Shown: positions 1-54,149 of the stretch, one piece after another
Layout of the letters: the number at the start of each line of letters is the position of its first letter
Position numbering within the stretch: the stretch's first letter is position 1
NCBI GenBank assembly: GCA_029253285.1
Contig: JAQWZU010000115.1
Span: 1-54,149 of the forward strand
Reading direction: 5' to 3'
Length of the DNA stretch: 54,149 bases
Source: Akkermansiaceae bacterium
Lineage (GTDB): Bacteria > Verrucomicrobiota > Verrucomicrobiia > Verrucomicrobiales > Akkermansiaceae
Program-made: the position numbers and the translations under genes
The notes under the pieces: generated by a model
What the model saw: the letters and a program-made list of their open reading frames with translations, nothing else
Told to the model about the DNA's origin: nothing
The model's database searches: none

Positions 1-1082
1 CGGATGAGTTTCCATCGTTGGTTGGCGATGGCGCGGCCGTGGTCCTCGTAGTCGTGCCAGTGGTCTTCGGCGAAGGCGTAGTTGCGGGCGGTGGCAGTGG
101 GATCCTCCAGGATGGGAGCGAAGTCGACTCCTTCGAAGGTCTTCCCCGGGGTGAGGCCGGCGAGTTTGAGGAAAGTCGGGGCGATGTCGACGGAACTGAC
201 GAGGCTTTTGGTTTTTTGACCGGCCTTGATGTGAGCGGGCCAGTTGACAATCCAAGGCGTGCGGATGCCGCCGTCGTAAAGAGTGGTTTTGTCGCCGGGG
301 AAGGGGCGGCCGTTGTCGCTGATGAAGAGGACGAGGGTGTTTTCGGCGACGCCTTGCTTTTTAAGTTCGGCCATGACCTTGCCGACGTAATTGTCGAGGC
401 GTCCGATTTCGTCGTAGTAGAGTTGGTAGTCACCGCGGACTTCGGGGGTGTCGGGAACGTAGGGAGGCAGACGAACCGAGTCGGATTTGTGCGGAGGCTG
501 GAAGGCGTCTTTTTCGTATTCGCGATGGGGATCGAGGGCGGCGAACCAAAGGAAAAAGGGTTTTTCCTTTGGGCGGTTTTGCAAGGTAGAGAGCCAGTCT
601 TCGCAACCGCTGGGGGATTTAGCGATCATCTTGCCGGATTTTTTGTCGGCTCCGGTGGGGAGAATGAATCCGGCGGTGGAGGCTTCAAAGACGTCATCGA
701 AACGATCGACGACGTCCTTGCCGAGATGCCACTTTCCGGCGGCAGCGGTGTAGTAGCCGGAGGCCTTGAGTTGTTCGACGAAGGTAAGGGACTCTTTGGG
801 GAGCGGCCAGTGGAGTTGCTCTGCGCCGGTGTTGTGAGGGTATCGTCCGGTGATGATACTGGCACGACTCGGGCTGCAGGAGTTGGCGGTGAGATAGGCG
901 TGTTCGAAAAGCATGCCGCCTTTGGCGAGAGCGTCGATGTTTGGGGTGTGAATTTTTGGATGGCCGTAAGCGCCGTTGTCGTCCCAGTTCATGTCATCGG
1001 CGATGATGAGAACGATGTTGGGTTTTTCGGCAGCGAGAGCGGAGGCGCAGAGGAAAGCGAGGGTGAGGAACTTGGAGATCAT
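1..1082 (-). CDS. Sulfatase, secreted, formylglycine type (3' end cut by window edge)
   Basis: Type I sulfatase that hydrolyses a sulfate ester, probably on a carbohydrate, outside the cytoplasm. Translated from the ATG at 1082 downward, it starts with a signal peptide (MISKFLTLAFLCASALAAEK), then the metal-binding IIADD segment near residue 28, then CSPSR with Cys69 as the residue converted to formylglycine, then GKWH and an SDNG metal site. About 360 residues are visible with no stop before base 1, so roughly 100 C-terminal residues are missing from view. The family assignment is firm. The substrate is unknown. No maturation enzyme (FGE) gene lies in the window. It lies downstream of the MATE gene on the same strand with a gap of about 150 bases. 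Confidence 0.93.
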   Translation of the reverse strand, partial: MISKFLTLAFLCASALAAEKPNIVLIIADDMNWDDNGAYGHPKIHTPNIDALAKGGMLFEHAYLTANSCSPSRASIITGRYPHNTGAEQLHWPLPKESLTFVEQLKASGYYTAAAGKWHLGKDVVDRFDDVFEASTAGFILPTGADKKSGKMIAKSPSGCEDWLSTLQNRPKEKPFFLWFAALDPHREYEKDAFQPPHKSDSVRLPPYVPDTPEVRGDYQLYYDEIGRLDNYVGKVMAELKKQGVAENTLVLFISDNGRPFPGDKTTLYDGGIRTPWIVNWPAHIKAGQKTKSLVSSVDIAPTFLKLAGLTPGKTFEGVDFAPILEDPTATARNYAFAEDHWHDYEDHGRAIANQRWKLI

Positions 1083-1233
1083 GAGTGAATGGTGAGACGC
1101 TAGGGGGATTGGGGAATGATGCCAATGGGAAATGCGATCTTGGCTCTGAGTCGGCGAGCTGGGAGCGGCGCGCTTTCTTGGCAGAGGGAGATGAGAATAC
1201 GGATCATCGCGGTTGAGGCGAAATTGGAGGCGC

Positions 1234-2577
1234 CTACTGTTCTTTTCCTATCTTTCGCCAGCCGAGGACGAGCATGAAGAGGGCGGCGCTCCAGGTGACG
1301 ATGGAGATGCCCCACCAGATTCCCCAGAGTCCCCAGGCGAGGGTGAAGGTAAGAGTGTGGATGATGAGGATGGGCGCGATGAGTTGGCGGTAGAGGCCAA
1401 TCCAGAGGCCGATCATGGGTTGCTTGAGTCCCTGGAAAGCGAAGACGGTGACGAAGAGAATGGGGTAGGCTGCGAGAGTGACGGCGGAGACGAGGAGGCA
1501 GTCGTAGCCGATGGCGATGACCGCTTCGTCATCGGTGAAGAAACGAAGTCCGGGCTCGCGGAGGAAGTAGAGGACGAAGCCTCCAACGAACATGATGATT
1601 GCTCCGAATTTAATGTTGGTCATCCAGGCTTCGCGGACGCGGTGGGGGAGTTTGGCTCCGTGGTTTTGGCCGATGATGCTGAGGGCTGCGAAGTTGAGGC
1701 CGATGGTAGGCATGAGGATGATCTGCTCAACGCGCATCGCGACTCCGGCGGCGGCGATGGCTTCCTTATCGAAGTGTTGCACAAACCAATTGATGACGAA
1801 CATCCCGATGGCGATGGTGAGCATGTTGAGTCCGGCGGGGACTGCTTGGCCGGCGATTTTTTTGAGGACGGCCCAATCGGGGGCGAGTTCCCGGGGAGTG
1901 ATTGTTTTGAAGAGCTCGGATTTTTGAAGATGGACCCAAAGGTAAATTATGCCGCCGAGATGGACGACGAGAGTGGCGAGCGCAAGTCCGGCCACGCCCA
2001 TTTTCGGGAGGCCCCACCAGCCGAGGATGAAGAGAGGATTGAGGAGGCAGTTGGCAATGAATCCTGCGATGAGGTAGTTGCGATAGGGAATGGTGTTGCC
2101 CTGGGAAGAGAGGGCGGAGTTGAGGACGATGGGGAGAAGCATGAGAACGGATCCGGCGAGGATGACGTTCATGTACTCGAGGCAGGTCTGGAGATAGCTT
2201 CCAGATGCTCCGAGTGATTTAAAGATGAATGGGGAGGTGAGCCATCCGGCGACGGCCATGACGAGGGCGCCGATGATGACAAAGAAGATGGCTTGCGCGA
2301 AGTAGCGTCGGCAGTCGTTGGTGCTCCCTTCGCCCAGGGCATTGGCGAGGAGAGCCGTGGTGCCCTGGCTGATGCCGCTGCCGACAGAGAGGATGATGAA
2401 AAAGACGGGGAAGGAGAGAGCGAGGGCGGCGAGGGCTTCGGTGCCGATCTTGCCGGCATAGTAGGTGTCCACCACGTTGAACATGGTATTGAAGAACATC
2501 CCAATACTCATCGGGAGAGCGATTCTCCAGATGAGCGATGAGATGGGATCGGTGGTGAGTGAGGGTGCGGGTTTCAT
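1234..2577 (-). CDS. MATE family efflux transporter
   Basis: Multidrug and toxic compound extrusion transporter, 447 residues, the normal length for a 12-helix MATE/NorM/DinF protein. The N-terminal region has the typical PISSLIWRIALPMSIGMFF segment and VVDTYYAGKIGTEALAAL, followed by alternating hydrophobic helices to the C terminus. The frame stays open much further upstream, but that extension is arginine-rich and runs antisense to the divergent gene, so the ATG at 2577 is taken as the start. It is divergent from the YihY-type gene, with 207 bases between the starts. It probably exports cationic drugs or metabolites using Na+ or H+; the substrate cannot be inferred. Confidence 0.92.
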   Translation of the reverse strand: MKPAPSLTTDPISSLIWRIALPMSIGMFFNTMFNVVDTYYAGKIGTEALAALALSFPVFFIILSVGSGISQGTTALLANALGEGSTNDCRRYFAQAIFFVIIGALVMAVAGWLTSPFIFKSLGASGSYLQTCLEYMNVILAGSVLMLLPIVLNSALSSQGNTIPYRNYLIAGFIANCLLNPLFILGWWGLPKMGVAGLALATLVVHLGGIIYLWVHLQKSELFKTITPRELAPDWAVLKKIAGQAVPAGLNMLTIAIGMFVINWFVQHFDKEAIAAAGVAMRVEQIILMPTIGLNFAALSIIGQNHGAKLPHRVREAWMTNIKFGAIIMFVGGFVLYFLREPGLRFFTDDEAVIAIGYDCLLVSAVTLAAYPILFVTVFAFQGLKQPMIGLWIGLYRQLIAPILIIHTLTFTLAWGLWGIWWGISIVTWSAALFMLVLGWRKIGKEQ

Positions 2578-2784
2578 TTCGAAAGTCTCCGGGCGAGAGA
2601 GGATGTTCGTCTTACCATGAAATGACCCTTCGCATTTTGCCTGTAAATCACAAGTAAAACGGTTTCGAAATATAAGTGATTGGATTCTAGCGTTCGTTGT
2701 GCCCAAAAAAGTAAGTTCCCAAAAAGCCGGTTGACTCGAGCGGAGTAAGCTTGTTGGAGCGCTTGATGTCACTAGGCTCTGTGC

Positions 2785-3636
2785 ATGGTGAAACGGATCT
2801 CGGCGGTGGCGCATGCTTGGGGGCACTATGAATGTGCCTCGCTGGCGGCGGGGGTGGCCTTTTATGCGGCGCTTTCTTTGTTTCCGCTGATGATGGTGCT
2901 GGTGGCGGGAGTGGGATATTTCTTTCGCTTTGTGGAGAAGGGGGCCAATGCGCGGGAGGAGATTCTTGAGGTGATTTCGACGCAGATGTCTCCGGAAGTG
3001 GCGCAGTCTTTGGCGGAGATTCTCTCGCAGGTTCAGGATCGGGCCTTGGTCAATGGTCCGATCGCCGCGGCGGCGTTTTTTCTCACGGCTTCGCTGGTCT
3101 TCACGCAAATCGACCGGGGGTTTTATCGGATCTGGGATGTGAAGAAGAAGGCGAAGCATCAAGGACTTTGGGCGAAGGTGAAGTTGGCACTTTCGAGTCG
3201 CCTGCGATCTTTCCTGATCATTCTTGGGTTGTGTTTCTTTGTGGTGGTGATGTTTGTGGGTGGCTTGACTTTACGGGGCGTGAGCGAGGTCAGTGCGGAG
3301 TATTTTCCAAGCTTCCCGTCGGTCTCGAGATACACCACCTTTGCGATTGGATCGGTGGTGAACGTGATCATTCTGACCTTGCTCTATCGTTTTCTTTCCA
3401 AGGAGAGCGTGAGCCGGAAGTTGTGTTTTATGGGGAGTCTGGTGGCGGCGGGATTGTGGGAAGTCGGGAGCCGGATTTTCACCGCGATTTCGGTGACGTC
3501 GAGCTTCAGTGTGTATGGACTGATCGGGTCTTTTTTGGTGGTCCTTCTCTGGGTCTATTTCAATGTCATGGTGCTTTTCATTGGTGGCTTGATTGTCCGC
3601 GTGGAGCATCGGGCGGGAAGGATGCGAAAGAAGTAG
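2785..3636 (+). CDS. YihY/UPF0761 family inner-membrane protein
   Basis: Integral membrane protein of 283 residues in the family once misnamed ribonuclease BN. Visible features are the conserved N-terminal region with AAGVAFYAALSLFPLMMVLV, about six hydrophobic segments, the FTQIDRGFYRIWDVKKK loop, and a family-like pattern near the end (SSFSVYGLIGSFLVVLLWVYF). The C terminus is a short basic tail (HRAGRMRKK). The molecular function of the family is not established. The next gene, an EamA transporter, starts 43 bases downstream on the same strand, so the two may be cotranscribed. Confidence 0.9.
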   Translation: MVKRISAVAHAWGHYECASLAAGVAFYAALSLFPLMMVLVAGVGYFFRFVEKGANAREEILEVISTQMSPEVAQSLAEILSQVQDRALVNGPIAAAAFFLTASLVFTQIDRGFYRIWDVKKKAKHQGLWAKVKLALSSRLRSFLIILGLCFFVVVMFVGGLTLRGVSEVSAEYFPSFPSVSRYTTFAIGSVVNVIILTLLYRFLSKESVSRKLCFMGSLVAAGLWEVGSRIFTAISVTSSFSVYGLIGSFLVVLLWVYFNVMVLFIGGLIVRVEHRAGRMRKK

Positions 3637-3679
3637 AGCCCGGCATTGCCATTGGGACGAAAGAGGTCATCTTCCGAGC

Positions 3680-4567
3680 ATGTCTATCGGAGATGCCTGT
3701 GCGATGGGCTCGGCTGGTTTTTGGGCGGTATCGGTGATTCTGATGCGGGTTTCGGGATTGCAGATTCCTCCGCTGCCACTGACGTTTTTTAAGAACTGTG
3801 TCGCGCTGGCGTGTCTGGCGCTGTTGCTTCTGGGATTGGGGGAGGACTGGCTGCTCGATATTGAGGTGAGTGATCATCTGCGCCTGGTGGTCAGCGCGGT
3901 TTTGGGGATTTCTCTCGCGGACACCATGATCGCGGCGGCGCTTAATCGGCTGGGGGCGAGTTTGCAGGCTCTGGCGGATTGTGCCTATGCCCCGTCGATT
4001 GCTCTAGTGGGGCTTGTGATGTTTGGAGAAGTTCTTGGGCCTTGGGAATTGATCGGGGGAGCCCTGGTGATCTCGGGAGTGTTCGTCGGGGCCACGATGA
4101 CGAATGAGATCAAGGTGCCGCGGGATCTCTGGACCGGCGTGGCGCTGGCGGCGGGAGCCCATGTCATCATGGCAATTGGAATCTTGATGGTGCGCGATGT
4201 TTACCGCGAGGTCTCGGTGGTTTGGGTGACGGGATATCGTTTTTTGATCGCTAGTCTCGTGATGATGCTTTGGGCCGCGCTTTCGAGACGTCAGACGATG
4301 GCGCATTTGTTTCTGGGCTTTCGCCGTCGTGATACCTGGAAGACGATGATTCCAATGGCGATTCTGGGGGCCTTTATGGCGACCTTGTTTTGGGTCGGGG
4401 GATTCAAGTATCTCCCTGCCGGAAGAGCTGCGATTTTCAATCAGCTTTCGACGGTGTTTATCATCGTGCTGGCTTACATTTTCCTCAAAGAAAAGTTCAC
4501 GATGAGGAAAGCAATCGGGACGGGTCTGGCTTTGCTGGGGTCGGTGCTGGTGGCGATGCACGAGTGA
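3680..4567 (+). CDS. EamA/DMT family transporter
   Basis: Drug/metabolite transporter with about ten helices in two EamA halves, 295 residues. The first half contains FFKNCVALACLALLLLGLG and GISLADTMIAAALNRLGASL; the second contains LGAFMATLFWVGGFKYLPAG and ends in a helix (AIGTGLALLGSVLVAM). The frame is open upstream to 3593, inside the preceding gene, but that stretch is hydrophilic and not family-like, so the ATG at 3680 is chosen. The substrate is unknown: members move metabolites, amino acids or nucleobases. The stop codon lies within a perfect 8-bp inverted repeat at 4563-4582. Confidence 0.88.
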   Translation: MSIGDACAMGSAGFWAVSVILMRVSGLQIPPLPLTFFKNCVALACLALLLLGLGEDWLLDIEVSDHLRLVVSAVLGISLADTMIAAALNRLGASLQALADCAYAPSIALVGLVMFGEVLGPWELIGGALVISGVFVGATMTNEIKVPRDLWTGVALAAGAHVIMAIGILMVRDVYREVSVVWVTGYRFLIASLVMMLWAALSRRQTMAHLFLGFRRRDTWKTMIPMAILGAFMATLFWVGGFKYLPAGRAAIFNQLSTVFIIVLAYIFLKEKFTMRKAIGTGLALLGSVLVAMHE

Positions 4568-4582
4568 ATCCGTTGATTCACT
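4563..4582. terminator. Inverted repeat between convergent genes, possible bidirectional terminator
   Basis: Perfect 8-bp stem (AGTGAATC / GATTCACT) with a 4-base loop CGTT. It overlaps the stop codon of the EamA gene and faces the end of the convergent dehydrogenase gene (stop at 4627). There is no clear T-run on either side, so termination is plausible from position but not certain. Confidence 0.4.
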
Positions 4583-4626
4583 TGAGCGTTGATACCGTGA
4601 CCTGTTTCGGAGAGTTTGAAGTCGTC

Positions 4627-7600
4627 TTAGTGTCCCTTGGCCTTGGCTTCAGTTTTTAGCGAAGCGAGATAAGTGATCAGGTTGCGGAGATCTTTGGGTG
4701 GCAGAGCCAGTGCCATCGGGGGCATCGCTGAGGTTGGTCCGGCGCGCTCCTTGATTTGATCTTTGGGGATCGTCTTCGTTTCGCCAGTGGGGAGGATCAA
4801 CTCAATCTCGGTCCCTGTTTCTTTTGCGAGTCGCCCTGCCAGCGCCTCTCCGGACTTCGTGGTGAGGGTGAAGAGGCCATATCCTTCGGCAATCTCCGCG
4901 CTGGGGTTCACCAGGGACTCGAGGATCTTTTCTCCTGAAAGTCGTTTGCCGATGGTGTCGAGCGCCGGTCCTTGCACGCCACCTTTTCCACCAATCATAT
5001 GGCACTGCATACAGGCTCCCTGGTTCTGAAAAACGATGGCCCCGGCTGCGGCATCTCCACCATGGAGGGAAAGTTTCTGCAGCTCGGCCGGATTGGCTGA
5101 AAATTCGGCCGCGAGCTTTTTGTGACCAGCATCGTTTGAAGAGGCGAGAGCGAGATAGGCATCGAGTCTTGCTTCCTTCATTACCGAACTCGGATTGCTC
5201 CAGACCTTGGTCATAATCTCTTTTCCTCCGGCATCCGTTGCCAACAATGCCAGGGAAGCGCGAACGACAGGGAGGTTCGTTGTCTTGAGATATCTCTCTG
5301 CTGCCTTGATTCTTCCGGGCAGCTTTGCCTCGAACATGAGCCCAAGACGGGCCGCCTGAACTTCGCCGTCCTTGGTGCCTTTCAGCCTTTCGACGATCGC
5401 GGGGATCTTTCCTTTGTTCTGACCCGCCACGGTATTCAAGGCCGCGACACGAATTCCTGATTCCAATGACTCCTCGAAGACCTGTGCTTCCAAAGCGTCG
5501 GCTGACATCGGCAGATTCACTGCCTTGGCGAGCTCAAGTGCGAGAGCCTGCTCCTTTCCTTTCGCGTTCTGCATCGCCTTGCGAAGCGGCACAGTCAGGG
5601 CGGCCAGCAACTTGGCGTCACGTTTTTCAACCGGACGATACATCGCAGTGACGGGATCCATAGTGGGAGGATTGTTCCAACGCAAAAGGGCACGTAATGC
5701 GGTCTCGCGCACCTTTCCGTCGACCTTGGAGTCGCCAGCCATCTCCATTACGCGGGCCGCATCTTTCGGCTGCCCCATCCAGAAGCTGGCGAAGAGGATG
5801 CGACGCTGAACGGTATCGGCAAATTCCGAGGCCTTTCCAGTCAGCTGGGCGAGCGCAGGAAAGCCGCTCGTCAGATGGCGATCGTAGACCGCACGGATGG
5901 CTTCGATCTGAACCTGTTTCGACGCATCACCGACAAAGCCAGCCACCGCCGGATCGTCCAGCTTCCGCAAAAGAATCACGGCGCAGAGCCTCGCTTCTTC
6001 ACTCGGGGAGGACATCTTTGCGACGGCGCCCGCGTTGTCCTTGAGATTCTTGAGGGCTGAGATGCCGGCATGACGGATCCAGAGGTCCTCACCCTTGTTT
6101 TCCTCGATGAGTTTCCAAATCGTGGGTGCGTCAGCGAGACTTCCGCATTTACTCAAGGCAATGGCCGAGAGGCTCCGTACGCGAAGCGAGGAATCCGTGA
6201 GTTTTTCCCGGAGCACTGCCACCGCTTCCTTGGTCTTGAGATCTCCAAGTGAGCGGCAGGTGTTGGCCCGGACTTCGTCGTCCTTGTCCTCGGTGAGGCC
6301 GATCAATATCGATACGAGAGAGGTCTCTTTTCGAGCCAGCTGTGCCAGACCCCAAATTCCGTGCAGACGTGTGGTCGTTGCTTTGCCGGACTTAGCAGCT
6401 GTAGAGAGCTTTTCTTTCTCTCCACGCTTGACCAACTCGAACTGGGCCCGCTGGCGGACCCGCATATCCGGATGACTGAGAAGCTCTGCAAGGCGATCGG
6501 ACTTGGCCTTTCCGAAGCCGTGGAAAAAATATTGTTGGGTCTCTTTGACTGATTTGTTTTGGAGATGTTTGGGAGACTCGATCGCCTGGATGGAGGCATT
6601 CTTGTTTTTCGTCCATCCACCACCGAAGTCGAGGGCATAGATGCGACCATCGTATCCGAGGTCCACATCGGAACTGGCGACACCGCTCATGACCTCCTTG
6701 GCGCCATCCACTTTGAAGCCAGCGCCGTTTGATTGAGGCCGAACTGAGAGGAGCTGGGAAGTCTTGGAATTGCCGCGGTAATTGCACACCAGAAAAGTGT
6801 CGCGGAGATCTTCCGGAAGTGACTCGCCGGTCAGGTAGACGACCCCCGATGGGCCATTACCGATATTGGCCACTGGTGGTAAAATCCACTTCGGCTGCAC
6901 TTCATTCCGCGGAGCAAACATCTGCTCGGAAACCCAGATTGACTTCGGAATGGCAATGTCCGCAAAGTCGAGCCGTGACCGGTATTGGTGGGCTGCCTGG
7001 TGTTCCTCATACCAACCGGAGTCCGCTCCTTCCAACACGTAGACTACGCGGGCCTTGTCACCAATGTCGCCGGTGTTGTCGAAAGTGAAAAGGTTGCCGT
7101 ATTGATCGAAGGCGAGTTCCTGCGGGTTTCTCAATCCGTGATGGACTACCTCGAAGTTGGAGCCATCGGGATCGCTGCGGAAGATTGCTCCACGGCTCGG
7201 GGCCGCGAAGTTTTTACCATCTTTGGTGGTCACGTTGTAGCCACGGTCGCCAATGCTCCAGTAGAGCTTTCCGTCTGGTCCACGAACAATGCCATGCAGG
7301 TCGTGTCCCATCATGCTTGTCCGCACTCCAAATCCGGTGAACATCTTTTCGCGGGAGTCCGCCACTCCGTCATCATTCTTATCCTCAAATTTCCAAAGGT
7401 TGGGGATACAGGTGAGATAAAGGGTCCCGTCAACGGCAAGAGCCGAAAAGGCCACACCGTCGAGAATGTCGTTCATGCCCTCGGCATATTCGGTGCGCTT
7501 GTCGGGAATCCCGTCTCCGTTCACATCCTCCAGTCGGGCGACGCGCTCGGAGACAGAGGTGAAAAAATTTGGTTTAAACTTCTTGTCCGCAAGAAGCTGT

Positions 7601-7902
7601 TTGCGGCGATCCTCAATCGTCTGGAGGCGGAAATCTCCCGCCGTCAGTGTACCTTCGCCCCGGATGTCGAGGATTCCTCCGCCGTTCAGTCGATCAGATT
7701 CGATGGAGAAGAAGCGACCTTTTTCATCAATCTCGAAGCTCGTGGCATGCTTCACCAGAGGCCAGGCTGCGATTTGGTATCCCTGAAGTTGAGGATCAGT
7801 GAGTTTGCCCCGGAAGGGTTGTTTCTTGCCAAGCTCCTGGGAAAGAGCGGAACCTTGGGAAAACAGCAGGACGGTCGCGAGTGTCAGTAATCGAGGAATC
7901 AT
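4627..7902 (-). CDS. PVC-type membrane-bound dehydrogenase with HEAT repeats and cytochrome c domain
   Basis: Large secreted protein, 1,091 residues from the ATG at 7902, which gives a clean signal peptide (MIPRLLTLATVLLFSQGS). The order of parts is: an N-terminal beta-propeller resembling soluble sugar/sorbosone dehydrogenases (about residues 45-440; NGDGIPDKRTEYAEGMNDIL, LRNPQELAFDQYGNLFTFDN), a HEAT/ARM helical repeat region (about 490-900; LLSHPDMRVRQRAQFELV), and a C-terminal heme-binding domain with CMQCH near residue 965. The tail ends with the family-like ALPPKDLRNLITYLASLK. This architecture matches the Planctomycete/Verrucomicrobia families TIGR02604 and TIGR02603. It probably oxidises an external substrate and passes electrons to the covalently bound c-heme; the substrate is unknown. 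The frame is open 31 codons upstream, but without a signal sequence. Confidence 0.9.
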   Translation of the reverse strand: MIPRLLTLATVLLFSQGSALSQELGKKQPFRGKLTDPQLQGYQIAAWPLVKHATSFEIDEKGRFFSIESDRLNGGGILDIRGEGTLTAGDFRLQTIEDRRKQLLADKKFKPNFFTSVSERVARLEDVNGDGIPDKRTEYAEGMNDILDGVAFSALAVDGTLYLTCIPNLWKFEDKNDDGVADSREKMFTGFGVRTSMMGHDLHGIVRGPDGKLYWSIGDRGYNVTTKDGKNFAAPSRGAIFRSDPDGSNFEVVHHGLRNPQELAFDQYGNLFTFDNTGDIGDKARVVYVLEGADSGWYEEHQAAHQYRSRLDFADIAIPKSIWVSEQMFAPRNEVQPKWILPPVANIGNGPSGVVYLTGESLPEDLRDTFLVCNYRGNSKTSQLLSVRPQSNGAGFKVDGAKEVMSGVASSDVDLGYDGRIYALDFGGGWTKNKNASIQAIESPKHLQNKSVKETQQYFFHGFGKAKSDRLAELLSHPDMRVRQRAQFELVKRGEKEKLSTAAKSGKATTTRLHGIWGLAQLARKETSLVSILIGLTEDKDDEVRANTCRSLGDLKTKEAVAVLREKLTDSSLRVRSLSAIALSKCGSLADAPTIWKLIEENKGEDLWIRHAGISALKNLKDNAGAVAKMSSPSEEARLCAVILLRKLDDPAVAGFVGDASKQVQIEAIRAVYDRHLTSGFPALAQLTGKASEFADTVQRRILFASFWMGQPKDAARVMEMAGDSKVDGKVRETALRALLRWNNPPTMDPVTAMYRPVEKRDAKLLAALTVPLRKAMQNAKGKEQALALELAKAVNLPMSADALEAQVFEESLESGIRVAALNTVAGQNKGKIPAIVERLKGTKDGEVQAARLGLMFEAKLPGRIKAAERYLKTTNLPVVRASLALLATDAGGKEIMTKVWSNPSSVMKEARLDAYLALASSNDAGHKKLAAEFSANPAELQKLSLHGGDAAAGAIVFQNQGACMQCHMIGGKGGVQGPALDTIGKRLSGEKILESLVNPSAEIAEGYGLFTLTTKSGEALAGRLAKETGTEIELILPTGETKTIPKDQIKERAGPTSAMPPMALALPPKDLRNLITYLASLKTEAKAKGH

Positions 7903-8010
7903 GATGTGGAATAGGGTTGTTATACCCAAGGAGGCAGTCTTCTTTATCGCCCGATTTTTCAGGGGCGAACTCCATTCGTAAGGGATGGGCTTCATTTATG
8001 CATTACGGTG

Positions 8011-8835
8011 TTATTTAAGCTTCAGCTGATTTTTGACGGTTTTCAGGCCGTCGAGATTTGCTTTCAGGGCGATTTTTGAGTCGGTGTCGTTGCGATGGTC
8101 GAGGATGCCGATCGGGCCGGAGTAGCCGCTGTCGATGAGCGTTTGGAGCATGGCGATTTCGTGTTCGCCCTGGCCGAGGGGTAGGATTTTAAATTCCGCG
8201 CCCTCTTTCATGCCGTTGAGGTTGAGACAATGAAGGTAGGGCTTCATTAGCGCGAGGTCTTTCGCCCAGGAGTTGATACGAGTCTGGCCGTGATGCCAGT
8301 TGTAGACGATGCCGACGTGTTTGTGTCCGATTTCATGTAGCTTTTGGCAAACGGCAACGAGGTTGGCGGGTTCTCCACTCCATCCGCCGTGATTGTAGAG
8401 GGCGAGCTTGCAGTTGGTGGCGGCCGTCAGCTTAGCGAGTGATTCGAGAGACTTTGCGGCTTGGATGACTTTTTCCTTCTGGCTGGTGCCTTTGGGGGAA
8501 GCAAACATCTTCCACACTTGGGGGTTGATCTTGTGCTTTTTAAAAAGCTGGAGGGCTGTGGGGTGTTCGCCCCAGAAGGCGAAGAATTCGATGTCGTGTT
8601 TTTTGTAGGCGAGGATCTCTTCCTCGAAAGTGGCAACGTGTTTTTTTCTCCAATCGTAGGCACTGCGGGTGAGGCCAAGTTCCTTGAGCATGATCGCACG
8701 TTGTTCAGGGGATCGCTTGGCGGCGTCGAATGGGACGATGCACCAGGCGACGAGTTTTCCTTTTTGGAGATTGTCCGGGGTCTCTTGGGCGACGAGGGAG
8801 GCACAAGCGAGTGAAATGAAGAGGCGAATGGTCAT
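8011..8835 (-). CDS. Secreted sugar phosphate isomerase/epimerase-like TIM-barrel protein
   Basis: Xylose-isomerase-like TIM barrel (AP endonuclease 2 superfamily), 274 residues, with a signal peptide (MTIRLFISLACASLVAQ). Recognisable strand ends include NCKLALYNHGGWSGE, HVGIVYNWHHGQ and GPIGILDHRNDTD, which carry the usual metal-binding His/Glu/Asp candidates. Export suggests an extracytoplasmic sugar-related role, as for many verrucomicrobial paralogs; the substrate is not identifiable. The start sits 5 bases past the T-run of an upstream terminator, and no Shine-Dalgarno sequence is visible. An alternative TTG at 8889 would run through that hairpin and lose the signal peptide at the N terminus. 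Confidence 0.8.
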   Translation of the reverse strand: MTIRLFISLACASLVAQETPDNLQKGKLVAWCIVPFDAAKRSPEQRAIMLKELGLTRSAYDWRKKHVATFEEEILAYKKHDIEFFAFWGEHPTALQLFKKHKINPQVWKMFASPKGTSQKEKVIQAAKSLESLAKLTAATNCKLALYNHGGWSGEPANLVAVCQKLHEIGHKHVGIVYNWHHGQTRINSWAKDLALMKPYLHCLNLNGMKEGAEFKILPLGQGEHEIAMLQTLIDSGYSGPIGILDHRNDTDSKIALKANLDGLKTVKNQLKLK

Positions 8836-8840
8836 GAAAT

Positions 8841-8870
8841 AAAAAACGGGCAACCCCGGAAGGATGCCCG
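8841..8870 (-). terminator. Intrinsic terminator after the fasciclin gene
   Basis: On the minus strand a 6-bp stem (CGGGCA / TGCCCG, 12-base loop) is followed by TTTTTT. It lies 28 bases past the fasciclin stop. The T-run ends only 5 bases before the ATG of the next gene. Confidence 0.75.
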
Positions 8871-8898
8871 CTGGTGGGTAAGACGACAAGTTGTCTGT

Positions 8899-9390
8899 TT
8901 AGCCTTTTGGAAGGATAACTGCGTCGATGACGTGGATGACTCCGTTGCTGGCGACGATGTCAGTTTTGACAACGTTGGCTCCGTCGATTGTGACTTTGCC
9001 GCCAGCAGCCTTGATAGTGGCTTTGCTTCCCTGAACGGTGGTGACCTTGCCGGGCTTGACGTCAGCGGCCATTACTTTGCCGGAGACAACGTGGTATTTG
9101 AGGACAGCTGCCAACTTGCCCTTGTTCTCCGGCTTAAGGAGAGACTCCACGGTTCCGGCAGGGAGTTTTTTGAAAGCTTCGTCGGTGGGTGCGAAGACGG
9201 TGAAGGGGCCTTCACCTGAGAGGGTTTCAACGAGTCCGGCTGCTTTGGCTGCGGCAACCAGAGTCGTAAAGTTCTCATTGCTTGCGGCGATATCGACGAT
9301 GGTCGGGGCGGCTTTCGAGCTTTCCTCTGCCTGAGCAGTGAGAGGTGCGAGAAGGGCGATGGCGGTAGCGATACATGTAATTAGTTTCAT
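8899..9390 (-). CDS. Fasciclin (FAS1) domain protein, secreted
   Basis: Small secreted protein of 163 residues: a signal peptide ([21 protein letters not shown]) followed by a single FAS1 domain of normal length. The H1-type motif [11 protein letters not shown], the YHVVSGKV segment and the H2-type end [15 protein letters not shown] are all present. FAS1 domains mediate adhesion or binding in the periplasm or at the surface; no enzymatic role is expected. The frame continues upstream, but the ATG at 9390 gives the signal peptide and has a purine-rich AGTAAGAAA before it. The gene appears monocistronic: a strong terminator follows and 429 bases without a gene precede it. Confidence 0.93.
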
Positions 9391-9819
9391 TTTCTTACTT
9401 TTCGTTTTTTGTTGTCCGCGATTTTGGGGACGACGGAAGCAACCCCATTTTCTCGAGTTGTCTCGTGAAAAAATCACAAGAAAAAATATCGCTTGCAAAG
9501 CTGCGATCCCGAAGTTCTTTGCTGGGCTTTTCCTTTGTTAGGGCGCTATCGCTTGCGATGAAAACGGTCTGGTGATGTGATGAGATTTGGCAGGTTCTCC
9601 GGCGCTGTTAGCTTTTGAAAGGTGGGATCGTGATACGGGATTCCCTGTAACGGAAGCGAGCGGTTTGGTGTGCTCCCGGGCTCAGCTGTTTTGGCTGTGA
9701 TTGGTTTTCCAATCCTGCACCTCGTTCTGCCTCCGAAAACGAAGGAAGGGGAGTAAGGAGCCATTTTAGGAAGTTGGCGATAGATCTCTTCCGAGGGAAA
9801 TCGTAGAGATACTTTCCTA
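9391..9819. other. Gene-free interval between divergent fasciclin and sulfatase genes
   Basis: 429 bases between two divergent starts. Only short unsupported frames occur. The one structure noted is an imperfect palindrome at about 9448-9471, TTTTC-t-CGAG-ttgt-CTCG-t-GAAAA, 58-81 bases upstream of the fasciclin ATG. It could be an operator or chance. No promoter could be fixed by inspection. Confidence 0.4.
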
Positions 9820-11331
9820 ATGAGATCAAAATCTTCCCTCTACTTTCTTGTCGGTTTGTCGCTTTCTCTGTTTTCGCAAGCTGCGGAGGAAAAACGGCCC
9901 AATATTCTCTTCATTATTGCGGACGACCAATCGCCGCTGGATCTTAAGGTCTACAATCCCAAGTCGATCCTTGATACGCCGGTGCTTTCCCAATTGGCGG
10001 AGGGAGGAACGACGCTGGATGGGGCCCATCATATGGGCTCGTTTTCGGGAGCAGTTTGCACGCCATCGCGTCACATGGTGATGTGTGGTCGCACGGTGTG
10101 GCATTTGCCGAATGCGGCGAAGTTGGTGGGGGGCAAGTTTTGTCCCAATGGGATGGAGGCCAATACGATGGCGGCGGTTTTTAATCAGGCCGGCTACGAT
10201 ACAATGCGGACCTGCAAGCGGGGGAATAGCTACGAGGGAGCAAACAAGCAATTTACGGTGAGACACGATGCCACGAAACGTGGCGGGACCGCCGAGACCG
10301 GGAGTGCCTGGCATGGGAAGCAAGTGCTTGAGTATTTATCGGCGCGCGAGGCTTCGAAAGACGAAGATCCATTCCTGATCTATTTTGGGTTCTCGCATCC
10401 TCATGACGTGCGTGATGGCACGTCTGAGCTGTTGAAGAAATATGGCGCGGTGAATCACACCGATAAAGATTCACTCCCGCCTGCAAATCCAAAACAGCCG
10501 GAGCTTCCCGAAAATTATTTGCGAGAACATCCGTTCCATCACGGGCATCCTAATCTTCGTGACGAAGTGAGTGTGAAAGGAGTTTGGGAGAAGCGTGACG
10601 AACGGACGATTCGGAATGAATTGGGGCGTGAGTTTGCTTGCTCGGAAAACATCGATCGACAGGTCGGAAGTGTTTTGAAGAAGCTCGAAGAGATGGGGGA
10701 ATTGGAAAACACCTACATTTTCTATACCGCGGACCATGGGATGGCGATCGGGCGTCACGGCTTGCAAGGGAAACAGAATCTTTACGAGCACACCTGGAAG
10801 GTTCCCTTCATCGCGAAAGGGCCGGGCATTAAGCCGGGTGCGAGGGCTTTGGGCAATGTGTATCTACTCGATGTGCTGGCGACCATTTGTGACTTTGCGG
10901 GAGTGAAGGCTCCGGCTTCGAGTGAAGGGGTGAGTTTTCGTCCGGTGTTGGAAGGGAGGAAGGACGTCGTGCGCGATGTGCTCTACGGCACTTATTCCGG
11001 AGGCACCAAGCCGGGGATGCGTTGCGTGAAGAAGGGGGATTGGAAGTTGATCAAGTATGACGTCATGGACGGCAAGGTGCGCGAGACGCAGTTGTTTAAT
11101 TTAAAGGAAAATCCTTTTGAATACATCTCCGAGCATGGGAAGAAGGACGGCAAGTTGACAGATCTGGCTGAGGATCCGGCTCATGCTGATAAATTGAAGG
11201 AAATGGAGGCACTCCTGTTGGCTGAGATGAGGAAACATAACGATCCCTATCGCCTTTGGAATCAACCCAGAGATGGCTTGAACCCTCCGAAATCTGGTAA
11301 AAAGGCTCCGAAAAAGAGGAAGCAGAAGTAA
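9820..11331 (+). CDS. Sulfatase, secreted, formylglycine type
   Basis: Complete type I sulfatase of 503 residues. It has a signal peptide (MRSKSSLYFLVGLSLSLFSQ), metal ligands in IIADDQ near residue 35, and CTPSR with Cys80 as the formylglycine precursor. A later metal site TADHGMAIGRHGLQGKQNLYEH contains the usual Asp-His pair, and the substrate-side pattern WKVPFIAKGPGI follows. The C terminus is lysine-rich (KKAPKKRKQK). The DQ-type N-terminal metal site and WHGKQVLEYL segment are in line with the arylsulfatase/iduronate-type group rather than choline sulfatase, but the substrate is undetermined. It is monocistronic as far as can be seen; the next gene is convergent. Confidence 0.94.
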   Translation: MRSKSSLYFLVGLSLSLFSQAAEEKRPNILFIIADDQSPLDLKVYNPKSILDTPVLSQLAEGGTTLDGAHHMGSFSGAVCTPSRHMVMCGRTVWHLPNAAKLVGGKFCPNGMEANTMAAVFNQAGYDTMRTCKRGNSYEGANKQFTVRHDATKRGGTAETGSAWHGKQVLEYLSAREASKDEDPFLIYFGFSHPHDVRDGTSELLKKYGAVNHTDKDSLPPANPKQPELPENYLREHPFHHGHPNLRDEVSVKGVWEKRDERTIRNELGREFACSENIDRQVGSVLKKLEEMGELENTYIFYTADHGMAIGRHGLQGKQNLYEHTWKVPFIAKGPGIKPGARALGNVYLLDVLATICDFAGVKAPASSEGVSFRPVLEGRKDVVRDVLYGTYSGGTKPGMRCVKKGDWKLIKYDVMDGKVRETQLFNLKENPFEYISEHGKKDGKLTDLAEDPAHADKLKEMEALLLAEMRKHNDPYRLWNQPRDGLNPPKSGKKAPKKRKQK

Positions 11332-11551
11332 GCTCTCACAACACGACTCAAAATCCCCCCTAATTGGCGCAAGTGTTGTTTGAGGCTTTTGTCGTTGTTG
11401 ACGACGGGAATTGTCGAGGTTCAAAAATATATCGCTTTGGGTCGACCGGTCTCATCTTCGGGCGCGACCTAGTCAATGTCGTTTCTGAACGTAAGGATCT
11501 CGTCTTTAGGAATGGCCCTTTCCAGCAGCCGGAAACCTTGCGGGAGTAAGA

Positions 11552-11947
11552 TCACTTTTTCTTTTTCGTCAGGCTCAAGGAAGGGAGAGAGCGGGAGAGA
11601 AAGCTGATCGTTTTTTCGGCGTCGGATTTCACCGCTACGATTTCACGATAGAGCGCAGTGTCTTCGATGAAACCGAGGGGCTCATCCTTTTCCTCGACGA
11701 CGGGGGCAGGTGCGACGACGATGGCAGGTGCAACGACGATGGCAGGAGCCGGTTTGTCATTCGGGCGGGACAGGACCAAGCCCAGAGTGATGGCGGCGAA
11801 AGCCGGAATGGCGATCCATGAGCGGCTTTTCTTTTTGGCCTCAAAGGGTTCGCGGGAGAGAGCCTGAATGCGGGTTTCAAAACCGGGCCGGGGGATGGCG
11901 GCTTCGACTGGCGCACGAAGGAGAGATTCGAGTTGATCCTTTTTCAT
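11552..11947 (-). CDS. Putative anti-sigma factor / single-pass membrane protein
   Basis: 131 residues: a cytoplasmic N-terminal part (about 40 residues, LLRAPVEAAIPRPGFETRIQ), one transmembrane helix at about 42-59 (WIAIPAFAAITLGLVL), then a Pro/Ala/Val repeat (APAIVVAPAIVVAPAPVV) and a basic C terminus. The ATG overlaps the stop of the ECF sigma gene by 4 bases (ATGA), typical of sigma/anti-sigma pairs. Position and topology suggest it tethers or inhibits the sigma factor, but no zinc-binding anti-sigma motif is visible, so this is an inference. The residue repeat is encoded by an 18-bp tandem repeat. Confidence 0.7.
   Translation of the reverse strand: MKKDQLESLLRAPVEAAIPRPGFETRIQALSREPFEAKKKSRSWIAIPAFAAITLGLVLSRPNDKPAPAIVVAPAIVVAPAPVVEEKDEPLGFIEDTALYREIVAVKSDAEKTISFLSRSLPSLSLTKKKK
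11706..11750. repeat. 18-bp tandem repeat, about 2.5 copies, inside the putative anti-sigma gene
   Basis: The unit GCAGGTGCGACGACGATG (11706-11723) is repeated at 11724-11741 with one change and partly at 11742-11750. In the minus-strand frame it encodes the repeated IVVAPA segment of the periplasmic linker, so copy number could change linker length without shifting frame. Confidence 0.75.
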
Positions 11948-12510
11948 AGCGTGGTGTTTGGGTAGAGAGTTTGGCCAGGTAGCCAGATGTCGGAGGTGTT
12001 GCCGAGATGTTGACCGAGGTGCTTGCGGGCGCGGTGGAGGATGACTTTAATGTGCGGCGTGGTTTTGCGGAGAGTCTTGGCGAGTTCTTTGATGGAGAAA
12101 CCTTCCTGGTAGAACAACCAGAGGGCGATGAATTCATCGTGTTTTAGTTTCTCTTTGGCGATCCTCCAGAGCGCGACGGCGTCATGGGGTTGCCTGCTGG
12201 ATTCGGTCGGATGGTCCGCGTCGAAGAGTTCGCAAGTAGGTTTTACTTTCCGCCATTGGGCGATGGCCTGGCGGCGCGCGATGGTGAAGAGCCAGGGGAG
12301 GAGGCGGCAGCCCTCTTTGAAGGTGTGGAGTTTCCGAAGAGCGAGGAGGAAGGTTTCCTGGGTGAGGTCTTCGGCATCTTCGCGGCGTCCGGTGAGTTTG
12401 TGGAGGAAGGCGTAGATTTTTTCGTGATGCCGATGAACAATCTCATCCGACGCCAAGAAGTCGCCCCCGCGAGCGGCGAGGACAAGATCGGAATCGGAGA
12501 GATCAATCAT
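11944..12510 (-). CDS. ECF-type RNA polymerase sigma factor
   Basis: 188 residues with the two conserved regions of extracytoplasmic-function sigma factors. Region 2 spans about residues 15-85 (LTGRREDAEDLTQETFLLAL, then LLPWLFTIARRQAIAQWRK). Region 4 is a helix-turn-helix at about 122-170 (ALWLFYQEGFSIKELAKTL followed by VILHRARKHL). It directs RNA polymerase to a stress or envelope regulon. It lies between a secreted protein gene 17 bases upstream and the putative anti-sigma gene that overlaps its stop, so the three are probably one operon. The signal it answers to is unknown. Confidence 0.93.
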   Translation of the reverse strand: MIDLSDSDLVLAARGGDFLASDEIVHRHHEKIYAFLHKLTGRREDAEDLTQETFLLALRKLHTFKEGCRLLPWLFTIARRQAIAQWRKVKPTCELFDADHPTESSRQPHDAVALWRIAKEKLKHDEFIALWLFYQEGFSIKELAKTLRKTTPHIKVILHRARKHLGQHLGNTSDIWLPGQTLYPNTTL

Positions 12511-12527
12511 TGGATTCGGGGTAGAGG

Positions 12528-13391
12528 CTACTTAATTCTCCCGAGAATGGCGAGGGCCTCTTCGACGGGGATCGTCAAGTGCATGGAAACCTGGTTTCCG
12601 GTGACGGATGATCCGTGCTCGATGTTGAGTTCTTCAAGATCGGGTTCGGCCATCATTCCGAAAGCGACGAGGCCTTCGGCAATTTTTTGGAGGCGGGTTG
12701 CCGTTTTTTCCTCTTTGGTTGAAACAACGAAATTGGCACGGAGGTGATTATCGACCTCGGTGAGAGAGGCACTCAGAGATTGGGCTTTTTTGAGCATCTT
12801 GGAGCCTTTGTCGACAGGGAGGTCGAGAGCTTCGATATTGGCTGTGCCCATCATGACCGAGCTTCCAGGAATTTTTTTGTCTGATTCAAGATGAGGTTTG
12901 CGTTTCGCAAGAACGTCGAGGGTGAGCATGATGAGTTCGGGTTGCTCGCTGACAACGACGAGTGTGTCTCCGTGGAAGGCGGCGTTTTGACCTTTTCCCT
13001 TGTCACGCCAGCTGTGAATTTTTTCTCCTTGATAGAGGTTGGATTGATATTGGTCGGCATCGACGATCATGCTCTCCAGGTGGCGTCGATTAATTTTCCC
13101 CTGAATGATGAAAGCGGCGTTGTCATGCTTGCCATTGCCGAAGAGACTGACATCCGCGACGTCTCTGATAAGGTCAAAACCGAGAAAGATTTCGGCGTCG
13201 GAAAGTGTTTGTCCGTGTTCTTTTTTTGCGGCGTTAATGATTGTTTTCCCCATGGTGGTGTCGCGAAGTTTTTCGACATCGGCATGGAGATACCACTGGG
13301 CATCGGCCGGAATATTTCCCGGGGAAAATTCTCCCGCGCTCAGGAAGGGGGAGGCGAAAAGAATGAGCAGGAGTGACGTTTTCATATTCAA
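12528..13391 (-). CDS. Secreted protein of unknown function, first gene of the ECF sigma operon
   Basis: 287 residues with a signal peptide (MNMKTSLLLILFASPFLSAG) and a mature part that begins near PADAQWYLHADVEKLRDTTMG. The mixed alpha/beta sequence (FLGFDLIRDVADVSLFGNG, GDTLVVVSEQPELIMLTLDV) resembles secreted proteins of unknown function common in Verrucomicrobia and Planctomycetes; I do not recognise a named family with certainty. A second ATG two codons in (13385) is equally possible. It ends 17 bases before the sigma gene, so it may be the sensor, a co-regulated envelope factor, or just the promoter-proximal gene. Confidence 0.8.
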   Translation of the reverse strand: MNMKTSLLLILFASPFLSAGEFSPGNIPADAQWYLHADVEKLRDTTMGKTIINAAKKEHGQTLSDAEIFLGFDLIRDVADVSLFGNGKHDNAAFIIQGKINRRHLESMIVDADQYQSNLYQGEKIHSWRDKGKGQNAAFHGDTLVVVSEQPELIMLTLDVLAKRKPHLESDKKIPGSSVMMGTANIEALDLPVDKGSKMLKKAQSLSASLTEVDNHLRANFVVSTKEEKTATRLQKIAEGLVAFGMMAEPDLEELNIEHGSSVTGNQVSMHLTIPVEEALAILGRIK

Positions 13392-13440
13392 GGTGACTAA
13401 GGAATAGGAAGGGGGAAGGTTACAAAAAATTAGAACATCT

Positions 13441-13833
13441 CAGGTTTCGTCCGATATCACGACTGGCGTTTGGACGCATCCCCTGGAGGGCGCCGTCCGA
13501 CGTGTGGTCCCCCTACAGCATACCCCTCTCATCACAACGAACCGATAGGTGATGAGTTTGAGCAGTGCCCTGACGCGAATCGTGGTCTCGATCGGGGCCC
13601 ATGGTACGGATCCAGAGCGAGTGAAAAAGTTCCTGCTGAAAATTGCGCAATAGGATTCACGGATTTCCCCGGATCCAGCTCCAATGGCACTTTTCCAGGA
13701 CCATGGTGCGATTTCACTGAATTTTGAGCTTCGGGTCGATGTGTTGATTAATCGGGTTTTGAATGAGGAGGGGATCGATATTCCGTTCCCTCAGTGGGAT
13801 TTTTATTTGCATGATGTTCCTATAGGAGCCTAA
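13441..13833 (+). pseudogene. Remnant of an MscS-family mechanosensitive channel gene (C-terminal part)
   Basis: Reading one + strand frame through stops gives an MscS-like cytoplasmic region. SSALTRIVVSIGAHGTDPER and VKKFLLKIAQ are followed by an in-frame TAG at 13651, then DSRISPDPAPMALFQDHGAI, SLNFELRV, and INRVLNEEGIDIPFPQWDFY up to a normal TAA at 13831-13833. This matches the family pattern DPxPxVxF...LxxELR...IN..L...GIxIPFPQ. A second in-frame TAG at 13546 and a likely 2-base deletion nearby (13555-13560) break the frame further. The pore-forming membrane helices are absent. The gene is therefore a decayed fragment, unless the stops are sequencing errors. Confidence 0.75.
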
Positions 13834-13844
13834 AAATGAGCGGG

Positions 13845-13873
13845 TTGGAGCATTTTTGTTTTGTGAATAAAAT
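13845..13873 (+). promoter_or_regulatory. Sigma-70-like promoter candidate for the 3D-domain lipoprotein gene
   Basis: TTGGAG (13845-13850), 17 bases, TAAAAT (13868-13873). It is 89 bases upstream of the lipoprotein ATG and follows the end of the MscS remnant. The call rests on consensus similarity only. Confidence 0.35.
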
Positions 13874-13961
13874 TCGGTTGAAAGTTACCAGAAATTACTA
13901 GACAGATAGGGCGTCGCAGGGCACCCAGCCTCTGCGCAGCAAATATCTGCTGTCATAACCC

Positions 13962-14627
13962 ATGATAAAGCTACCAATGCTCCCCCTTTTTTCCGCCCTC
14001 ATCCTTTCAAGCTGTAGTGAGTTCATTACCGCCAAAATTGACGGGATTCATAGTTTCAATAGCTCGATATTCGCCAGAGTCGCTGCGAAGAGCGGTTCGA
14101 ATAAGAGCCCAAACGGATTCCATCCCGCTCCGGTGTGCGAAATTGCGGTTAAGAAGAGCAGCAAACTTCCCAAGGACAAGTATGGGACGCCGAGCTATAG
14201 CCACAAGGAACGCAGTCGTGTGGTGAGGACGACCGCCTACTCTCACATGGAGAACGAGCCCGGAGCGCCCGGGAAAAAGAACGCTTTGGGAACCAACCTC
14301 AAATATGGAAAAGTGCGCAGTGCCGCTGCTGACTGGTCCAAGTATCCCGTCGGAACAAAATTTAAGATTAAAGGGCTGCCTCACACTTACATCGTCGACG
14401 ATTATGGTTCGGCTCTCGTTGGAACGAACACCATCGACATTTACCATCCGACCCTGAGCACTATGAAAAAGTGGGGGACTCGCAAGGCTGAAATCACCGT
14501 GATTCAGTGGGGTGATTGGGAGCGGACCCTTAATGTCCTCAAAGGACGTACGAAGTATGGCCACACCCGCAGGATGTATTACGCGGCCAAAGCCAAGGTG
14601 GAGAGCGGAAAGGTAGCGAAAAACTAA
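13962..14627 (+). CDS. 3D-domain lipoprotein
   Basis: 221 residues. A lipoprotein signal (MIKLPMLPLFSALILSSCSE) has a lipobox ending at Cys18, so the mature protein is probably lipid-anchored. The second half is a 3D (Asp-Asp-Asp) double-psi beta-barrel: RTTAYSHMENEPG near residue 90, VGTKFKIKGLPHTYIVDDYG, then TNTIDIYHPTLSTMKKWG and AEITVIQWGDWERTL. These carry the conserved aspartates of the domain found in MltA-like lytic transglycosylases and YabE/YorM-type proteins. A peptidoglycan-related role in the cell envelope is likely. The gene is followed immediately by a strong terminator, so it is probably a single transcription unit. Confidence 0.87.
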   Translation: MIKLPMLPLFSALILSSCSEFITAKIDGIHSFNSSIFARVAAKSGSNKSPNGFHPAPVCEIAVKKSSKLPKDKYGTPSYSHKERSRVVRTTAYSHMENEPGAPGKKNALGTNLKYGKVRSAAADWSKYPVGTKFKIKGLPHTYIVDDYGSALVGTNTIDIYHPTLSTMKKWGTRKAEITVIQWGDWERTLNVLKGRTKYGHTRRMYYAAKAKVESGKVAKN

Positions 14628-14652
14628 AAGGCTGTCTCAATCCAAATTTCGA

Positions 14653-14684
14653 GTGGCTTCGTGAAATACGAAGCCGCTTTTTTT
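14653..14684 (+). terminator. Intrinsic terminator after the 3D-domain lipoprotein gene
   Basis: 10-bp stem (GTGGCTTCGT / ACGAAGCCGC, one G-T pair) with loop GAAAT, directly followed by TTTTTTT. The upstream GTG at 14661 lies within this hairpin, which is why it is not taken as the start of the next gene. Confidence 0.9.
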
Positions 14685-14720
14685 ACTTTTGTTAGGGAGG
14701 ATATCCGGCATCAAGAGGAC

Positions 14721-15371
14721 ATGTTGAAAAAAGAACGCGCTGCCTACGTTCTCCGTCGTCTGGAAGAGCTCTATCCCGAGACGCCTGTTCCTCTCGATCA
14801 TTCCAATCCGTTTACCCTTCTGATAGCCGTTTTATTGTCGGCCCAGTGCACTGACGTCCGGGTCAATTTGGTGACTCCGGCACTCTTTGCGAAAGGAGAT
14901 AATGCCGAAGTAATGAGGCGGCTCTCGGTGGCGGAAATCGATGCCATTGTGCGTCCGTGTGGCTTGGCGCCCCGAAAAGCGACTGCGATTCGCGATCTTT
15001 CTGAAATTTTAGTCAAAAAACATGGAGGGGAAGTGCCGGCCAATTTCGAGGATCTCGAGGCCCTTCCCGGGGTGGGGCACAAGACCGCCTCGGTGGTGAT
15101 GTCCCAGGCCTTCGGGCATCCGGCATTCGCAGTTGATACCCACATTCATCGCCTCGCCCAGCGGTGGAAATTGACCAATGGCGCGAACGTCAAAAAGACC
15201 GAAGAGGACCTGAAAGCCCTTTTCCCAAGGGATTCCTGGAGTAAGCTCCATCTTCAGATCATCTTTTACGGGAGGGAATATTGTTCCGCGAGAGGATGCG
15301 ACGGAACGATTTGTGAGATCTGCAAAACGATGTTTCCCAAGCGCAGAAATCCTGTCAAAACGAGAAAGTAA
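14721..15371 (+). CDS. nth: Endonuclease III (DNA glycosylase/AP lyase)
   Basis: Base-excision repair enzyme of 216 residues that removes oxidised pyrimidines and nicks abasic sites. The helix-hairpin-helix LPGVGHKTASVV contains the catalytic Lys, and VDTHIHRLAQRW contains the catalytic Asp. The early LLSAQCTDVRVN motif is also typical. The ATG at 14721 is preceded by AAGAGG (2 bases away) and GGGAGG (about 20 bases away). A GTG at 14661 is in frame but lies in the upstream terminator. The C-terminal cysteines (188, 193, 198, 201) are spaced X4-X4-X2 rather than the canonical iron-sulfur spacing X6-X2-X5, so the cluster may be variant or absent. Confidence 0.93.
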   Translation: MLKKERAAYVLRRLEELYPETPVPLDHSNPFTLLIAVLLSAQCTDVRVNLVTPALFAKGDNAEVMRRLSVAEIDAIVRPCGLAPRKATAIRDLSEILVKKHGGEVPANFEDLEALPGVGHKTASVVMSQAFGHPAFAVDTHIHRLAQRWKLTNGANVKKTEEDLKALFPRDSWSKLHLQIIFYGREYCSARGCDGTICEICKTMFPKRRNPVKTRK

Positions 15372-15398
15372 GTTTATTTTCCTAAGGTATTTTGTTCT

Positions 15399-15428
15399 CC
15401 GTTCGTTGGTCCGAGGACGGTGTTTTTT
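15399..15428 (+). terminator. Intrinsic terminator after nth
   Basis: 6-bp stem (CCGTTC / GGACGG, one G-T pair), 10-base loop, then TGTTTTTT. It separates nth from the exbB operon. Confidence 0.65.
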
Positions 15429-15523
15429 GAAGAAGATCGCGAAAATCGGGAAATCTTCCTTTACTCAGAGGAGACTCTTTTGAGAATGCACCCTCGTTCA
15501 CACCAAACGTATACCAAAAGATC

Positions 15524-16309
15524 ATGACCCGTAACTCTACACTACGAAATGCAAAAGGATGGATTGTTGGCTCAGCCTTCACTCTTCTCACCGTTGCTCC
15601 AGCCATGGCGCAGGAAGCATCTAAAAAGAAATCTGCTCTAGATAGTTACCTTCTCGACGGAGGACCTCTTACAATTTTCATCGTGGCCGTCGGTCTGCTT
15701 TCGTTGATCAGTCTGACCGTGTTCAACTTTATGAACCTTACCAAGGCCAAGTTTGGTCCCGATGATCTCAAAGGTGCCCTTCTTGAGCACATGACGAGTT
15801 GTCGTGTGCGTTCGGCCATCGAGCTTTCCGCATCCCACCCAAGCTACTTGGGGCGGATGATGGCTTATTCGCTCCCCAATATTGATGCGACCCATCCCGA
15901 GGATCTCGGTCGTGACCATGTTGAGGACGCCATCGCTGACTTCTCGATTAACGAGACCCGCAAGCAGATGACTTTCATCAACCTTCTCTCTCTCGTTGCC
16001 CAGGCTGCTCCGATGCTCGGTCTCTTCGGAACCGTTTTCGGGATGATCGCAGCGTTCGGAACTTTGGCTGACAATGCCAGCGCCGACCCAAGTGCACTTG
16101 CCGGATCAATTTCGGTGGCCCTTCTCACTACGATGTGGGGACTGGTTGTCGCCATTCTTTCACTCTTCGCCTACTTCTTCTTCAAGAACCGCTTCAACAG
16201 CCTTGTTGCAGATTGTCACGGCACTGCTGAGAATCTTATCAACGCTTCCATCCAGACTGTGAATGCTGATGCGCACCTCGCCCGCATTCCAGAGGGAATC
16301 GCTGTCTAA
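15524..16309 (+). CDS. exbB: MotA/TolQ/ExbB proton channel family protein
   Basis: 261 residues. A cleavable-looking N-terminal signal (FTLLTVAPAMAQ) is followed by a first membrane helix at about 48-70 (LTIFIVAVGLLSLISLTVF). A long cytoplasmic loop then leads to two further helices in the conserved channel block (LVAQAAPMLGLFGTVFGMIAAF, SISVALLTTMWGLVVAILSL). This is the ExbB/TolQ signature. With ExbD it would form a proton-driven motor that transmits energy across the envelope. Two exbD genes follow, but no TonB or TolA is nearby. A hairpin terminator lies between this gene and the first exbD, which would favour more ExbB than ExbD. Confidence 0.93.
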   Translation: MTRNSTLRNAKGWIVGSAFTLLTVAPAMAQEASKKKSALDSYLLDGGPLTIFIVAVGLLSLISLTVFNFMNLTKAKFGPDDLKGALLEHMTSCRVRSAIELSASHPSYLGRMMAYSLPNIDATHPEDLGRDHVEDAIADFSINETRKQMTFINLLSLVAQAAPMLGLFGTVFGMIAAFGTLADNASADPSALAGSISVALLTTMWGLVVAILSLFAYFFFKNRFNSLVADCHGTAENLINASIQTVNADAHLARIPEGIAV

Positions 16310-16320
16310 TCCAGTCATGA

Positions 16321-16351
16321 CGAGGAAGGGTTAATCCTTCCTCGTTCTTTT
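16321..16351 (+). terminator. Hairpin terminator or attenuator between exbB and exbD
   Basis: 9-bp perfect stem (CGAGGAAGG / CCTTCCTCG), loop of about 6, then TTCTTTT. The two exbD genes and the TPR genes follow without an obvious new promoter, so this is probably a partial terminator inside the operon. Confidence 0.7.
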
Positions 16352-16373
16352 AACTGCTCAACATCGAAGAACG

Positions 16374-16823
16374 ATGGCTACCCAGAGACTACGCGCAGCA
16401 AACGCCGACGATGGCGAAGAGGCAAAAATGGACATGTCGCCTATGATCGACATGGTTTTCCTCTTGCTCCTTTTCTTTCTTGTCGTGTCGAATCCCAAGA
16501 CGATTAAAATCGACCCGCGCCTGAAACCACCGATTGCGGATGCGGCCAAGACTGCGAAGTCGAAGCACGGTAAGATTGTCGTCAATATCCACAACAGTGG
16601 CGATTTTTACGCCGAGGATACCATTACTCGATTCGATACCAAAGATGACCTCATTGATTACATCAAAAAGGAAAAGGATATTATTGATGGCCGTGGAATC
16701 ACTCCAGTGCTGCACATCCGCGGTGACTCTACCGCTGAGTTTAAGTATTGCCGTCAGGTCATCCGCTCGGGCGCTGCCGCCGGAGTGAATCAAGTTGCCT
16801 TTGGGGCATTCAAGAAACAGTAA
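16374..16823 (+). CDS. exbD: ExbD/TolR family biopolymer transport protein, first copy
   Basis: 149 residues. It has a short cytoplasmic N terminus, one membrane helix (SPMIDMVFLLLLFFLVVS) containing the essential Asp at residue 26, and a periplasmic domain with the ExbD-like arrangement (IKIDPRLKPPIAD, then GKIVVNIHNSGDFYAED). It ends with SGAAAGVNQVAFGAFKKQ. It partners with the ExbB protein encoded upstream. A second ExbD follows after 23 bases; paired ExbDs next to one ExbB are common in Bacteroidetes and PVC bacteria. Confidence 0.93.
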   Translation: MATQRLRAANADDGEEAKMDMSPMIDMVFLLLLFFLVVSNPKTIKIDPRLKPPIADAAKTAKSKHGKIVVNIHNSGDFYAEDTITRFDTKDDLIDYIKKEKDIIDGRGITPVLHIRGDSTAEFKYCRQVIRSGAAAGVNQVAFGAFKKQ

Positions 16824-16846
16824 TCCAACCACACCAATTTTTTCAA

Positions 16847-17323
16847 ATGGCCCGCCACAAGAAAATGCAACGACCCGAAGATGATGAACCGGGTTTGGAC
16901 ATCTCGTCATTGATTGACGTTTGTTTCCTTCTCCTCATCTATTTCTTGGTTACGACCCAGATCGTTAAGAAAGAGCAGGAACTTGATATGGCCATGCCTT
17001 CCAGTATGCCATCTGACACTCCTCCGACGATCACGCCGATGTTGATCACTCTGGAATCCAATGGAGTGATTTCCATTAAGACCGACGGACCTGAAGAGGT
17101 CGTCGAGCAAGATCCCGATATCCGGACGCTGCCGGTTTTAGTTGAGCGGCTTGAGATTTACAAATCAATCGCAGACAATGCCGCGACCAAACCGATCGTT
17201 CAGATCAAGGTGGACGGGGAATCCGAGCAGCAGCGCCTGATCGATATTCTCAACGCCCTGAATCGGACTGAAATCACCACGGTGACCTTCACGGATATTC
17301 TCGATGATACCGACCGGACCTAG
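16847..17323 (+). CDS. exbD: ExbD/TolR family biopolymer transport protein, second copy
   Basis: 158 residues with the same design as its neighbour: a cytoplasmic N terminus, a membrane helix (ISSLIDVCFLLLIYFLVTTQ) with Asp24, and a periplasmic domain ending in LIDILNALNRTEITTVTFTD. The frame is open upstream to 16748 inside the previous gene, but the ATG at 16847 (MARHKKM) gives the correct short N terminus. The periplasmic part is acidic and contains a Pro-rich loop (SSMPSDTPPTITPM), unlike the first copy, so the two ExbDs probably contact different partners. A 15-bp hairpin follows before the TPR genes. Confidence 0.92.
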   Translation: MARHKKMQRPEDDEPGLDISSLIDVCFLLLIYFLVTTQIVKKEQELDMAMPSSMPSDTPPTITPMLITLESNGVISIKTDGPEEVVEQDPDIRTLPVLVERLEIYKSIADNAATKPIVQIKVDGESEQQRLIDILNALNRTEITTVTFTDILDDTDRT

Positions 17324-17343
17324 TTGGCCCGAACTTTCAAAAT

Positions 17344-17383
17344 AACGATGAAGGGATCTAAGAATTTTGATCCCTTCATCGTT
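17344..17383 (+). terminator. Long perfect hairpin after the exbD genes
   Basis: 15-bp perfect stem (AACGATGAAGGGATC / GATCCCTTCATCGTT) with a 10-base loop, 21 bases past the stop of the second exbD. The T-run is weak (TTTC then AAAATT), so it may terminate, stabilise the exbBD mRNA end, or mark a processing site. Confidence 0.6.
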
Positions 17384-17470
17384 TCAAAATTAACCGGAGG
17401 GTTGATGAGCTTTTTCGCTCTCAGCCTTCCTTTTCTGAAAATTACACACCTCTAACCGATCACACACCGT

Positions 17471-20400
17471 ATGACTGCACTACCGACATCTCGCCGTATC
17501 GTAGTAATGATGCTCTTAGTATTCGGAGCTCTTCTGGCTCCGGTTCAGGCTCAAAAACTTGACGATTTATCCAGCCAATCTCTCACTGCCATGCGTGCGG
17601 GTGAGTGGGACAAGGCCAGAGCCCTTTTGAAGAGAGCGACCGATGCCTTCGATAATCGTGCTCCGACTCTCATTGGACCTCGCTTTGGTTGGTTTTGGTA
17701 TCACCAAGGATATTGTGAACTCAAGCTCCGCCTTTTCGATGAGGCAGCGAGGTCTTTCGAAAAGTGCTATAAGAAATATCCCAACAAATCGGGCGTCGAC
17801 GACAAAGCCCAGAGTGTGAACCTTTATCACACCAAATCCCTTCTAATGTGGGGCCATGCCGCGAAAGGCGCGGAAAAATGGGACGAAGCGATCAAGATGT
17901 ATAAGAAGTTCCTCCAGGAACGTGATCCGGGTCGTGACAAATACGAGCGTGGCGTTTTCTACATCAACATGGCGGTCTGTAACTTCAAGCTCCGCAAGAT
18001 CGGAGAGGGGGGGAAGTATCTCGAAACAGCCATCAAGAACAAGATGACCTTCCCGACTCCCAACAAGGGAATCATGACCGCCTTTCACTCGATGGTGGAA
18101 GCTGTCATCGATAAAAAAGACGAGAAGTCACTTCTCGAATTCATTGCCAAGAATCGTGGCCACATTAAACTTGAGCCATTTGAAGCCTACGAATTTGCAC
18201 CGCTCTTCATGAAGTTGGCCCAGGATGCCAAGGCTGCGGAGATGATGAATTCAACCTTTGAGCTCTATGCGCTCGTTCCCAGCACGGTTGGTGCGATTGA
18301 TGACGTGAAGGCCCGGCTTGAGTCGGTGGGCACTTATCCCCGCACAATCAAGGACGGATCGAAGGTGATCAACAAAAAGACTCTTGAGACCGATCTCGAA
18401 TCTCTCAAAGACGCCGACACCAGCGGCAAGATGAACGAGGTATATGCGTTCCTCAATACCGCCGTGATGCACGAGGACGAAGGAAATGTCCGTGGGGCCT
18501 TTGCGGTCTACGAACAACTCGAACTCTACTATCCGAATGCCAAGGTCTACAAAGACAAGAAGGTGGTCGCTGCCCGTGAGAAGAATCTTTACCACTTGGT
18601 GCGGACCTCCTCCATCATCGGAGAGGTGCTCACAACCGAGTTCTACGGAAGCCGTTTTCTGAAGGATTTCCCCAAAAGCGAGCATGTCGAGGAGGTGCGT
18701 CGCATGATGCTCACCAGCCTTTTCTGGCAGGGTGAGTATGAGAAGTGCATCGAGGTAGCGAGCAAGATGATCGACAATCTGGCCAAGCCCTCGGAACAGC
18801 ACGACATCTGCCTCTTTGTTCTCGGTGGAAGTTACCACTACACTGCCCAGTTTGTGGAAGCCCAGCCATTGTTGGATCTCCACGTGAAGACATACGGTGA
18901 CAAGGACACCAAGCAACACCGTCGTCAGGCTGCGCTGTATTTCCAGGCCTCCAATCTTTCACGCCTGCAATACTTCACCAAGTCAGCTGCTCTTCTTGAT
19001 GTATTCCTCAAGAAGTATCCCCAAGCTGGTAGCAACCCATACTATCCCTTCGCTCTCTTTGACCGCGCCAACTGCCACTATGCTGAAAGCGAACTTGAGC
19101 CAGCACTGGTTCTGGTGGGCCGGGTGGAAAATGAATTCCCCGGAGTGGAAATCATGGAGATGAACTTCAACCTGAAGGGAAATATTCTGGAGGGAACGGA
19201 GCAAGCCGATCTCGCGGAAGGCTACTACAAGAAGGCTCTCGAAATGGCCGAGCGTAAGCAAAATGAAATGGTGGCGGGTGAGGCCCTCTTCTATCTCGTG
19301 AATGTCATCGGTATGGCCAAGGTGGACAATAAACCCGGACCTCGTGTTGAGGAATCCGTACCCTATTACAACAAGTTCTGGGAGGAATACGGAGCCGACT
19401 CACCCTACAAGGTGAAGGTTGCGGTGGCTGGTCTTCCCGGAATGCGTGTCGCTGGAAAATTTGATGAGGCCTTGGAGCGTCTCCAGGGGGTCATCGCCGA
19501 TCTCGCCAGTGTCCCGGGTGCCCCTGATTTGGAAGCCGCTGTTGGCTCATACACCGAGGCCTATCTTGAGACTCACACTCCGGAGGAGTTAAAGGACCAC
19601 TATTATAACTTCCCACGAATTAAATCGAGCGACATGGCCGCCCGGGCACTTCTTCGCGTTGCGATCATTGGTGTCTTTGAGGAGGTGAATCACGACGCGG
19701 TTCAAAAGAAAGATACCTCGCGTGAAGCAAGCTCTCGTGCCATGGTCAAAGTTCTCTTCAATGAGTTGAAAAACGATTTCGATTTGAAAGATCTCTCAAA
19801 TTACATCCTTGTGCGAGTGGGTGAGTTCATCCGAAAGAAGAGCGCGACTCCTCTTGAAGCCCGTCCATACTACGAGCAAGCTCTCAGTCGTGACCAAGAT
19901 CAGAGTTACAAATTCCCGGCCCTTTTCGGGGTTGCCGATATTCTCGGTCGGGGGACAAATTCCCAGAAAGATGAAGCGATCAAGTATCTCCAACGGGTCC
20001 TTGATGACGCCGAAGAGAAGTCTCAGAAAGAAGATGCTCTCATGCGCATGGTGACTGTCCTTTATGACAAAAAGGACTTCGCGGGAGCGATTGCCAAGTC
20101 GAGATTGTATCTCGAGACAGATGGCTTCAAAAAGTCTCGCGGCGAAGCACGCTTCCTTCTTGCACAGGCCTATGACGGCAATGGTCAGACGGAAGACGCC
20201 CGGGTGAACTTCGGACTTCTCTGGGGATCAAACCTGGGATTAATTCGGGTTTCCGCTCCATCCATTAAACGTTGGTTGGAGCTCACCTGGGATCGCAATG
20301 GCGATAATCCCAAGGTTGGTAAAAGCGACCGTCAGCTCGCCTATGAGAAGGGTTGGAAATATGTTGATATGACCCGCCGCTTGATCCCGAAGATGAATGA

Positions 20401-20506
20401 GGACGAGGTGAAAATCTGGAAGAGTGTTGAATCACTGATCCAGGGATATGAGGACAGCAGTGAAACTGTCAGCATGGAGGAAATAAATAAGAGAAAAGGG
20501 AAATAA
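17471..20506 (+). CDS. Large secreted tetratricopeptide repeat protein of the exbBD locus
   Basis: 1,011 residues with a signal peptide (VVMMLLVFGALLAPVQAQ). The rest is almost entirely helical TPR-like repeats. Repeat-like units include WDKARALLKRATDAFDN and FDEAARSFEKCYKKYPNKSG in the N-terminal part, FTKSAALLDVFLKKYPQAGS in the middle, and FAGAIAKSRLYLETDGFKK near the C terminus. No catalytic motif was seen. It lies 147 bases after the ExbB-ExbD-ExbD genes and 36 bases before another helical protein gene, which suggests a periplasmic scaffold or outer-membrane-side partner of the ExbBD motor. That role is inferred from position only. Confidence 0.85.
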   Translation: MTALPTSRRIVVMMLLVFGALLAPVQAQKLDDLSSQSLTAMRAGEWDKARALLKRATDAFDNRAPTLIGPRFGWFWYHQGYCELKLRLFDEAARSFEKCYKKYPNKSGVDDKAQSVNLYHTKSLLMWGHAAKGAEKWDEAIKMYKKFLQERDPGRDKYERGVFYINMAVCNFKLRKIGEGGKYLETAIKNKMTFPTPNKGIMTAFHSMVEAVIDKKDEKSLLEFIAKNRGHIKLEPFEAYEFAPLFMKLAQDAKAAEMMNSTFELYALVPSTVGAIDDVKARLESVGTYPRTIKDGSKVINKKTLETDLESLKDADTSGKMNEVYAFLNTAVMHEDEGNVRGAFAVYEQLELYYPNAKVYKDKKVVAAREKNLYHLVRTSSIIGEVLTTEFYGSRFLKDFPKSEHVEEVRRMMLTSLFWQGEYEKCIEVASKMIDNLAKPSEQHDICLFVLGGSYHYTAQFVEAQPLLDLHVKTYGDKDTKQHRRQAALYFQASNLSRLQYFTKSAALLDVFLKKYPQAGSNPYYPFALFDRANCHYAESELEPALVLVGRVENEFPGVEIMEMNFNLKGNILEGTEQADLAEGYYKKALEMAERKQNEMVAGEALFYLVNVIGMAKVDNKPGPRVEESVPYYNKFWEEYGADSPYKVKVAVAGLPGMRVAGKFDEALERLQGVIADLASVPGAPDLEAAVGSYTEAYLETHTPEELKDHYYNFPRIKSSDMAARALLRVAIIGVFEEVNHDAVQKKDTSREASSRAMVKVLFNELKNDFDLKDLSNYILVRVGEFIRKKSATPLEARPYYEQALSRDQDQSYKFPALFGVADILGRGTNSQKDEAIKYLQRVLDDAEEKSQKEDALMRMVTVLYDKKDFAGAIAKSRLYLETDGFKKSRGEARFLLAQAYDGNGQTEDARVNFGLLWGSNLGLIRVSAPSIKRWLELTWDRNGDNPKVGKSDRQLAYEKGWKYVDMTRRLIPKMNEDEVKIWKSVESLIQGYEDSSETVSMEEINKRKGK

Positions 20507-20542
20507 GAACCCAAGATTTGAATTCCAACTAATTGATACGCG

Positions 20543-21547
20543 ATGAAAACAATTGTTACTACCGCTCTGGTTCTTGCCACTTCTCTTGGCTCTGCCTTTG
20601 CTCAAAAAGAAAAAGAACCACGCGCCCTGATGTTTACGGATAAAAACGTCTTGAAGGGGTGGATCGTTGCTGCCAACGACAAGGTCGTGCGGTATAAGGA
20701 GACGGAGAACTCAACCGTTTACCGGGACTTACGCCTTGCCGCAGCCAAAATTTATTTCCTCGAGCCGCCCGAGTTCACTGAAGCGATGGAGCTTTTCAAA
20801 AGCCGGAATTATGCCGAGGCCAAGGACAAATTTGAAGCTTGCGCCAAGATCTACAAAAAGGTGGATGAGATCAAAGGGAACTATAGTACCCTGTCGAGTT
20901 TCTTCCAAATGGAATGTCTGCGGAAGCTGGAGGACCTCGCTCAGTTAAGTCCACTGATTGAGAGTTTGAATTTTGAGTTGCTGAGCCGTGCCGAGCACCA
21001 TACCCAGGTGAAGGTCTACTCGGTATTTTGGGAAGCCGTTCGAACGAAGAGCTGGTCACGTCTTGATGCGATTGCCTCTGACCCCGAGTGGAGAAATCTT
21101 AAGGTGTCCGGTGGGCTGCGAGCTCAAATGTCTTATTGCCATGGACTGGCCTTGGAGGGGATTGATAAACCGATTCAGGCGTTGACGGCCTACAACCACG
21201 CGTTCGTATCCGATTTTGCAGCATCCGAGGAGATTACCCGCAAGGCCGCTCTCAACTGCCTTCGCATTATTGATAATGATGATTCAGTGAAGTTGGCCAA
21301 AAAGCTCTATAACACTGAAGATCACAATCCTGATTCGACCGGCGCTTTCCTGATCAAGGAGGGAATTGCTTTGATCAAGCTTTGGGATAAAACTCTTGGA
21401 AATGGGGCGACTCTTCCGGCGAACTACAAGGGTCTGCTCAGGTTCCCACCCAAAGGTAAGCCCCAAGTTGCTCCCAAGACAACGAAGGAGGACAAAAAGC
21501 CCGCTAAAAAGTCCCCCAAGAAGGAGGATAAGAAAAAGGATAAGTAA
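20543..21547 (+). CDS. Secreted TPR-like protein with lysine-rich tail
   Basis: 334 residues with a signal peptide (MKTIVTTALVLATSLGSAFA). An N-terminal beta-type segment (DKNVLKGWIVAANDKVVRYK) precedes helical repeats (AMELFKSRNYAEAKDKFEAC) and a C-terminal tail of about 40 residues that is almost all Lys/Pro/Asp/Glu (KKPAKKSPKKEDKKKDK). The tail could bind anionic surfaces such as peptidoglycan, lipopolysaccharide or nucleic acid. It starts 36 bases after the large TPR gene, so the two are probably cotranscribed and act together. A strong terminator follows. No named family was recognised. Confidence 0.8.
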   Translation: MKTIVTTALVLATSLGSAFAQKEKEPRALMFTDKNVLKGWIVAANDKVVRYKETENSTVYRDLRLAAAKIYFLEPPEFTEAMELFKSRNYAEAKDKFEACAKIYKKVDEIKGNYSTLSSFFQMECLRKLEDLAQLSPLIESLNFELLSRAEHHTQVKVYSVFWEAVRTKSWSRLDAIASDPEWRNLKVSGGLRAQMSYCHGLALEGIDKPIQALTAYNHAFVSDFAASEEITRKAALNCLRIIDNDDSVKLAKKLYNTEDHNPDSTGAFLIKEGIALIKLWDKTLGNGATLPANYKGLLRFPPKGKPQVAPKTTKEDKKPAKKSPKKEDKKKDK

Positions 21548-21580
21548 GATTCCAAGGATTCTTATCCAATCTGTAGTTTC

Positions 21581-21614
21581 AAAAAAGCGAGGGGCTCGGG
21601 CTCTTCGCTTTTTT
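21581..21614 (+). terminator. Intrinsic terminator ending the exbBD-TPR locus
   Basis: AAAAAAGCGAGGGGC, loop TCGG, GCTCTTCGCTTTTTT: a stem of about 15 bp with two G-T pairs, with a T-tract on its 3' arm. It lies 34 bases past the stop of the preceding gene. Confidence 0.85.
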
Positions 21615-21669
21615 CTTTGGAGTTTTATTCAGCTCTTTTCCTCAAGGGATCATCCGCTAGAGTTCCTCC

Positions 21670-22521
21670 GTGGATCAGACGACTTCTACGCTTATTGACC
21701 TGGCCCTTTCTGAAGATATTGGCTCGGGTGATGTCACTTCAGAGTATTTCATTCCGAAAGATCGCGAGGCCCGGGGTCTGATCGTGGCCAGGGACGAAGG
21801 GGTGATTGCGGGAGTGGAGATCGCGGCCGAAGTCTTTCGGCGGGTTGATGCCGGTTTATCCGTGAAGATTTTGTTGGAAGACGGGAGTCACGTCACTCAA
21901 AAGGCCTGTGTCATGGAGGTGCAAGGAAATGCGCGTTCGATGTTAACTGCCGAGCGGGTTTCCTTGAACTTTTTGCAGAGGCTTTCCGGGATTGCCACTA
22001 AGACCCACAGATTTGTGGAGTTAACCGAGGGGACTCCGGCCCACATTCTCGATACACGGAAGACAACCCCGGGATGGCGGACGCTTGAAAAGGCCGCGGT
22101 GGTGGCTGGAGGCGGGTTGAATCACCGCATGGGCTTGTATGACCGGGCCATGGTGAAGGATAACCATCTTGTGGCTGAGAATGGCATGGCTGAACTTCAA
22201 AATGCCATCGAGCACCTTAGGCGGGAAAAACCTGGGGTTGAAGTTGAACTGGAGGCTGATCGATTGGATCAAGTAGAGGCTTTTCTCGAGTTGGAGGGAG
22301 TGGATTACATTCTTCTCGATAATATGGACAATAAGACGATGAAGGAAGCGGTCACGATGAGAGGAAGTGAAGGTCCGAAGTTGGAAGCCAGTGGTGGAGT
22401 CACGCTTGAGACGGTTGCGGGAATTGCCCGGACCGGTGTTGATTTTATTTCGGTGGGAGCAGTGACGCATTCGGCGGTGGCTCTCGATTTGTCCCTCGAT
22501 TTTCTTTTCAACGATGAATGA
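21670..22521 (+). CDS. nadC: Nicotinate-nucleotide pyrophosphorylase (quinolinate phosphoribosyltransferase)
   Basis: De novo NAD synthesis enzyme, 283 residues. It converts quinolinate and PRPP to nicotinate mononucleotide, CO2 and pyrophosphate in the cytoplasm. Diagnostic segments are SEDIGSGDVTSEYF at the N terminus, ERVSLNFLQRLSGIAT, the active-site stretch ILDTRKTTPGWRTLEKAAVV, NHRMGLYDRAMVKDNH, and the C-terminal barrel motif LEASGGVTLETVAGIARTGV. The start appears to be GTG at 21670, because no in-frame ATG precedes the conserved N terminus and no clear ribosome-binding site is seen. The gene overlaps birA by 8 bases, so the two are likely translationally coupled. Confidence 0.95.
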   Translation: MDQTTSTLIDLALSEDIGSGDVTSEYFIPKDREARGLIVARDEGVIAGVEIAAEVFRRVDAGLSVKILLEDGSHVTQKACVMEVQGNARSMLTAERVSLNFLQRLSGIATKTHRFVELTEGTPAHILDTRKTTPGWRTLEKAAVVAGGGLNHRMGLYDRAMVKDNHLVAENGMAELQNAIEHLRREKPGVEVELEADRLDQVEAFLELEGVDYILLDNMDNKTMKEAVTMRGSEGPKLEASGGVTLETVAGIARTGVDFISVGAVTHSAVALDLSLDFLFNDE

Positions 22522-23281
22522 GGACGAGTGGAACGGGGCTGTCATTGAGTCTTTGTCCGAAGAGTGGGCCGAGAAAATTATTTTTCTGCCTGAATGTGGT
22601 TCTACTAATGATGAGGCCCGGAAATTGGCATTGAAGGGGGCTGCAGATTTTTCGGTTGTGCTGACCGAGACTCAAACTTCGGGGAGAGGTCGCCGCGGGC
22701 AGCCATGGACGTGTCCTCCTGGCGAGGGGATGGCTTGTTCGGTGATCGTGCGGCCTGATGATCCGCCGGCTTTGTGGTCCCGCATTGCTCTTGCGACGGG
22801 CTTGGCAGTGTCGGAGGCCTTGGATTCCTTTGGATGTTCATCGGGCGTCAAATGGCCCAATGATGTATGGATCAACCAGCAAAAGGTGTGTGGGATTCTG
22901 GTGGAAGCTGGTGATGGCTTTGTGGTGGTGGGAATTGGTCTCAATGTCAACGTGACCTGCTTTCCCGAAGGGTTGGCGTTTCCCGCGACGTCTCTTGCTC
23001 TGGAGGTGGGCACGCCGGTCTCGCGAGAGGATGTGTTGGTAGCTTGTTTGAATCGCCTTCGGGTGCGGATAGCTCAAATCGGCTCGTCTTTTCCCGAATT
23101 GTTGGAAGCATGGGGAATGCGGTGTGTCCTGCGAGGGAAGGAGGTGAGCTTGATGGTGGGAGATGAGGTGAAGCGTGGAACTGTGGTGGGCTTGTCTCCC
23201 GGCGGTGAGCTTATTCTGATGACTGCAAGCGGGCGAGAGAGTTTATTGCAGGCGTCGGAGATTCGAGTGATCGGAGAATAA
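22514..23281 (+). CDS. birA: Biotin--[acetyl-CoA-carboxylase] ligase
   Basis: 255 residues. It activates biotin with ATP and attaches it to the biotin carboxyl carrier protein. The biotin/ATP site GRGRRGQPWTCPPGEG, the KWPNDVWINQQKVCGILVEA block and GIGLNVNV are clear, and a C-terminal SH3-like domain follows (LRGKEVSLMVGDEVKRGTVV). There is no N-terminal helix-turn-helix, so this is a mono-functional ligase, not the bifunctional BirA repressor. The ATG overlaps the end of nadC. The pseudouridine synthase gene starts 11 bases after its stop. Confidence 0.94.
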   Translation: MNEDEWNGAVIESLSEEWAEKIIFLPECGSTNDEARKLALKGAADFSVVLTETQTSGRGRRGQPWTCPPGEGMACSVIVRPDDPPALWSRIALATGLAVSEALDSFGCSSGVKWPNDVWINQQKVCGILVEAGDGFVVVGIGLNVNVTCFPEGLAFPATSLALEVGTPVSREDVLVACLNRLRVRIAQIGSSFPELLEAWGMRCVLRGKEVSLMVGDEVKRGTVVGLSPGGELILMTASGRESLLQASEIRVIGE

Positions 23282-23292
23282 GATCTAATGGT

Positions 23293-23961
23293 ATGAGGCT
23301 CGATCGTTTGATAGGAAAATGGGGAAACTGGGGGAAGCGCCGGGTAAGAGAACAGTTTGAGGCCGGGGAGGTGAGCGTGAATGGAGAGCGTGTCGAGGAG
23401 ACGGCCAGGCTGGTTGGAAAATTTGATCGGGTCGAGGTTTCCGGGAAGGTCGTACAGGCGGAGAAAAGACGGGTGGTTATCTTGAACAAACCTCTTGGTG
23501 TGGTGAGTGCCACCAAGGATCCGGAGCATCCTACCGTCATCGATTTGATCGAGCGTCCCTGGGCTTCCGGCTTGCACTTGGCAGGACGGTTGGATCGTTA
23601 TACGAGCGGATTGATGATACTTACCAATGACGGGGAATTTTCCGAGTCACTCACGGAGCCCGAGCAAAAAGTCGGCAAGCGTTATCTTGTTGAGGTCGAT
23701 GGAGTGATTAGCCAGGAAGTGGTGGAGGTCTTTGAGGAAGGGATGTGGTTCGCGAAAGAAGAGATCACGACAGCTCCAGCGAAGGTAGAACTCATTGACG
23801 ATTCCCGTTGTCGCTTGATCATTTATGAGGGCAAGCATCATCAGGTGAAACGCATGTTCGCGCGATTCGACCTCAAGGTGATCGCGCTGCACCGCGAAGC
23901 GATCGGAGGGATCGAACTTCCGGATGATCTTCCGATGGGTACCTGGCGTGAACTGGAATAA
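23293..23961 (+). CDS. RNA pseudouridine synthase, RsuA/RluB/RluE/RluF family
   Basis: 222 residues, with an N-terminal S4 RNA-binding domain (about 1-50; LDRLIGKWGNWGKRRVREQF) and a pseudouridine synthase domain. The catalytic Asp101 lies in LAGRLDRYTSGLMILTNDG. VVILNKPLGVVSA and the basic KHHQVKRMFARFDLKVIAL segment are also typical. It converts a specific uridine in ribosomal RNA to pseudouridine. The similarity is closest to RsuA (16S rRNA position 516), though RluB/E/F-type specificity cannot be excluded. It is the last gene of the nadC-birA-rsuA run and is convergent with the helicase gene 22 bases away. Confidence 0.92.
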   Translation: MRLDRLIGKWGNWGKRRVREQFEAGEVSVNGERVEETARLVGKFDRVEVSGKVVQAEKRRVVILNKPLGVVSATKDPEHPTVIDLIERPWASGLHLAGRLDRYTSGLMILTNDGEFSESLTEPEQKVGKRYLVEVDGVISQEVVEVFEEGMWFAKEEITTAPAKVELIDDSRCRLIIYEGKHHQVKRMFARFDLKVIALHREAIGGIELPDDLPMGTWRELE

Positions 23962-23983
23962 TCCCGCTCCGGCGAAAGACCTG

Positions 23984-25315
23984 TTAGGCAGACCGGCGGG
24001 GTCTTCTATTACTCCGTCGGCGACGATTATTACCGGGCTGTTCCTGGCGCCCCTCGGACTGATTGCGACCTCCGCCGCCTCGTCGTCCGCCCTGGCCTTT
24101 TTTCTTCCCTCCGTTGTCGCGGGTGGATTCGCGGGATTTAATTCCGCGTGCGTGAAGATCGGCCAGTTCATCGTGATGATTTTCGTGCCGGTCATTCACC
24201 GGGATCTTCTTTTTGATAAGCTTTTCGATATCCATAAAGAACTCGTGTTCCTCAGGAGTGCAGTAGGAAATGGCATTGCCGGTGGCTCCGGCTCGTCCGG
24301 TGCGTCCGATGCGGTGAACGTAGGCCTCGGCTTCGTTGGGAAGGTCGAAATTAACGACAAGAGTGACGTCTTTAACGTCGACCCCGCGGGCTGCGACGTC
24401 TGTGGCGACCAAGATTGGAAGCTTGCCTGATTTAAAGCGATCGAGGGTTTTCTCCCGTTGTGGTTGAGACCGGTTTCCATGAATGGCTTCGGCGGTGAAG
24501 CCCTCTGAGTTGATCCAGCGGCAGAGCTTGTTGGCTCCATGTTTTGTTTTGGAGAATACGATGGTCAATTCACCGGCGGCCTGGTCTCCGAGGTGTTGCA
24601 TGAGGAGCTCGCGTTTGTGTTCGCGATCGACGAAGCAGACTTCCTGGTCGACTTTCTCCGCGGTGGTGACTTTGGGGGCGATGGAGACCGACTCGGGGTT
24701 GTGAAGGATTCCGTGAGCCAGTTCTTTGATCGCGGGGCTCAGGGTGGCCGAGAAAAAGAGGGACTGACGTTGTCTGGGAAGCTTGGCGATGATGCGCTTG
24801 ACGTCGCGAAGGAATCCCATGTCGAGCATGCGGTCGACTTCATCGAGAACGAAGTAGTCGACGCCGGAAAGATCGATATCTCCCTCGTTCATGTGATCGA
24901 GAAGACGCCCGGGGCAGGCGACGAGAACGTCGACGCCGGGTTTCATGGCGTTGATCTGTGGGTTTTTGCCAACGCCTCCATAGACGAGGGTCTTGCGGAA
25001 GCTCAGGTATTTCCCGTAGGTGTCGAAGCTCTGGGAGATCTGGGTGGCAAGTTCCCGGGTGGGGGTGAGAACCAGAACTCGGGCGCTTTTTCTTTGCGGC
25101 CGCTTTGGGTCCTCCAGCAGGGCATTGAGGATGGGCAGTGAGAAGGCGGCGGTCTTACCGGTTCCGGTTTGAGCGATCCCAAGGAGATCTCTACCTTGAA
25201 GCAGAGTGGGGATTGACTGGGCCTGAATCGGCGATGGCGTGTGATAATTTTGCTCGGCAAGAGCACGTTTGATGGGAGTGGCCAAAGCCATCTCCTCAAA
25301 TGAGGTAGGAGTCAT
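23984..25315 (-). CDS. DEAD-box RNA helicase (motif II is DEVD)
   Basis: 443 residues with a complete helicase core: a Q motif (FEEMALATPI then YHTPSPIQAQSIP), motif I AQTGTGKTAAF near residue 48, Ia PTRELA near 85, III SAT near 190, and motif VI HRIGRTGRAG. Motif II is D158-E159-V160-D161 rather than DEAD, a conservative change compatible with ATPase activity. The C terminus (about 380-443) is a basic Gly/Arg tail (GQGGRRGGGGRNQSE) of the kind that binds RNA. It probably remodels RNA in ribosome assembly or cold adaptation (RhlE-like). It is transcribed convergently with the pseudouridine synthase gene. Confidence 0.94.
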   Translation of the reverse strand: MTPTSFEEMALATPIKRALAEQNYHTPSPIQAQSIPTLLQGRDLLGIAQTGTGKTAAFSLPILNALLEDPKRPQRKSARVLVLTPTRELATQISQSFDTYGKYLSFRKTLVYGGVGKNPQINAMKPGVDVLVACPGRLLDHMNEGDIDLSGVDYFVLDEVDRMLDMGFLRDVKRIIAKLPRQRQSLFFSATLSPAIKELAHGILHNPESVSIAPKVTTAEKVDQEVCFVDREHKRELLMQHLGDQAAGELTIVFSKTKHGANKLCRWINSEGFTAEAIHGNRSQPQREKTLDRFKSGKLPILVATDVAARGVDVKDVTLVVNFDLPNEAEAYVHRIGRTGRAGATGNAISYCTPEEHEFFMDIEKLIKKKIPVNDRHENHHDELADLHARGIKSRESTRDNGGKKKGQGGRRGGGGRNQSEGRQEQPGNNRRRRSNRRPRRSA

Positions 25316-25534
25316 AGTTGATCTGGTGATCCCCTTTTTTGGGGGTCTGGTCTCGACGAGGTGTAGTTAAAATACCCGGAACCAATCTCTCATCGAACTA
25401 GAGTGGAAGAGGGGTGGAGAGCCGTGGTGTGACGATCTCCTCATCGGGATTCATGGACCCGGCGGGCCAAGGAGTAAGGGGGATTGAGATTAATGCAAGC
25501 GATCTTTGTTGTCTGGGATTCCTTTCAGAAACAA

Positions 25535-25568
25535 GAAAGCCCGGTCGCTTCTGGCAGACCGGACTTTT
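25535..25568 (-). terminator. Terminator of the ABC/Gld-type operon, possibly bidirectional
   Basis: 6-bp core stem (CCGGTC / GACCGG) with a 10-base loop, extended by an AAAG/CTTT pairing around one mismatch. It has T-rich flanks on both strands (GGGCTTTCTTGTTTC on the minus strand). It lies just past the stop of the DUF4340 gene. Confidence 0.6.
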
Positions 25569-25590
25569 TAATTTGTTAAACCAAGAGCGT

Positions 25591-27024
25591 TTATTCGCTT
25601 TTTTCGGGCGCTTCTTTTTTCGGTGCGTCGGTCTTCTCGGTAGTCTCCGCAGGTTTTACCTCTTTCTCTTTATTGCCGGGGCGGGGAGGGATGGCGATGG
25701 GAGGAGTGACTGCTTCGATCCGTTTTCTGGGAGGCTTGCCGTTTTTCGGAGCGGGTGTGCTACCCGGAATAGGCGGAGGGTTGATGAAGGGGCTTGGTGT
25801 GTCCGTGACCGGTCCGGGTGTCGGGACCTTGACCGGTTTGGTGGTCACACTGACCTTTTTAGCCTTCTCAAGTTGTTGCTTTCTCTTGTTGATTGCTTTG
25901 ATGTGGGTCGCAGCAATCTTGAAGTTTCTTCCTTCGAGGGTCTTCTGAAGCTCCATGTTCCTGATAAGCTTGTCGCGATTGGCGACGCGAGCCTGGTATT
26001 CGGCCTGTTGCTGGACGGTGGCGTCCGCGGCAGGTTTTTTGGGTTCGGTCGGACCGTTCAAGATCTTGAAGCTTACCACGAAACTGGAAGGTTCGACCTT
26101 TGCGGGGGGTGCTTTGTCGTCAGGCTTCTTCTCAGGCTGTTCGACTTTCTCCGGGGTGATGGTGAAGAGATACTTTGCACCGGATGAATCAGTGATGTTG
26201 ACTTCGCGCTGGTCGTTCTCGTTGACGAGGTCTTTAACTTCCTGCTCGTTGAGGAGGTCGGTGAAATTGACCTGAGTGAAGAAGTTCTTCAAGGCCATGG
26301 CTTCGGTGCTGTTGGTTTCCCAACCGGCGGTGCCATCTTCGAGCGTGAAGTCATCGACGGCGGTGGGACGGGAGACGGTCCAGGATTCATAAGACGCACC
26401 GTCCTTGGACTTGACCTCTACTTTGATCGGAGAATCGAGCAAGGTGAGCGATTTGGTAATCCAGTCTTCGGGCTTAGCCTGGAGGTTATCAAACCCTTCT
26501 TTGATGACGTAGACTCCGCTGTCGTCGTTGCTCAAGCGAATGTAGCGTCCACTTCCGCTACCGCGTCCACCTTTGGTCTCGTTGCGCTTTCCGATGTAGT
26601 AGGTGATCAGGGTGTCTTCACCGCTCTTTAAAGTAATCGTTTTAGGGCGGTTGTCGGTTTTTTCATCTTCGGGATCGAGATGGAACCGGTCGTAGTAGTC
26701 TTTTTCGATCGAGGTAGCCTGGATGACCCTGGCCTTCTGGAGGTCATCAAAGATGCCCGAGAGGGTTTGTAGGTTGACGGGGAAGTTGCCTTCTTCCGAG
26801 ACGAACCAGCGATTCTCCTTGAGGACTGCGGTAGTAGTGTCGTCTCCGGCGGTGACTGCGACTTCGGTGATTTTACCGAGGTCGATGTCACCGAGAGTTT
26901 CCGCGCCAATTTCGAGCTTGGTTGAGACTGTGATCTTGTCGTCTTTGTCGTTCTTCGTTTTGAAGACAATGAGTCCGGCGACGAGGGTTAGGATCCAGAG
27001 GATGAGTAGTTGTTTACGTGACAT
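25591..27024 (-). CDS. DUF4340 domain-containing membrane-anchored protein
   Basis: 477 residues. An N-terminal membrane anchor (LLILWILTLVAGLIVF) is followed by repeated beta/alpha modules of the DUF4340 kind (GDIDLGKITEVAVTAGDDTT, LKENRWFVSEEGNFPVNLQT, then GSGSGRYIRLSNDDSGVYVI). The last 80 or so residues form a Pro/Lys/Glu/Ala tail without predicted fold (PTPGPVTDTPSPFINPPPIP). In Verrucomicrobia and other phyla this family sits next to Gld-type ABC genes, as here (42 bases from the GldG-like gene). It is probably a periplasmic accessory component. Biochemical function is unknown. Confidence 0.88.
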   Translation of the reverse strand: MSRKQLLILWILTLVAGLIVFKTKNDKDDKITVSTKLEIGAETLGDIDLGKITEVAVTAGDDTTTAVLKENRWFVSEEGNFPVNLQTLSGIFDDLQKARVIQATSIEKDYYDRFHLDPEDEKTDNRPKTITLKSGEDTLITYYIGKRNETKGGRGSGSGRYIRLSNDDSGVYVIKEGFDNLQAKPEDWITKSLTLLDSPIKVEVKSKDGASYESWTVSRPTAVDDFTLEDGTAGWETNSTEAMALKNFFTQVNFTDLLNEQEVKDLVNENDQREVNITDSSGAKYLFTITPEKVEQPEKKPDDKAPPAKVEPSSFVVSFKILNGPTEPKKPAADATVQQQAEYQARVANRDKLIRNMELQKTLEGRNFKIAATHIKAINKRKQQLEKAKKVSVTTKPVKVPTPGPVTDTPSPFINPPPIPGSTPAPKNGKPPRKRIEAVTPPIAIPPRPGNKEKEVKPAETTEKTDAPKKEAPEKSE

Positions 27025-27065
27025 TGTTTTAGTGACTGGGTTTTGGAGTGACTAAGGAATGTGAA

Positions 27066-29177
27066 TTAACGAGCTTGGGTGCTCATGCGGCGATAGATGA
27101 ATACTCCGATTCCCGCAAGAATGACGAGCCCGGGGACAATGAGAAGGGATTTAAGGAAGATGCCGGACTTGATGGCGTCGATATCCGACTGAAGTCCTTT
27201 TTGTTCTTCCCGCATTTCCCTCTCTTTAGCAGCCCGTTCTTTTTGGGCATCGAAATAGAATTTGGTTTCTTCGGCGGTGAAGCGAGCGCGGCCTTCGGCG
27301 GCTCGTTTCTGAACCAATTCGGAGAGCTTCTTATTGGCCGCGTCCAGTTCATCCTGAATGGCTTTAACTTTTTTCCCAATGGTCTGCTCATATTCCGCCT
27401 CCAGATCCTTGAAGACAGTGAGCGGGCGCATGACCGGGGTGCGGGCCCGCGCTCCGATGAGGTGGGCCGAGTTGTTGGCCTGGTCGACGATGTTGAGGAG
27501 AAACGGTCCGTTCCCGGAGAGGGGGACGGCACGGAGTTGCACTCCCTGGGTGGTAAGAGCCTGACGGTAGCCGTAGGCGACACGGTCCATGATGAAGTCT
27601 GAATCGGCAACGAGAATGAGGTTGCCGGTTGCGGTGCCTTTTTTAAGAGCCTCGGTTTTGGCTTCCTTTGTCTTCTCTCCATCGGCTTTTTCCTCTTTCT
27701 TATCGTCGGAGTCTTTTTCTTCCTCGTCCTCTTTTTTGTCGGCCGGATTACCGTCGGGGAAGGCGGTTTCAAATTCACCACTGAGGCGCACGACGAGATC
27801 GTAGCCTTTGTCTTTTGAACTCAAGCCCTTGGTGAGTGTTTGAGGATTCTGGAAGGATGCCTTGACCCTGGTGTCGGGAACAAAGCCGCTTCGGTCCGAG
27901 CTTTTCAGGATGCGGGAGACTTCGAGTCCTTTCGCTTCGATGGAAGTGAAGGCGCCCGGCGCAAGGAAGACGAGGTTTTGGATGGATGCCAGAGTGATGT
28001 CATCCTGAATGCTCATGTCCTCCTTGTTGTAGACTGAGAAGAAGGGGTTATCAGCGGCGAATTTCGGGTCGAATAGGACTTCCGGTCCGCTGGTGACAAT
28101 GCCGTGCTTCTCAAACAACTGGGGCAGGGTCGAGACCGTCGGAGTGCCACCCTGGGGAGGCATTCCGGGGAACTGCGGTTGTTGGGCGGTCTGTTGGGCC
28201 GCGAGGGAGAGGGAGTCAACACAAGCGATCACGTTTCCTCCGCGAAGAAGGTATTGGTCGAGGGCAAATTCCGCTTCCGGAGTGATTCCGGCTGGGTGAA
28301 CCACGAGGACAACCGGGATACGCTCTGGGTCGAGGTAATCTGGAGCGTCGCCCCATTCGTTATTTTCGTAGATGGTGGGAAGGTTTTCCACGATACTCAT
28401 ACCAAGGTCGGCAAGCTCACGGGAGTTTTTGAGTTCGCTGTAGATGGCCTGACCTTTTCGGCTTTGGCCGCCGGTGCTGATGTTGAGCGGCGTTACGAGT
28501 CCGATAACCGGGCGATTGCGCACGGTGACTTCGGCGATGGCGCTGATGATGTCGTATTCAAGCTGGGTTTCGGCTTCCGGGTTGAAGAAAGGAATGACTT
28601 TCTTTTTATCCAGCGAGCTAATGGAGGCTCCAAAAAAGAGGCGTCCTGTTTCACTCACCTGTGTGATGTTAATTTCATCTACGATGGCGGCGTCTTCCTC
28701 ATCGGTGTTTGCTTGTGGATCGATGAAGTTCAGCGTGATGTTTTCGTTTTTGGCCAGGCCTGAGATTTCCTCGAGGAAGTTATCTACTCTTGGAATATAG
28801 CGTTTGATATCAGCCGAAGCTCCTTCGATATCCCGTGTCACGTAGTAGTTGATCGTCACGGGGTCTTCGAGTTCGGCGAGGATGGACTTGGTTCCTTCGG
28901 TGAGGGTGAAGCGGTCATCTTCGGTGAGGTCGATGTTTTTCCGGCCGATAGCGGTATCACTCACAATTTCGGTGAAGAAGAAGACGAGGGCGGCGAGCAC
29001 GGCAGTGCCGACGGCAGCCCGGGCGATGCGATTTTCCGTATGCATGGAAAAGGCCGCCAGTCCGATAACGAGTGCAGTCCAACGGATTGATTCGAGGGAT
29101 TCGACTGCAAAGGAGAGAAGGAGCAGAAGAAGTCCGATGCCGGCGATGGCGAGGAGAGCGGGTTTGAGAGCTTTCAT
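27066..29177 (-). CDS. GldG-family protein (ABC-type transport auxiliary, membrane-anchored)
   Basis: 703 residues. Several N-terminal helices (ALLAIAGIGLLLLLLSF, then further helices to about residue 70) are followed by the conserved periplasmic core: LTEGTKSILAELEDPVTINY and VDNFLEEISGLA near the start of the core, then PVIGLVTPLNISTG and IPVVLVVHPAGITPEAEFAL. A charged low-complexity insert rich in Lys/Glu/Asp lies near residue 480 (KKEDEEEKDSDDKKEEKADG). A coiled-coil near 595-670 and a C-terminal helix (LLIVPGLVILAGIGVFIYRR) complete the GldG architecture. In Bacteroidetes GldG works with the GldA/GldF ABC transporter for gliding. The role in this lineage is unknown. Confidence 0.9.
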   Translation of the reverse strand: MKALKPALLAIAGIGLLLLLLSFAVESLESIRWTALVIGLAAFSMHTENRIARAAVGTAVLAALVFFFTEIVSDTAIGRKNIDLTEDDRFTLTEGTKSILAELEDPVTINYYVTRDIEGASADIKRYIPRVDNFLEEISGLAKNENITLNFIDPQANTDEEDAAIVDEINITQVSETGRLFFGASISSLDKKKVIPFFNPEAETQLEYDIISAIAEVTVRNRPVIGLVTPLNISTGGQSRKGQAIYSELKNSRELADLGMSIVENLPTIYENNEWGDAPDYLDPERIPVVLVVHPAGITPEAEFALDQYLLRGGNVIACVDSLSLAAQQTAQQPQFPGMPPQGGTPTVSTLPQLFEKHGIVTSGPEVLFDPKFAADNPFFSVYNKEDMSIQDDITLASIQNLVFLAPGAFTSIEAKGLEVSRILKSSDRSGFVPDTRVKASFQNPQTLTKGLSSKDKGYDLVVRLSGEFETAFPDGNPADKKEDEEEKDSDDKKEEKADGEKTKEAKTEALKKGTATGNLILVADSDFIMDRVAYGYRQALTTQGVQLRAVPLSGNGPFLLNIVDQANNSAHLIGARARTPVMRPLTVFKDLEAEYEQTIGKKVKAIQDELDAANKKLSELVQKRAAEGRARFTAEETKFYFDAQKERAAKEREMREEQKGLQSDIDAIKSGIFLKSLLIVPGLVILAGIGVFIYRRMSTQAR

Positions 29178-29201
29178 TGGTCGAATATTGAGTAAGAAGA
29201 A

Positions 29202-29933
29202 TTAAGCACGCTGTGATTTCAGAACGAGGTTGGTGCCAACCAGGCAGACGGAGATCAATCCGATGAAGTAGATCAAACTTGGCAGGCGAATGAGGCCACG
29301 GGTGGCGTCGAGGAAGTGAGAGTAGACTCCGAGGGTCGAGAGCAGATTGACAGTCTCCGCGGAACCGGAGCGCCGGACTTCATTGATGACGGGATCAATG
29401 CCGCAGAAAGTGAGAATAAAGCAGATCGCTACTGAAACAATAAGCGCTACAACCTGGTCACGGGTAAAAGCGGAGACCAGAGAGCTGATGGCAAGGAAGG
29501 TGCAGCATACGATGAAGCTGCCCAGATAGCCGGAGAAGATCGTCCAGTTGTCGGGATCGCCCAGCCAGTTGACTGAAACAACGATTGGGAAGGTGAGAGC
29601 TAATGCGAGGAGCCAGACGAAGGCCGAGGCGAAGAACTTGCCTAGAATGGCGCTGCCCATAGAAACGGGCATGGTTCCGAGGAGTTCAATGGTGCCTGTT
29701 CGGTGCTCATCCGACCAGAGACGCATCGTCACGGCGGGAGCGAGGATCATGAGGAGGAGAGGATGCCACCAGAAGAAAGAGTAGCTGAGGCTGGCGTCTT
29801 CATAACGCCAAAAGCTTCCGAAGGTGAATGCCAAACCGACGGAGAGAAGTCCGAAGATAACAATAACGGCGTAGGCAGTGAGCTGGGTAAAGTAGCTTGT
29901 CAGCTCACGCTTAAAAATAGTCCAGGTGTTCAT
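29202..29933 (-). CDS. ABC-2 type transporter permease (GldF-like)
   Basis: 243 residues. The N terminus MNTWTIFKRELTSYFTQLTA is the usual start of GldF-like permeases, which supports the ATG at 29933; the frame is open upstream over the end of the ATPase gene but carries no membrane signal. Six helices are visible. The segment LWSDEHRTGTIELLGTMPVS is typical of ABC-2 permeases. It forms the transport channel with the ATPase encoded 22 bases upstream and with the GldG-like protein encoded 24 bases downstream. Substrate unknown. Confidence 0.9.
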   Translation of the reverse strand: MNTWTIFKRELTSYFTQLTAYAVIVIFGLLSVGLAFTFGSFWRYEDASLSYSFFWWHPLLLMILAPAVTMRLWSDEHRTGTIELLGTMPVSMGSAILGKFFASAFVWLLALALTFPIVVSVNWLGDPDNWTIFSGYLGSFIVCCTFLAISSLVSAFTRDQVVALIVSVAICFILTFCGIDPVINEVRRSGSAETVNLLSTLGVYSHFLDATRGLIRLPSLIYFIGLISVCLVGTNLVLKSQRA

Positions 29934-29955
29934 AGTAAGATTCTTAAGTAGTGAA

Positions 29956-30681
29956 TTAAGCCGCAGGTGATTCGTGACTGGTGACTTTACGGAAAAGCTC
30001 CGAAAGGGAACCTCCGCCTTGTTTTTCCAACTCATCAGGAGTTCCGTCGGCAACGATGCTTCCTTGGTCAACAATGACCGCGCGGGTGCAGGCGGCGGAG
30101 ACTTCTTCCAAAATGTGAGTGGAAAAAAGAATGGCGCGATCTTTTCCAAGGCGCTTGATTAATTTGCGCACTTCGGATTTCTGGTTGGGATCGAGTCCGT
30201 CGGTCGGTTCGTCGAGAACGAGGACCTCGGGGTTGTGGAGAAGGGATTGCGCGAGGCAGGTCCGGTGACGATATCCCTTGGAGAGGGTGTCGATGGACTG
30301 GCTGGCGACGCTCTCGAGAAAGCAGGTTTCGATGGCTTCATCGACGGAGGTAGCTCTCGCGGTTCCTTTCAGCCCCTGCATGGAAGCGCAAAACTTCAGG
30401 AAGCCTTGAACCGTCATATCATTATAAAGCGGAGCGGACTCGGGAAGGTAGCCGATCTTACGCTTGGCCTCGGTTGGGCTGCCGATCATGGAGATTCCGC
30501 AGATTTCAATTTCGCCGGCAGTGACCGGCAGGAAGCCAGTGACCATGCGCATCGTCGTCGATTTTCCTGCTCCGTTGGGCCCGAGGAAGCCAAGAACTTC
30601 GCCCTTCTGCACCGAGAAGGAGAGGTTATCGACGGCAACCTTGTGGCCGAACTGTTTTCTGAGACCTTTTACTTCGATCAT
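29956..30681 (-). CDS. ABC transporter ATP-binding protein (GldA-like)
   Basis: 241 residues, a complete ABC ATPase: Walker A GPNGAGKST near residue 35, Q-loop IGYLPESAPLYNDM, signature LSKGYRHRTCLAQSLL, Walker B VLVLDEPTDGLDPNQ, and the switch His in STHILEE. LSKGY is the signature variant common in the GldA/NatA-like subfamily that lacks the usual LSGGQ. It is the first gene of the minus-strand operon ABC ATPase, permease, GldG-like and DUF4340 protein, which probably act as one complex. Confidence 0.94.
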   Translation of the reverse strand: MIEVKGLRKQFGHKVAVDNLSFSVQKGEVLGFLGPNGAGKSTTMRMVTGFLPVTAGEIEICGISMIGSPTEAKRKIGYLPESAPLYNDMTVQGFLKFCASMQGLKGTARATSVDEAIETCFLESVASQSIDTLSKGYRHRTCLAQSLLHNPEVLVLDEPTDGLDPNQKSEVRKLIKRLGKDRAILFSTHILEEVSAACTRAVIVDQGSIVADGTPDELEKQGGGSLSELFRKVTSHESPAA

Positions 30682-30816
30682 TGTTGAGTTTTTGGGTTTG
30701 TATTCACGATGTAAGCGACGTGCCGCTGGAAGTTGTTGGGGAATCTTGTTTCTTCCACAAATTTTTCAAGTCGAAAGTTGATTGGCAACGTGGGGCTAAT
30801 CTGCGAGGAATCGAGT

Positions 30817-31731
30817 ATGAAATTGCGAGCGGGAGTTGCCGGGGCTGGATCGATGGGAAGAAATCACGCCAGATGCTACTCTTTGATCGAAGAAGCCGAG
30901 TTGGAAGCGGTCTACGATGCTGATTTGGAGCGTGCTAAAGCGATTGCAGAGGAATTCGGGGCTGAAGCGGTGGATTCTCTGGAGGCGCTGGCCGAAGCCT
31001 GTGATTTGGCGAGCGTCGCCGTGCCGACGGTGGCTCATTTGTCTGTTGGGGGTGAATTAATGAGGCGGGGAGTTCACGTTTTGATGGAAAAACCGATTGC
31101 GCCCAATGTGGAGGAGGCCCAGGAATTGGTGAAATTGGCCGGGGAATTCGATCGCATTCTGCAAGTCGGACACATCGAGCGCTTCAATCCAGTGATGCGG
31201 GAGCTGGAGGCCAAACTGCATCAACCCAAGTTCATCGAGGCCCACCGACTCTCGCCCTTTCCGAACCGGAGCATTGATATCGGGGTGGTTTTGGATCTCA
31301 TGATTCACGATTTGGAAATCATTCTCCACCTGGTCAAGTCGCCGGTGGAAAGTATCGATGCGGTTGGAGTGCCGGTGCTCATGAAAAGCGAGGACATTGC
31401 CAATGCCCGCCTCAGATTTGAGAATGGCTGTGTCGCCAATGTCACGGCAAGTCGGATCAGTCCGGAACGACTTCGTAAAATTCGAGTCTTTCAGGACGAC
31501 GGCTATCTTTCGCTCGATTATCAGGAGCAGGCCGGGGAAATGTATTGGAAGGAGGGCGGGGAGATCAGGAAAGCGCCAGTTGAAGTTGAAAAAGACGAAC
31601 CGCTCAAGTTGGAACTCTCGGCCTTTGTCGAAAGCGTGCGGGATGGCAAGACTCCGGCGGTGACCGGTCAGCAGGGAACAGATGCTCTCGCTATTGCCTT
31701 TAAGATCACGGAGATGATCATGGCTTCGTGA
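30817..31731 (+). CDS. Gfo/Idh/MocA family oxidoreductase
   Basis: 304 residues, an NAD(P)-dependent sugar dehydrogenase. The Rossmann motif GVAGAGSMGRNHAR lies at the N terminus, EKPIAPNVEEAQELV near residue 90, and VGHIERFNPVMRELE near 110. That last pattern resembles UDP-N-acetylglucosamine 3-dehydrogenases (GnnA type), but the reaction is not certain. The catalytic-type Asp/His pair (VLDLMIHDLEI) is present. The start at 30817 has a good ribosome-binding site (GAGGA, 8 bases). The 3' end overlaps the convergent sulfatase-GH43 gene by 14 bases. It is divergent from the ABC operon with 135 bases between. Confidence 0.92.
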   Translation: MKLRAGVAGAGSMGRNHARCYSLIEEAELEAVYDADLERAKAIAEEFGAEAVDSLEALAEACDLASVAVPTVAHLSVGGELMRRGVHVLMEKPIAPNVEEAQELVKLAGEFDRILQVGHIERFNPVMRELEAKLHQPKFIEAHRLSPFPNRSIDIGVVLDLMIHDLEIILHLVKSPVESIDAVGVPVLMKSEDIANARLRFENGCVANVTASRISPERLRKIRVFQDDGYLSLDYQEQAGEMYWKEGGEIRKAPVEVEKDEPLKLELSAFVESVRDGKTPAVTGQQGTDALAIAFKITEMIMAS

Positions 31732-34645
31732 TTTCCAGATCTGAAAAGGTCGTGGGGATGTCGACGACGCGGAGGCCGATGGTTCCTTTTTGGTAGTCCT
31801 TATCGGCGTGGGTGAAGAGTTGGCTTCCGTTGAGGGAGATCGTGAATTCGGGGCCGATACCAGTAACGCTGAGTTGGTGTCTTTTTGAAACGTCGATCGG
31901 GAGGGTGATCCGTCTCAGCTCCTTCCAACCGGAGCCGTCCATTTTCCCGAGGAGGACGGAATTTTGGCTGGGTTTAATGCCGACGAAGTAGCCGCGGTGG
32001 GCATCGTATCCGACGGATGGGGCGGTGACGCGGAAAAGGAGGCCAGCACCGCGGCCCTTGCGATTGTTGTGGAAGTCGAGAGTAACTGAAGCGGTGAAGT
32101 CCCGGGGGGCTTGATCGTGGAGGACAATTTTTTCTCCAGAACGGTAGTCGTTGATGAGTTTGCTTTGTGGGGATCCCAAGCGAAGGCCGTCATCGGTGAC
32201 TTGGTAGAACTGATGGTGGCCGTAGAGAGAGTGATCGGATCTGAGGTCGGAGCGGTAGGGCGGATTGAGCTGTGATGCTTTCTCTCCGGCTGGCCGGGGA
32301 TGAACTTGACCTGATGGGAATGGTCTCCCGAAGAGGGGGCGGCCGTCTCGGTGGAACTTGAAGGGTTGGACAAAAATGGCGCGTCGCCAGCCGGGTTTGG
32401 GGTCGCGCTTGGCGTGGAAGATGTGCCACCATTCAGATCCGTCTGGTGACTTGACGAAACAGGAATGACCGACGCCGAAGGTTTCCTTGGATGATTGGAA
32501 GATGCTCCCTTTGCGTTTTTTCCAGGATGCGGGATCGAGTGGATCGTCACCGGTGAGTTCGAGTTGACCGAGTTTGTAGCTGGGCAACCAGGAAGCACCG
32601 CAGGAATAGATGAGATAGGTATGTTTGCCATTCTTGAGAACCTGTGGCCCTTCATTCAGGCCGCGGCCGTTTGCGCCGCCTTCAGTTTTCTCCCACGGAT
32701 AATCGAGGTTGTTGCAAATGCGCACGCGTTTGCCGGCGAGCTTGGTGGGTGAGGCCATTTCGGCGATGTAGAGAAATTGTTGGTCGGTTTCTGGCCCGTC
32801 CCATCCGGACCAAATAGCGTAGAGTTTGCCCTTATGCTCGAGCGGGGTCATGTCGATGGCCCAGAGGTTTTCTTCTTCGGAGTCGCCGGTTTGAAATGGT
32901 CCGTGGAGTTCATAGCCGCTGAGAGGGTCTTTGGTTTTCGACTGAAGAACGTAGGCGAGATGGTTTTTATTTTGGCCGTCGGAAGCGGCGAAGTAGATAT
33001 GCCACTTGCCGTTGAGGTAGTGGAGTTCGGGTGCCCAGACCTCTTGGGAATAGGGTCCGGTTTCCGGAGCTTTCCAGACGAGATGTTTTTGACCGAAGGA
33101 GGTCAGGTTCTTGCTTGTATGAATTGAGATGCCGCGATTGCCGTCGGAAAAACACCAGAGATAACGCTCGTTGTTGGGGTCGCGAATAACCCAGGGATCA
33201 GCTCCCTCGCCGATGGGGTTGACGAATTGATTGTCCGGGAGCGCGCCGACTTTGGCGTAGTCGGGGTGGCTGCCGTCGACGGGCATCTGCTTGTTCCAGG
33301 CGCGAAGGGCTTTGTCGAGTCGGGCGACGAGTTCAGGATGCTTTCCGGCGAGGTTTCTGGTTTCACCGGGATCGGCGGGAAGGTTGTAGAGCTGAGGTGT
33401 CGAGCCGTCATGGTTGACGAGGTATTTCCATTTGCCCTCTCGGACCGCAAGGTCGGGATTGTCTTCATCGAATCCGTGACCAAAGCCCGGGCGGTCGGGT
33501 GGGCGTCGCCAGAAGATTGGGGCCTCGCGGGAGGCGGTAGATTTTCCGACGAGGGTTTGCGAGACGTCCTCGCCGTCGAGTTTCTGAGAAGGTTTGGTTC
33601 CGGTGATTTGGTAAAGGGAACGGTTGAGATCAATGGCGCTAAAAACGGAGGAGTCGTTGGTGCTGCCGATTTTTTCTTTGGGTATGAGACCGGGTGCCCA
33701 GACGACGAGAGGGGAGCGAATACCGCCTTCATACATCCATGTTTTTGCTCCGCGGAAGGGACGGGAGGTGCCGGCACCAGGCTCGTGGCCGTTGTCGGAG
33801 CAGACGGTGATGATAGTGTTGTCGCGGAGCTTAGGGTCGTTGCGAACACGGTCGAAGAGGCGAGCGAGTTGCTCGTCCATGGAGTCGAGGACGCCATTGT
33901 AGAGCGCGCGTTTGCTGCCGCCCCATTTGTCAAGTGGTGGCCAGAATGGACCGTGGACATCGTCAGGCCAGAGGTTGATGAAGAAGGGCTTTTCTTTAAT
34001 CTGTGATTTATCGATAAATTTGAGCGCTTCCTCAACGAAGCCGGTAGTGATTTCGGAACGCTGCATCCACTTGAACCCTTCACCAAGTCGTTCGGCATCG
34101 GCCCAAATTCGTCCCGTGATGGGGTCACCGCCCTTGGGGTTGGGTTTCATGGTGAGCGGAAGAAGTTTGGGACCAATTCCCTCAAAATTGGTGAGTGATT
34201 CATCAAAGCCATAGGATGGGATGGCTGGAGCATCGGCGACGTCGCGTTGCCCGCCCATATGCCATTTGCCGAAGTGGCCGGTGGCGTAGCCGTGGGCTTT
34301 GAGCTGTTTGGCCAGAGTAGGTGCATTGGGATCAAGCCACTGGGCCATGCCGCGCTTACTATTGTCACGACGATTATTGAGATAGGAGGTGATGCGATAG
34401 CGATGCGGGTATTGCCCCGTGGTGAGCGCGACGCGGGAGGGTGAGCAAATGGGAGAGTTGACGTAGAAATTGGTGAACTTGATTCCCTCCGATGCGAGGC
34501 GGTCGATGTGTTGGGTTTTCACCGTGCCACCAAAGCAGGAGAAGTCGGAGTAGCCCATGTCATCGATGAAGACGACGATGACGTTTGGCCTGTCTTGGGA
34601 ATGAAGCAGGAAGCTACTAAGTAAAAAGGCGAGGAGAGATTTCAT
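31718..34645 (-). CDS. Sulfatase-GH43 fusion protein with C-terminal beta-sandwich
   Basis: One unbroken 975-residue frame. Domains in order: a signal peptide (MKSLLAFLLSSFLLHSQDRP); a full sulfatase (about 18-455) with IDD metal ligands near 28, CSPSR with Cys67, GKWHMGG and SDNG; a GH43 five-bladed propeller (about 475-785); and a C-terminal beta-sandwich (about 795-975) similar to LamG or GH43-appended domains. The three GH43 catalytic acids are visible: Asp483 in GEGADPWVI, Asp598 in WAIDMTPLEH, and Glu665 in NEGPQVLK. It probably removes sulfate and arabinosyl or xylosyl groups from the same glycan. This is a secreted two-enzyme chain. The end overlaps the convergent oxidoreductase gene by 14 bases. 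Confidence 0.93.
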   Translation of the reverse strand: MKSLLAFLLSSFLLHSQDRPNVIVVFIDDMGYSDFSCFGGTVKTQHIDRLASEGIKFTNFYVNSPICSPSRVALTTGQYPHRYRITSYLNNRRDNSKRGMAQWLDPNAPTLAKQLKAHGYATGHFGKWHMGGQRDVADAPAIPSYGFDESLTNFEGIGPKLLPLTMKPNPKGGDPITGRIWADAERLGEGFKWMQRSEITTGFVEEALKFIDKSQIKEKPFFINLWPDDVHGPFWPPLDKWGGSKRALYNGVLDSMDEQLARLFDRVRNDPKLRDNTIITVCSDNGHEPGAGTSRPFRGAKTWMYEGGIRSPLVVWAPGLIPKEKIGSTNDSSVFSAIDLNRSLYQITGTKPSQKLDGEDVSQTLVGKSTASREAPIFWRRPPDRPGFGHGFDEDNPDLAVREGKWKYLVNHDGSTPQLYNLPADPGETRNLAGKHPELVARLDKALRAWNKQMPVDGSHPDYAKVGALPDNQFVNPIGEGADPWVIRDPNNERYLWCFSDGNRGISIHTSKNLTSFGQKHLVWKAPETGPYSQEVWAPELHYLNGKWHIYFAASDGQNKNHLAYVLQSKTKDPLSGYELHGPFQTGDSEEENLWAIDMTPLEHKGKLYAIWSGWDGPETDQQFLYIAEMASPTKLAGKRVRICNNLDYPWEKTEGGANGRGLNEGPQVLKNGKHTYLIYSCGASWLPSYKLGQLELTGDDPLDPASWKKRKGSIFQSSKETFGVGHSCFVKSPDGSEWWHIFHAKRDPKPGWRRAIFVQPFKFHRDGRPLFGRPFPSGQVHPRPAGEKASQLNPPYRSDLRSDHSLYGHHQFYQVTDDGLRLGSPQSKLINDYRSGEKIVLHDQAPRDFTASVTLDFHNNRKGRGAGLLFRVTAPSVGYDAHRGYFVGIKPSQNSVLLGKMDGSGWKELRRITLPIDVSKRHQLSVTGIGPEFTISLNGSQLFTHADKDYQKGTIGLRVVDIPTTFSDLEITKP

Positions 34646-34768
34646 GATGGCATCAAAGGACTACTGGGAGTTTAAGAAAAGTCGATGGGGGTAGGCGAGG
34701 CTGGATTGTTGAATAAATAATAGGGAAGTGGGCTTGAGGCTTTGCGATGCGGCCTTAGTTTTAGATTC

Positions 34769-36310
34769 ATGGATGAATCTTTGAAAGCGGAAGTTAGAAA
34801 GAGCGCTGGTTGGAAATTTCTTTTTTGGTCTCAATTGGTTCTGGTTCTGCTGTGGATAGGCTTGAGAAATATTCCCGGCCTCGAGGAGAAGGGCGCTGTC
34901 GGAGCGGTTGATCTCCTGATGGTTTTGTTGGTAATTACAGGTGCGATGATTTGGCTTCTCTTTTTGAGTAGGCTGAAATGGAGGGTCCGTTTAATCGGGG
35001 CAGGGGTGGTGTTGGGATTACTCGGCGGACTGGTGAAGATAGATGGGCATACAGGGAGTTTCTTCCCTCAGTTTTCTTGGCGGTGGTCCAAGGATCCTGC
35101 GACCGAGGTTCCCGAAATGACGGGCAAGATGGCCGGAGAGGGAACGGTGATTGAGACCGAGGGCTTGGAGAACTTCCCCCGCCTTTTGGGTTCGGAGATG
35201 AAGAACTGGGTGTCGGATGAACTCCTGCCTGATGGCTGGTATCAATCGGAACCGAAAGAGCTGTGGCGCGCGAAGTTGGGGGAAGGTTGGTCGGGCTTTT
35301 CGGTGGCGGGAGCTTATGCCTTTACGATGGAGCAGCTGGGAACGAACGAGACGACGATTTGTTATGAGTTGAGAACGGGGAAGCCGGTTTGGGCTCATGA
35401 GGAGGATGTTCGTTTTGAGGAATCGATGGGTGACGACGGTCCGCGGTCGACTCCGACGATCATTGACGGGAAAGTGTTTTCTCTTGGCGCAACGGGGATT
35501 TTAAATTGTTTCGATGCAAGGACCGGGAAAGTGATTTGGGGGAAAAATGTTCTCAAGGAGTTTGGGCAGAGTGTTCCGACATGGGCGAAGAGTTGCAGTC
35601 CCTTGGTGGTCGATGGGAAAGTGATCGTGACTTTAGGAAGCGAGGCGGAAAAAAATCTGGCGGCCTTAGATGTGGCGTCGGGTGAGATGGTGTGGAGATC
35701 CGGAGACTACAAATCGTCTTATGCCTCACCAGTTGTTGCTACTCTGGCCGGGAGACGGCAGATCGTTGCCGTTCAGCAGGACGCGGTTGGTGGATACGAT
35801 GTAGCCAGTGGTGAAGAGTTATGGTCCTTTCCGATTGGAAACCCGCAGAGTAATTGTGCGTCACCACTCGTTGTGGGAGATACAGTCATCACGAGCAGCG
35901 GCTACGGTTATGGGACGCATCGGATTCAGATCAGTGCAGTCGATGATGGCTTCGAGGCTAAAGAGCTATGGTTTAGTAAAAAGTTGAAAGCCAAGTTTGC
36001 CGATATGGTGGTGAATGAGGGTTATCTTTATGGATTGAATGACGGTCGCCTGGTTTGTTTGGAGTTGAAGAGTGGTGACTTGAAATGGCGGGGTAGTAAT
36101 TACGGCCACGGTCAAATCCTGGGTGTCGGGAAACACATGATCTTGCAAGGAGAGAGAGGGTCGGTGTTTTTTCTCGAGATGACTCCGGAGGGTGAGAAGG
36201 TGACTCAAGAAATCGAGGCCTTGGACCATCGGACGTGGAATCACCCGGCGCTGGCAGGAAGGATTCTTCTCATTCGCAATGACCGGGAAGCGATCGCCTT
36301 TGAATTCTAA
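34769..36310 (+). CDS. Membrane-anchored PQQ-like beta-propeller protein
   Basis: 513 residues. Three N-terminal helices (LFWSQLVLVLLWIGL; LLMVLLVITGAMIWLLFL; LIGAGVVLGLLGGLV) are followed by a periplasmic propeller from about residue 140. Its repeats follow the PQQ-like pattern: CFDARTGKVIWGKN, ALDVASGEMVWRSG, GYDVASGEELWSFP, CLELKSGDLKWRG. No cofactor-binding cysteine pair or obvious catalytic residues were seen, so it may be structural (BamB-like) or a non-canonical dehydrogenase. The frame is open 9 codons upstream (TTG), but the ATG at 34769 is preferred. It lies between two minus-strand sulfatase genes, divergent from the fusion gene by 123 bases and convergent with the next sulfatase. 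Confidence 0.85.
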   Translation: MDESLKAEVRKSAGWKFLFWSQLVLVLLWIGLRNIPGLEEKGAVGAVDLLMVLLVITGAMIWLLFLSRLKWRVRLIGAGVVLGLLGGLVKIDGHTGSFFPQFSWRWSKDPATEVPEMTGKMAGEGTVIETEGLENFPRLLGSEMKNWVSDELLPDGWYQSEPKELWRAKLGEGWSGFSVAGAYAFTMEQLGTNETTICYELRTGKPVWAHEEDVRFEESMGDDGPRSTPTIIDGKVFSLGATGILNCFDARTGKVIWGKNVLKEFGQSVPTWAKSCSPLVVDGKVIVTLGSEAEKNLAALDVASGEMVWRSGDYKSSYASPVVATLAGRRQIVAVQQDAVGGYDVASGEELWSFPIGNPQSNCASPLVVGDTVITSSGYGYGTHRIQISAVDDGFEAKELWFSKKLKAKFADMVVNEGYLYGLNDGRLVCLELKSGDLKWRGSNYGHGQILGVGKHMILQGERGSVFFLEMTPEGEKVTQEIEALDHRTWNHPALAGRILLIRNDREAIAFEF

Positions 36311-36313
36311 GTG

Positions 36314-36336
36314 AGGCTTGAGCCTACTATTTTTTC
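36314..36336 (+). terminator. Weak terminator-like hairpin in the 16-base gap between convergent genes
   Basis: AGGC-TTGA-GCCT (4-bp stem) followed by ACTATTTTTT, just past the stop of the propeller gene. The stem is short, so the call is weak. Confidence 0.3.
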
Positions 36337-38264
36337 GGGTCGACTTCGAAGTTGAGGAGTTCGACTTTTCCAGCAAAGGAAAAGGGAGAGGTATACATGC
36401 CAACCGGTGATTCCGGGTCGGATTTAAGAGTCTGACCTTCATTCGGGTTTTGGGAAATATGCCCGAGTTTCTTACCGGTGAAGAGCGGGCTGTCGTCGAG
36501 ACTTAGGATGTCGATAATGATACGCCCTCGCGTGTTGAGCCCTAACGAGATTGTAAATTCCTTTTTCGGCCGGTAATGCTCGACGACGAGGGTTTCGAGT
36601 TCTTTGTTTCGACGCACCGCGAAGTGAATCTCCCCATCTCTCATGTAGAGGGAATAGCCGTGGTGGTCACCTCCATGCGAAATGATGACGCCATCTGTTT
36701 GCTTGGGGTCGGGGGTGACTTTTAAGGTGACTCCAAATGAACGATTGGTGATGTCGGGGTGTTTTTTGTAGGTGGTCTTTTTTGAGGCCTTTCGCGTGAA
36801 TGGAGAATCCCGGGGAATCTTGCAGTTCTTGGCGACAGATTTTGGAAGGTGGGAGGCAAGGCGTTCACGAGTCGCTTGGTGGTCAGCGTGGGTAGCCAGG
36901 TTGTTGAATTCATGGGGGTCGGTTTCTAGATCATAGAGCTCCTGGAAACCATCGGCGTATTTGATGTAGCGATAGCGATCATCGGAGAGAGCATGAGACG
37001 GACTTTCCGATTTCATATCCTTGTTGAAAACAAAAGAGGTGAGGGATGGCTGTGATTTCGCAGTCGAGGGGGCTTTGAGTTGGGGAACCAGGGAGGTTCC
37101 AGTGCATTGCTCGGGAACCGGGAGTCCGGATAGTTCACAGAGGGTGGGATAGAGGTCGGTGAGAGTCGCGGGTTGGTTCGTAGATACTCCGTCCTTGGAA
37201 ACCCCCGGGGCGTGAATGAAGAGTGGGGTGTTGGTGGTTTGATGCCAGAGCGCGAACTTTTCCCAGTTGGATTTCTCGCCGATGTGGAATCCGTGGTCGG
37301 TCCAGAGAACGATGATGGTATTGTCCTTCATTGGAGATGATTCAAGCGCGTCGAGGAGTCGCCCGAGTTGGTGGTCCACATAGCTGATACTGGCGAGGTA
37401 GCCTTGCATGAGAGACTTCCACTGATCGTTGTCGGTGACCCATTTGTGCCAAGAAACCCGGTCAGCGGGGCGGGCGTCGGCGAGGTCATTTTTGATGTCG
37501 GCAGGAAGTTGAACCTTGTCGAGTGGATAGAGGTCGAAGTATTTCTGGGGGACCTCGAAGGGAATATGCGGGCGGAAAAGCCCCACCGCCAGGAACTGTG
37601 GTTTGGCGGGTTGCTTTTTGAGTTTTTCGATCGCCCAATCAACGACGAGATGATCTCCGTAGCTTTCCTCGGCTTGCGGGAGGGGCGCCGCTCCGAAAAG
37701 AAAATTGCCCAGTGGGCGTCGTCCTTTGAAGCCGTGGTTTTCGTTGTTGGAAAACTTCGGCCTTGGCCAGTCGGCGGAAATGGGGTCGAGGGGATCACCC
37801 CGGTATTCGTCCCAGGCCAAGGGATCGTTTTGTGAGTCATCAGGAGTCCATTGCAGGGTGTGGAAGATTTTTCCGGCTCCCGCGCTGTGGTAGCCGTGAT
37901 TGCTGAAGTGCTTGGAGAGAACAATCGCGTTGGAGAGAACAGGCGACTCGTGGCGCCATCGCGGACCATGTGCTCCGAAGAGGTTGCGATAGATCCCTGA
38001 TTTGACAGGATGCACGCCCGTCATCACCGCCACACGCGAAGGGTGACAAGCTGGAGCGGCGCAATGGGCGTTGGTGAAGGTGACGGATTGTTTGGCGAGG
38101 CGATCGAAGTTGGGTGTGATGACCCCCGGGTGCTTTGCGAGAGGTGAGATATAATTATTAAGATCGTCGACCGAGATGAAGAGGATATTTGGTTTTGCCT
38201 CCTTGCCTAATGCACCCAAGGGAAACAACAAGCATGGTAGAACTTGCTTTAAAAGTGATCTCAT
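36327..38264 (-). CDS. Sulfatase (iduronate-2-sulfatase-like) with extra C-terminal domain
   Basis: 645 residues, longer than the usual 450-550. It has a signal peptide, ISVDDLNNY metal ligands near residue 33, CHPSR with Cys73 as the formylglycine precursor, a later LWTDHGFHIGEKSNWEKF metal/substrate site, and NTPLFIHAPGVS. The IDS-like DDLN and WTDHG patterns suggest the iduronate/uronic-acid sulfatase group. The last 150 or so residues (after KKTTYKKHPDITNRSFGVTL) form an added beta-rich domain (SHGGDHHGYSLYMRDGEIHF, then FSFAGKVELLNFEVD) resembling a LamG-type carbohydrate-binding fold. It is the last gene of the minus-strand run from the phosphoesterase, after the esterase gene and a gene remnant. 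Confidence 0.93.
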   Translation of the reverse strand: MRSLLKQVLPCLLFPLGALGKEAKPNILFISVDDLNNYISPLAKHPGVITPNFDRLAKQSVTFTNAHCAAPACHPSRVAVMTGVHPVKSGIYRNLFGAHGPRWRHESPVLSNAIVLSKHFSNHGYHSAGAGKIFHTLQWTPDDSQNDPLAWDEYRGDPLDPISADWPRPKFSNNENHGFKGRRPLGNFLFGAAPLPQAEESYGDHLVVDWAIEKLKKQPAKPQFLAVGLFRPHIPFEVPQKYFDLYPLDKVQLPADIKNDLADARPADRVSWHKWVTDNDQWKSLMQGYLASISYVDHQLGRLLDALESSPMKDNTIIVLWTDHGFHIGEKSNWEKFALWHQTTNTPLFIHAPGVSKDGVSTNQPATLTDLYPTLCELSGLPVPEQCTGTSLVPQLKAPSTAKSQPSLTSFVFNKDMKSESPSHALSDDRYRYIKYADGFQELYDLETDPHEFNNLATHADHQATRERLASHLPKSVAKNCKIPRDSPFTRKASKKTTYKKHPDITNRSFGVTLKVTPDPKQTDGVIISHGGDHHGYSLYMRDGEIHFAVRRNKELETLVVEHYRPKKEFTISLGLNTRGRIIIDILSLDDSPLFTGKKLGHISQNPNEGQTLKSDPESPVGMYTSPFSFAGKVELLNFEVDPKK

Positions 38265-38322
38265 AAGTAAAGATACTGAGAACTCTTGAGAAATTTGACA
38301 GGCTATTTGTCGGATGTGGCAG

Positions 38323-38439
38323 CTAGTGAAGGGAGAAATGGAAGTCGGCGGGCTTGACCGCGAGGGTCGAGTAAGGGGTTTGGATGTGTCCCTCGGCGCT
38401 GGTTCCGAGAAAGTGGCGGCGATTGATTGTTAAAATCAT
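38323..38439 (-). pseudogene. 38-codon stub with Tat-type N terminus overlapping the CE15 stop
   Basis: The ATG (38439-38437) overlaps the stop of the CE15 gene as ATGA, a usual coupling signal. The peptide begins MILTINRRHFLGTSA, a twin-arginine export start, but then runs straight into EGHIQTPYSTLAVKPADFHF and stops 3 codons later. A Tat signal fused to what looks like a C-terminal tail fits an in-frame internal deletion of a formerly coupled secreted-enzyme gene. What the lost gene was cannot be stated. Confidence 0.5.
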
Positions 38440-39578
38440 TTAAGGTGTTTGTCGCCGAAGTTGAGATACTGATCCCAGTCGTAGTCGGTGAGATCGTGTT
38501 TTCCAGATCTGATGTGGTAGCCGACGTGACCGGAAAGAATGGGCCTGTCTGGAGCGGGCATTTCCATGGTGGCGAGTCCTTTGAGACCGAAGAGATTGTA
38601 GACGGGCTCGGCGTGGGCGGCGGCGAGGAATTCACCTTTGGGGTCGGCCCAGTCGTCTTTGGTTGCGCTGGCAACGTAAACCGCCCGGGGGGCGATGAGC
38701 GCAATGAGTTGGTGTTGGTCGATTGGAAGGTCCTCTTCTTTCTCGTTGAAAGCGTTGTAGTTTCCACAAAACCAATGGGGGAACGATTTATTAATGCGTG
38801 CGACGCGTTCGCCGTGTTTGCGACGAGCGATGGCAGCTCCGGTGCACCCTGAGTTGTTGGAAATGGTGAGCGCGAAACGTTGGTCGGTGGCTCCGGCCCA
38901 GAGGGCGCATTTGCCTCCCCGGGAATGGCCGATGACGCCGATTTTTAAAGCGTCGATGTCGGACGTGCTTTCGAAGTAATCTAGCGCGCGGGAAGCCCCC
39001 CAGGCCCAACCGGCGATGGTGCCCCAGGCGTCGCCGGGACGTTCACTGGTGTGTTGGTCGAAGACTTTGTGCACGCCGTTGTCGAAGTTGAGGTTTTTGT
39101 CGGTGCTCAATTCGGAGTTGTGGAAGGTTGCGGCAACAAAGCCTCGGGAGACGATGGTTTCCGCAGGCCAGAAGTCGTCTTTTTGATTGCGAGTAGGATC
39201 AATATTCTCCCGGTCCCGGTTGCAGATGAGGAGATATCCCGGAGCGGGCTTCTTGGCTTTGTTCGGGATAAAGGTGATGAGCTTAAAGGCACTTTTGCCA
39301 CTGGGGCCGGAGTAGGAGATTTCGACAATCTTTAGCGTGGCTGCGCCATCCATGGCTTTGGGGTCTTCTTCGATGACTTTGAAGTTGAGATCCTTGGGGT
39401 TTCCAATGGGAGCGCGTCCGTAGACGTGTTTCTTGAAGAGCTCGAGGGTTTCGGGGCGTTGGGTTTGAGTCCACTCTTCCTTGTTCTTGGCCGGTGGAGT
39501 GCCGAGGACGTTGGGGAGTTCTTGGGCGAGGGTGTTGCTTAGGGGGAGGGTGCAGAGGAGAATCTTAAAAGGAGACAT
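38436..39578 (-). CDS. Glucuronoyl esterase, carbohydrate esterase family 15
   Basis: 380 residues. An alpha/beta-hydrolase that cleaves ester bonds between glucuronic acid side chains of xylan and lignin alcohols in plant cell wall, or similar uronate esters. It has a signal peptide (MSPFKILLCTLPLSNTLAQ). The bacterial CE15 nucleophile block GHSRGGKCALWAGATDQRFA contains Ser219, followed by ISNNSGCTGAAIARR. RINKSFPHWFCGNY and the C-terminal HIRSGKHDLTDYDW with the catalytic His are also present. The frame is open upstream to 39686, but the ATG at 39578, preceded by GGAGA on the minus strand within a normal distance, gives the signal peptide. Confidence 0.92.
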   Translation of the reverse strand: MSPFKILLCTLPLSNTLAQELPNVLGTPPAKNKEEWTQTQRPETLELFKKHVYGRAPIGNPKDLNFKVIEEDPKAMDGAATLKIVEISYSGPSGKSAFKLITFIPNKAKKPAPGYLLICNRDRENIDPTRNQKDDFWPAETIVSRGFVAATFHNSELSTDKNLNFDNGVHKVFDQHTSERPGDAWGTIAGWAWGASRALDYFESTSDIDALKIGVIGHSRGGKCALWAGATDQRFALTISNNSGCTGAAIARRKHGERVARINKSFPHWFCGNYNAFNEKEEDLPIDQHQLIALIAPRAVYVASATKDDWADPKGEFLAAAHAEPVYNLFGLKGLATMEMPAPDRPILSGHVGYHIRSGKHDLTDYDWDQYLNFGDKHLK

Positions 39579-39592
39579 AGTTTTGAGGTTGG

Positions 39593-39703
39593 TCAGAGGA
39601 TAAGAGTCTCTGCTACGGGTTTGATACAGATTATTTCGAGTGAGTTGACGAGGGCCCAGATGAGGTTTTCGAATTGTTGATGCCAAGCGGGAGCGATGTG
39701 ATT
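39593..39703 (-). pseudogene. Possible remnant of a DUF1553 (PSD1) protein C terminus
   Basis: In the 189-base gap upstream of the CE15 gene, one minus-strand frame reads AWHQQFENLIWALVNSLEII before a stop at 39593. The pattern ENLIWALVNSxE closely resembles the C-terminal WALLNSxEFLFN motif of DUF1549/DUF1553 planctomycete-type cytochrome proteins. The frame is closed by a stop just upstream (39704-39706), so at most about 37 codons survive. The match is short and could be chance. Confidence 0.3.
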
Positions 39704-39767
39704 CTAGGCTGATCCTAGAAGTAGCTCACTGGGTTCCTTTCGAAAGCAGTTGAATCATTTGATCGAT

Positions 39768-42700
39768 TTAATCATCATTTGATTTGGCAGGTCGTATCGG
39801 AACCTCGCAGAAGGTGAGCGCTGCGATGTTATTTGAGCCCCAGATGATGGCGTCTTCCTCCCTCCATTTCCCACCGTTGACGTAGGACAGAGTCTTTGCT
39901 GTTGAGGGGTCTGCCAGTTTCAAGGTGATGATTCTTCCGGAGCCGCCTACGGCGATTAGATCCGCCGAGAGATCATCGAGAGAGAACCGTTCGATGATTT
40001 CTACGTCCCATTTTACCTCTTGATCGAATGTCAGGGTGATTTCATCTTGTCCGGCGCTGGAATACGCGACGCTCTCAAGATTTGGCGCTGTGACGGACAC
40101 CTTCGAATCCGCCCCGTAGCTGTATTTGTTCACCAGCGGAAACAACTGCCTCGCCATCGCGCCATAGCCTTCCGCCAAAAAGTGGCAACCGCCGCCCGGC
40201 CGGATTCCGAGGGTCGACATGACGCTCATATTGGAGAACTGCTCGGGCAAAAGTCGCTGCTGCTCGCGTAAGCGGTCGTTCTCCACTGACCGGCTACCAC
40301 AGGCGCCCGGCCAGATCTGGTGGATATAGTAGTGTTTGATATTCGGGTAGTCCTGCTTCCAGCTTGCAGACATGTGGATGAAGTAGTCCTGATAATTCAC
40401 CCAGCCGAAAGCGCCGGTTGTCCCTGACTCACCTTGGTCGTTTTCTCCCTGATGCCACAGCACGGCGCGAACTCCGTGCGTCAGTTTCGCTTGCTGCAAA
40501 CGCCATAACAACCTGCCGTAGATGGTGGTCACGTCAGTGGGATCTGCCTCGTTGCGTTGGTGCTGGTCAATCCGCGTTCCACCCTGTGCTCCATTGATAA
40601 TACAGACGGGAACCTTGTGTTTTTCGATGAGCATTTTGCCCAATTCAACGCCCCAATAGCCAATCTGAAAATGGTGATGATTCTCTCCTCCGTTAAAAGA
40701 TAAGGCATTACCCCAGACCGCGTCTCGGGCTCGGGCCTTGTTCGTGCTTGGCGTGCCAAAGCTGCGCAGCCAAGGGCTTCGGTAAGGGTGGACAACTCGA
40801 TTGTCTGTCCAGGCTTCAGCATTGGATTGGCCTTGGATGATAAAGACGTCGCCGCAGACCAGATCAGTTGCTTTTTCCAGAATTGTTTCCGCGCCGTCAC
40901 GCTTGATGCCGAACTCCGTGCGATAGGTGACCAAGCCCGCCTGCAAGCTTGTGGACAAATCATATTTGTTGGCGGCCCCGATTTTTTGCCTCTGCGTGTC
41001 GATCAGCTTGTTGCCGTCATAGAGTCTCAGGAATACCGAATCAGCAGATTCCTTGAGCGCGCCTCGATAGTGAAGTATGCCCTGCCCATTGTCGTCGCGA
41101 GCGTAGAACTGGTGGTCTACCGGTTTCTCGTCGGCGGAGGGAATACGCTTCATCGAGGCATCCTGCTTCGGTTCGACAACGGAGATCCGGACGGAGCGCG
41201 ACACGGTGGCTCCACCATTGTCGAGGGTGAGCTCGATCGTCAGGTCTCCACTGTTCTGGGCCCGCTTCAATATTAACTCTCCCGTGCCGACTTCGCTGAT
41301 CGTAGCCATGCCCGAAACTTTCCATGAGTAATTCAAGTTGCCGGTTCCTTTGGACGTCATTTCTGCCAGATTGCTGATTGAAGGTGAGATCGCCAGTTCA
41401 TCCCTGCCATTCCACTTTTTGGGAGCCTTGAGCGTGTATGTGGGATCCGAGATGTTCTCTTGAATGGAGATTGGGATGGTTCGGGTTTTCACACCGGATG
41501 CGAAAACCGCTCTGACCTGCAATGTGACGGTTTTGTTTTTAGCAACCCGACCAGCGTCAAAGGTATAGTTGAAGCGGTCGACGGCCAGGATCTCCTCCTT
41601 GTCGCCATCTTGCAAAACCCAGTAGACCTTTCTTGCTCCTCCCGCTTTTGCCGACAGAGCGACCGAGGCTCCTTCCTTCATTACCAAGCGTGACTCTGAG
41701 ACCGAGAAGTCGTCGCCATCCTGAACAAGTGGTCCAACCAGTGACTGTAACGGCTTCTGGTTCTCGAAACAGAGTTTAATCCAGTTGGCCGAGCGGGCCA
41801 CTGATTCGAAACGCACCTCGTCGAGAGCGCCATTAAAAGGTCCGCGCCCGTTTCCATGATCACCCAAATCGACGGGCGTTGAGGGCGGGGTCTTCAAGGT
41901 GCCGAGCTTGCTCACCATTCCGCCGTTGTTATTGATGGTCTTCTTAAGAATACCATCAACGTAAAAGCGTACCATGTCTGCGGAGACGCCCAGTGCGATA
42001 TGCCGCCATTCATCACGGGGCAAGGGACTGGCGCATCTGGGGTCAAAGCCGTAGAGATGTAAGCGAGGCTGTCCTCTTCCGGTCATGGTTAGATAGGACA
42101 GACCCATGTTTGGCTTCTGTCCACGTTCCGGCTCACCCCATCCTCCAATCGTCGCCGCCGCCCAGTTGCGACCCTCGAAACTGTTGGGGTTAACCCAGGC
42201 CGACATCGTCCGGTCGGCGTTGCCCGAGGGCATGCAGGTCACCCGTCGATCCGGCTTGGCTCCGAGTGGGCGGATGACAAGAACTTTATTAAGGCCGAAC
42301 TCCTGAGCGTCGCCGATGATGCCGGTGGTATTGGTGGTCGGTTTGTCGGATCTGTTGAAGCCGTCCAAATTGTTCGAAGTGGCGTCTTTTAGGTTCTCAC
42401 CCAAATGCCAGACACCGGCGAACCCTTTCGTGGTCGGGAACACATCCTCGCCGTTGCTTTCGCTGGGAACCTTGTCATTGCCCCAATGCACCTTGATCGC
42501 CTGTTGGTCGTTTCCCTTGATTGTCGGGATCCGCACCCAAATGTCGGCATTGCCTACCGCGGCATCCCAACGCTCGATCTGGTAAGTCAGTGGGTTGCCA
42601 TTGGCGGAGAAGCGGATGTCCTCGCCTCGGGACTTCGCCTGGCTGAAATCGAAAGAGTCCCGGTTAAGACGGACCAGCAGAGGGAAGTCTTTTTCCAAGG

Positions 42701-42878
42701 CTGATGCGGGCAGGTTCGCTCCCCCGGAGGTCGTGACGATGTATATCGTGCCTGAGTGTTTCCAGTCGTTCATGTCAGCGATGGCTTGGGAAGGGCTGAT
42801 AAAAACGCTAATCAGAGCAGGCGCCAGCAAGGACTTAGAAAGAGGAAAGTCAAAGAGGTCGTATATGGTGCGTATCAT
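39768..42878 (-). CDS. Secreted DUF2341 / LamG / SASA carbohydrate acetylesterase-like protein
   Basis: 1,036 residues. Order of parts: an N-terminal signal region; a DUF2341 domain (about 60-145; PLLVRLNRDSFDFSQAKSRG then NADIWVRIPTIKGNDQQAIK); a LamG/concanavalin-like domain (about 155-375; GFAGVWHLGENLKDATSNNL); Ig-like beta modules (about 390-570); and a C-terminal SGNH/SASA sialate-O-acetylesterase-like domain (about 670-920). The last has GQSN with the nucleophilic Ser near residue 683, LWHQGENDQG near 811, and the His of GCHFLAEGYG near 897. It probably binds a polysaccharide and removes acetyl groups from it. The metallophosphoesterase gene ends 13 bases upstream, so the two are one operon. 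Confidence 0.9.
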   Translation of the reverse strand: MIRTIYDLFDFPLSKSLLAPALISVFISPSQAIADMNDWKHSGTIYIVTTSGGANLPASALEKDFPLLVRLNRDSFDFSQAKSRGEDIRFSANGNPLTYQIERWDAAVGNADIWVRIPTIKGNDQQAIKVHWGNDKVPSESNGEDVFPTTKGFAGVWHLGENLKDATSNNLDGFNRSDKPTTNTTGIIGDAQEFGLNKVLVIRPLGAKPDRRVTCMPSGNADRTMSAWVNPNSFEGRNWAAATIGGWGEPERGQKPNMGLSYLTMTGRGQPRLHLYGFDPRCASPLPRDEWRHIALGVSADMVRFYVDGILKKTINNNGGMVSKLGTLKTPPSTPVDLGDHGNGRGPFNGALDEVRFESVARSANWIKLCFENQKPLQSLVGPLVQDGDDFSVSESRLVMKEGASVALSAKAGGARKVYWVLQDGDKEEILAVDRFNYTFDAGRVAKNKTVTLQVRAVFASGVKTRTIPISIQENISDPTYTLKAPKKWNGRDELAISPSISNLAEMTSKGTGNLNYSWKVSGMATISEVGTGELILKRAQNSGDLTIELTLDNGGATVSRSVRISVVEPKQDASMKRIPSADEKPVDHQFYARDDNGQGILHYRGALKESADSVFLRLYDGNKLIDTQRQKIGAANKYDLSTSLQAGLVTYRTEFGIKRDGAETILEKATDLVCGDVFIIQGQSNAEAWTDNRVVHPYRSPWLRSFGTPSTNKARARDAVWGNALSFNGGENHHHFQIGYWGVELGKMLIEKHKVPVCIINGAQGGTRIDQHQRNEADPTDVTTIYGRLLWRLQQAKLTHGVRAVLWHQGENDQGESGTTGAFGWVNYQDYFIHMSASWKQDYPNIKHYYIHQIWPGACGSRSVENDRLREQQRLLPEQFSNMSVMSTLGIRPGGGCHFLAEGYGAMARQLFPLVNKYSYGADSKVSVTAPNLESVAYSSAGQDEITLTFDQEVKWDVEIIERFSLDDLSADLIAVGGSGRIITLKLADPSTAKTLSYVNGGKWREEDAIIWGSNNIAALTFCEVPIRPAKSNDD

Positions 42879-42891
42879 CTTTTAGATCAGG

Positions 42892-43881
42892 TTACTTCTC
42901 GGTTGTCCCAAGCTGCCGACTGCGAATTTTCGGGCAAATCTCCTTGCCGTCGGTTAGGTCAGGCTTTGCCGCAATCCCAAGTTGTGAGGGGGATTTACCG
43001 ACCCATTTACTCTCCCGACCCTTGACGTCGATGCGTCCGCTGACAGGGTCAATGGTGAGTGTGGTGAAGAGGCTATCGCGATAAGGGCAGGTGTACTCGA
43101 CCCAACGGAACTTGGAGTGAACCTCGGCCGGGTAGCTCTTGTTACGGTAAGAGCCACCGACCCATTTATAGGAAGCCGAGTTGACGTGTAGGTAAGAGAT
43201 CTTACCCACACGGGCCACATGATCAATGTGAGTGTGCCCGTTGACAGCCAAAAGAACCTTGTCGGCAGCTGAGTTCAATAGCGCCTGCACCTCTCCAGCG
43301 TTGTCGATACTTGATGGGCCCGCGAGAGGCTGATGGCAGATGACGAGAATCGGGCCCTTAAGGATTTTCAACTGTTTCGCGAGCCACTCAAGTTGTTTCT
43401 CTCCAATGTGAGAAGGATAACCGCCCTTGTGGTTTTTCGGCTTCTCGTTTCCATCGAGGACAATCAGGTCGAGACCGTTAACGTTCTCGGTGTAGTAGCG
43501 TCCCTTCATACCCCAGAGTTTCGCGACCGTATCAAAGGAGTGTCCCCCATCGATCTCGTGGTTTCCGAGAACATGGAGGGTTCTGCGATGCGCCTTTTCA
43601 AAGGCCTTGGTTACGGCCTCGTTTTTCTTTGTCGGATAGGCGAAATCGCCGAGTTGTAGAAGAGCGTCGGGCTTTTCTTCCTTCATGGCATCGAGAAATG
43701 CTTTCAGTCTCGCAGGGCCATCGTGCATCACGTCCTGGTGCAAATCGGTGATCATGCCGAGCTTGATGGGCTTTTTGATTTTGGCCAGAGTGGCCATGAC
43801 CTGCCGGGGCAGGATGATTGAGGTCGCCACTACGCCGGTGGTGCGCAAGAAGTCACGTCTTGATGAGCTAAATTTTTCCAT
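42892..43881 (-). CDS. Tat-exported metallophosphoesterase (calcineurin-like)
   Basis: 329 residues. A twin-arginine signal (SSSRRDFLRTTGVVATSIIL) is followed by the dinuclear-metal phosphoesterase motifs: DLHQD near residue 46, GDF near 79, GNHE near 106, CHQPLAG and NGHTHIDH. Expected activity is phosphomonoester or phosphodiester hydrolysis outside the cytoplasm after folding with metal inside. It ends 13 bases before the DUF2341/LamG/acetylesterase gene, which it heads in an operon on the minus strand. The link to polysaccharide breakdown is inferred from this position. The 726 bases upstream are gene-poor. Confidence 0.93.
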   Translation of the reverse strand: MEKFSSSRRDFLRTTGVVATSIILPRQVMATLAKIKKPIKLGMITDLHQDVMHDGPARLKAFLDAMKEEKPDALLQLGDFAYPTKKNEAVTKAFEKAHRRTLHVLGNHEIDGGHSFDTVAKLWGMKGRYYTENVNGLDLIVLDGNEKPKNHKGGYPSHIGEKQLEWLAKQLKILKGPILVICHQPLAGPSSIDNAGEVQALLNSAADKVLLAVNGHTHIDHVARVGKISYLHVNSASYKWVGGSYRNKSYPAEVHSKFRWVEYTCPYRDSLFTTLTIDPVSGRIDVKGRESKWVGKSPSQLGIAAKPDLTDGKEICPKIRSRQLGTTEK

Positions 43882-44131
43882 TTTGGTTTCCCTTTGTTTT
43901 TACGGAATCGGATAAGGAAACGATGGGAAAGGAAGCTTTCTTACTGGAACCATCGAGGATCCATTCCTCGATGGTCTGTCAGAGAGCGGCGATTGAGCTA
44001 TTTCGTGATTCGCCGGTCTTTGAGGGCGACGAAACCTTCTCGGCCTTGGCTACCGAGGGTGGCAATCATCAAAATCGATTGCTATTTGTATATAAACCCG
44101 CCTCTCGCTTGTATGACTCTCAGGCAAGATC

Positions 44132-44188
44132 ATGGACGCCAAGAATGATACAAGTAGCCCCGAGAGCGGCGCCTGGGCTCTGATTTAA
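44132..44188 (+). pseudogene. Partial copy of the moxR-like 5' end, first fragment
   Basis: ATG GAC GCC AAG ... reads MDAKNDTSSPESGAWALI then stops. The part NDTSSPES matches the N-terminal NDPSSPES of the fragment at 44373. At DNA level about 24 bases (44144-44167) align with about 5 differences to 44388-44411. It probably represents a degraded duplicate of the start of that gene. Confidence 0.35.
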
Positions 44189-44372
44189 CAGCGATGTTCG
44201 GTCGAAGGGGAGGATTCTTGTTTTTTTGGAGGAAATACAAAAAACTGTTTAGAACGGAGAATCGGCTCGGTTAAAGGAGCAAAGGGCACCAGCACAGCTG
44301 GGTTGAGCCAACTTATTGCAGCTTCTATGGCGAGAATTGATCGCTTTCTCAACAATCACTAAAAATAATTTT

Positions 44373-44489
44373 ATGGAAACCATGAACGATCCAAGCAGTC
44401 CCGAGAGCGACGTCCAAGCCGTGGAAAAATTCGGTGAAGCGAGAGATGGAATGGTTAAGGAATTACCGAGCCATCCCGGAACCCGATGA
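44373..44489 (+). pseudogene. Remnant of a MoxR-type AAA ATPase gene (N terminus only)
   Basis: Reads METMNDPSSPESDVQAVEKF then GEARDGMVKEL, after which it becomes unrelated (PSHPGTR) and stops. The pattern DVxAVEKFGxARDxMVxEL is the usual beginning of Verrucomicrobia/Planctomycete MoxR ATPases, in which it is followed by the conserved VIVGQ box and Walker A. Neither follows here. MoxR genes often precede TPR/BatA-type genes, and a TPR gene starts 118 bases downstream, so this looks like the scar of a lost moxR. The family call rests on my recall of the motif, not on a search. Confidence 0.45.
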
Positions 44490-44607
44490 GAAAAGTGAGG
44501 AGAGGGAAAACCTGCATTAAAAGGGGCAGGCTATTTGCTGGTTTTTGTTTTAAGAATCGTCGACAAAGCGATACTCCATCGAACGCAAGGTACCCATTGG
44601 TTTTCAA

Positions 44608-46383
44608 ATGAAACTGGTATATAGGATAAGTAGATTTTTGGATCAAATTGATCAGCCTTTCCAAAAAGCGGGCTGCGCATTGGTGAGCCTCCTATTACTC
44701 ACAGGAGTCTCTATTGGGCAGGATCTTGCAGGTGAAGAGATCCTTTATCCCGGAGGTGAATTTGCGAAACTGGATACTTTCGAAGGGGTGAATTTGGAGG
44801 ATGCTGACAAGCTTTTCGGAAAGAAGGACTACAAAGGTGCTTATGCCGCCTATAAGGCGTATTCCTTCGAGTTCGCGAAAAGCGGAGCGCTTCCATATGT
44901 CCTTTTGAGGATGGGTCGGTGTTTACATAAGCTGGAGAAGCGGAATGCTGCCATCAAAGCCTATCAGGATGTCGTTGATTACTTTCCGGATTCGGTGCGG
45001 TATGCTGCGGCTTCCCTTTATTATATGGGAGAGTGTCACGGTCTCAATGGAGACGAGGCCAAGAAGACGGCTACTTGGGCCAAGATGGTCAAAGACAATG
45101 AATATGTCTCCCAGCCCAATTCAGGAACTTCCCTGGCATACCTCGGGAAGGTGATGGTCGAGCGGGGCAAATTCGAGGAAGCCACCGAATATCATTGGCG
45201 AACCGCGGTGGCTTTCGTGAAAACAAACACCAGAGCTGCGTCGGATGCGCGGAACTCGGTAATTGCTCATTACGTGCGTCGCGCTCCCAATCACGACAAG
45301 CTGAAAGAATTTTTCATCGAAGCCAGCGGTTTTGACGGGCGTGGGGAGAAAACGGAAACTCCCGAAGAAGATCATCGCTACTGGGCGGTCGTGCTCGCGG
45401 CGGCAACCGCTACCCGGTCCGATGAAGGAGAGCGCCAAAAGGTCTGCACTTACTGGGGTGCTAAAATGGGGGACCGCTTTGTCGAAAACGATGCACTTCG
45501 AAAGCAGTGGAGCGATGTTCTCTTGCTGGGCGATAAGGATTCTGCCGCTTGGAAGGCCAGAATGGACAAGCAGTTTTCCCAGCAACCGGCCACCATGAAG
45601 CGAATTCTGGCCTGGTGTGATTACTACAAAGTCGACCGCGAGATGAGGTCGGAGTTTTTCGCGGAAAAGAGCAAACCTCTTTTTGGTGGCATGAAAACCG
45701 AGGACAAGATGTCGCTCATGAATTCGCTGAGGCATCCGCTCGGGATGCATGATGAGGCGCAGTCGGTGATGCGGTCGATCCGAACGGAGGGACTGAGTGA
45801 CGAAGACCTGGCGAGGTATGGCGCTTTTGTTGGCAATTATGAGCCGGAGGAAACAGTCCTTCGATACTTTGCACGAATCAAAGACAAGTCGATGGCGGCG
45901 AAGGCCCGCTTTGATTACTACAGCCAGCGAAGTCATCGCAACCCGCCAAATATGGAAAAGGCTCTCGCTGAGATTTCGGTCTTATTGAAGGATCCGAAAT
46001 ACGCGGCCGGACTTGTCATGCGGCGTGCTCAATTTCAACAAAATCTCGGGAGGTTCGAGGAAGCAATTAAGTCGTATAATGCCGCCAATGAACAGCCGTC
46101 CTCAACCTGGGGCGTGACCGATTGTCTGGTGGCGCTCAAGCAATATGGTAAGGCGGTTCAAGTTGTTCAGCAATTGGAGTCGGTGGGTGGGAATCCCGCT
46201 TCTCAAGCGGGTTTGAAGATTGCCGATATTTACCGAATCAGTGGCGACAAAGGGAAGGAAGTAACTCAGTTGCGGCTGGTCTCGAAACGTTACCCTAAAA
46301 GCGGTCAGTCCAGTGAAGCCCACAATCGTCTCGAGAGCTACGGGGTTGCCCTCGTTGGCGGAGAAGCCGAAGCCGAAGAATAA
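44608..46383 (+). CDS. Secreted TPR protein, first gene of the 44-54 kb TPR operon
   Basis: 591 residues. A signal-like N terminus (CALVSLLLLTGVSIGQ) is followed by tetratricopeptide-type repeats through most of the chain. Repeat-like units include LFGKKDYKGAYAAYKAYSFE, LEKRNAAIKAYQDVVDYFPD, LGRFEEAIKSYNAANEQPSS and LKQYGKAVQVVQQLESVGGN. The C terminus is acidic (GGEAEAEE). No enzyme motif was seen. It begins a run of three plus-strand genes with 12- and 20-base gaps, so the three probably act together at the cell envelope. The function is unknown. Confidence 0.85.
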   Translation: MKLVYRISRFLDQIDQPFQKAGCALVSLLLLTGVSIGQDLAGEEILYPGGEFAKLDTFEGVNLEDADKLFGKKDYKGAYAAYKAYSFEFAKSGALPYVLLRMGRCLHKLEKRNAAIKAYQDVVDYFPDSVRYAAASLYYMGECHGLNGDEAKKTATWAKMVKDNEYVSQPNSGTSLAYLGKVMVERGKFEEATEYHWRTAVAFVKTNTRAASDARNSVIAHYVRRAPNHDKLKEFFIEASGFDGRGEKTETPEEDHRYWAVVLAAATATRSDEGERQKVCTYWGAKMGDRFVENDALRKQWSDVLLLGDKDSAAWKARMDKQFSQQPATMKRILAWCDYYKVDREMRSEFFAEKSKPLFGGMKTEDKMSLMNSLRHPLGMHDEAQSVMRSIRTEGLSDEDLARYGAFVGNYEPEETVLRYFARIKDKSMAAKARFDYYSQRSHRNPPNMEKALAEISVLLKDPKYAAGLVMRRAQFQQNLGRFEEAIKSYNAANEQPSSTWGVTDCLVALKQYGKAVQVVQQLESVGGNPASQAGLKIADIYRISGDKGKEVTQLRLVSKRYPKSGQSSEAHNRLESYGVALVGGEAEAEE

Positions 46384-46395
46384 ACAAAATTTTTA

Positions 46396-48717
46396 ATGAT
46401 GAGAGATTTTAGAATGATCATGAGCGCTGCGGGGATTTCTCTCGCTCTATTAGTTTTGATGCCAGGTGTTTCGCTGGCCCAAGATACTGAAGAAAAGCCC
46501 GGCCGTGAGCAAGCCGCCGCTGGGATCGATCGACGTGCCAAGCACCTTTACGACAAGGCGATGGAGTTGATGGAATACAAGCAGTATGAGCGTGGTTTGG
46601 CCATGTTGAATACGGTGGTGCGTGATAACCAGGGTGAGTTGTTGGCGCATATGGCTCATATGGAAATGGGACGTCATTATTCGGAGCAACGAAAAACCAA
46701 GGAAGCTCTCAGTCATTTCATGTTGCTGACCCGTTTGCTGGCTCCGGAGATTGGGGTGAAGCAAGCAGAGGATGTTGTCGCTCTCTATCACGAGGCTCTC
46801 TTTCAAGCCGGATTCAGCCAGTATCAGGCGGGGCAATATTCGGCATGCTTTCCTTTGTTTCGTCGACTCACCGAAGTGGCGGCGCGGACAAAATGGGCTA
46901 ACATGGCCTACTTCTATATTGGAATGAGTCACTACCAATTGAAGAATTGGAACAAGGCGATTGATTCTCTTTCGTTGGTGGGAACCGAAGTTGAGGAGGC
47001 CGGGGAAGGTCAGGATGATTTGGGGCGCATTGAGATTGGCCAGCGCTTCTATTCCAAGATCGTTGATGCCGATGTTCCCGTGATGCGGAAGCTGGGAGTT
47101 CCGGTGCAAGCTCAGGTGAAGGTGAGCAGCGGCGACGTGGAAACCCTGACCGGTGTTCCGGTTCCGGGGAAGAAGCATGAGATGTTAACGTCCGCGCCCA
47201 CCGCGCTTGGTGCTCCTAAGCCAGGTGACGGAGTGTTGCAGATGGTGGGCGGAGATACTCTCGATGTGACCTATGTCGATGACAGCACTCTGGATGGAAG
47301 CAAGGGAGTGCCGAGGACCGGAAAAGTCCGGGCCGTGAGCACGGGAACGGTAGGCTTTTTTCTGGGGGACAATTCCACGCCTGCTTATATCGCATACCCC
47401 GGAGAACCCCAGGTGTTGATGCTTCGCGATGCAGATTTGGACACTTCAAACGGAGCCGAAAAAATTACTCTGACGGTGAAGTCTTTTTTCAAGGTCGAGG
47501 CAGCCGCGGCGGCTGAAGATGATGAGGAAGCGCTGCTCGACATTTTTGCTCTGGACGATGAGGAAGAGGAAGTATGGAAAGAACGGGATAGTATTACCCT
47601 GACTTTAATTGAAACCGGGGAGGGAACTGCCATTCGCAGCGGTATTTTTGTGGGTAAGGTGCCTCTGGCGGCTTTTTCCGAAGGAACGGTGCCAAACTCG
47701 GGGGACAATATTCTTCATTGTGACGAACTGGATGAACTTTCTGTTTCGTATACGGATTTGGTTCACCTTTACGGAAATGAATCCCGGACCAGCGAGGCCC
47801 GCATCAAAGTGTCGGGGTCGGTAAATTCAGGTGTCACCGCAGATCAATTCGTGGTCTTCGAGGAATTGCTCAAAGCGCGTAAGGGATCGGTCGAAGCGGA
47901 GGCTCTTTCGGGATTGGGCGGAATTTATAAAGACATGGGATTGGATCAACGTGCCGCGCAGCGCGCCATGGAGGCTCTCGCCAAGGTGGATCCCATTATT
48001 ATGAATCGGAAGAAACTGCCGGGTGACCTGGTTGAGAATGCCTTCCGCCTGAAGTGGGAAAGTGAGTTGCTGAAGGATGACTTTGATTCGGCCACCGCAA
48101 CCTGTCTGGCCTTTAACCGTCTCTATCCAGAGTCCGTCCTCGCGGATAAGGCTCTCATGACCTTGGGACGTAGTCTCACTGATAAGGAGGAGTTTGAAAA
48201 AGCAGTTGATGTCTATCAGCGGGTGTTGGAATTGGAGAATCCTATTTCTGCTGCCGAAGCCCAGTTCCGGATTGGGGAAACCTTGCAGAAGCGCGCGATC
48301 GATTCAGTGGAGAAAGCCGACGCCCACAATAGTAAGTGGGGCAAGGCCGGCTTGACCAAAGCGACTGCTCTCCAAAATGCCATGGGGCCGGCAGTAACCG
48401 CCTTTCGGAGGACTTATCAAAGTTACCCCGAAAGTTCCTATGCTGCGGAAGCTTTGGGTCGCGTGGTCAGACACTACGTCGATACCGAGGCATTCGCACA
48501 GGCGGCGGACTTGCTGGAGAATGTCTTTAACGACTATCCGGATGCGGCGTTTTTGGATGAGATGTTGTTGCTCTGGGCCAACGTGGGATACCGGATGGGG
48601 GACAACGAAACAGCCAAAGGGAAACTGCGAAAGTTGATTTTTGATTATCCGACCAGCAAGCATGTTACCGAAGCCAGAAAGAAATTGGCCGGTCTGGAAG
48701 CTGAAGGGGGCGAATAG
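46396..48717 (+). CDS. Secreted TPR protein with central beta-rich domain
   Basis: 773 residues, signal peptide (IISMSAAGI-type region; AGISLALLVLMPGVSLAQ). N-terminal TPRs (about 55-190; MEYKQYERGLAMLNTVVRDN) are followed by a beta-rich region (about 215-480), then C-terminal TPRs (about 485-770; FEKAVDVYQRVLELENPISA). The beta region contains TALGAPKPGDGVLQMVGGDT and a later SITLTLIETGEGTAIRSGIF stretch. Both patterns recur in the next protein, so the two genes share a domain. A Glu/Asp cluster (AAAAEDDEEALLDIFALDDE) interrupts the beta region. It probably forms an envelope complex with the neighbouring TPR proteins. Confidence 0.85.
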   Translation: MMRDFRMIMSAAGISLALLVLMPGVSLAQDTEEKPGREQAAAGIDRRAKHLYDKAMELMEYKQYERGLAMLNTVVRDNQGELLAHMAHMEMGRHYSEQRKTKEALSHFMLLTRLLAPEIGVKQAEDVVALYHEALFQAGFSQYQAGQYSACFPLFRRLTEVAARTKWANMAYFYIGMSHYQLKNWNKAIDSLSLVGTEVEEAGEGQDDLGRIEIGQRFYSKIVDADVPVMRKLGVPVQAQVKVSSGDVETLTGVPVPGKKHEMLTSAPTALGAPKPGDGVLQMVGGDTLDVTYVDDSTLDGSKGVPRTGKVRAVSTGTVGFFLGDNSTPAYIAYPGEPQVLMLRDADLDTSNGAEKITLTVKSFFKVEAAAAAEDDEEALLDIFALDDEEEEVWKERDSITLTLIETGEGTAIRSGIFVGKVPLAAFSEGTVPNSGDNILHCDELDELSVSYTDLVHLYGNESRTSEARIKVSGSVNSGVTADQFVVFEELLKARKGSVEAEALSGLGGIYKDMGLDQRAAQRAMEALAKVDPIIMNRKKLPGDLVENAFRLKWESELLKDDFDSATATCLAFNRLYPESVLADKALMTLGRSLTDKEEFEKAVDVYQRVLELENPISAAEAQFRIGETLQKRAIDSVEKADAHNSKWGKAGLTKATALQNAMGPAVTAFRRTYQSYPESSYAAEALGRVVRHYVDTEAFAQAADLLENVFNDYPDAAFLDEMLLLWANVGYRMGDNETAKGKLRKLIFDYPTSKHVTEARKKLAGLEAEGGE

Positions 48718-48737
48718 GGAAGCGAGTGGAATTCAGC

Positions 48738-51700
48738 ATGATCTCCGATTTGAATAGTATGAAGCGCGTTAGATTTGGCATTCAGGTTTCGCTTGGAATC
48801 ATTGCCATGGCTGCGTTGCCTGACGCACTCGGACAGACCTTTGCTGAGAAGCGGTCGGCAATGTCCTCTGGCTTGGAAACACAGCCGGAAGCGGCCATCC
48901 TGGATCTTCTGAAGTCCGGAATTTCCGAAGGGAAACCGACACAGGCGATTGCGGAGACGCGTCGCTGGCTGCGGCAGAATATTCCTGAGGATATCACCTT
49001 GCTTTACCACGCTGGCCGTGCGGCCGAATTGAGCGGTGACGCCCGGGGAGCGGCGGCTTTGTATCAACAGTATCTCAAGAAGGCGGACCCCAAGGCTGCG
49101 AGCACCGGCTTGGCGATTGTGGCGGCTCATTCACTTTTGCAGGATCAGCTGAACGATCCCGGTTCGGCGTATTCCTTTAATCGTTCCACTTTGAATCGCC
49201 ACGCTGTCAATGATAATGCCCGGCAGCTTGATCAATGGTTTCTTGCGGAGGCGATGAAACGCAAGGACGCAGAGGCGGTAGCGAGGCGCTTGCATGCTCT
49301 GCTCAAATCCGGAATTTCAGAAGACCTTCGTTCGACTTTTTATGATCAGTATTTTCGCTGGTTACTCGAGCAGTCGGACGTCTATGTCGAGCAACCCGGC
49401 ACGGTTGTGGTGACGGATGCTTTGGTAACGGCCTGTCAGCAATTGGCCGCCGCAATGAATTTTAATGAAGAGCTGGCATTGCAGCTCGACTGGGCCATCT
49501 CGGTTCGGGCTTATAATCTGGCGAAGCTTTCCGAAAAGAATGTCGTGCCGCCAATCGCCAAGGCAACGGCCCTATTGGAGAAGTTTCCGCGGTATGCCCG
49601 GTGGGTGCAGACTGGGTGGGCCGGTGGTGGCAATGGGCAGTACTACCGCAACGACCCGAAGAATTACTGGCCACATGAAATCGAGGCCAAAATGGCGCCG
49701 GTCGTTGCGGCCGCGGCGAAACTGACGCCGCTTCAGCTTGCTGACCTGATGGACTCGTGGCGCGAAGGGTATTACCGGGATGGGACGGTGCGCCCTACCG
49801 AGGTCAAGGTGGTAAGGAAGGTCTATCACTTCGCGCGTTACGGAGACAAGCTGACAAGCCGGAATGGCATTTTGATCTTCGGGAAAAACTGGGATGAGTT
49901 CACTCTGGAAGAGGCGCAGCAGAAGGCCGCGCAGTTGGCGCACGTGGACGATCCGCAGGCGTCGCTGATCCGTGCCATCGCTGCCGGTGGCAAGGAGAAA
50001 GACCTCGACAAGATGATCGCGGCTCTCATTGGACCCGAGGCCTGGCGGCTCGGTACCCCGGAGCTGGATGGGCGCTCTGCGGATCAGCTCTGGCACTATG
50101 CCGGCCGGCCGGGAGATTCCGCCAAGCGCGATCAGGAAATCGCCAAGTCCAAGGCGGTTTCCGACAAGGTCAAAGCGGCAGCTCTGACAAAGGAGGCTGC
50201 GCTGGCGCAGCGTATCGGTTTGTTTAGAAAACTCTGGGGCGACTACCGGTCGGGTCAGCCGAAGATCCCCGGAGTCGTCGGGCAACTCAGGGCGATACTC
50301 ACCATCACGCCCGAAGCCATTCCCGAGTTGCTTCGGGATCAAAGCGTAGAGGCGCAGATCTTCGCCCGCGAGGCCTTGGCAACTGGCTTGGTAGGGCCGG
50401 AACCAATTTGGAAGGAACTCGAAGCGACTAACAAAATCAACGTAACTACTTACGCGCCCGGAATTCTCTACCTCGCCAAGCGTCACGCCGGAGGCCCTAT
50501 TTCCGAACTCAAAAGACGTTACCCGTTGAAGTGTGTCGCTCATCCGTTGGAGCCGGTGCTCCGAGAAGCGGTCGCGAAGGGGCTTCAGAACAACAAACTC
50601 GAAGCATGGCAGGTGATCGCCTGGGTCAACATGCAGTATTCCGAGGACAACGCCGCGCAGATCAAGCTTGCACGGGATTTAATAAAATCGCCGCAGTGGA
50701 AGTCGCTGCCCTTCGAGGTTCATTTTTCGGTGCGGCAGTGGTTTGGAAAAGAGGTGATCACTCCGGCGCAGGCGGCCTTGATCGATGCCGCTGATCCAGC
50801 CTTTGTCAGTCAGGACCTTCTCGCTCTCAAAAAGGAGCCGGAGACTGCAGAGGAGAGAAAGAAAAGGGAAGCTGCTGAAAAAGCAGATCCGGAAGCCGCT
50901 GCTGCAGCTGCTGCGGGACTGGAAAAATCCGGCGTCGCGGTGGCAGTGCCTGCTTTGGAAGCGACCCTTGAAAAACTGCGCAAAGCACCGGTTAAGATTC
51001 TTGTTTCGGAGGAGGCTCTGGAAAGCCTTGCGACACTTTCCCCGTCGGTGTTTTCAGATGAAATAGTGCAGGGATTGTTGCTTCAGTTAATCGATGAAGT
51101 CAAAGCGATCCCTCCGGCGGCGAGATTCGGTTCCCTGCTCTTCGAGGCGATGAGTAAGAATCCCGATCCGCTCGCGATTCACCAAGCGACGCCTTTTTTC
51201 TGGCAGCACATCAATCGGCATACCCACAATTTTCCAAAAATTAAAGCGCTGGCCCAATCGCTGGTTGAAGAGAGCCCTTCTGCGGCAAGTGCCTTGGCGA
51301 GTGCCGGATTGGCTGCCATTGCACGGCACCGCGGACATACTTATTTCGATCGCGAGGTGGACATCCCGTTCTTTAAATCAATCCGGGGCAAGGCTGCGAT
51401 GAAGATGGGCTTGGTCGAGATTCCTGTTCCGAAAGGTGATCCGGCGTATCCGGTCTATCAGTCACAGGCTGACTGGATCACTGGTAACGAAGAAAGCGCC
51501 TGGGATCTTTTGAATGAGAATTGGAGCGAGTTTTTGCCCATTCATCGTGAGCTTTCGATGCCTTTCATTAAGTGGGCACTGCAACGCGTGATTTACAGTC
51601 GTGACGAGGCTCGGCAAGAGGAGTTGATCAAGGCACTCATGACGTGGTCCGGAGAGCCGGGAAGTCCCTTGAGTATTGCGGAGAAAATTGAGATCGAGAT

Positions 51701-54149
51701 TTCCTACGGCGACATTGCAATGCAACGGGGGCAACTGCGAGAGGCTCATGAGATTTACAGCCGGACTGCAAAGAACGAAGCTTATCAGGATTATCCGGTT
51801 CGCCATCGTTCGACCTTGCGTAGAGCTCGTGCCGAGAGGATCGCCAAGAACTTCGACGGCGCCTTGCAAACTCTCAACGGGCTGGAGTTGGAGCGGGTCC
51901 CGGAATTGGCGACTCAGATAAAATACTCCCGGGCCGAAGTGTATTTCGATATGGAAGAGTTTGATGATTCCGCAGATGAAATTGAGACCATACTAACGAT
52001 TGAGCCGAATCATCCTGATGCAAAAATTCTCCTCGGGAAGGTGCAATTGAAGCGGCAGAAATTGATGGAAGCCACCGAGGTTGAGTTGGGCTCGTCGAGC
52101 AGTCAAAAATCCATTGTTCCCGGTGAGAAACTCAAGGTGACTTTGAACGATCCCACGCTGGCAGTCTCTGGAGCGGGCACGGAAATCGAAGTGGTCGTCT
52201 GGGCCACTTCGGGTGATCGGGAGAAATTCTATTTGAGACAATTTGGTGATCAGAAAACCAAGTTCAGAGGCGATCTTCAAACAGCGCTAGGGAAGCCAAT
52301 CGAGGGAGACAAGACTCTGCAGGTGATTGGCGATGACGAAATCTTTTATGCCTACTCGGAGCGGTTCCGGACCCGCATGAATAAGCTGCCTGAGCAAAAA
52401 GGCGGCCCGATCACAGTGGCTTCCGATGCGGTGGTCATGGCTTCAGCAAGGAAACTGCTGAGCGAGGCCGAACAACGTCTTGTTGATATGGAGGCTTTAA
52501 TGGCTGAGTTGGAGAGAAAGAATATCCGCAATGCCGAGCAAGTGGCCAAAGCCAGGATGGCGGCTGAGTCGCTTGATGCCGAGTCTCGGGCAAAAGGGGC
52601 GGGTGAATTCCAGAGTCGGATCGCCCGGATCGTAAAACCGGGGAATGCCATTAACGTGCGCGTGACTGATCCCGACCGAAGCCGAACCGGCGAGGTGGAT
52701 GAATTGACGGTGAGTGTGGCAAGTTCAAGTGGCGACTCGATCTCGCGGGTGATCTTGAAGGAAACCGGGACCCATACCGGTCGGTTTGAAGGAAGGATCC
52801 CAACCACCGGCGCGCAGGCGATGGCCTTCGCGGAGAACTCGGAACCAGGACGCAATCCCAACATGGTAATCAGTCCGAATGCCGATTACCCGGCCTGGCG
52901 TCCGGTGGCGGTCAAAAATGTCACTCCTGAGTTTAAGATCGACCTTAATGACAACGTCGCGCTTGGAGAGATGACGATTACCGCTACGGATGAGAGTGCC
53001 AAGTTGAAGACCTTCGCTCTGCAGACCGGGATGAACGGGGGAGGGATGACCACTATCGGGGTCTTTCCGAATCATTTGGCTGCCATTGAAAACCCTTGGC
53101 ATCCTTCGGTTGTCGTCATGAACGACACGGATCATCATCATACTCGCAATGATCGCTCGGTCTACGATCTCAATGAGTTGACCGAGCACATGGAGTTTGG
53201 CTGGATTACTCAGCAACATCAGGGAGTGGCGACTGGAAACGTCGCGGGTCCCTCGGAGGCGATGTCAGCAGAGATCCCCGGGAAGGTAAAGTGGCTGCGC
53301 CAAGACAGGCATCACAACTCCCATGTAGTCTATCGGTTCCGCGCTTATTTTTACGAACCCACCAATGTGACCCGTCGATTCAAATTGAATCTTGGTCAGT
53401 TTCAGGTTCCCGAGAAGACGCACCCTTCGGTTGCGCATCCACCCCAGTTTCTCCTCGCGGTTGATGGTCGTCCGATTACGAACAAAGAGGCACTGGATCG
53501 ACTGGAAGGCCAGATCAACTTGCGGGCCGGTCTGCATCGTTTTGAAATTTGGGCCACGGGATGGGATTGCACCATCGGCTTTGGTCGTAATGTTAAATTG
53601 CTGGCCAATCTCGAAGCCCCCGAAGGATTTGTTGATTGCCCCGATCAGTTTTTTAATCCGGAATCCTTTCCACCCGGTGTCCTCGATCATCGTAACTCGC
53701 CAGCGAAAATTGTTGCCGGTGAAGATGGAAAAGAATTTAAGGTCAGTTTTGCTCCGAAATCACGGGCCCGTTTGCTGAGATTGGTATTCCTGGAACAAGA
53801 AGGTCCGGTGCCCGTTGTTGATCGTATTGCGCTCAACGGCCCCGAGGGTAAAAAGATATTGCCGGTGGCGGAGGACTTTGCCCAACTTGGGAAGAATGAG
53901 GTTCTGGAGATTTTGACGAGCGATAAGATTTCCGTGCGCTACGTCGATGATCGATTTGTGACCGAGAGCAAGGAAAAGCAGGAGCGTTTTCTGGATGTCG
54001 CATTTACCGATGCGCGGGTTGAGTTTGCTGATATGGAGCCGCGTTGGAGTGAGCGTCATGGTGAAGAGCGGCCTTTTTATGAGAAGCTTCTTCGCTTCTC
54101 CTACGATGAGCCATTGAGTATTGCTGTTCAAGACGCCGATATGGATTCC
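48738..54149 (+). CDS. Giant secreted TPR / coiled-coil / beta-sandwich protein (3' end beyond window)
   Basis: An uninterrupted frame of 1,804 codons with no stop before the window ends. The start is ATG 48738 (GAGTGG about 8 bases upstream) or ATG 48759 (MKRVRFGIQVSLGII), which gives a cleaner signal peptide. Parts in order: helical TPR/HEAT-like repeats to about residue 1110, an Ala/Lys/Glu-rich linker near 700-740, a beta-rich domain near 1120-1210 (REKFYLRQFGDQKTKFRG, TALGKPIEGDKTLQVIGDD), a coiled-coil near 1235-1300 (LLSEAEQRLVDMEALMAELE), a second beta-rich domain near 1300-1360 (VRVTDPDRSRTGEVDELTV, LKETGTHTGRFEGRIPT), and further beta-rich sequence. The last residues (LSIAVQDADMDS) look like the start of another such unit. 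Function unknown; envelope location inferred. Confidence 0.85.
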   Translation, partial: MISDLNSMKRVRFGIQVSLGIIAMAALPDALGQTFAEKRSAMSSGLETQPEAAILDLLKSGISEGKPTQAIAETRRWLRQNIPEDITLLYHAGRAAELSGDARGAAALYQQYLKKADPKAASTGLAIVAAHSLLQDQLNDPGSAYSFNRSTLNRHAVNDNARQLDQWFLAEAMKRKDAEAVARRLHALLKSGISEDLRSTFYDQYFRWLLEQSDVYVEQPGTVVVTDALVTACQQLAAAMNFNEELALQLDWAISVRAYNLAKLSEKNVVPPIAKATALLEKFPRYARWVQTGWAGGGNGQYYRNDPKNYWPHEIEAKMAPVVAAAAKLTPLQLADLMDSWREGYYRDGTVRPTEVKVVRKVYHFARYGDKLTSRNGILIFGKNWDEFTLEEAQQKAAQLAHVDDPQASLIRAIAAGGKEKDLDKMIAALIGPEAWRLGTPELDGRSADQLWHYAGRPGDSAKRDQEIAKSKAVSDKVKAAALTKEAALAQRIGLFRKLWGDYRSGQPKIPGVVGQLRAILTITPEAIPELLRDQSVEAQIFAREALATGLVGPEPIWKELEATNKINVTTYAPGILYLAKRHAGGPISELKRRYPLKCVAHPLEPVLREAVAKGLQNNKLEAWQVIAWVNMQYSEDNAAQIKLARDLIKSPQWKSLPFEVHFSVRQWFGKEVITPAQAALIDAADPAFVSQDLLALKKEPETAEERKKREAAEKADPEAAAAAAAGLEKSGVAVAVPALEATLEKLRKAPVKILVSEEALESLATLSPSVFSDEIVQGLLLQLIDEVKAIPPAARFGSLLFEAMSKNPDPLAIHQATPFFWQHINRHTHNFPKIKALAQSLVEESPSAASALASAGLAAIARHRGHTYFDREVDIPFFKSIRGKAAMKMGLVEIPVPKGDPAYPVYQSQADWITGNEESAWDLLNENWSEFLPIHRELSMPFIKWALQRVIYSRDEARQEELIKALMTWSGEPGSPLSIAEKIEIEISYGDIAMQRGQLREAHEIYSRTAKNEAYQDYPVRHRSTLRRARAERIAKNFDGALQTLNGLELERVPELATQIKYSRAEVYFDMEEFDDSADEIETILTIEPNHPDAKILLGKVQLKRQKLMEATEVELGSSSSQKSIVPGEKLKVTLNDPTLAVSGAGTEIEVVVWATSGDREKFYLRQFGDQKTKFRGDLQTALGKPIEGDKTLQVIGDDEIFYAYSERFRTRMNKLPEQKGGPITVASDAVVMASARKLLSEAEQRLVDMEALMAELERKNIRNAEQVAKARMAAESLDAESRAKGAGEFQSRIARIVKPGNAINVRVTDPDRSRTGEVDELTVSVASSSGDSISRVILKETGTHTGRFEGRIPTTGAQAMAFAENSEPGRNPNMVISPNADYPAWRPVAVKNVTPEFKIDLNDNVALGEMTITATDESAKLKTFALQTGMNGGGMTTIGVFPNHLAAIENPWHPSVVVMNDTDHHHTRNDRSVYDLNELTEHMEFGWITQQHQGVATGNVAGPSEAMSAEIPGKVKWLRQDRHHNSHVVYRFRAYFYEPTNVTRRFKLNLGQFQVPEKTHPSVAHPPQFLLAVDGRPITNKEALDRLEGQINLRAGLHRFEIWATGWDCTIGFGRNVKLLANLEAPEGFVDCPDQFFNPESFPPGVLDHRNSPAKIVAGEDGKEFKVSFAPKSRARLLRLVFLEQEGPVPVVDRIALNGPEGKKILPVAEDFAQLGKNEVLEILTSDKISVRYVDDRFVTESKEKQERFLDVAFTDARVEFADMEPRWSERHGEERPFYEKLLRFSYDEPLSIAVQDADMDS

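Follow-up and report, generated by a model that had tools for sequence, protein, structure and literature searches.

The marine Akkermansiaceae bacterium analysed here encodes a 975-residue protein in which a family S1 sulfatase, a GH43 glycosidase and a CBM66-like beta-sandwich are joined in one uninterrupted frame on the minus strand (ATG at 34645, stop at 31718; positions refer to the window, the whole 54,149-nucleotide stretch of DNA that was analysed). We consider it somewhat probable that this protein is a two-step exo-enzyme, which would desulfate and then hydrolyse one and the same terminal pentose, more likely arabinofuranose, while its carbohydrate-binding module holds chain ends. 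The modules follow one another from a signal-peptide-like start through the sulfatase, a short linker and the GH43 propeller to the C-terminal sandwich:

34595..34645, minus strand: signal-peptide-like N-terminus, residues 1-17 (hydrophobic start)
33284..34594, minus strand: family S1 formylglycine-type sulfatase domain, residues 18-454 (Pfam PF00884, fold match, invariant active site)
34445..34447, minus strand: codon of Cys67, formylglycine precursor in C-S-P-S-R (47-sequence alignment)
33227..33283, minus strand: linker of nearly constant length, residues 455-473 (alignment of 47 homologues)
32285..33226, minus strand: GH43 five-bladed propeller, residues 474-787 (Pfam PF04616, fold match, invariant triad)
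33197-33199, 32852-32854 and 32651-32653, minus strand: codons of the GH43 catalytic residues D483, D598 and E665, respectively
31721..32284, minus strand: CBM66-like beta-sandwich, residues 788-975 (CBM66 sequence and structure match)

Domains and active sites of the fusion protein

An earlier note on this DNA had described a single frame at 31718-34645 carrying a sulfatase, a GH43 glycosidase and a third domain, and this description is borne out throughout. A frameshift or misassembly at the junction is ruled out, since the same one-frame fusion occurs in other assemblies, including 15/15 genus genomes that have this GH43; GC content per 100 codons runs from 0.52 to 0.59 along the gene, and the junction is no outlier. 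In an alignment of 47 sequences (homologues 52-95% identical), the stretch from P455 to F474 spans 19-25 residues in 47/47. Invariant columns start at P20-N21, after the signal-like stretch, and the predicted model (pTM 0.66) places a low-confidence helix at residues 4-12; the protein is probably secreted or periplasmic.

The sulfatase domain matches Pfam Sulfatase (PF00884; residues 20-349, E 7e-44) and SGSH_C (residues 301-450, E 5.8e-7), and its predicted model superimposes on the S1 fold of 7stv (Z 39.5, r.m.s.d. 2.8 over 401 residues). The active-site features listed for family S1 (PMC11760155), mapped onto the fusion via alignment to a solved sulfatase, are all present: the maturation motif C/S-x-P-x-R as C67-S-P-S-R71, with C67, P69 and R71 in 47/47 sequences, and the metal ligands D, D, D and N together with the sulfate-binding K and H as D28, D29, D284, N285, H231 and K301. 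K127 and H129 are likewise found in 47/47. The host genome holds 124 sulfatase-family matches and eight family-level matches to the formylglycine-generating enzyme (FGE) family (PF03781, best 1.1e-71), which may include a true FGE. NCBIfam yielded generic sulfatase models only, each under its cut-off. The nearest solved sulfatases, the kappa-carrageenan 4-O-sulfatase AMOR_S1_16A (9fo1) and a Pedobacter yulinensis sulfatase (7stt), are 28-32% identical to the fusion and have the core active site in common with it. Assignment to subfamily S1_16 was rejected, because the Trp characteristic of S1_16 (W79 of AMOR_S1_16A) pairs with Tyr88 in a pairwise alignment, in a column that holds Tyr in 41 and Phe in 6 of the 47 sequences.

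Beyond residue 470, where the earlier note had placed a GH43 fold, both domain and structure searches find one: PF04616 matches residues 476-770 (E 2.5e-43), and the predicted model forms a five-bladed propeller that superimposes on 9nxg (Z 39.4, r.m.s.d. 2.0, 302 residues), 3akf (Z 39.3) and 5m8b (Z 39.0). The triad of Asp base, Asp pKa modulator and Glu acid is present as D483, D598 and E665, aligned with solved enzymes. These three nearest solved folds (Z 39, r.m.s.d. of about 2) are the exo-1,5-alpha-L-arabinofuranosidases SaAraf43A (3akf) and AtAbf43C (9nxg), both of GH43_26, and the Lactobacillus brevis enzyme 5m8b, which we take to belong to GH43_26 as well. They share the catalytic triad with the fusion and are 29-35% identical to it; unlike the fusion, they have no sulfatase, and SaAraf43A and AtAbf43C carry a CBM42 whereas the fusion carries a CBM66-like domain. 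Identity to AtAbf43C is 28-32%, and that to 5m8b reaches 35%. AtAbf43C is 49-63% identical to ten characterised GH43_26 enzymes (PMC12493170), as against 29-35% between the fusion GH43 and the arabinofuranosidases, a comparison of pairwise identities that leaves the fusion GH43 a possible member of GH43_26 and counts against the mechanism proposed below. A Foldseek search with the whole model listed 5joz first, with the beta-xylosidases 6ms3 and 5z5d close behind (TM-scores of about 0.5 over propeller plus sandwich). The fusion holds the sole GH43 of the host genome.

The C-terminal domain is CBM66-like both by sequence and by its predicted beta-sandwich fold. The CBM66 structures of Bacillus subtilis SacC levanase (4b1l, 4azz and 4b1m) match by sequence with E 5e-8 to 6e-8; they are of the same fold and sequence family and about 20% identical. 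The domain modelled alone has a pLDDT of 93.4 and superimposes on 4b1m with Z 23.0 over 159 residues, versus 19.0 for the next non-CBM66 entry. The CBM66 of SacC levanase binds fructan. Past residue 770 of the window protein, Pfam gave no match up to E 1. A 3-keto-disaccharide hydrolase domain (PF06439) was considered and set aside: it matches weakly and in relatives only (27.0 and 27.5 bits in loci L034 and L079, against a cut-off of 26.8, and 23.9, below it, in L032), and the CBM66 structures fit better.

The residues D28, D29, C67, P69, R71, K127, H129, H231, D284, N285, K301, D483, D598 and E665 are identical in 47/47 sequences. Thus the catalytic residues that the earlier note had named (Cys67 in CSPSR, Asp483, Asp598 and Glu665) are correctly placed and invariant, and its impression that both enzymes look active is upheld as far as intact, invariant catalytic centres indicate activity. 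It is very improbable that one of the catalytic domains has become inactive, leaving in effect one enzyme to which binding domains are added. Although predicted structures fall short of proving catalysis, every catalytic and metal-binding position examined is invariant.

Architectures and genomic context among relatives

Fusion-type GH43 domains (E <= 1e-40) are present in 15/27 genus genomes and lie in a fused frame of 961-1188 amino acids in all 15. This count refers to this GH43 only; the whole Pfam family matches 19/27 genus genomes, and several of those matches are other GH43-like frames outside the fused count. Among 79 named loci, mostly from Verrucomicrobiota and Planctomycetota, 54 have a single frame that encodes both sulfatase and GH43, of which 34 are sulfatase-GH43, 18 have an extra N-terminal sulfatase and 2 are partial frames. 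In this longer form, a second, S1_8-like sulfatase precedes the S1-GH43 chain; the extra sulfatase has a C-x-P-S-R motif in 16/19 cases, and none was found in L031, L032 and L046. The combination S1-GH43-CBM66 was found in two bacterial phyla. Evidence from a draw of 387 genomes, taken evenly across the phylum, is against a wide spread of the fusion: the GH43-CBM66 part (E <= 1e-60) occurs in 7, of which the host alone is fused, the remaining six lying in frames of 363-566 amino acids.

The two activities can evidently be used apart: 22/79 loci have the sulfatase but not this GH43, and three genomes of a related genus have GH43-CBM66 by itself. In the sulfatase tree, moreover, fused and unfused rows are interleaved, with nine label changes, one of which stems from L077, a contig-cut locus counted as unfused. 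These observations favour an explanation in which the two catalytic domains have separate target residues or glycans and no fixed order of action, their joining serving only co-secretion and co-localisation. We nevertheless regard this as unlikely, given a linker that is short and nearly constant in length, a pairing kept in 15/15 genus genomes with this GH43, and a split form that remains together: in L072, sulfatase, S1_8-like sulfatase, GH43-CBM66 and aldose 1-epimerase are four consecutive genes. In addition, the final stretch of the unfused sulfatases L065 and L068 looks like the beginning of GH43, pointing to a fused ancestor from which GH43 was lost. In L016, the fusion has an epimerase and a sodium:solute symporter as direct neighbours, and in L010 an epimerase lies nearby.

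Three further genes belong to the local surroundings in the window:

36327..38264, minus strand: separate S1 sulfatase (Pfam; also next to the fusion in the two nearest species)
38436..39686, minus strand: glucuronoyl-esterase-like gene (PF22244) of the same local cluster (Pfam; order in L009 and L055)
39768..42878, minus strand: DUF2341, laminin-G and SASA acetylesterase-like gene of the same local cluster (order in L009 and L055)

Of the loci compared, only L009 and L055 retain this order, which is evidence against a conserved operon around the fusion. Sulfatase domains were found in 18/66 and 11/74 neighbour proteins, counts from selected loci without a background control. An adjacent Gfo/Idh/MocA gene, considered as an L-arabinose dehydrogenase, was dropped; its best solved match, 7bvj (E 5e-53), lies far above the next (2e-18), an NAD-binding oxidoreductase. 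Two short direct repeat pairs were found and, in a search for inverted repeats, none; promoter-like sites numbered 1 (2.1 expected) and terminator-like sites 11 (5.6 expected).

Proposed mechanism and target sugar

The functional coupling of sulfatase and glycosidase that the earlier note had proposed is judged probable. From the domains, catalytic residues, predicted folds, conserved fusion, FGE-family genes in the host and split-gene form that are observed, we infer a secreted enzyme with the following reaction order, exo mode, sugar and CBM ligand. The cell's maturation enzyme would oxidise Cys67 to formylglycine, and the S1 domain would then cleave the sulfate ester on the pentose at the non-reducing end, or on an adjacent residue, of a marine sulfated glycan of algal type. 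GH43, as an inverting exo-glycosidase, would next cleave the unmasked terminal pentose, with the CBM66-like domain holding chain ends near. In relatives with an S1_8-like second sulfatase in the chain, a second sulfate may be removed. The invariance of both active sites (47/47), the fusion of the pair in 15/15 genomes and the adjacent genes of L072 speak for this mechanism; its order, desulfation before cleavage, is likened to that of Formosa P36.

The target may be either of the two pentoses that the earlier note had named, alpha-L-arabinofuranose, for example in a sulfated alpha-1,5-arabinan, being likelier than beta-D-xylose. By sequence, the five top-ranking GH43 enzymes of solved structure comprise four with the title arabinofuranosidase and one (3k1u) with the title beta-xylosidase; AtAbf43C and SaAraf43A have exo-1,5 activity (PMC12493170), and Codium has a sulfated alpha-1,5-L-arabinofuranan (PMC4178480). 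Stieleria sedimenti, which is related to two carriers, and one more Stieleria are listed as users of 'arabinose', isomer not given (PMC9692418), and GH127 beta-L-arabinofuranosidase-type domains occur in 2/66 scanned neighbour proteins.

With beta-D-xylose as the sugar, the two-step logic would be the same, the sulfatase desulfating xylose in a sulfated xylan or in the Xyl2S units of ulvan, with GH43 as a beta-xylosidase. We hold this to be doubtful, although several observations beyond the title of 3k1u favour it. Xylose isomerase is found above cut-off in 22/27 genus genomes, host included, versus no L-arabinose isomerase (AraA, PF02610) in 27/27 genus genomes or 20/20 named genomes, so that released L-arabinose would lack a canonical route in the genomes examined. 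Growth on D-xylose is reported for two carriers, Stieleria tagensis TO1_6 (L040) and S. mannarensis JC639 (L038), and the relevant passages of their descriptions (PMC10541342, PMC12254169) do not list L-arabinose with the sugars. The ulvan pathway includes a GH43 (P27) and an S1_8 sulfatase (P32), and Xyl2S is present in ulvan (PMC8511951); XylR-like regulators adjoin the fusion in L029 and L053, as do the glucuronoyl-esterase-like and acetylesterase-like genes in the window. However, xylose isomerase does not track the fusion (13/15 genus genomes with it, 9/12 without). Nor does a galactokinase-type signature, present in 24/27 genus genomes, separate carriers; a fucose-isomerase C-domain occurs in 1/27.

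Most such sulfatases have no assigned substrate, and a natural fusion pairs one sulfatase clade with one glycosidase, so that the product of one site can lead to the substrate of the other. Because L-arabinose isomerase is missing from every carrier examined, the choice between arabinose and xylose is directly testable, and the answer would identify the sulfated pentose glycan on which these bacteria feed. Tentatively, marine Verrucomicrobiota and Planctomycetota may share a dedicated single-chain machine of one or two sulfatases, GH43 and CBM66. Its target would be a polymer of sulfated pentose, and the sugar released would be metabolised without the known L-arabinose isomerase. If so, either a sulfated xylose glycan would be met by a GH43 of arabinofuranosidase-like lineage, or a sulfated arabinan would supply an unrecognised arabinose route, and the spread of the machine would mean that the sea contains an abundant sulfated pentosan that has been overlooked.

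Relation to known systems

The earlier note was aware of no characterised example of this pairing, which agrees with the open papers searched: neither the S1-GH43-CBM66 form nor the tandem-sulfatase form was found characterised there, or in any laboratory test. By contrast, sulfatase-glycoside hydrolase fusions as a kind are established, and GH43 matches inside planctomycete sulfatases were already present in PMC4807772 (2016). That work describes multi-domain sulfatases of Porphyra-associated planctomycetes, with many GH43 hits, and GH117 hits as well, inside sulfatases and with two-sulfatase proteins, and reads GH43 and sulfatases as distantly related families; these sulfatases may include the S1-GH43 architecture, its relevant passages giving no boundaries, residues or function for such a fusion. 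Kiritimatiellales, also of the PVC superphylum, have fusions of the same kind, S1_7 with GH10 or GH32 and S1_15 with GH29 (PMC6388578), which are annotation-based, with GH43 unnamed in the main text.

In Bacteroides plebeius, the S1_8 sulfatase must precede the GH43_24 exo-galactanase on arabinogalactan (PMC8406133). Sulfate removal is thus a prerequisite for GH43 cleavage of a sulfated glycan there too, but BpS1_8 and BpGH43_24 are separate proteins, GH43_24 acts on galactan, and the substrate is a sulfated arabinogalactan protein. Formosa agariphila P36 (S1_25-GH78) of the ulvan pathway, whose domains, assayed separately, act in consecutive steps (PMC8511951), likewise combines a sulfatase and an exo-glycosidase in one chain, and both catalytic modules are present in the fusion too. 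P36 differs in sulfatase subfamily, in having GH78 instead of GH43, in acting on rhamnose and not a pentose, and in that its domains were analysed separately; in P36 itself, the non-reducing end is desulfated and that sugar is then removed.

Domain composition and active sites

The S1 sulfatase-GH43 fusion is encoded by an uninterrupted 975-residue open reading frame on the minus strand of the window (34645-31718), and residues 1-17 look like a signal peptide. Pfam assigns the following domains:

Residues 20-349, Sulfatase
Residues 301-450, SGSH_C
Residues 476-770, Glyco_hydro_43

In an AlphaFold2 model based on an alignment of 47 sequences (mean pLDDT 85.7, pTM 0.66), the sulfatase region resembles S1 sulfatases of known structure (7stv, Z 39.5; 6prm, 38.4; 9fo1, 37.4), and the GH43 part matches solved GH43 enzymes titled either beta-xylosidase (3k1u, 39.3) or arabinofuranosidase (9nxg, 39.4; 3akf, 39.3; 5m8b, 39.0). 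The C-terminal 188 residues, modeled separately (pLDDT 93.4), resemble the CBM66 module of SacC from B. subtilis, with Z 23.0 across 159 residues versus 19.0 for the best non-CBM66 entry, an assignment that agrees with the sequence match (E 5e-8); some relatives show weak C-terminal matches to a 3-keto-disaccharide hydrolase domain as well. The P455-F474 stretch spans 19-25 residues in 47/47 sequences and has no long flexible tract.

The catalytic residues named in the earlier note from the sequence alone, Cys67 in the sulfatase and Asp483, Asp598 and Glu665 in the GH43 domain, were confirmed at these positions. Both sites look active, because across the 47 aligned sequences, the other 46 of which share 52-95% identity with the window protein, the sulfatase residues D28, D29, C67, P69, R71, K127, H129, H231, D284, N285 and K301 are invariant (47/47), as is the GH43 triad (47/47). 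Eight matches to the FGE family in the host genome (best 1.1e-71) make maturation of Cys67 in the host plausible. The best solved relatives of the sulfatase by sequence are 7stt, 9fo1 (S1_16) and 6ust. A Trp described as a hallmark of S1_16 (PMC11760155) aligns with Tyr88 in the fusion, with Tyr in 41 and Phe in 6 of the 47 sequences; membership of S1_16 was rejected on this position, and the sulfatase carries no subfamily label.

Distribution and history of the fusion

The S1-GH43 fusion is genuine and conserved. Of the 27 genomes examined in the host genus, 15 contain a GH43 of the fusion type (E <= 1e-40), which in all 15 shares a frame of 961-1188 aa with the sulfatase. The fusion is also clade-limited, since the GH43-CBM66 part (E <= 1e-60) occurs in 7 of 387 genomes drawn evenly across the phylum and is fused in the host only. 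The host genome contains no second GH43 at E 0.001; further GH43-like matches are present in some sister genomes. Its 4.3 Mb hold 124 sulfatase-family matches versus this one GH43, and two long frames (C77, 1086 aa; C159, 995 aa) carry two sulfatase matches apiece.

From a scan of genome contigs the best 79 of at least 585 confirmed loci were kept, and this set is therefore biased to full-length matches. The labels of loci L031, L048, L056 and L077 were assigned by hand.

Architectures among the best 79 of at least 585 loci (S, sulfatase)
S-GH43: 34
Additional N-terminal sulfatase plus S-GH43 (long form): 18
S-GH43 with one domain truncated at the contig end: 2
Sulfatase without fusion-type GH43 (includes L061 and L080): 22
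Tandem sulfatase without GH43: 1
Modules as separate genes: 1
GH43 without sulfatase: 1

Within these best 79 of at least 585 loci, 49 of the 54 fused ones have a CBM66 match. Fused loci L048, L051, L058 and L077, whose frames leave the contig, have none, nor does the fusion of L057 (labeled Kiritimatiellae), which stops after GH43. The other labeled fused bins are Verrucomicrobiota or Planctomycetota, and a few have no phylum label. Named carriers include Stieleria tagensis TO1_6 (L040), S. mannarensis JC639 (L038) and Roseibacillus ishigakijimensis (L027).

The extra N-terminal domains of the long form share 56-92% mutual identity while spanning two phyla, and 16 of 19 contain a simple C-x-P-S-R motif; for the sole one tested, from L034, S1_8 sulfatases are nearest among solved structures (E 5e-39). 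A part resembling this extra sulfatase is carried by L080. At locus L072 there are four consecutive same-strand genes:

8357-9886, sulfatase
9890-11332, second sulfatase, 48% identical to the long-form extra domain
11389-13035, GH43-CBM66
13025-14290, aldose 1-epimerase

The occurrence of the modules both in a single protein and in a gene row argues for a joint function of the S1, S1_8-like and GH43-CBM66 modules.

Other arrangements were also observed. L052 has a fusion without the extra domain and a separate sulfatase (16782-18395) 57% identical to it. L061 (9692-14308) encodes a different fusion, in which a same-clade sulfatase is followed by another sulfatase and a weakly matching GH43 (residues 1229-1450), a pairing that apparently arose independently. 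In L026 (5153-14203), the tandem sulfatase-GH43-CBM66 occupies the second half of a 3017-residue single frame, the first 1600 residues of which may be a non-coding open frame.

In quick trees of selected loci, with many weak forks, fused and unfused sulfatases are intermixed (82 rows), and 54 of 62 GH43 rows are fused. The unfused sulfatases of L065 and L068, which group with fused L022, have C-terminal tails resembling the start of GH43, which suggests that GH43 was lost from a fused ancestor at least in this group, the tails being a possible scar; in other branches, fusion may have occurred repeatedly.

Substrate sugar and gene surroundings

Arabinose is kept ahead as the sugar released, with xylose as the main rival. 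Four of the five best solved GH43s by sequence (5m8b, 9nxj/9nxg, 3k1u, 5m8e, 3akf) are titled arabinofuranosidases, which speaks for arabinose and against xylose. Also for arabinose, the ten characterised GH43_26 enzymes reportedly act on alpha-1,5-arabino-oligosaccharides or arabinan (PMC12493170), and a sulfated alpha-1,5-L-arabinofuranan is found in Codium (PMC4178480). Identity to those arabinofuranosidases is just 29-35%, and the GH43 domain was therefore not filed under GH43_26.

Counting against arabinose and for xylose, L-arabinose isomerase, searched as the PF02610 (AraA_N) family alone, gave no match in the 27 genus genomes or in 20 named genomes of unstated completeness (19 with the fusion, and that of L072 with the split form), two of which (L010 and L024) are probably the same species as some of the 27; 5 of 14 well-known genomes matched as a positive control. 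Xylose isomerase exceeds the cut-off in 22/27 genus genomes (13/15 with the fusion, 9/12 without), and a fucose-isomerase C-domain was found in just one of the 27. The carriers Stieleria tagensis TO1_6 and S. mannarensis JC639 use D-xylose for growth, and one also D-arabinose, with L-arabinose not named for either in the parts of these sources consulted (PMC10541342, PMC12254169); Stieleria sedimenti and another species in the same table are listed as users of 'arabinose' of unstated isomer (PMC9692418). Ulvan contains Xyl2S, and its pathway includes GH43 and S1_8 enzymes (PMC8511951).

Neighbors of the fusion gene in the window are as follows:

30733-31731, Gfo/Idh/MocA oxidoreductase gene (nearest solved match 7bvj), convergent with the fusion gene and overlapping its 3' end by 14 bases (31718-31731)
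36327-43881, one strand, genes for a separate sulfatase, a glucuronoyl-esterase-like protein, a DUF2341-LamG-SASA protein and a metallophosphatase

The first three genes of the latter cluster are kept in L009 and L055, and the row was not recognised in any other compared locus. Elsewhere, the fusion of L016 has both a sodium:solute symporter gene and one for an aldose epimerase as neighbors, and XylR-like regulators adjoin the fusion in L029 and L053; an epimerase lies close to it in L010 and adjoins GH43 in L072. Farther off in the window (4627-7995) is a 1122-residue protein that combines DUF7133 with HEAT repeats and matches cytochrome c at its C-terminus.

Comparison with known sulfatase-glycosidase systems

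Sulfatase-glycosidase fusions are a known kind, of which no characterised S1-GH43 example was found in the open-access papers searched. Many GH43 hits lie within planctomycete sulfatases, and from such hits GH43 and GH117 were read as distantly related to sulfatases (PMC4807772); domain fusions of the S1-GH43 type may lie behind that reading. S1_7-GH10/GH32 and S1_15-GH29 fusions are known from annotation (PMC6388578), and S1_8 desulfation prior to GH43 action is known in separate proteins (PMC8406133). The S1-GH43 fusion is probably a two-step exo-enzyme. The already known Formosa agariphila fusion P36 differs in joining S1_25 to GH78, and its domains, assayed separately, act consecutively (PMC8511951).
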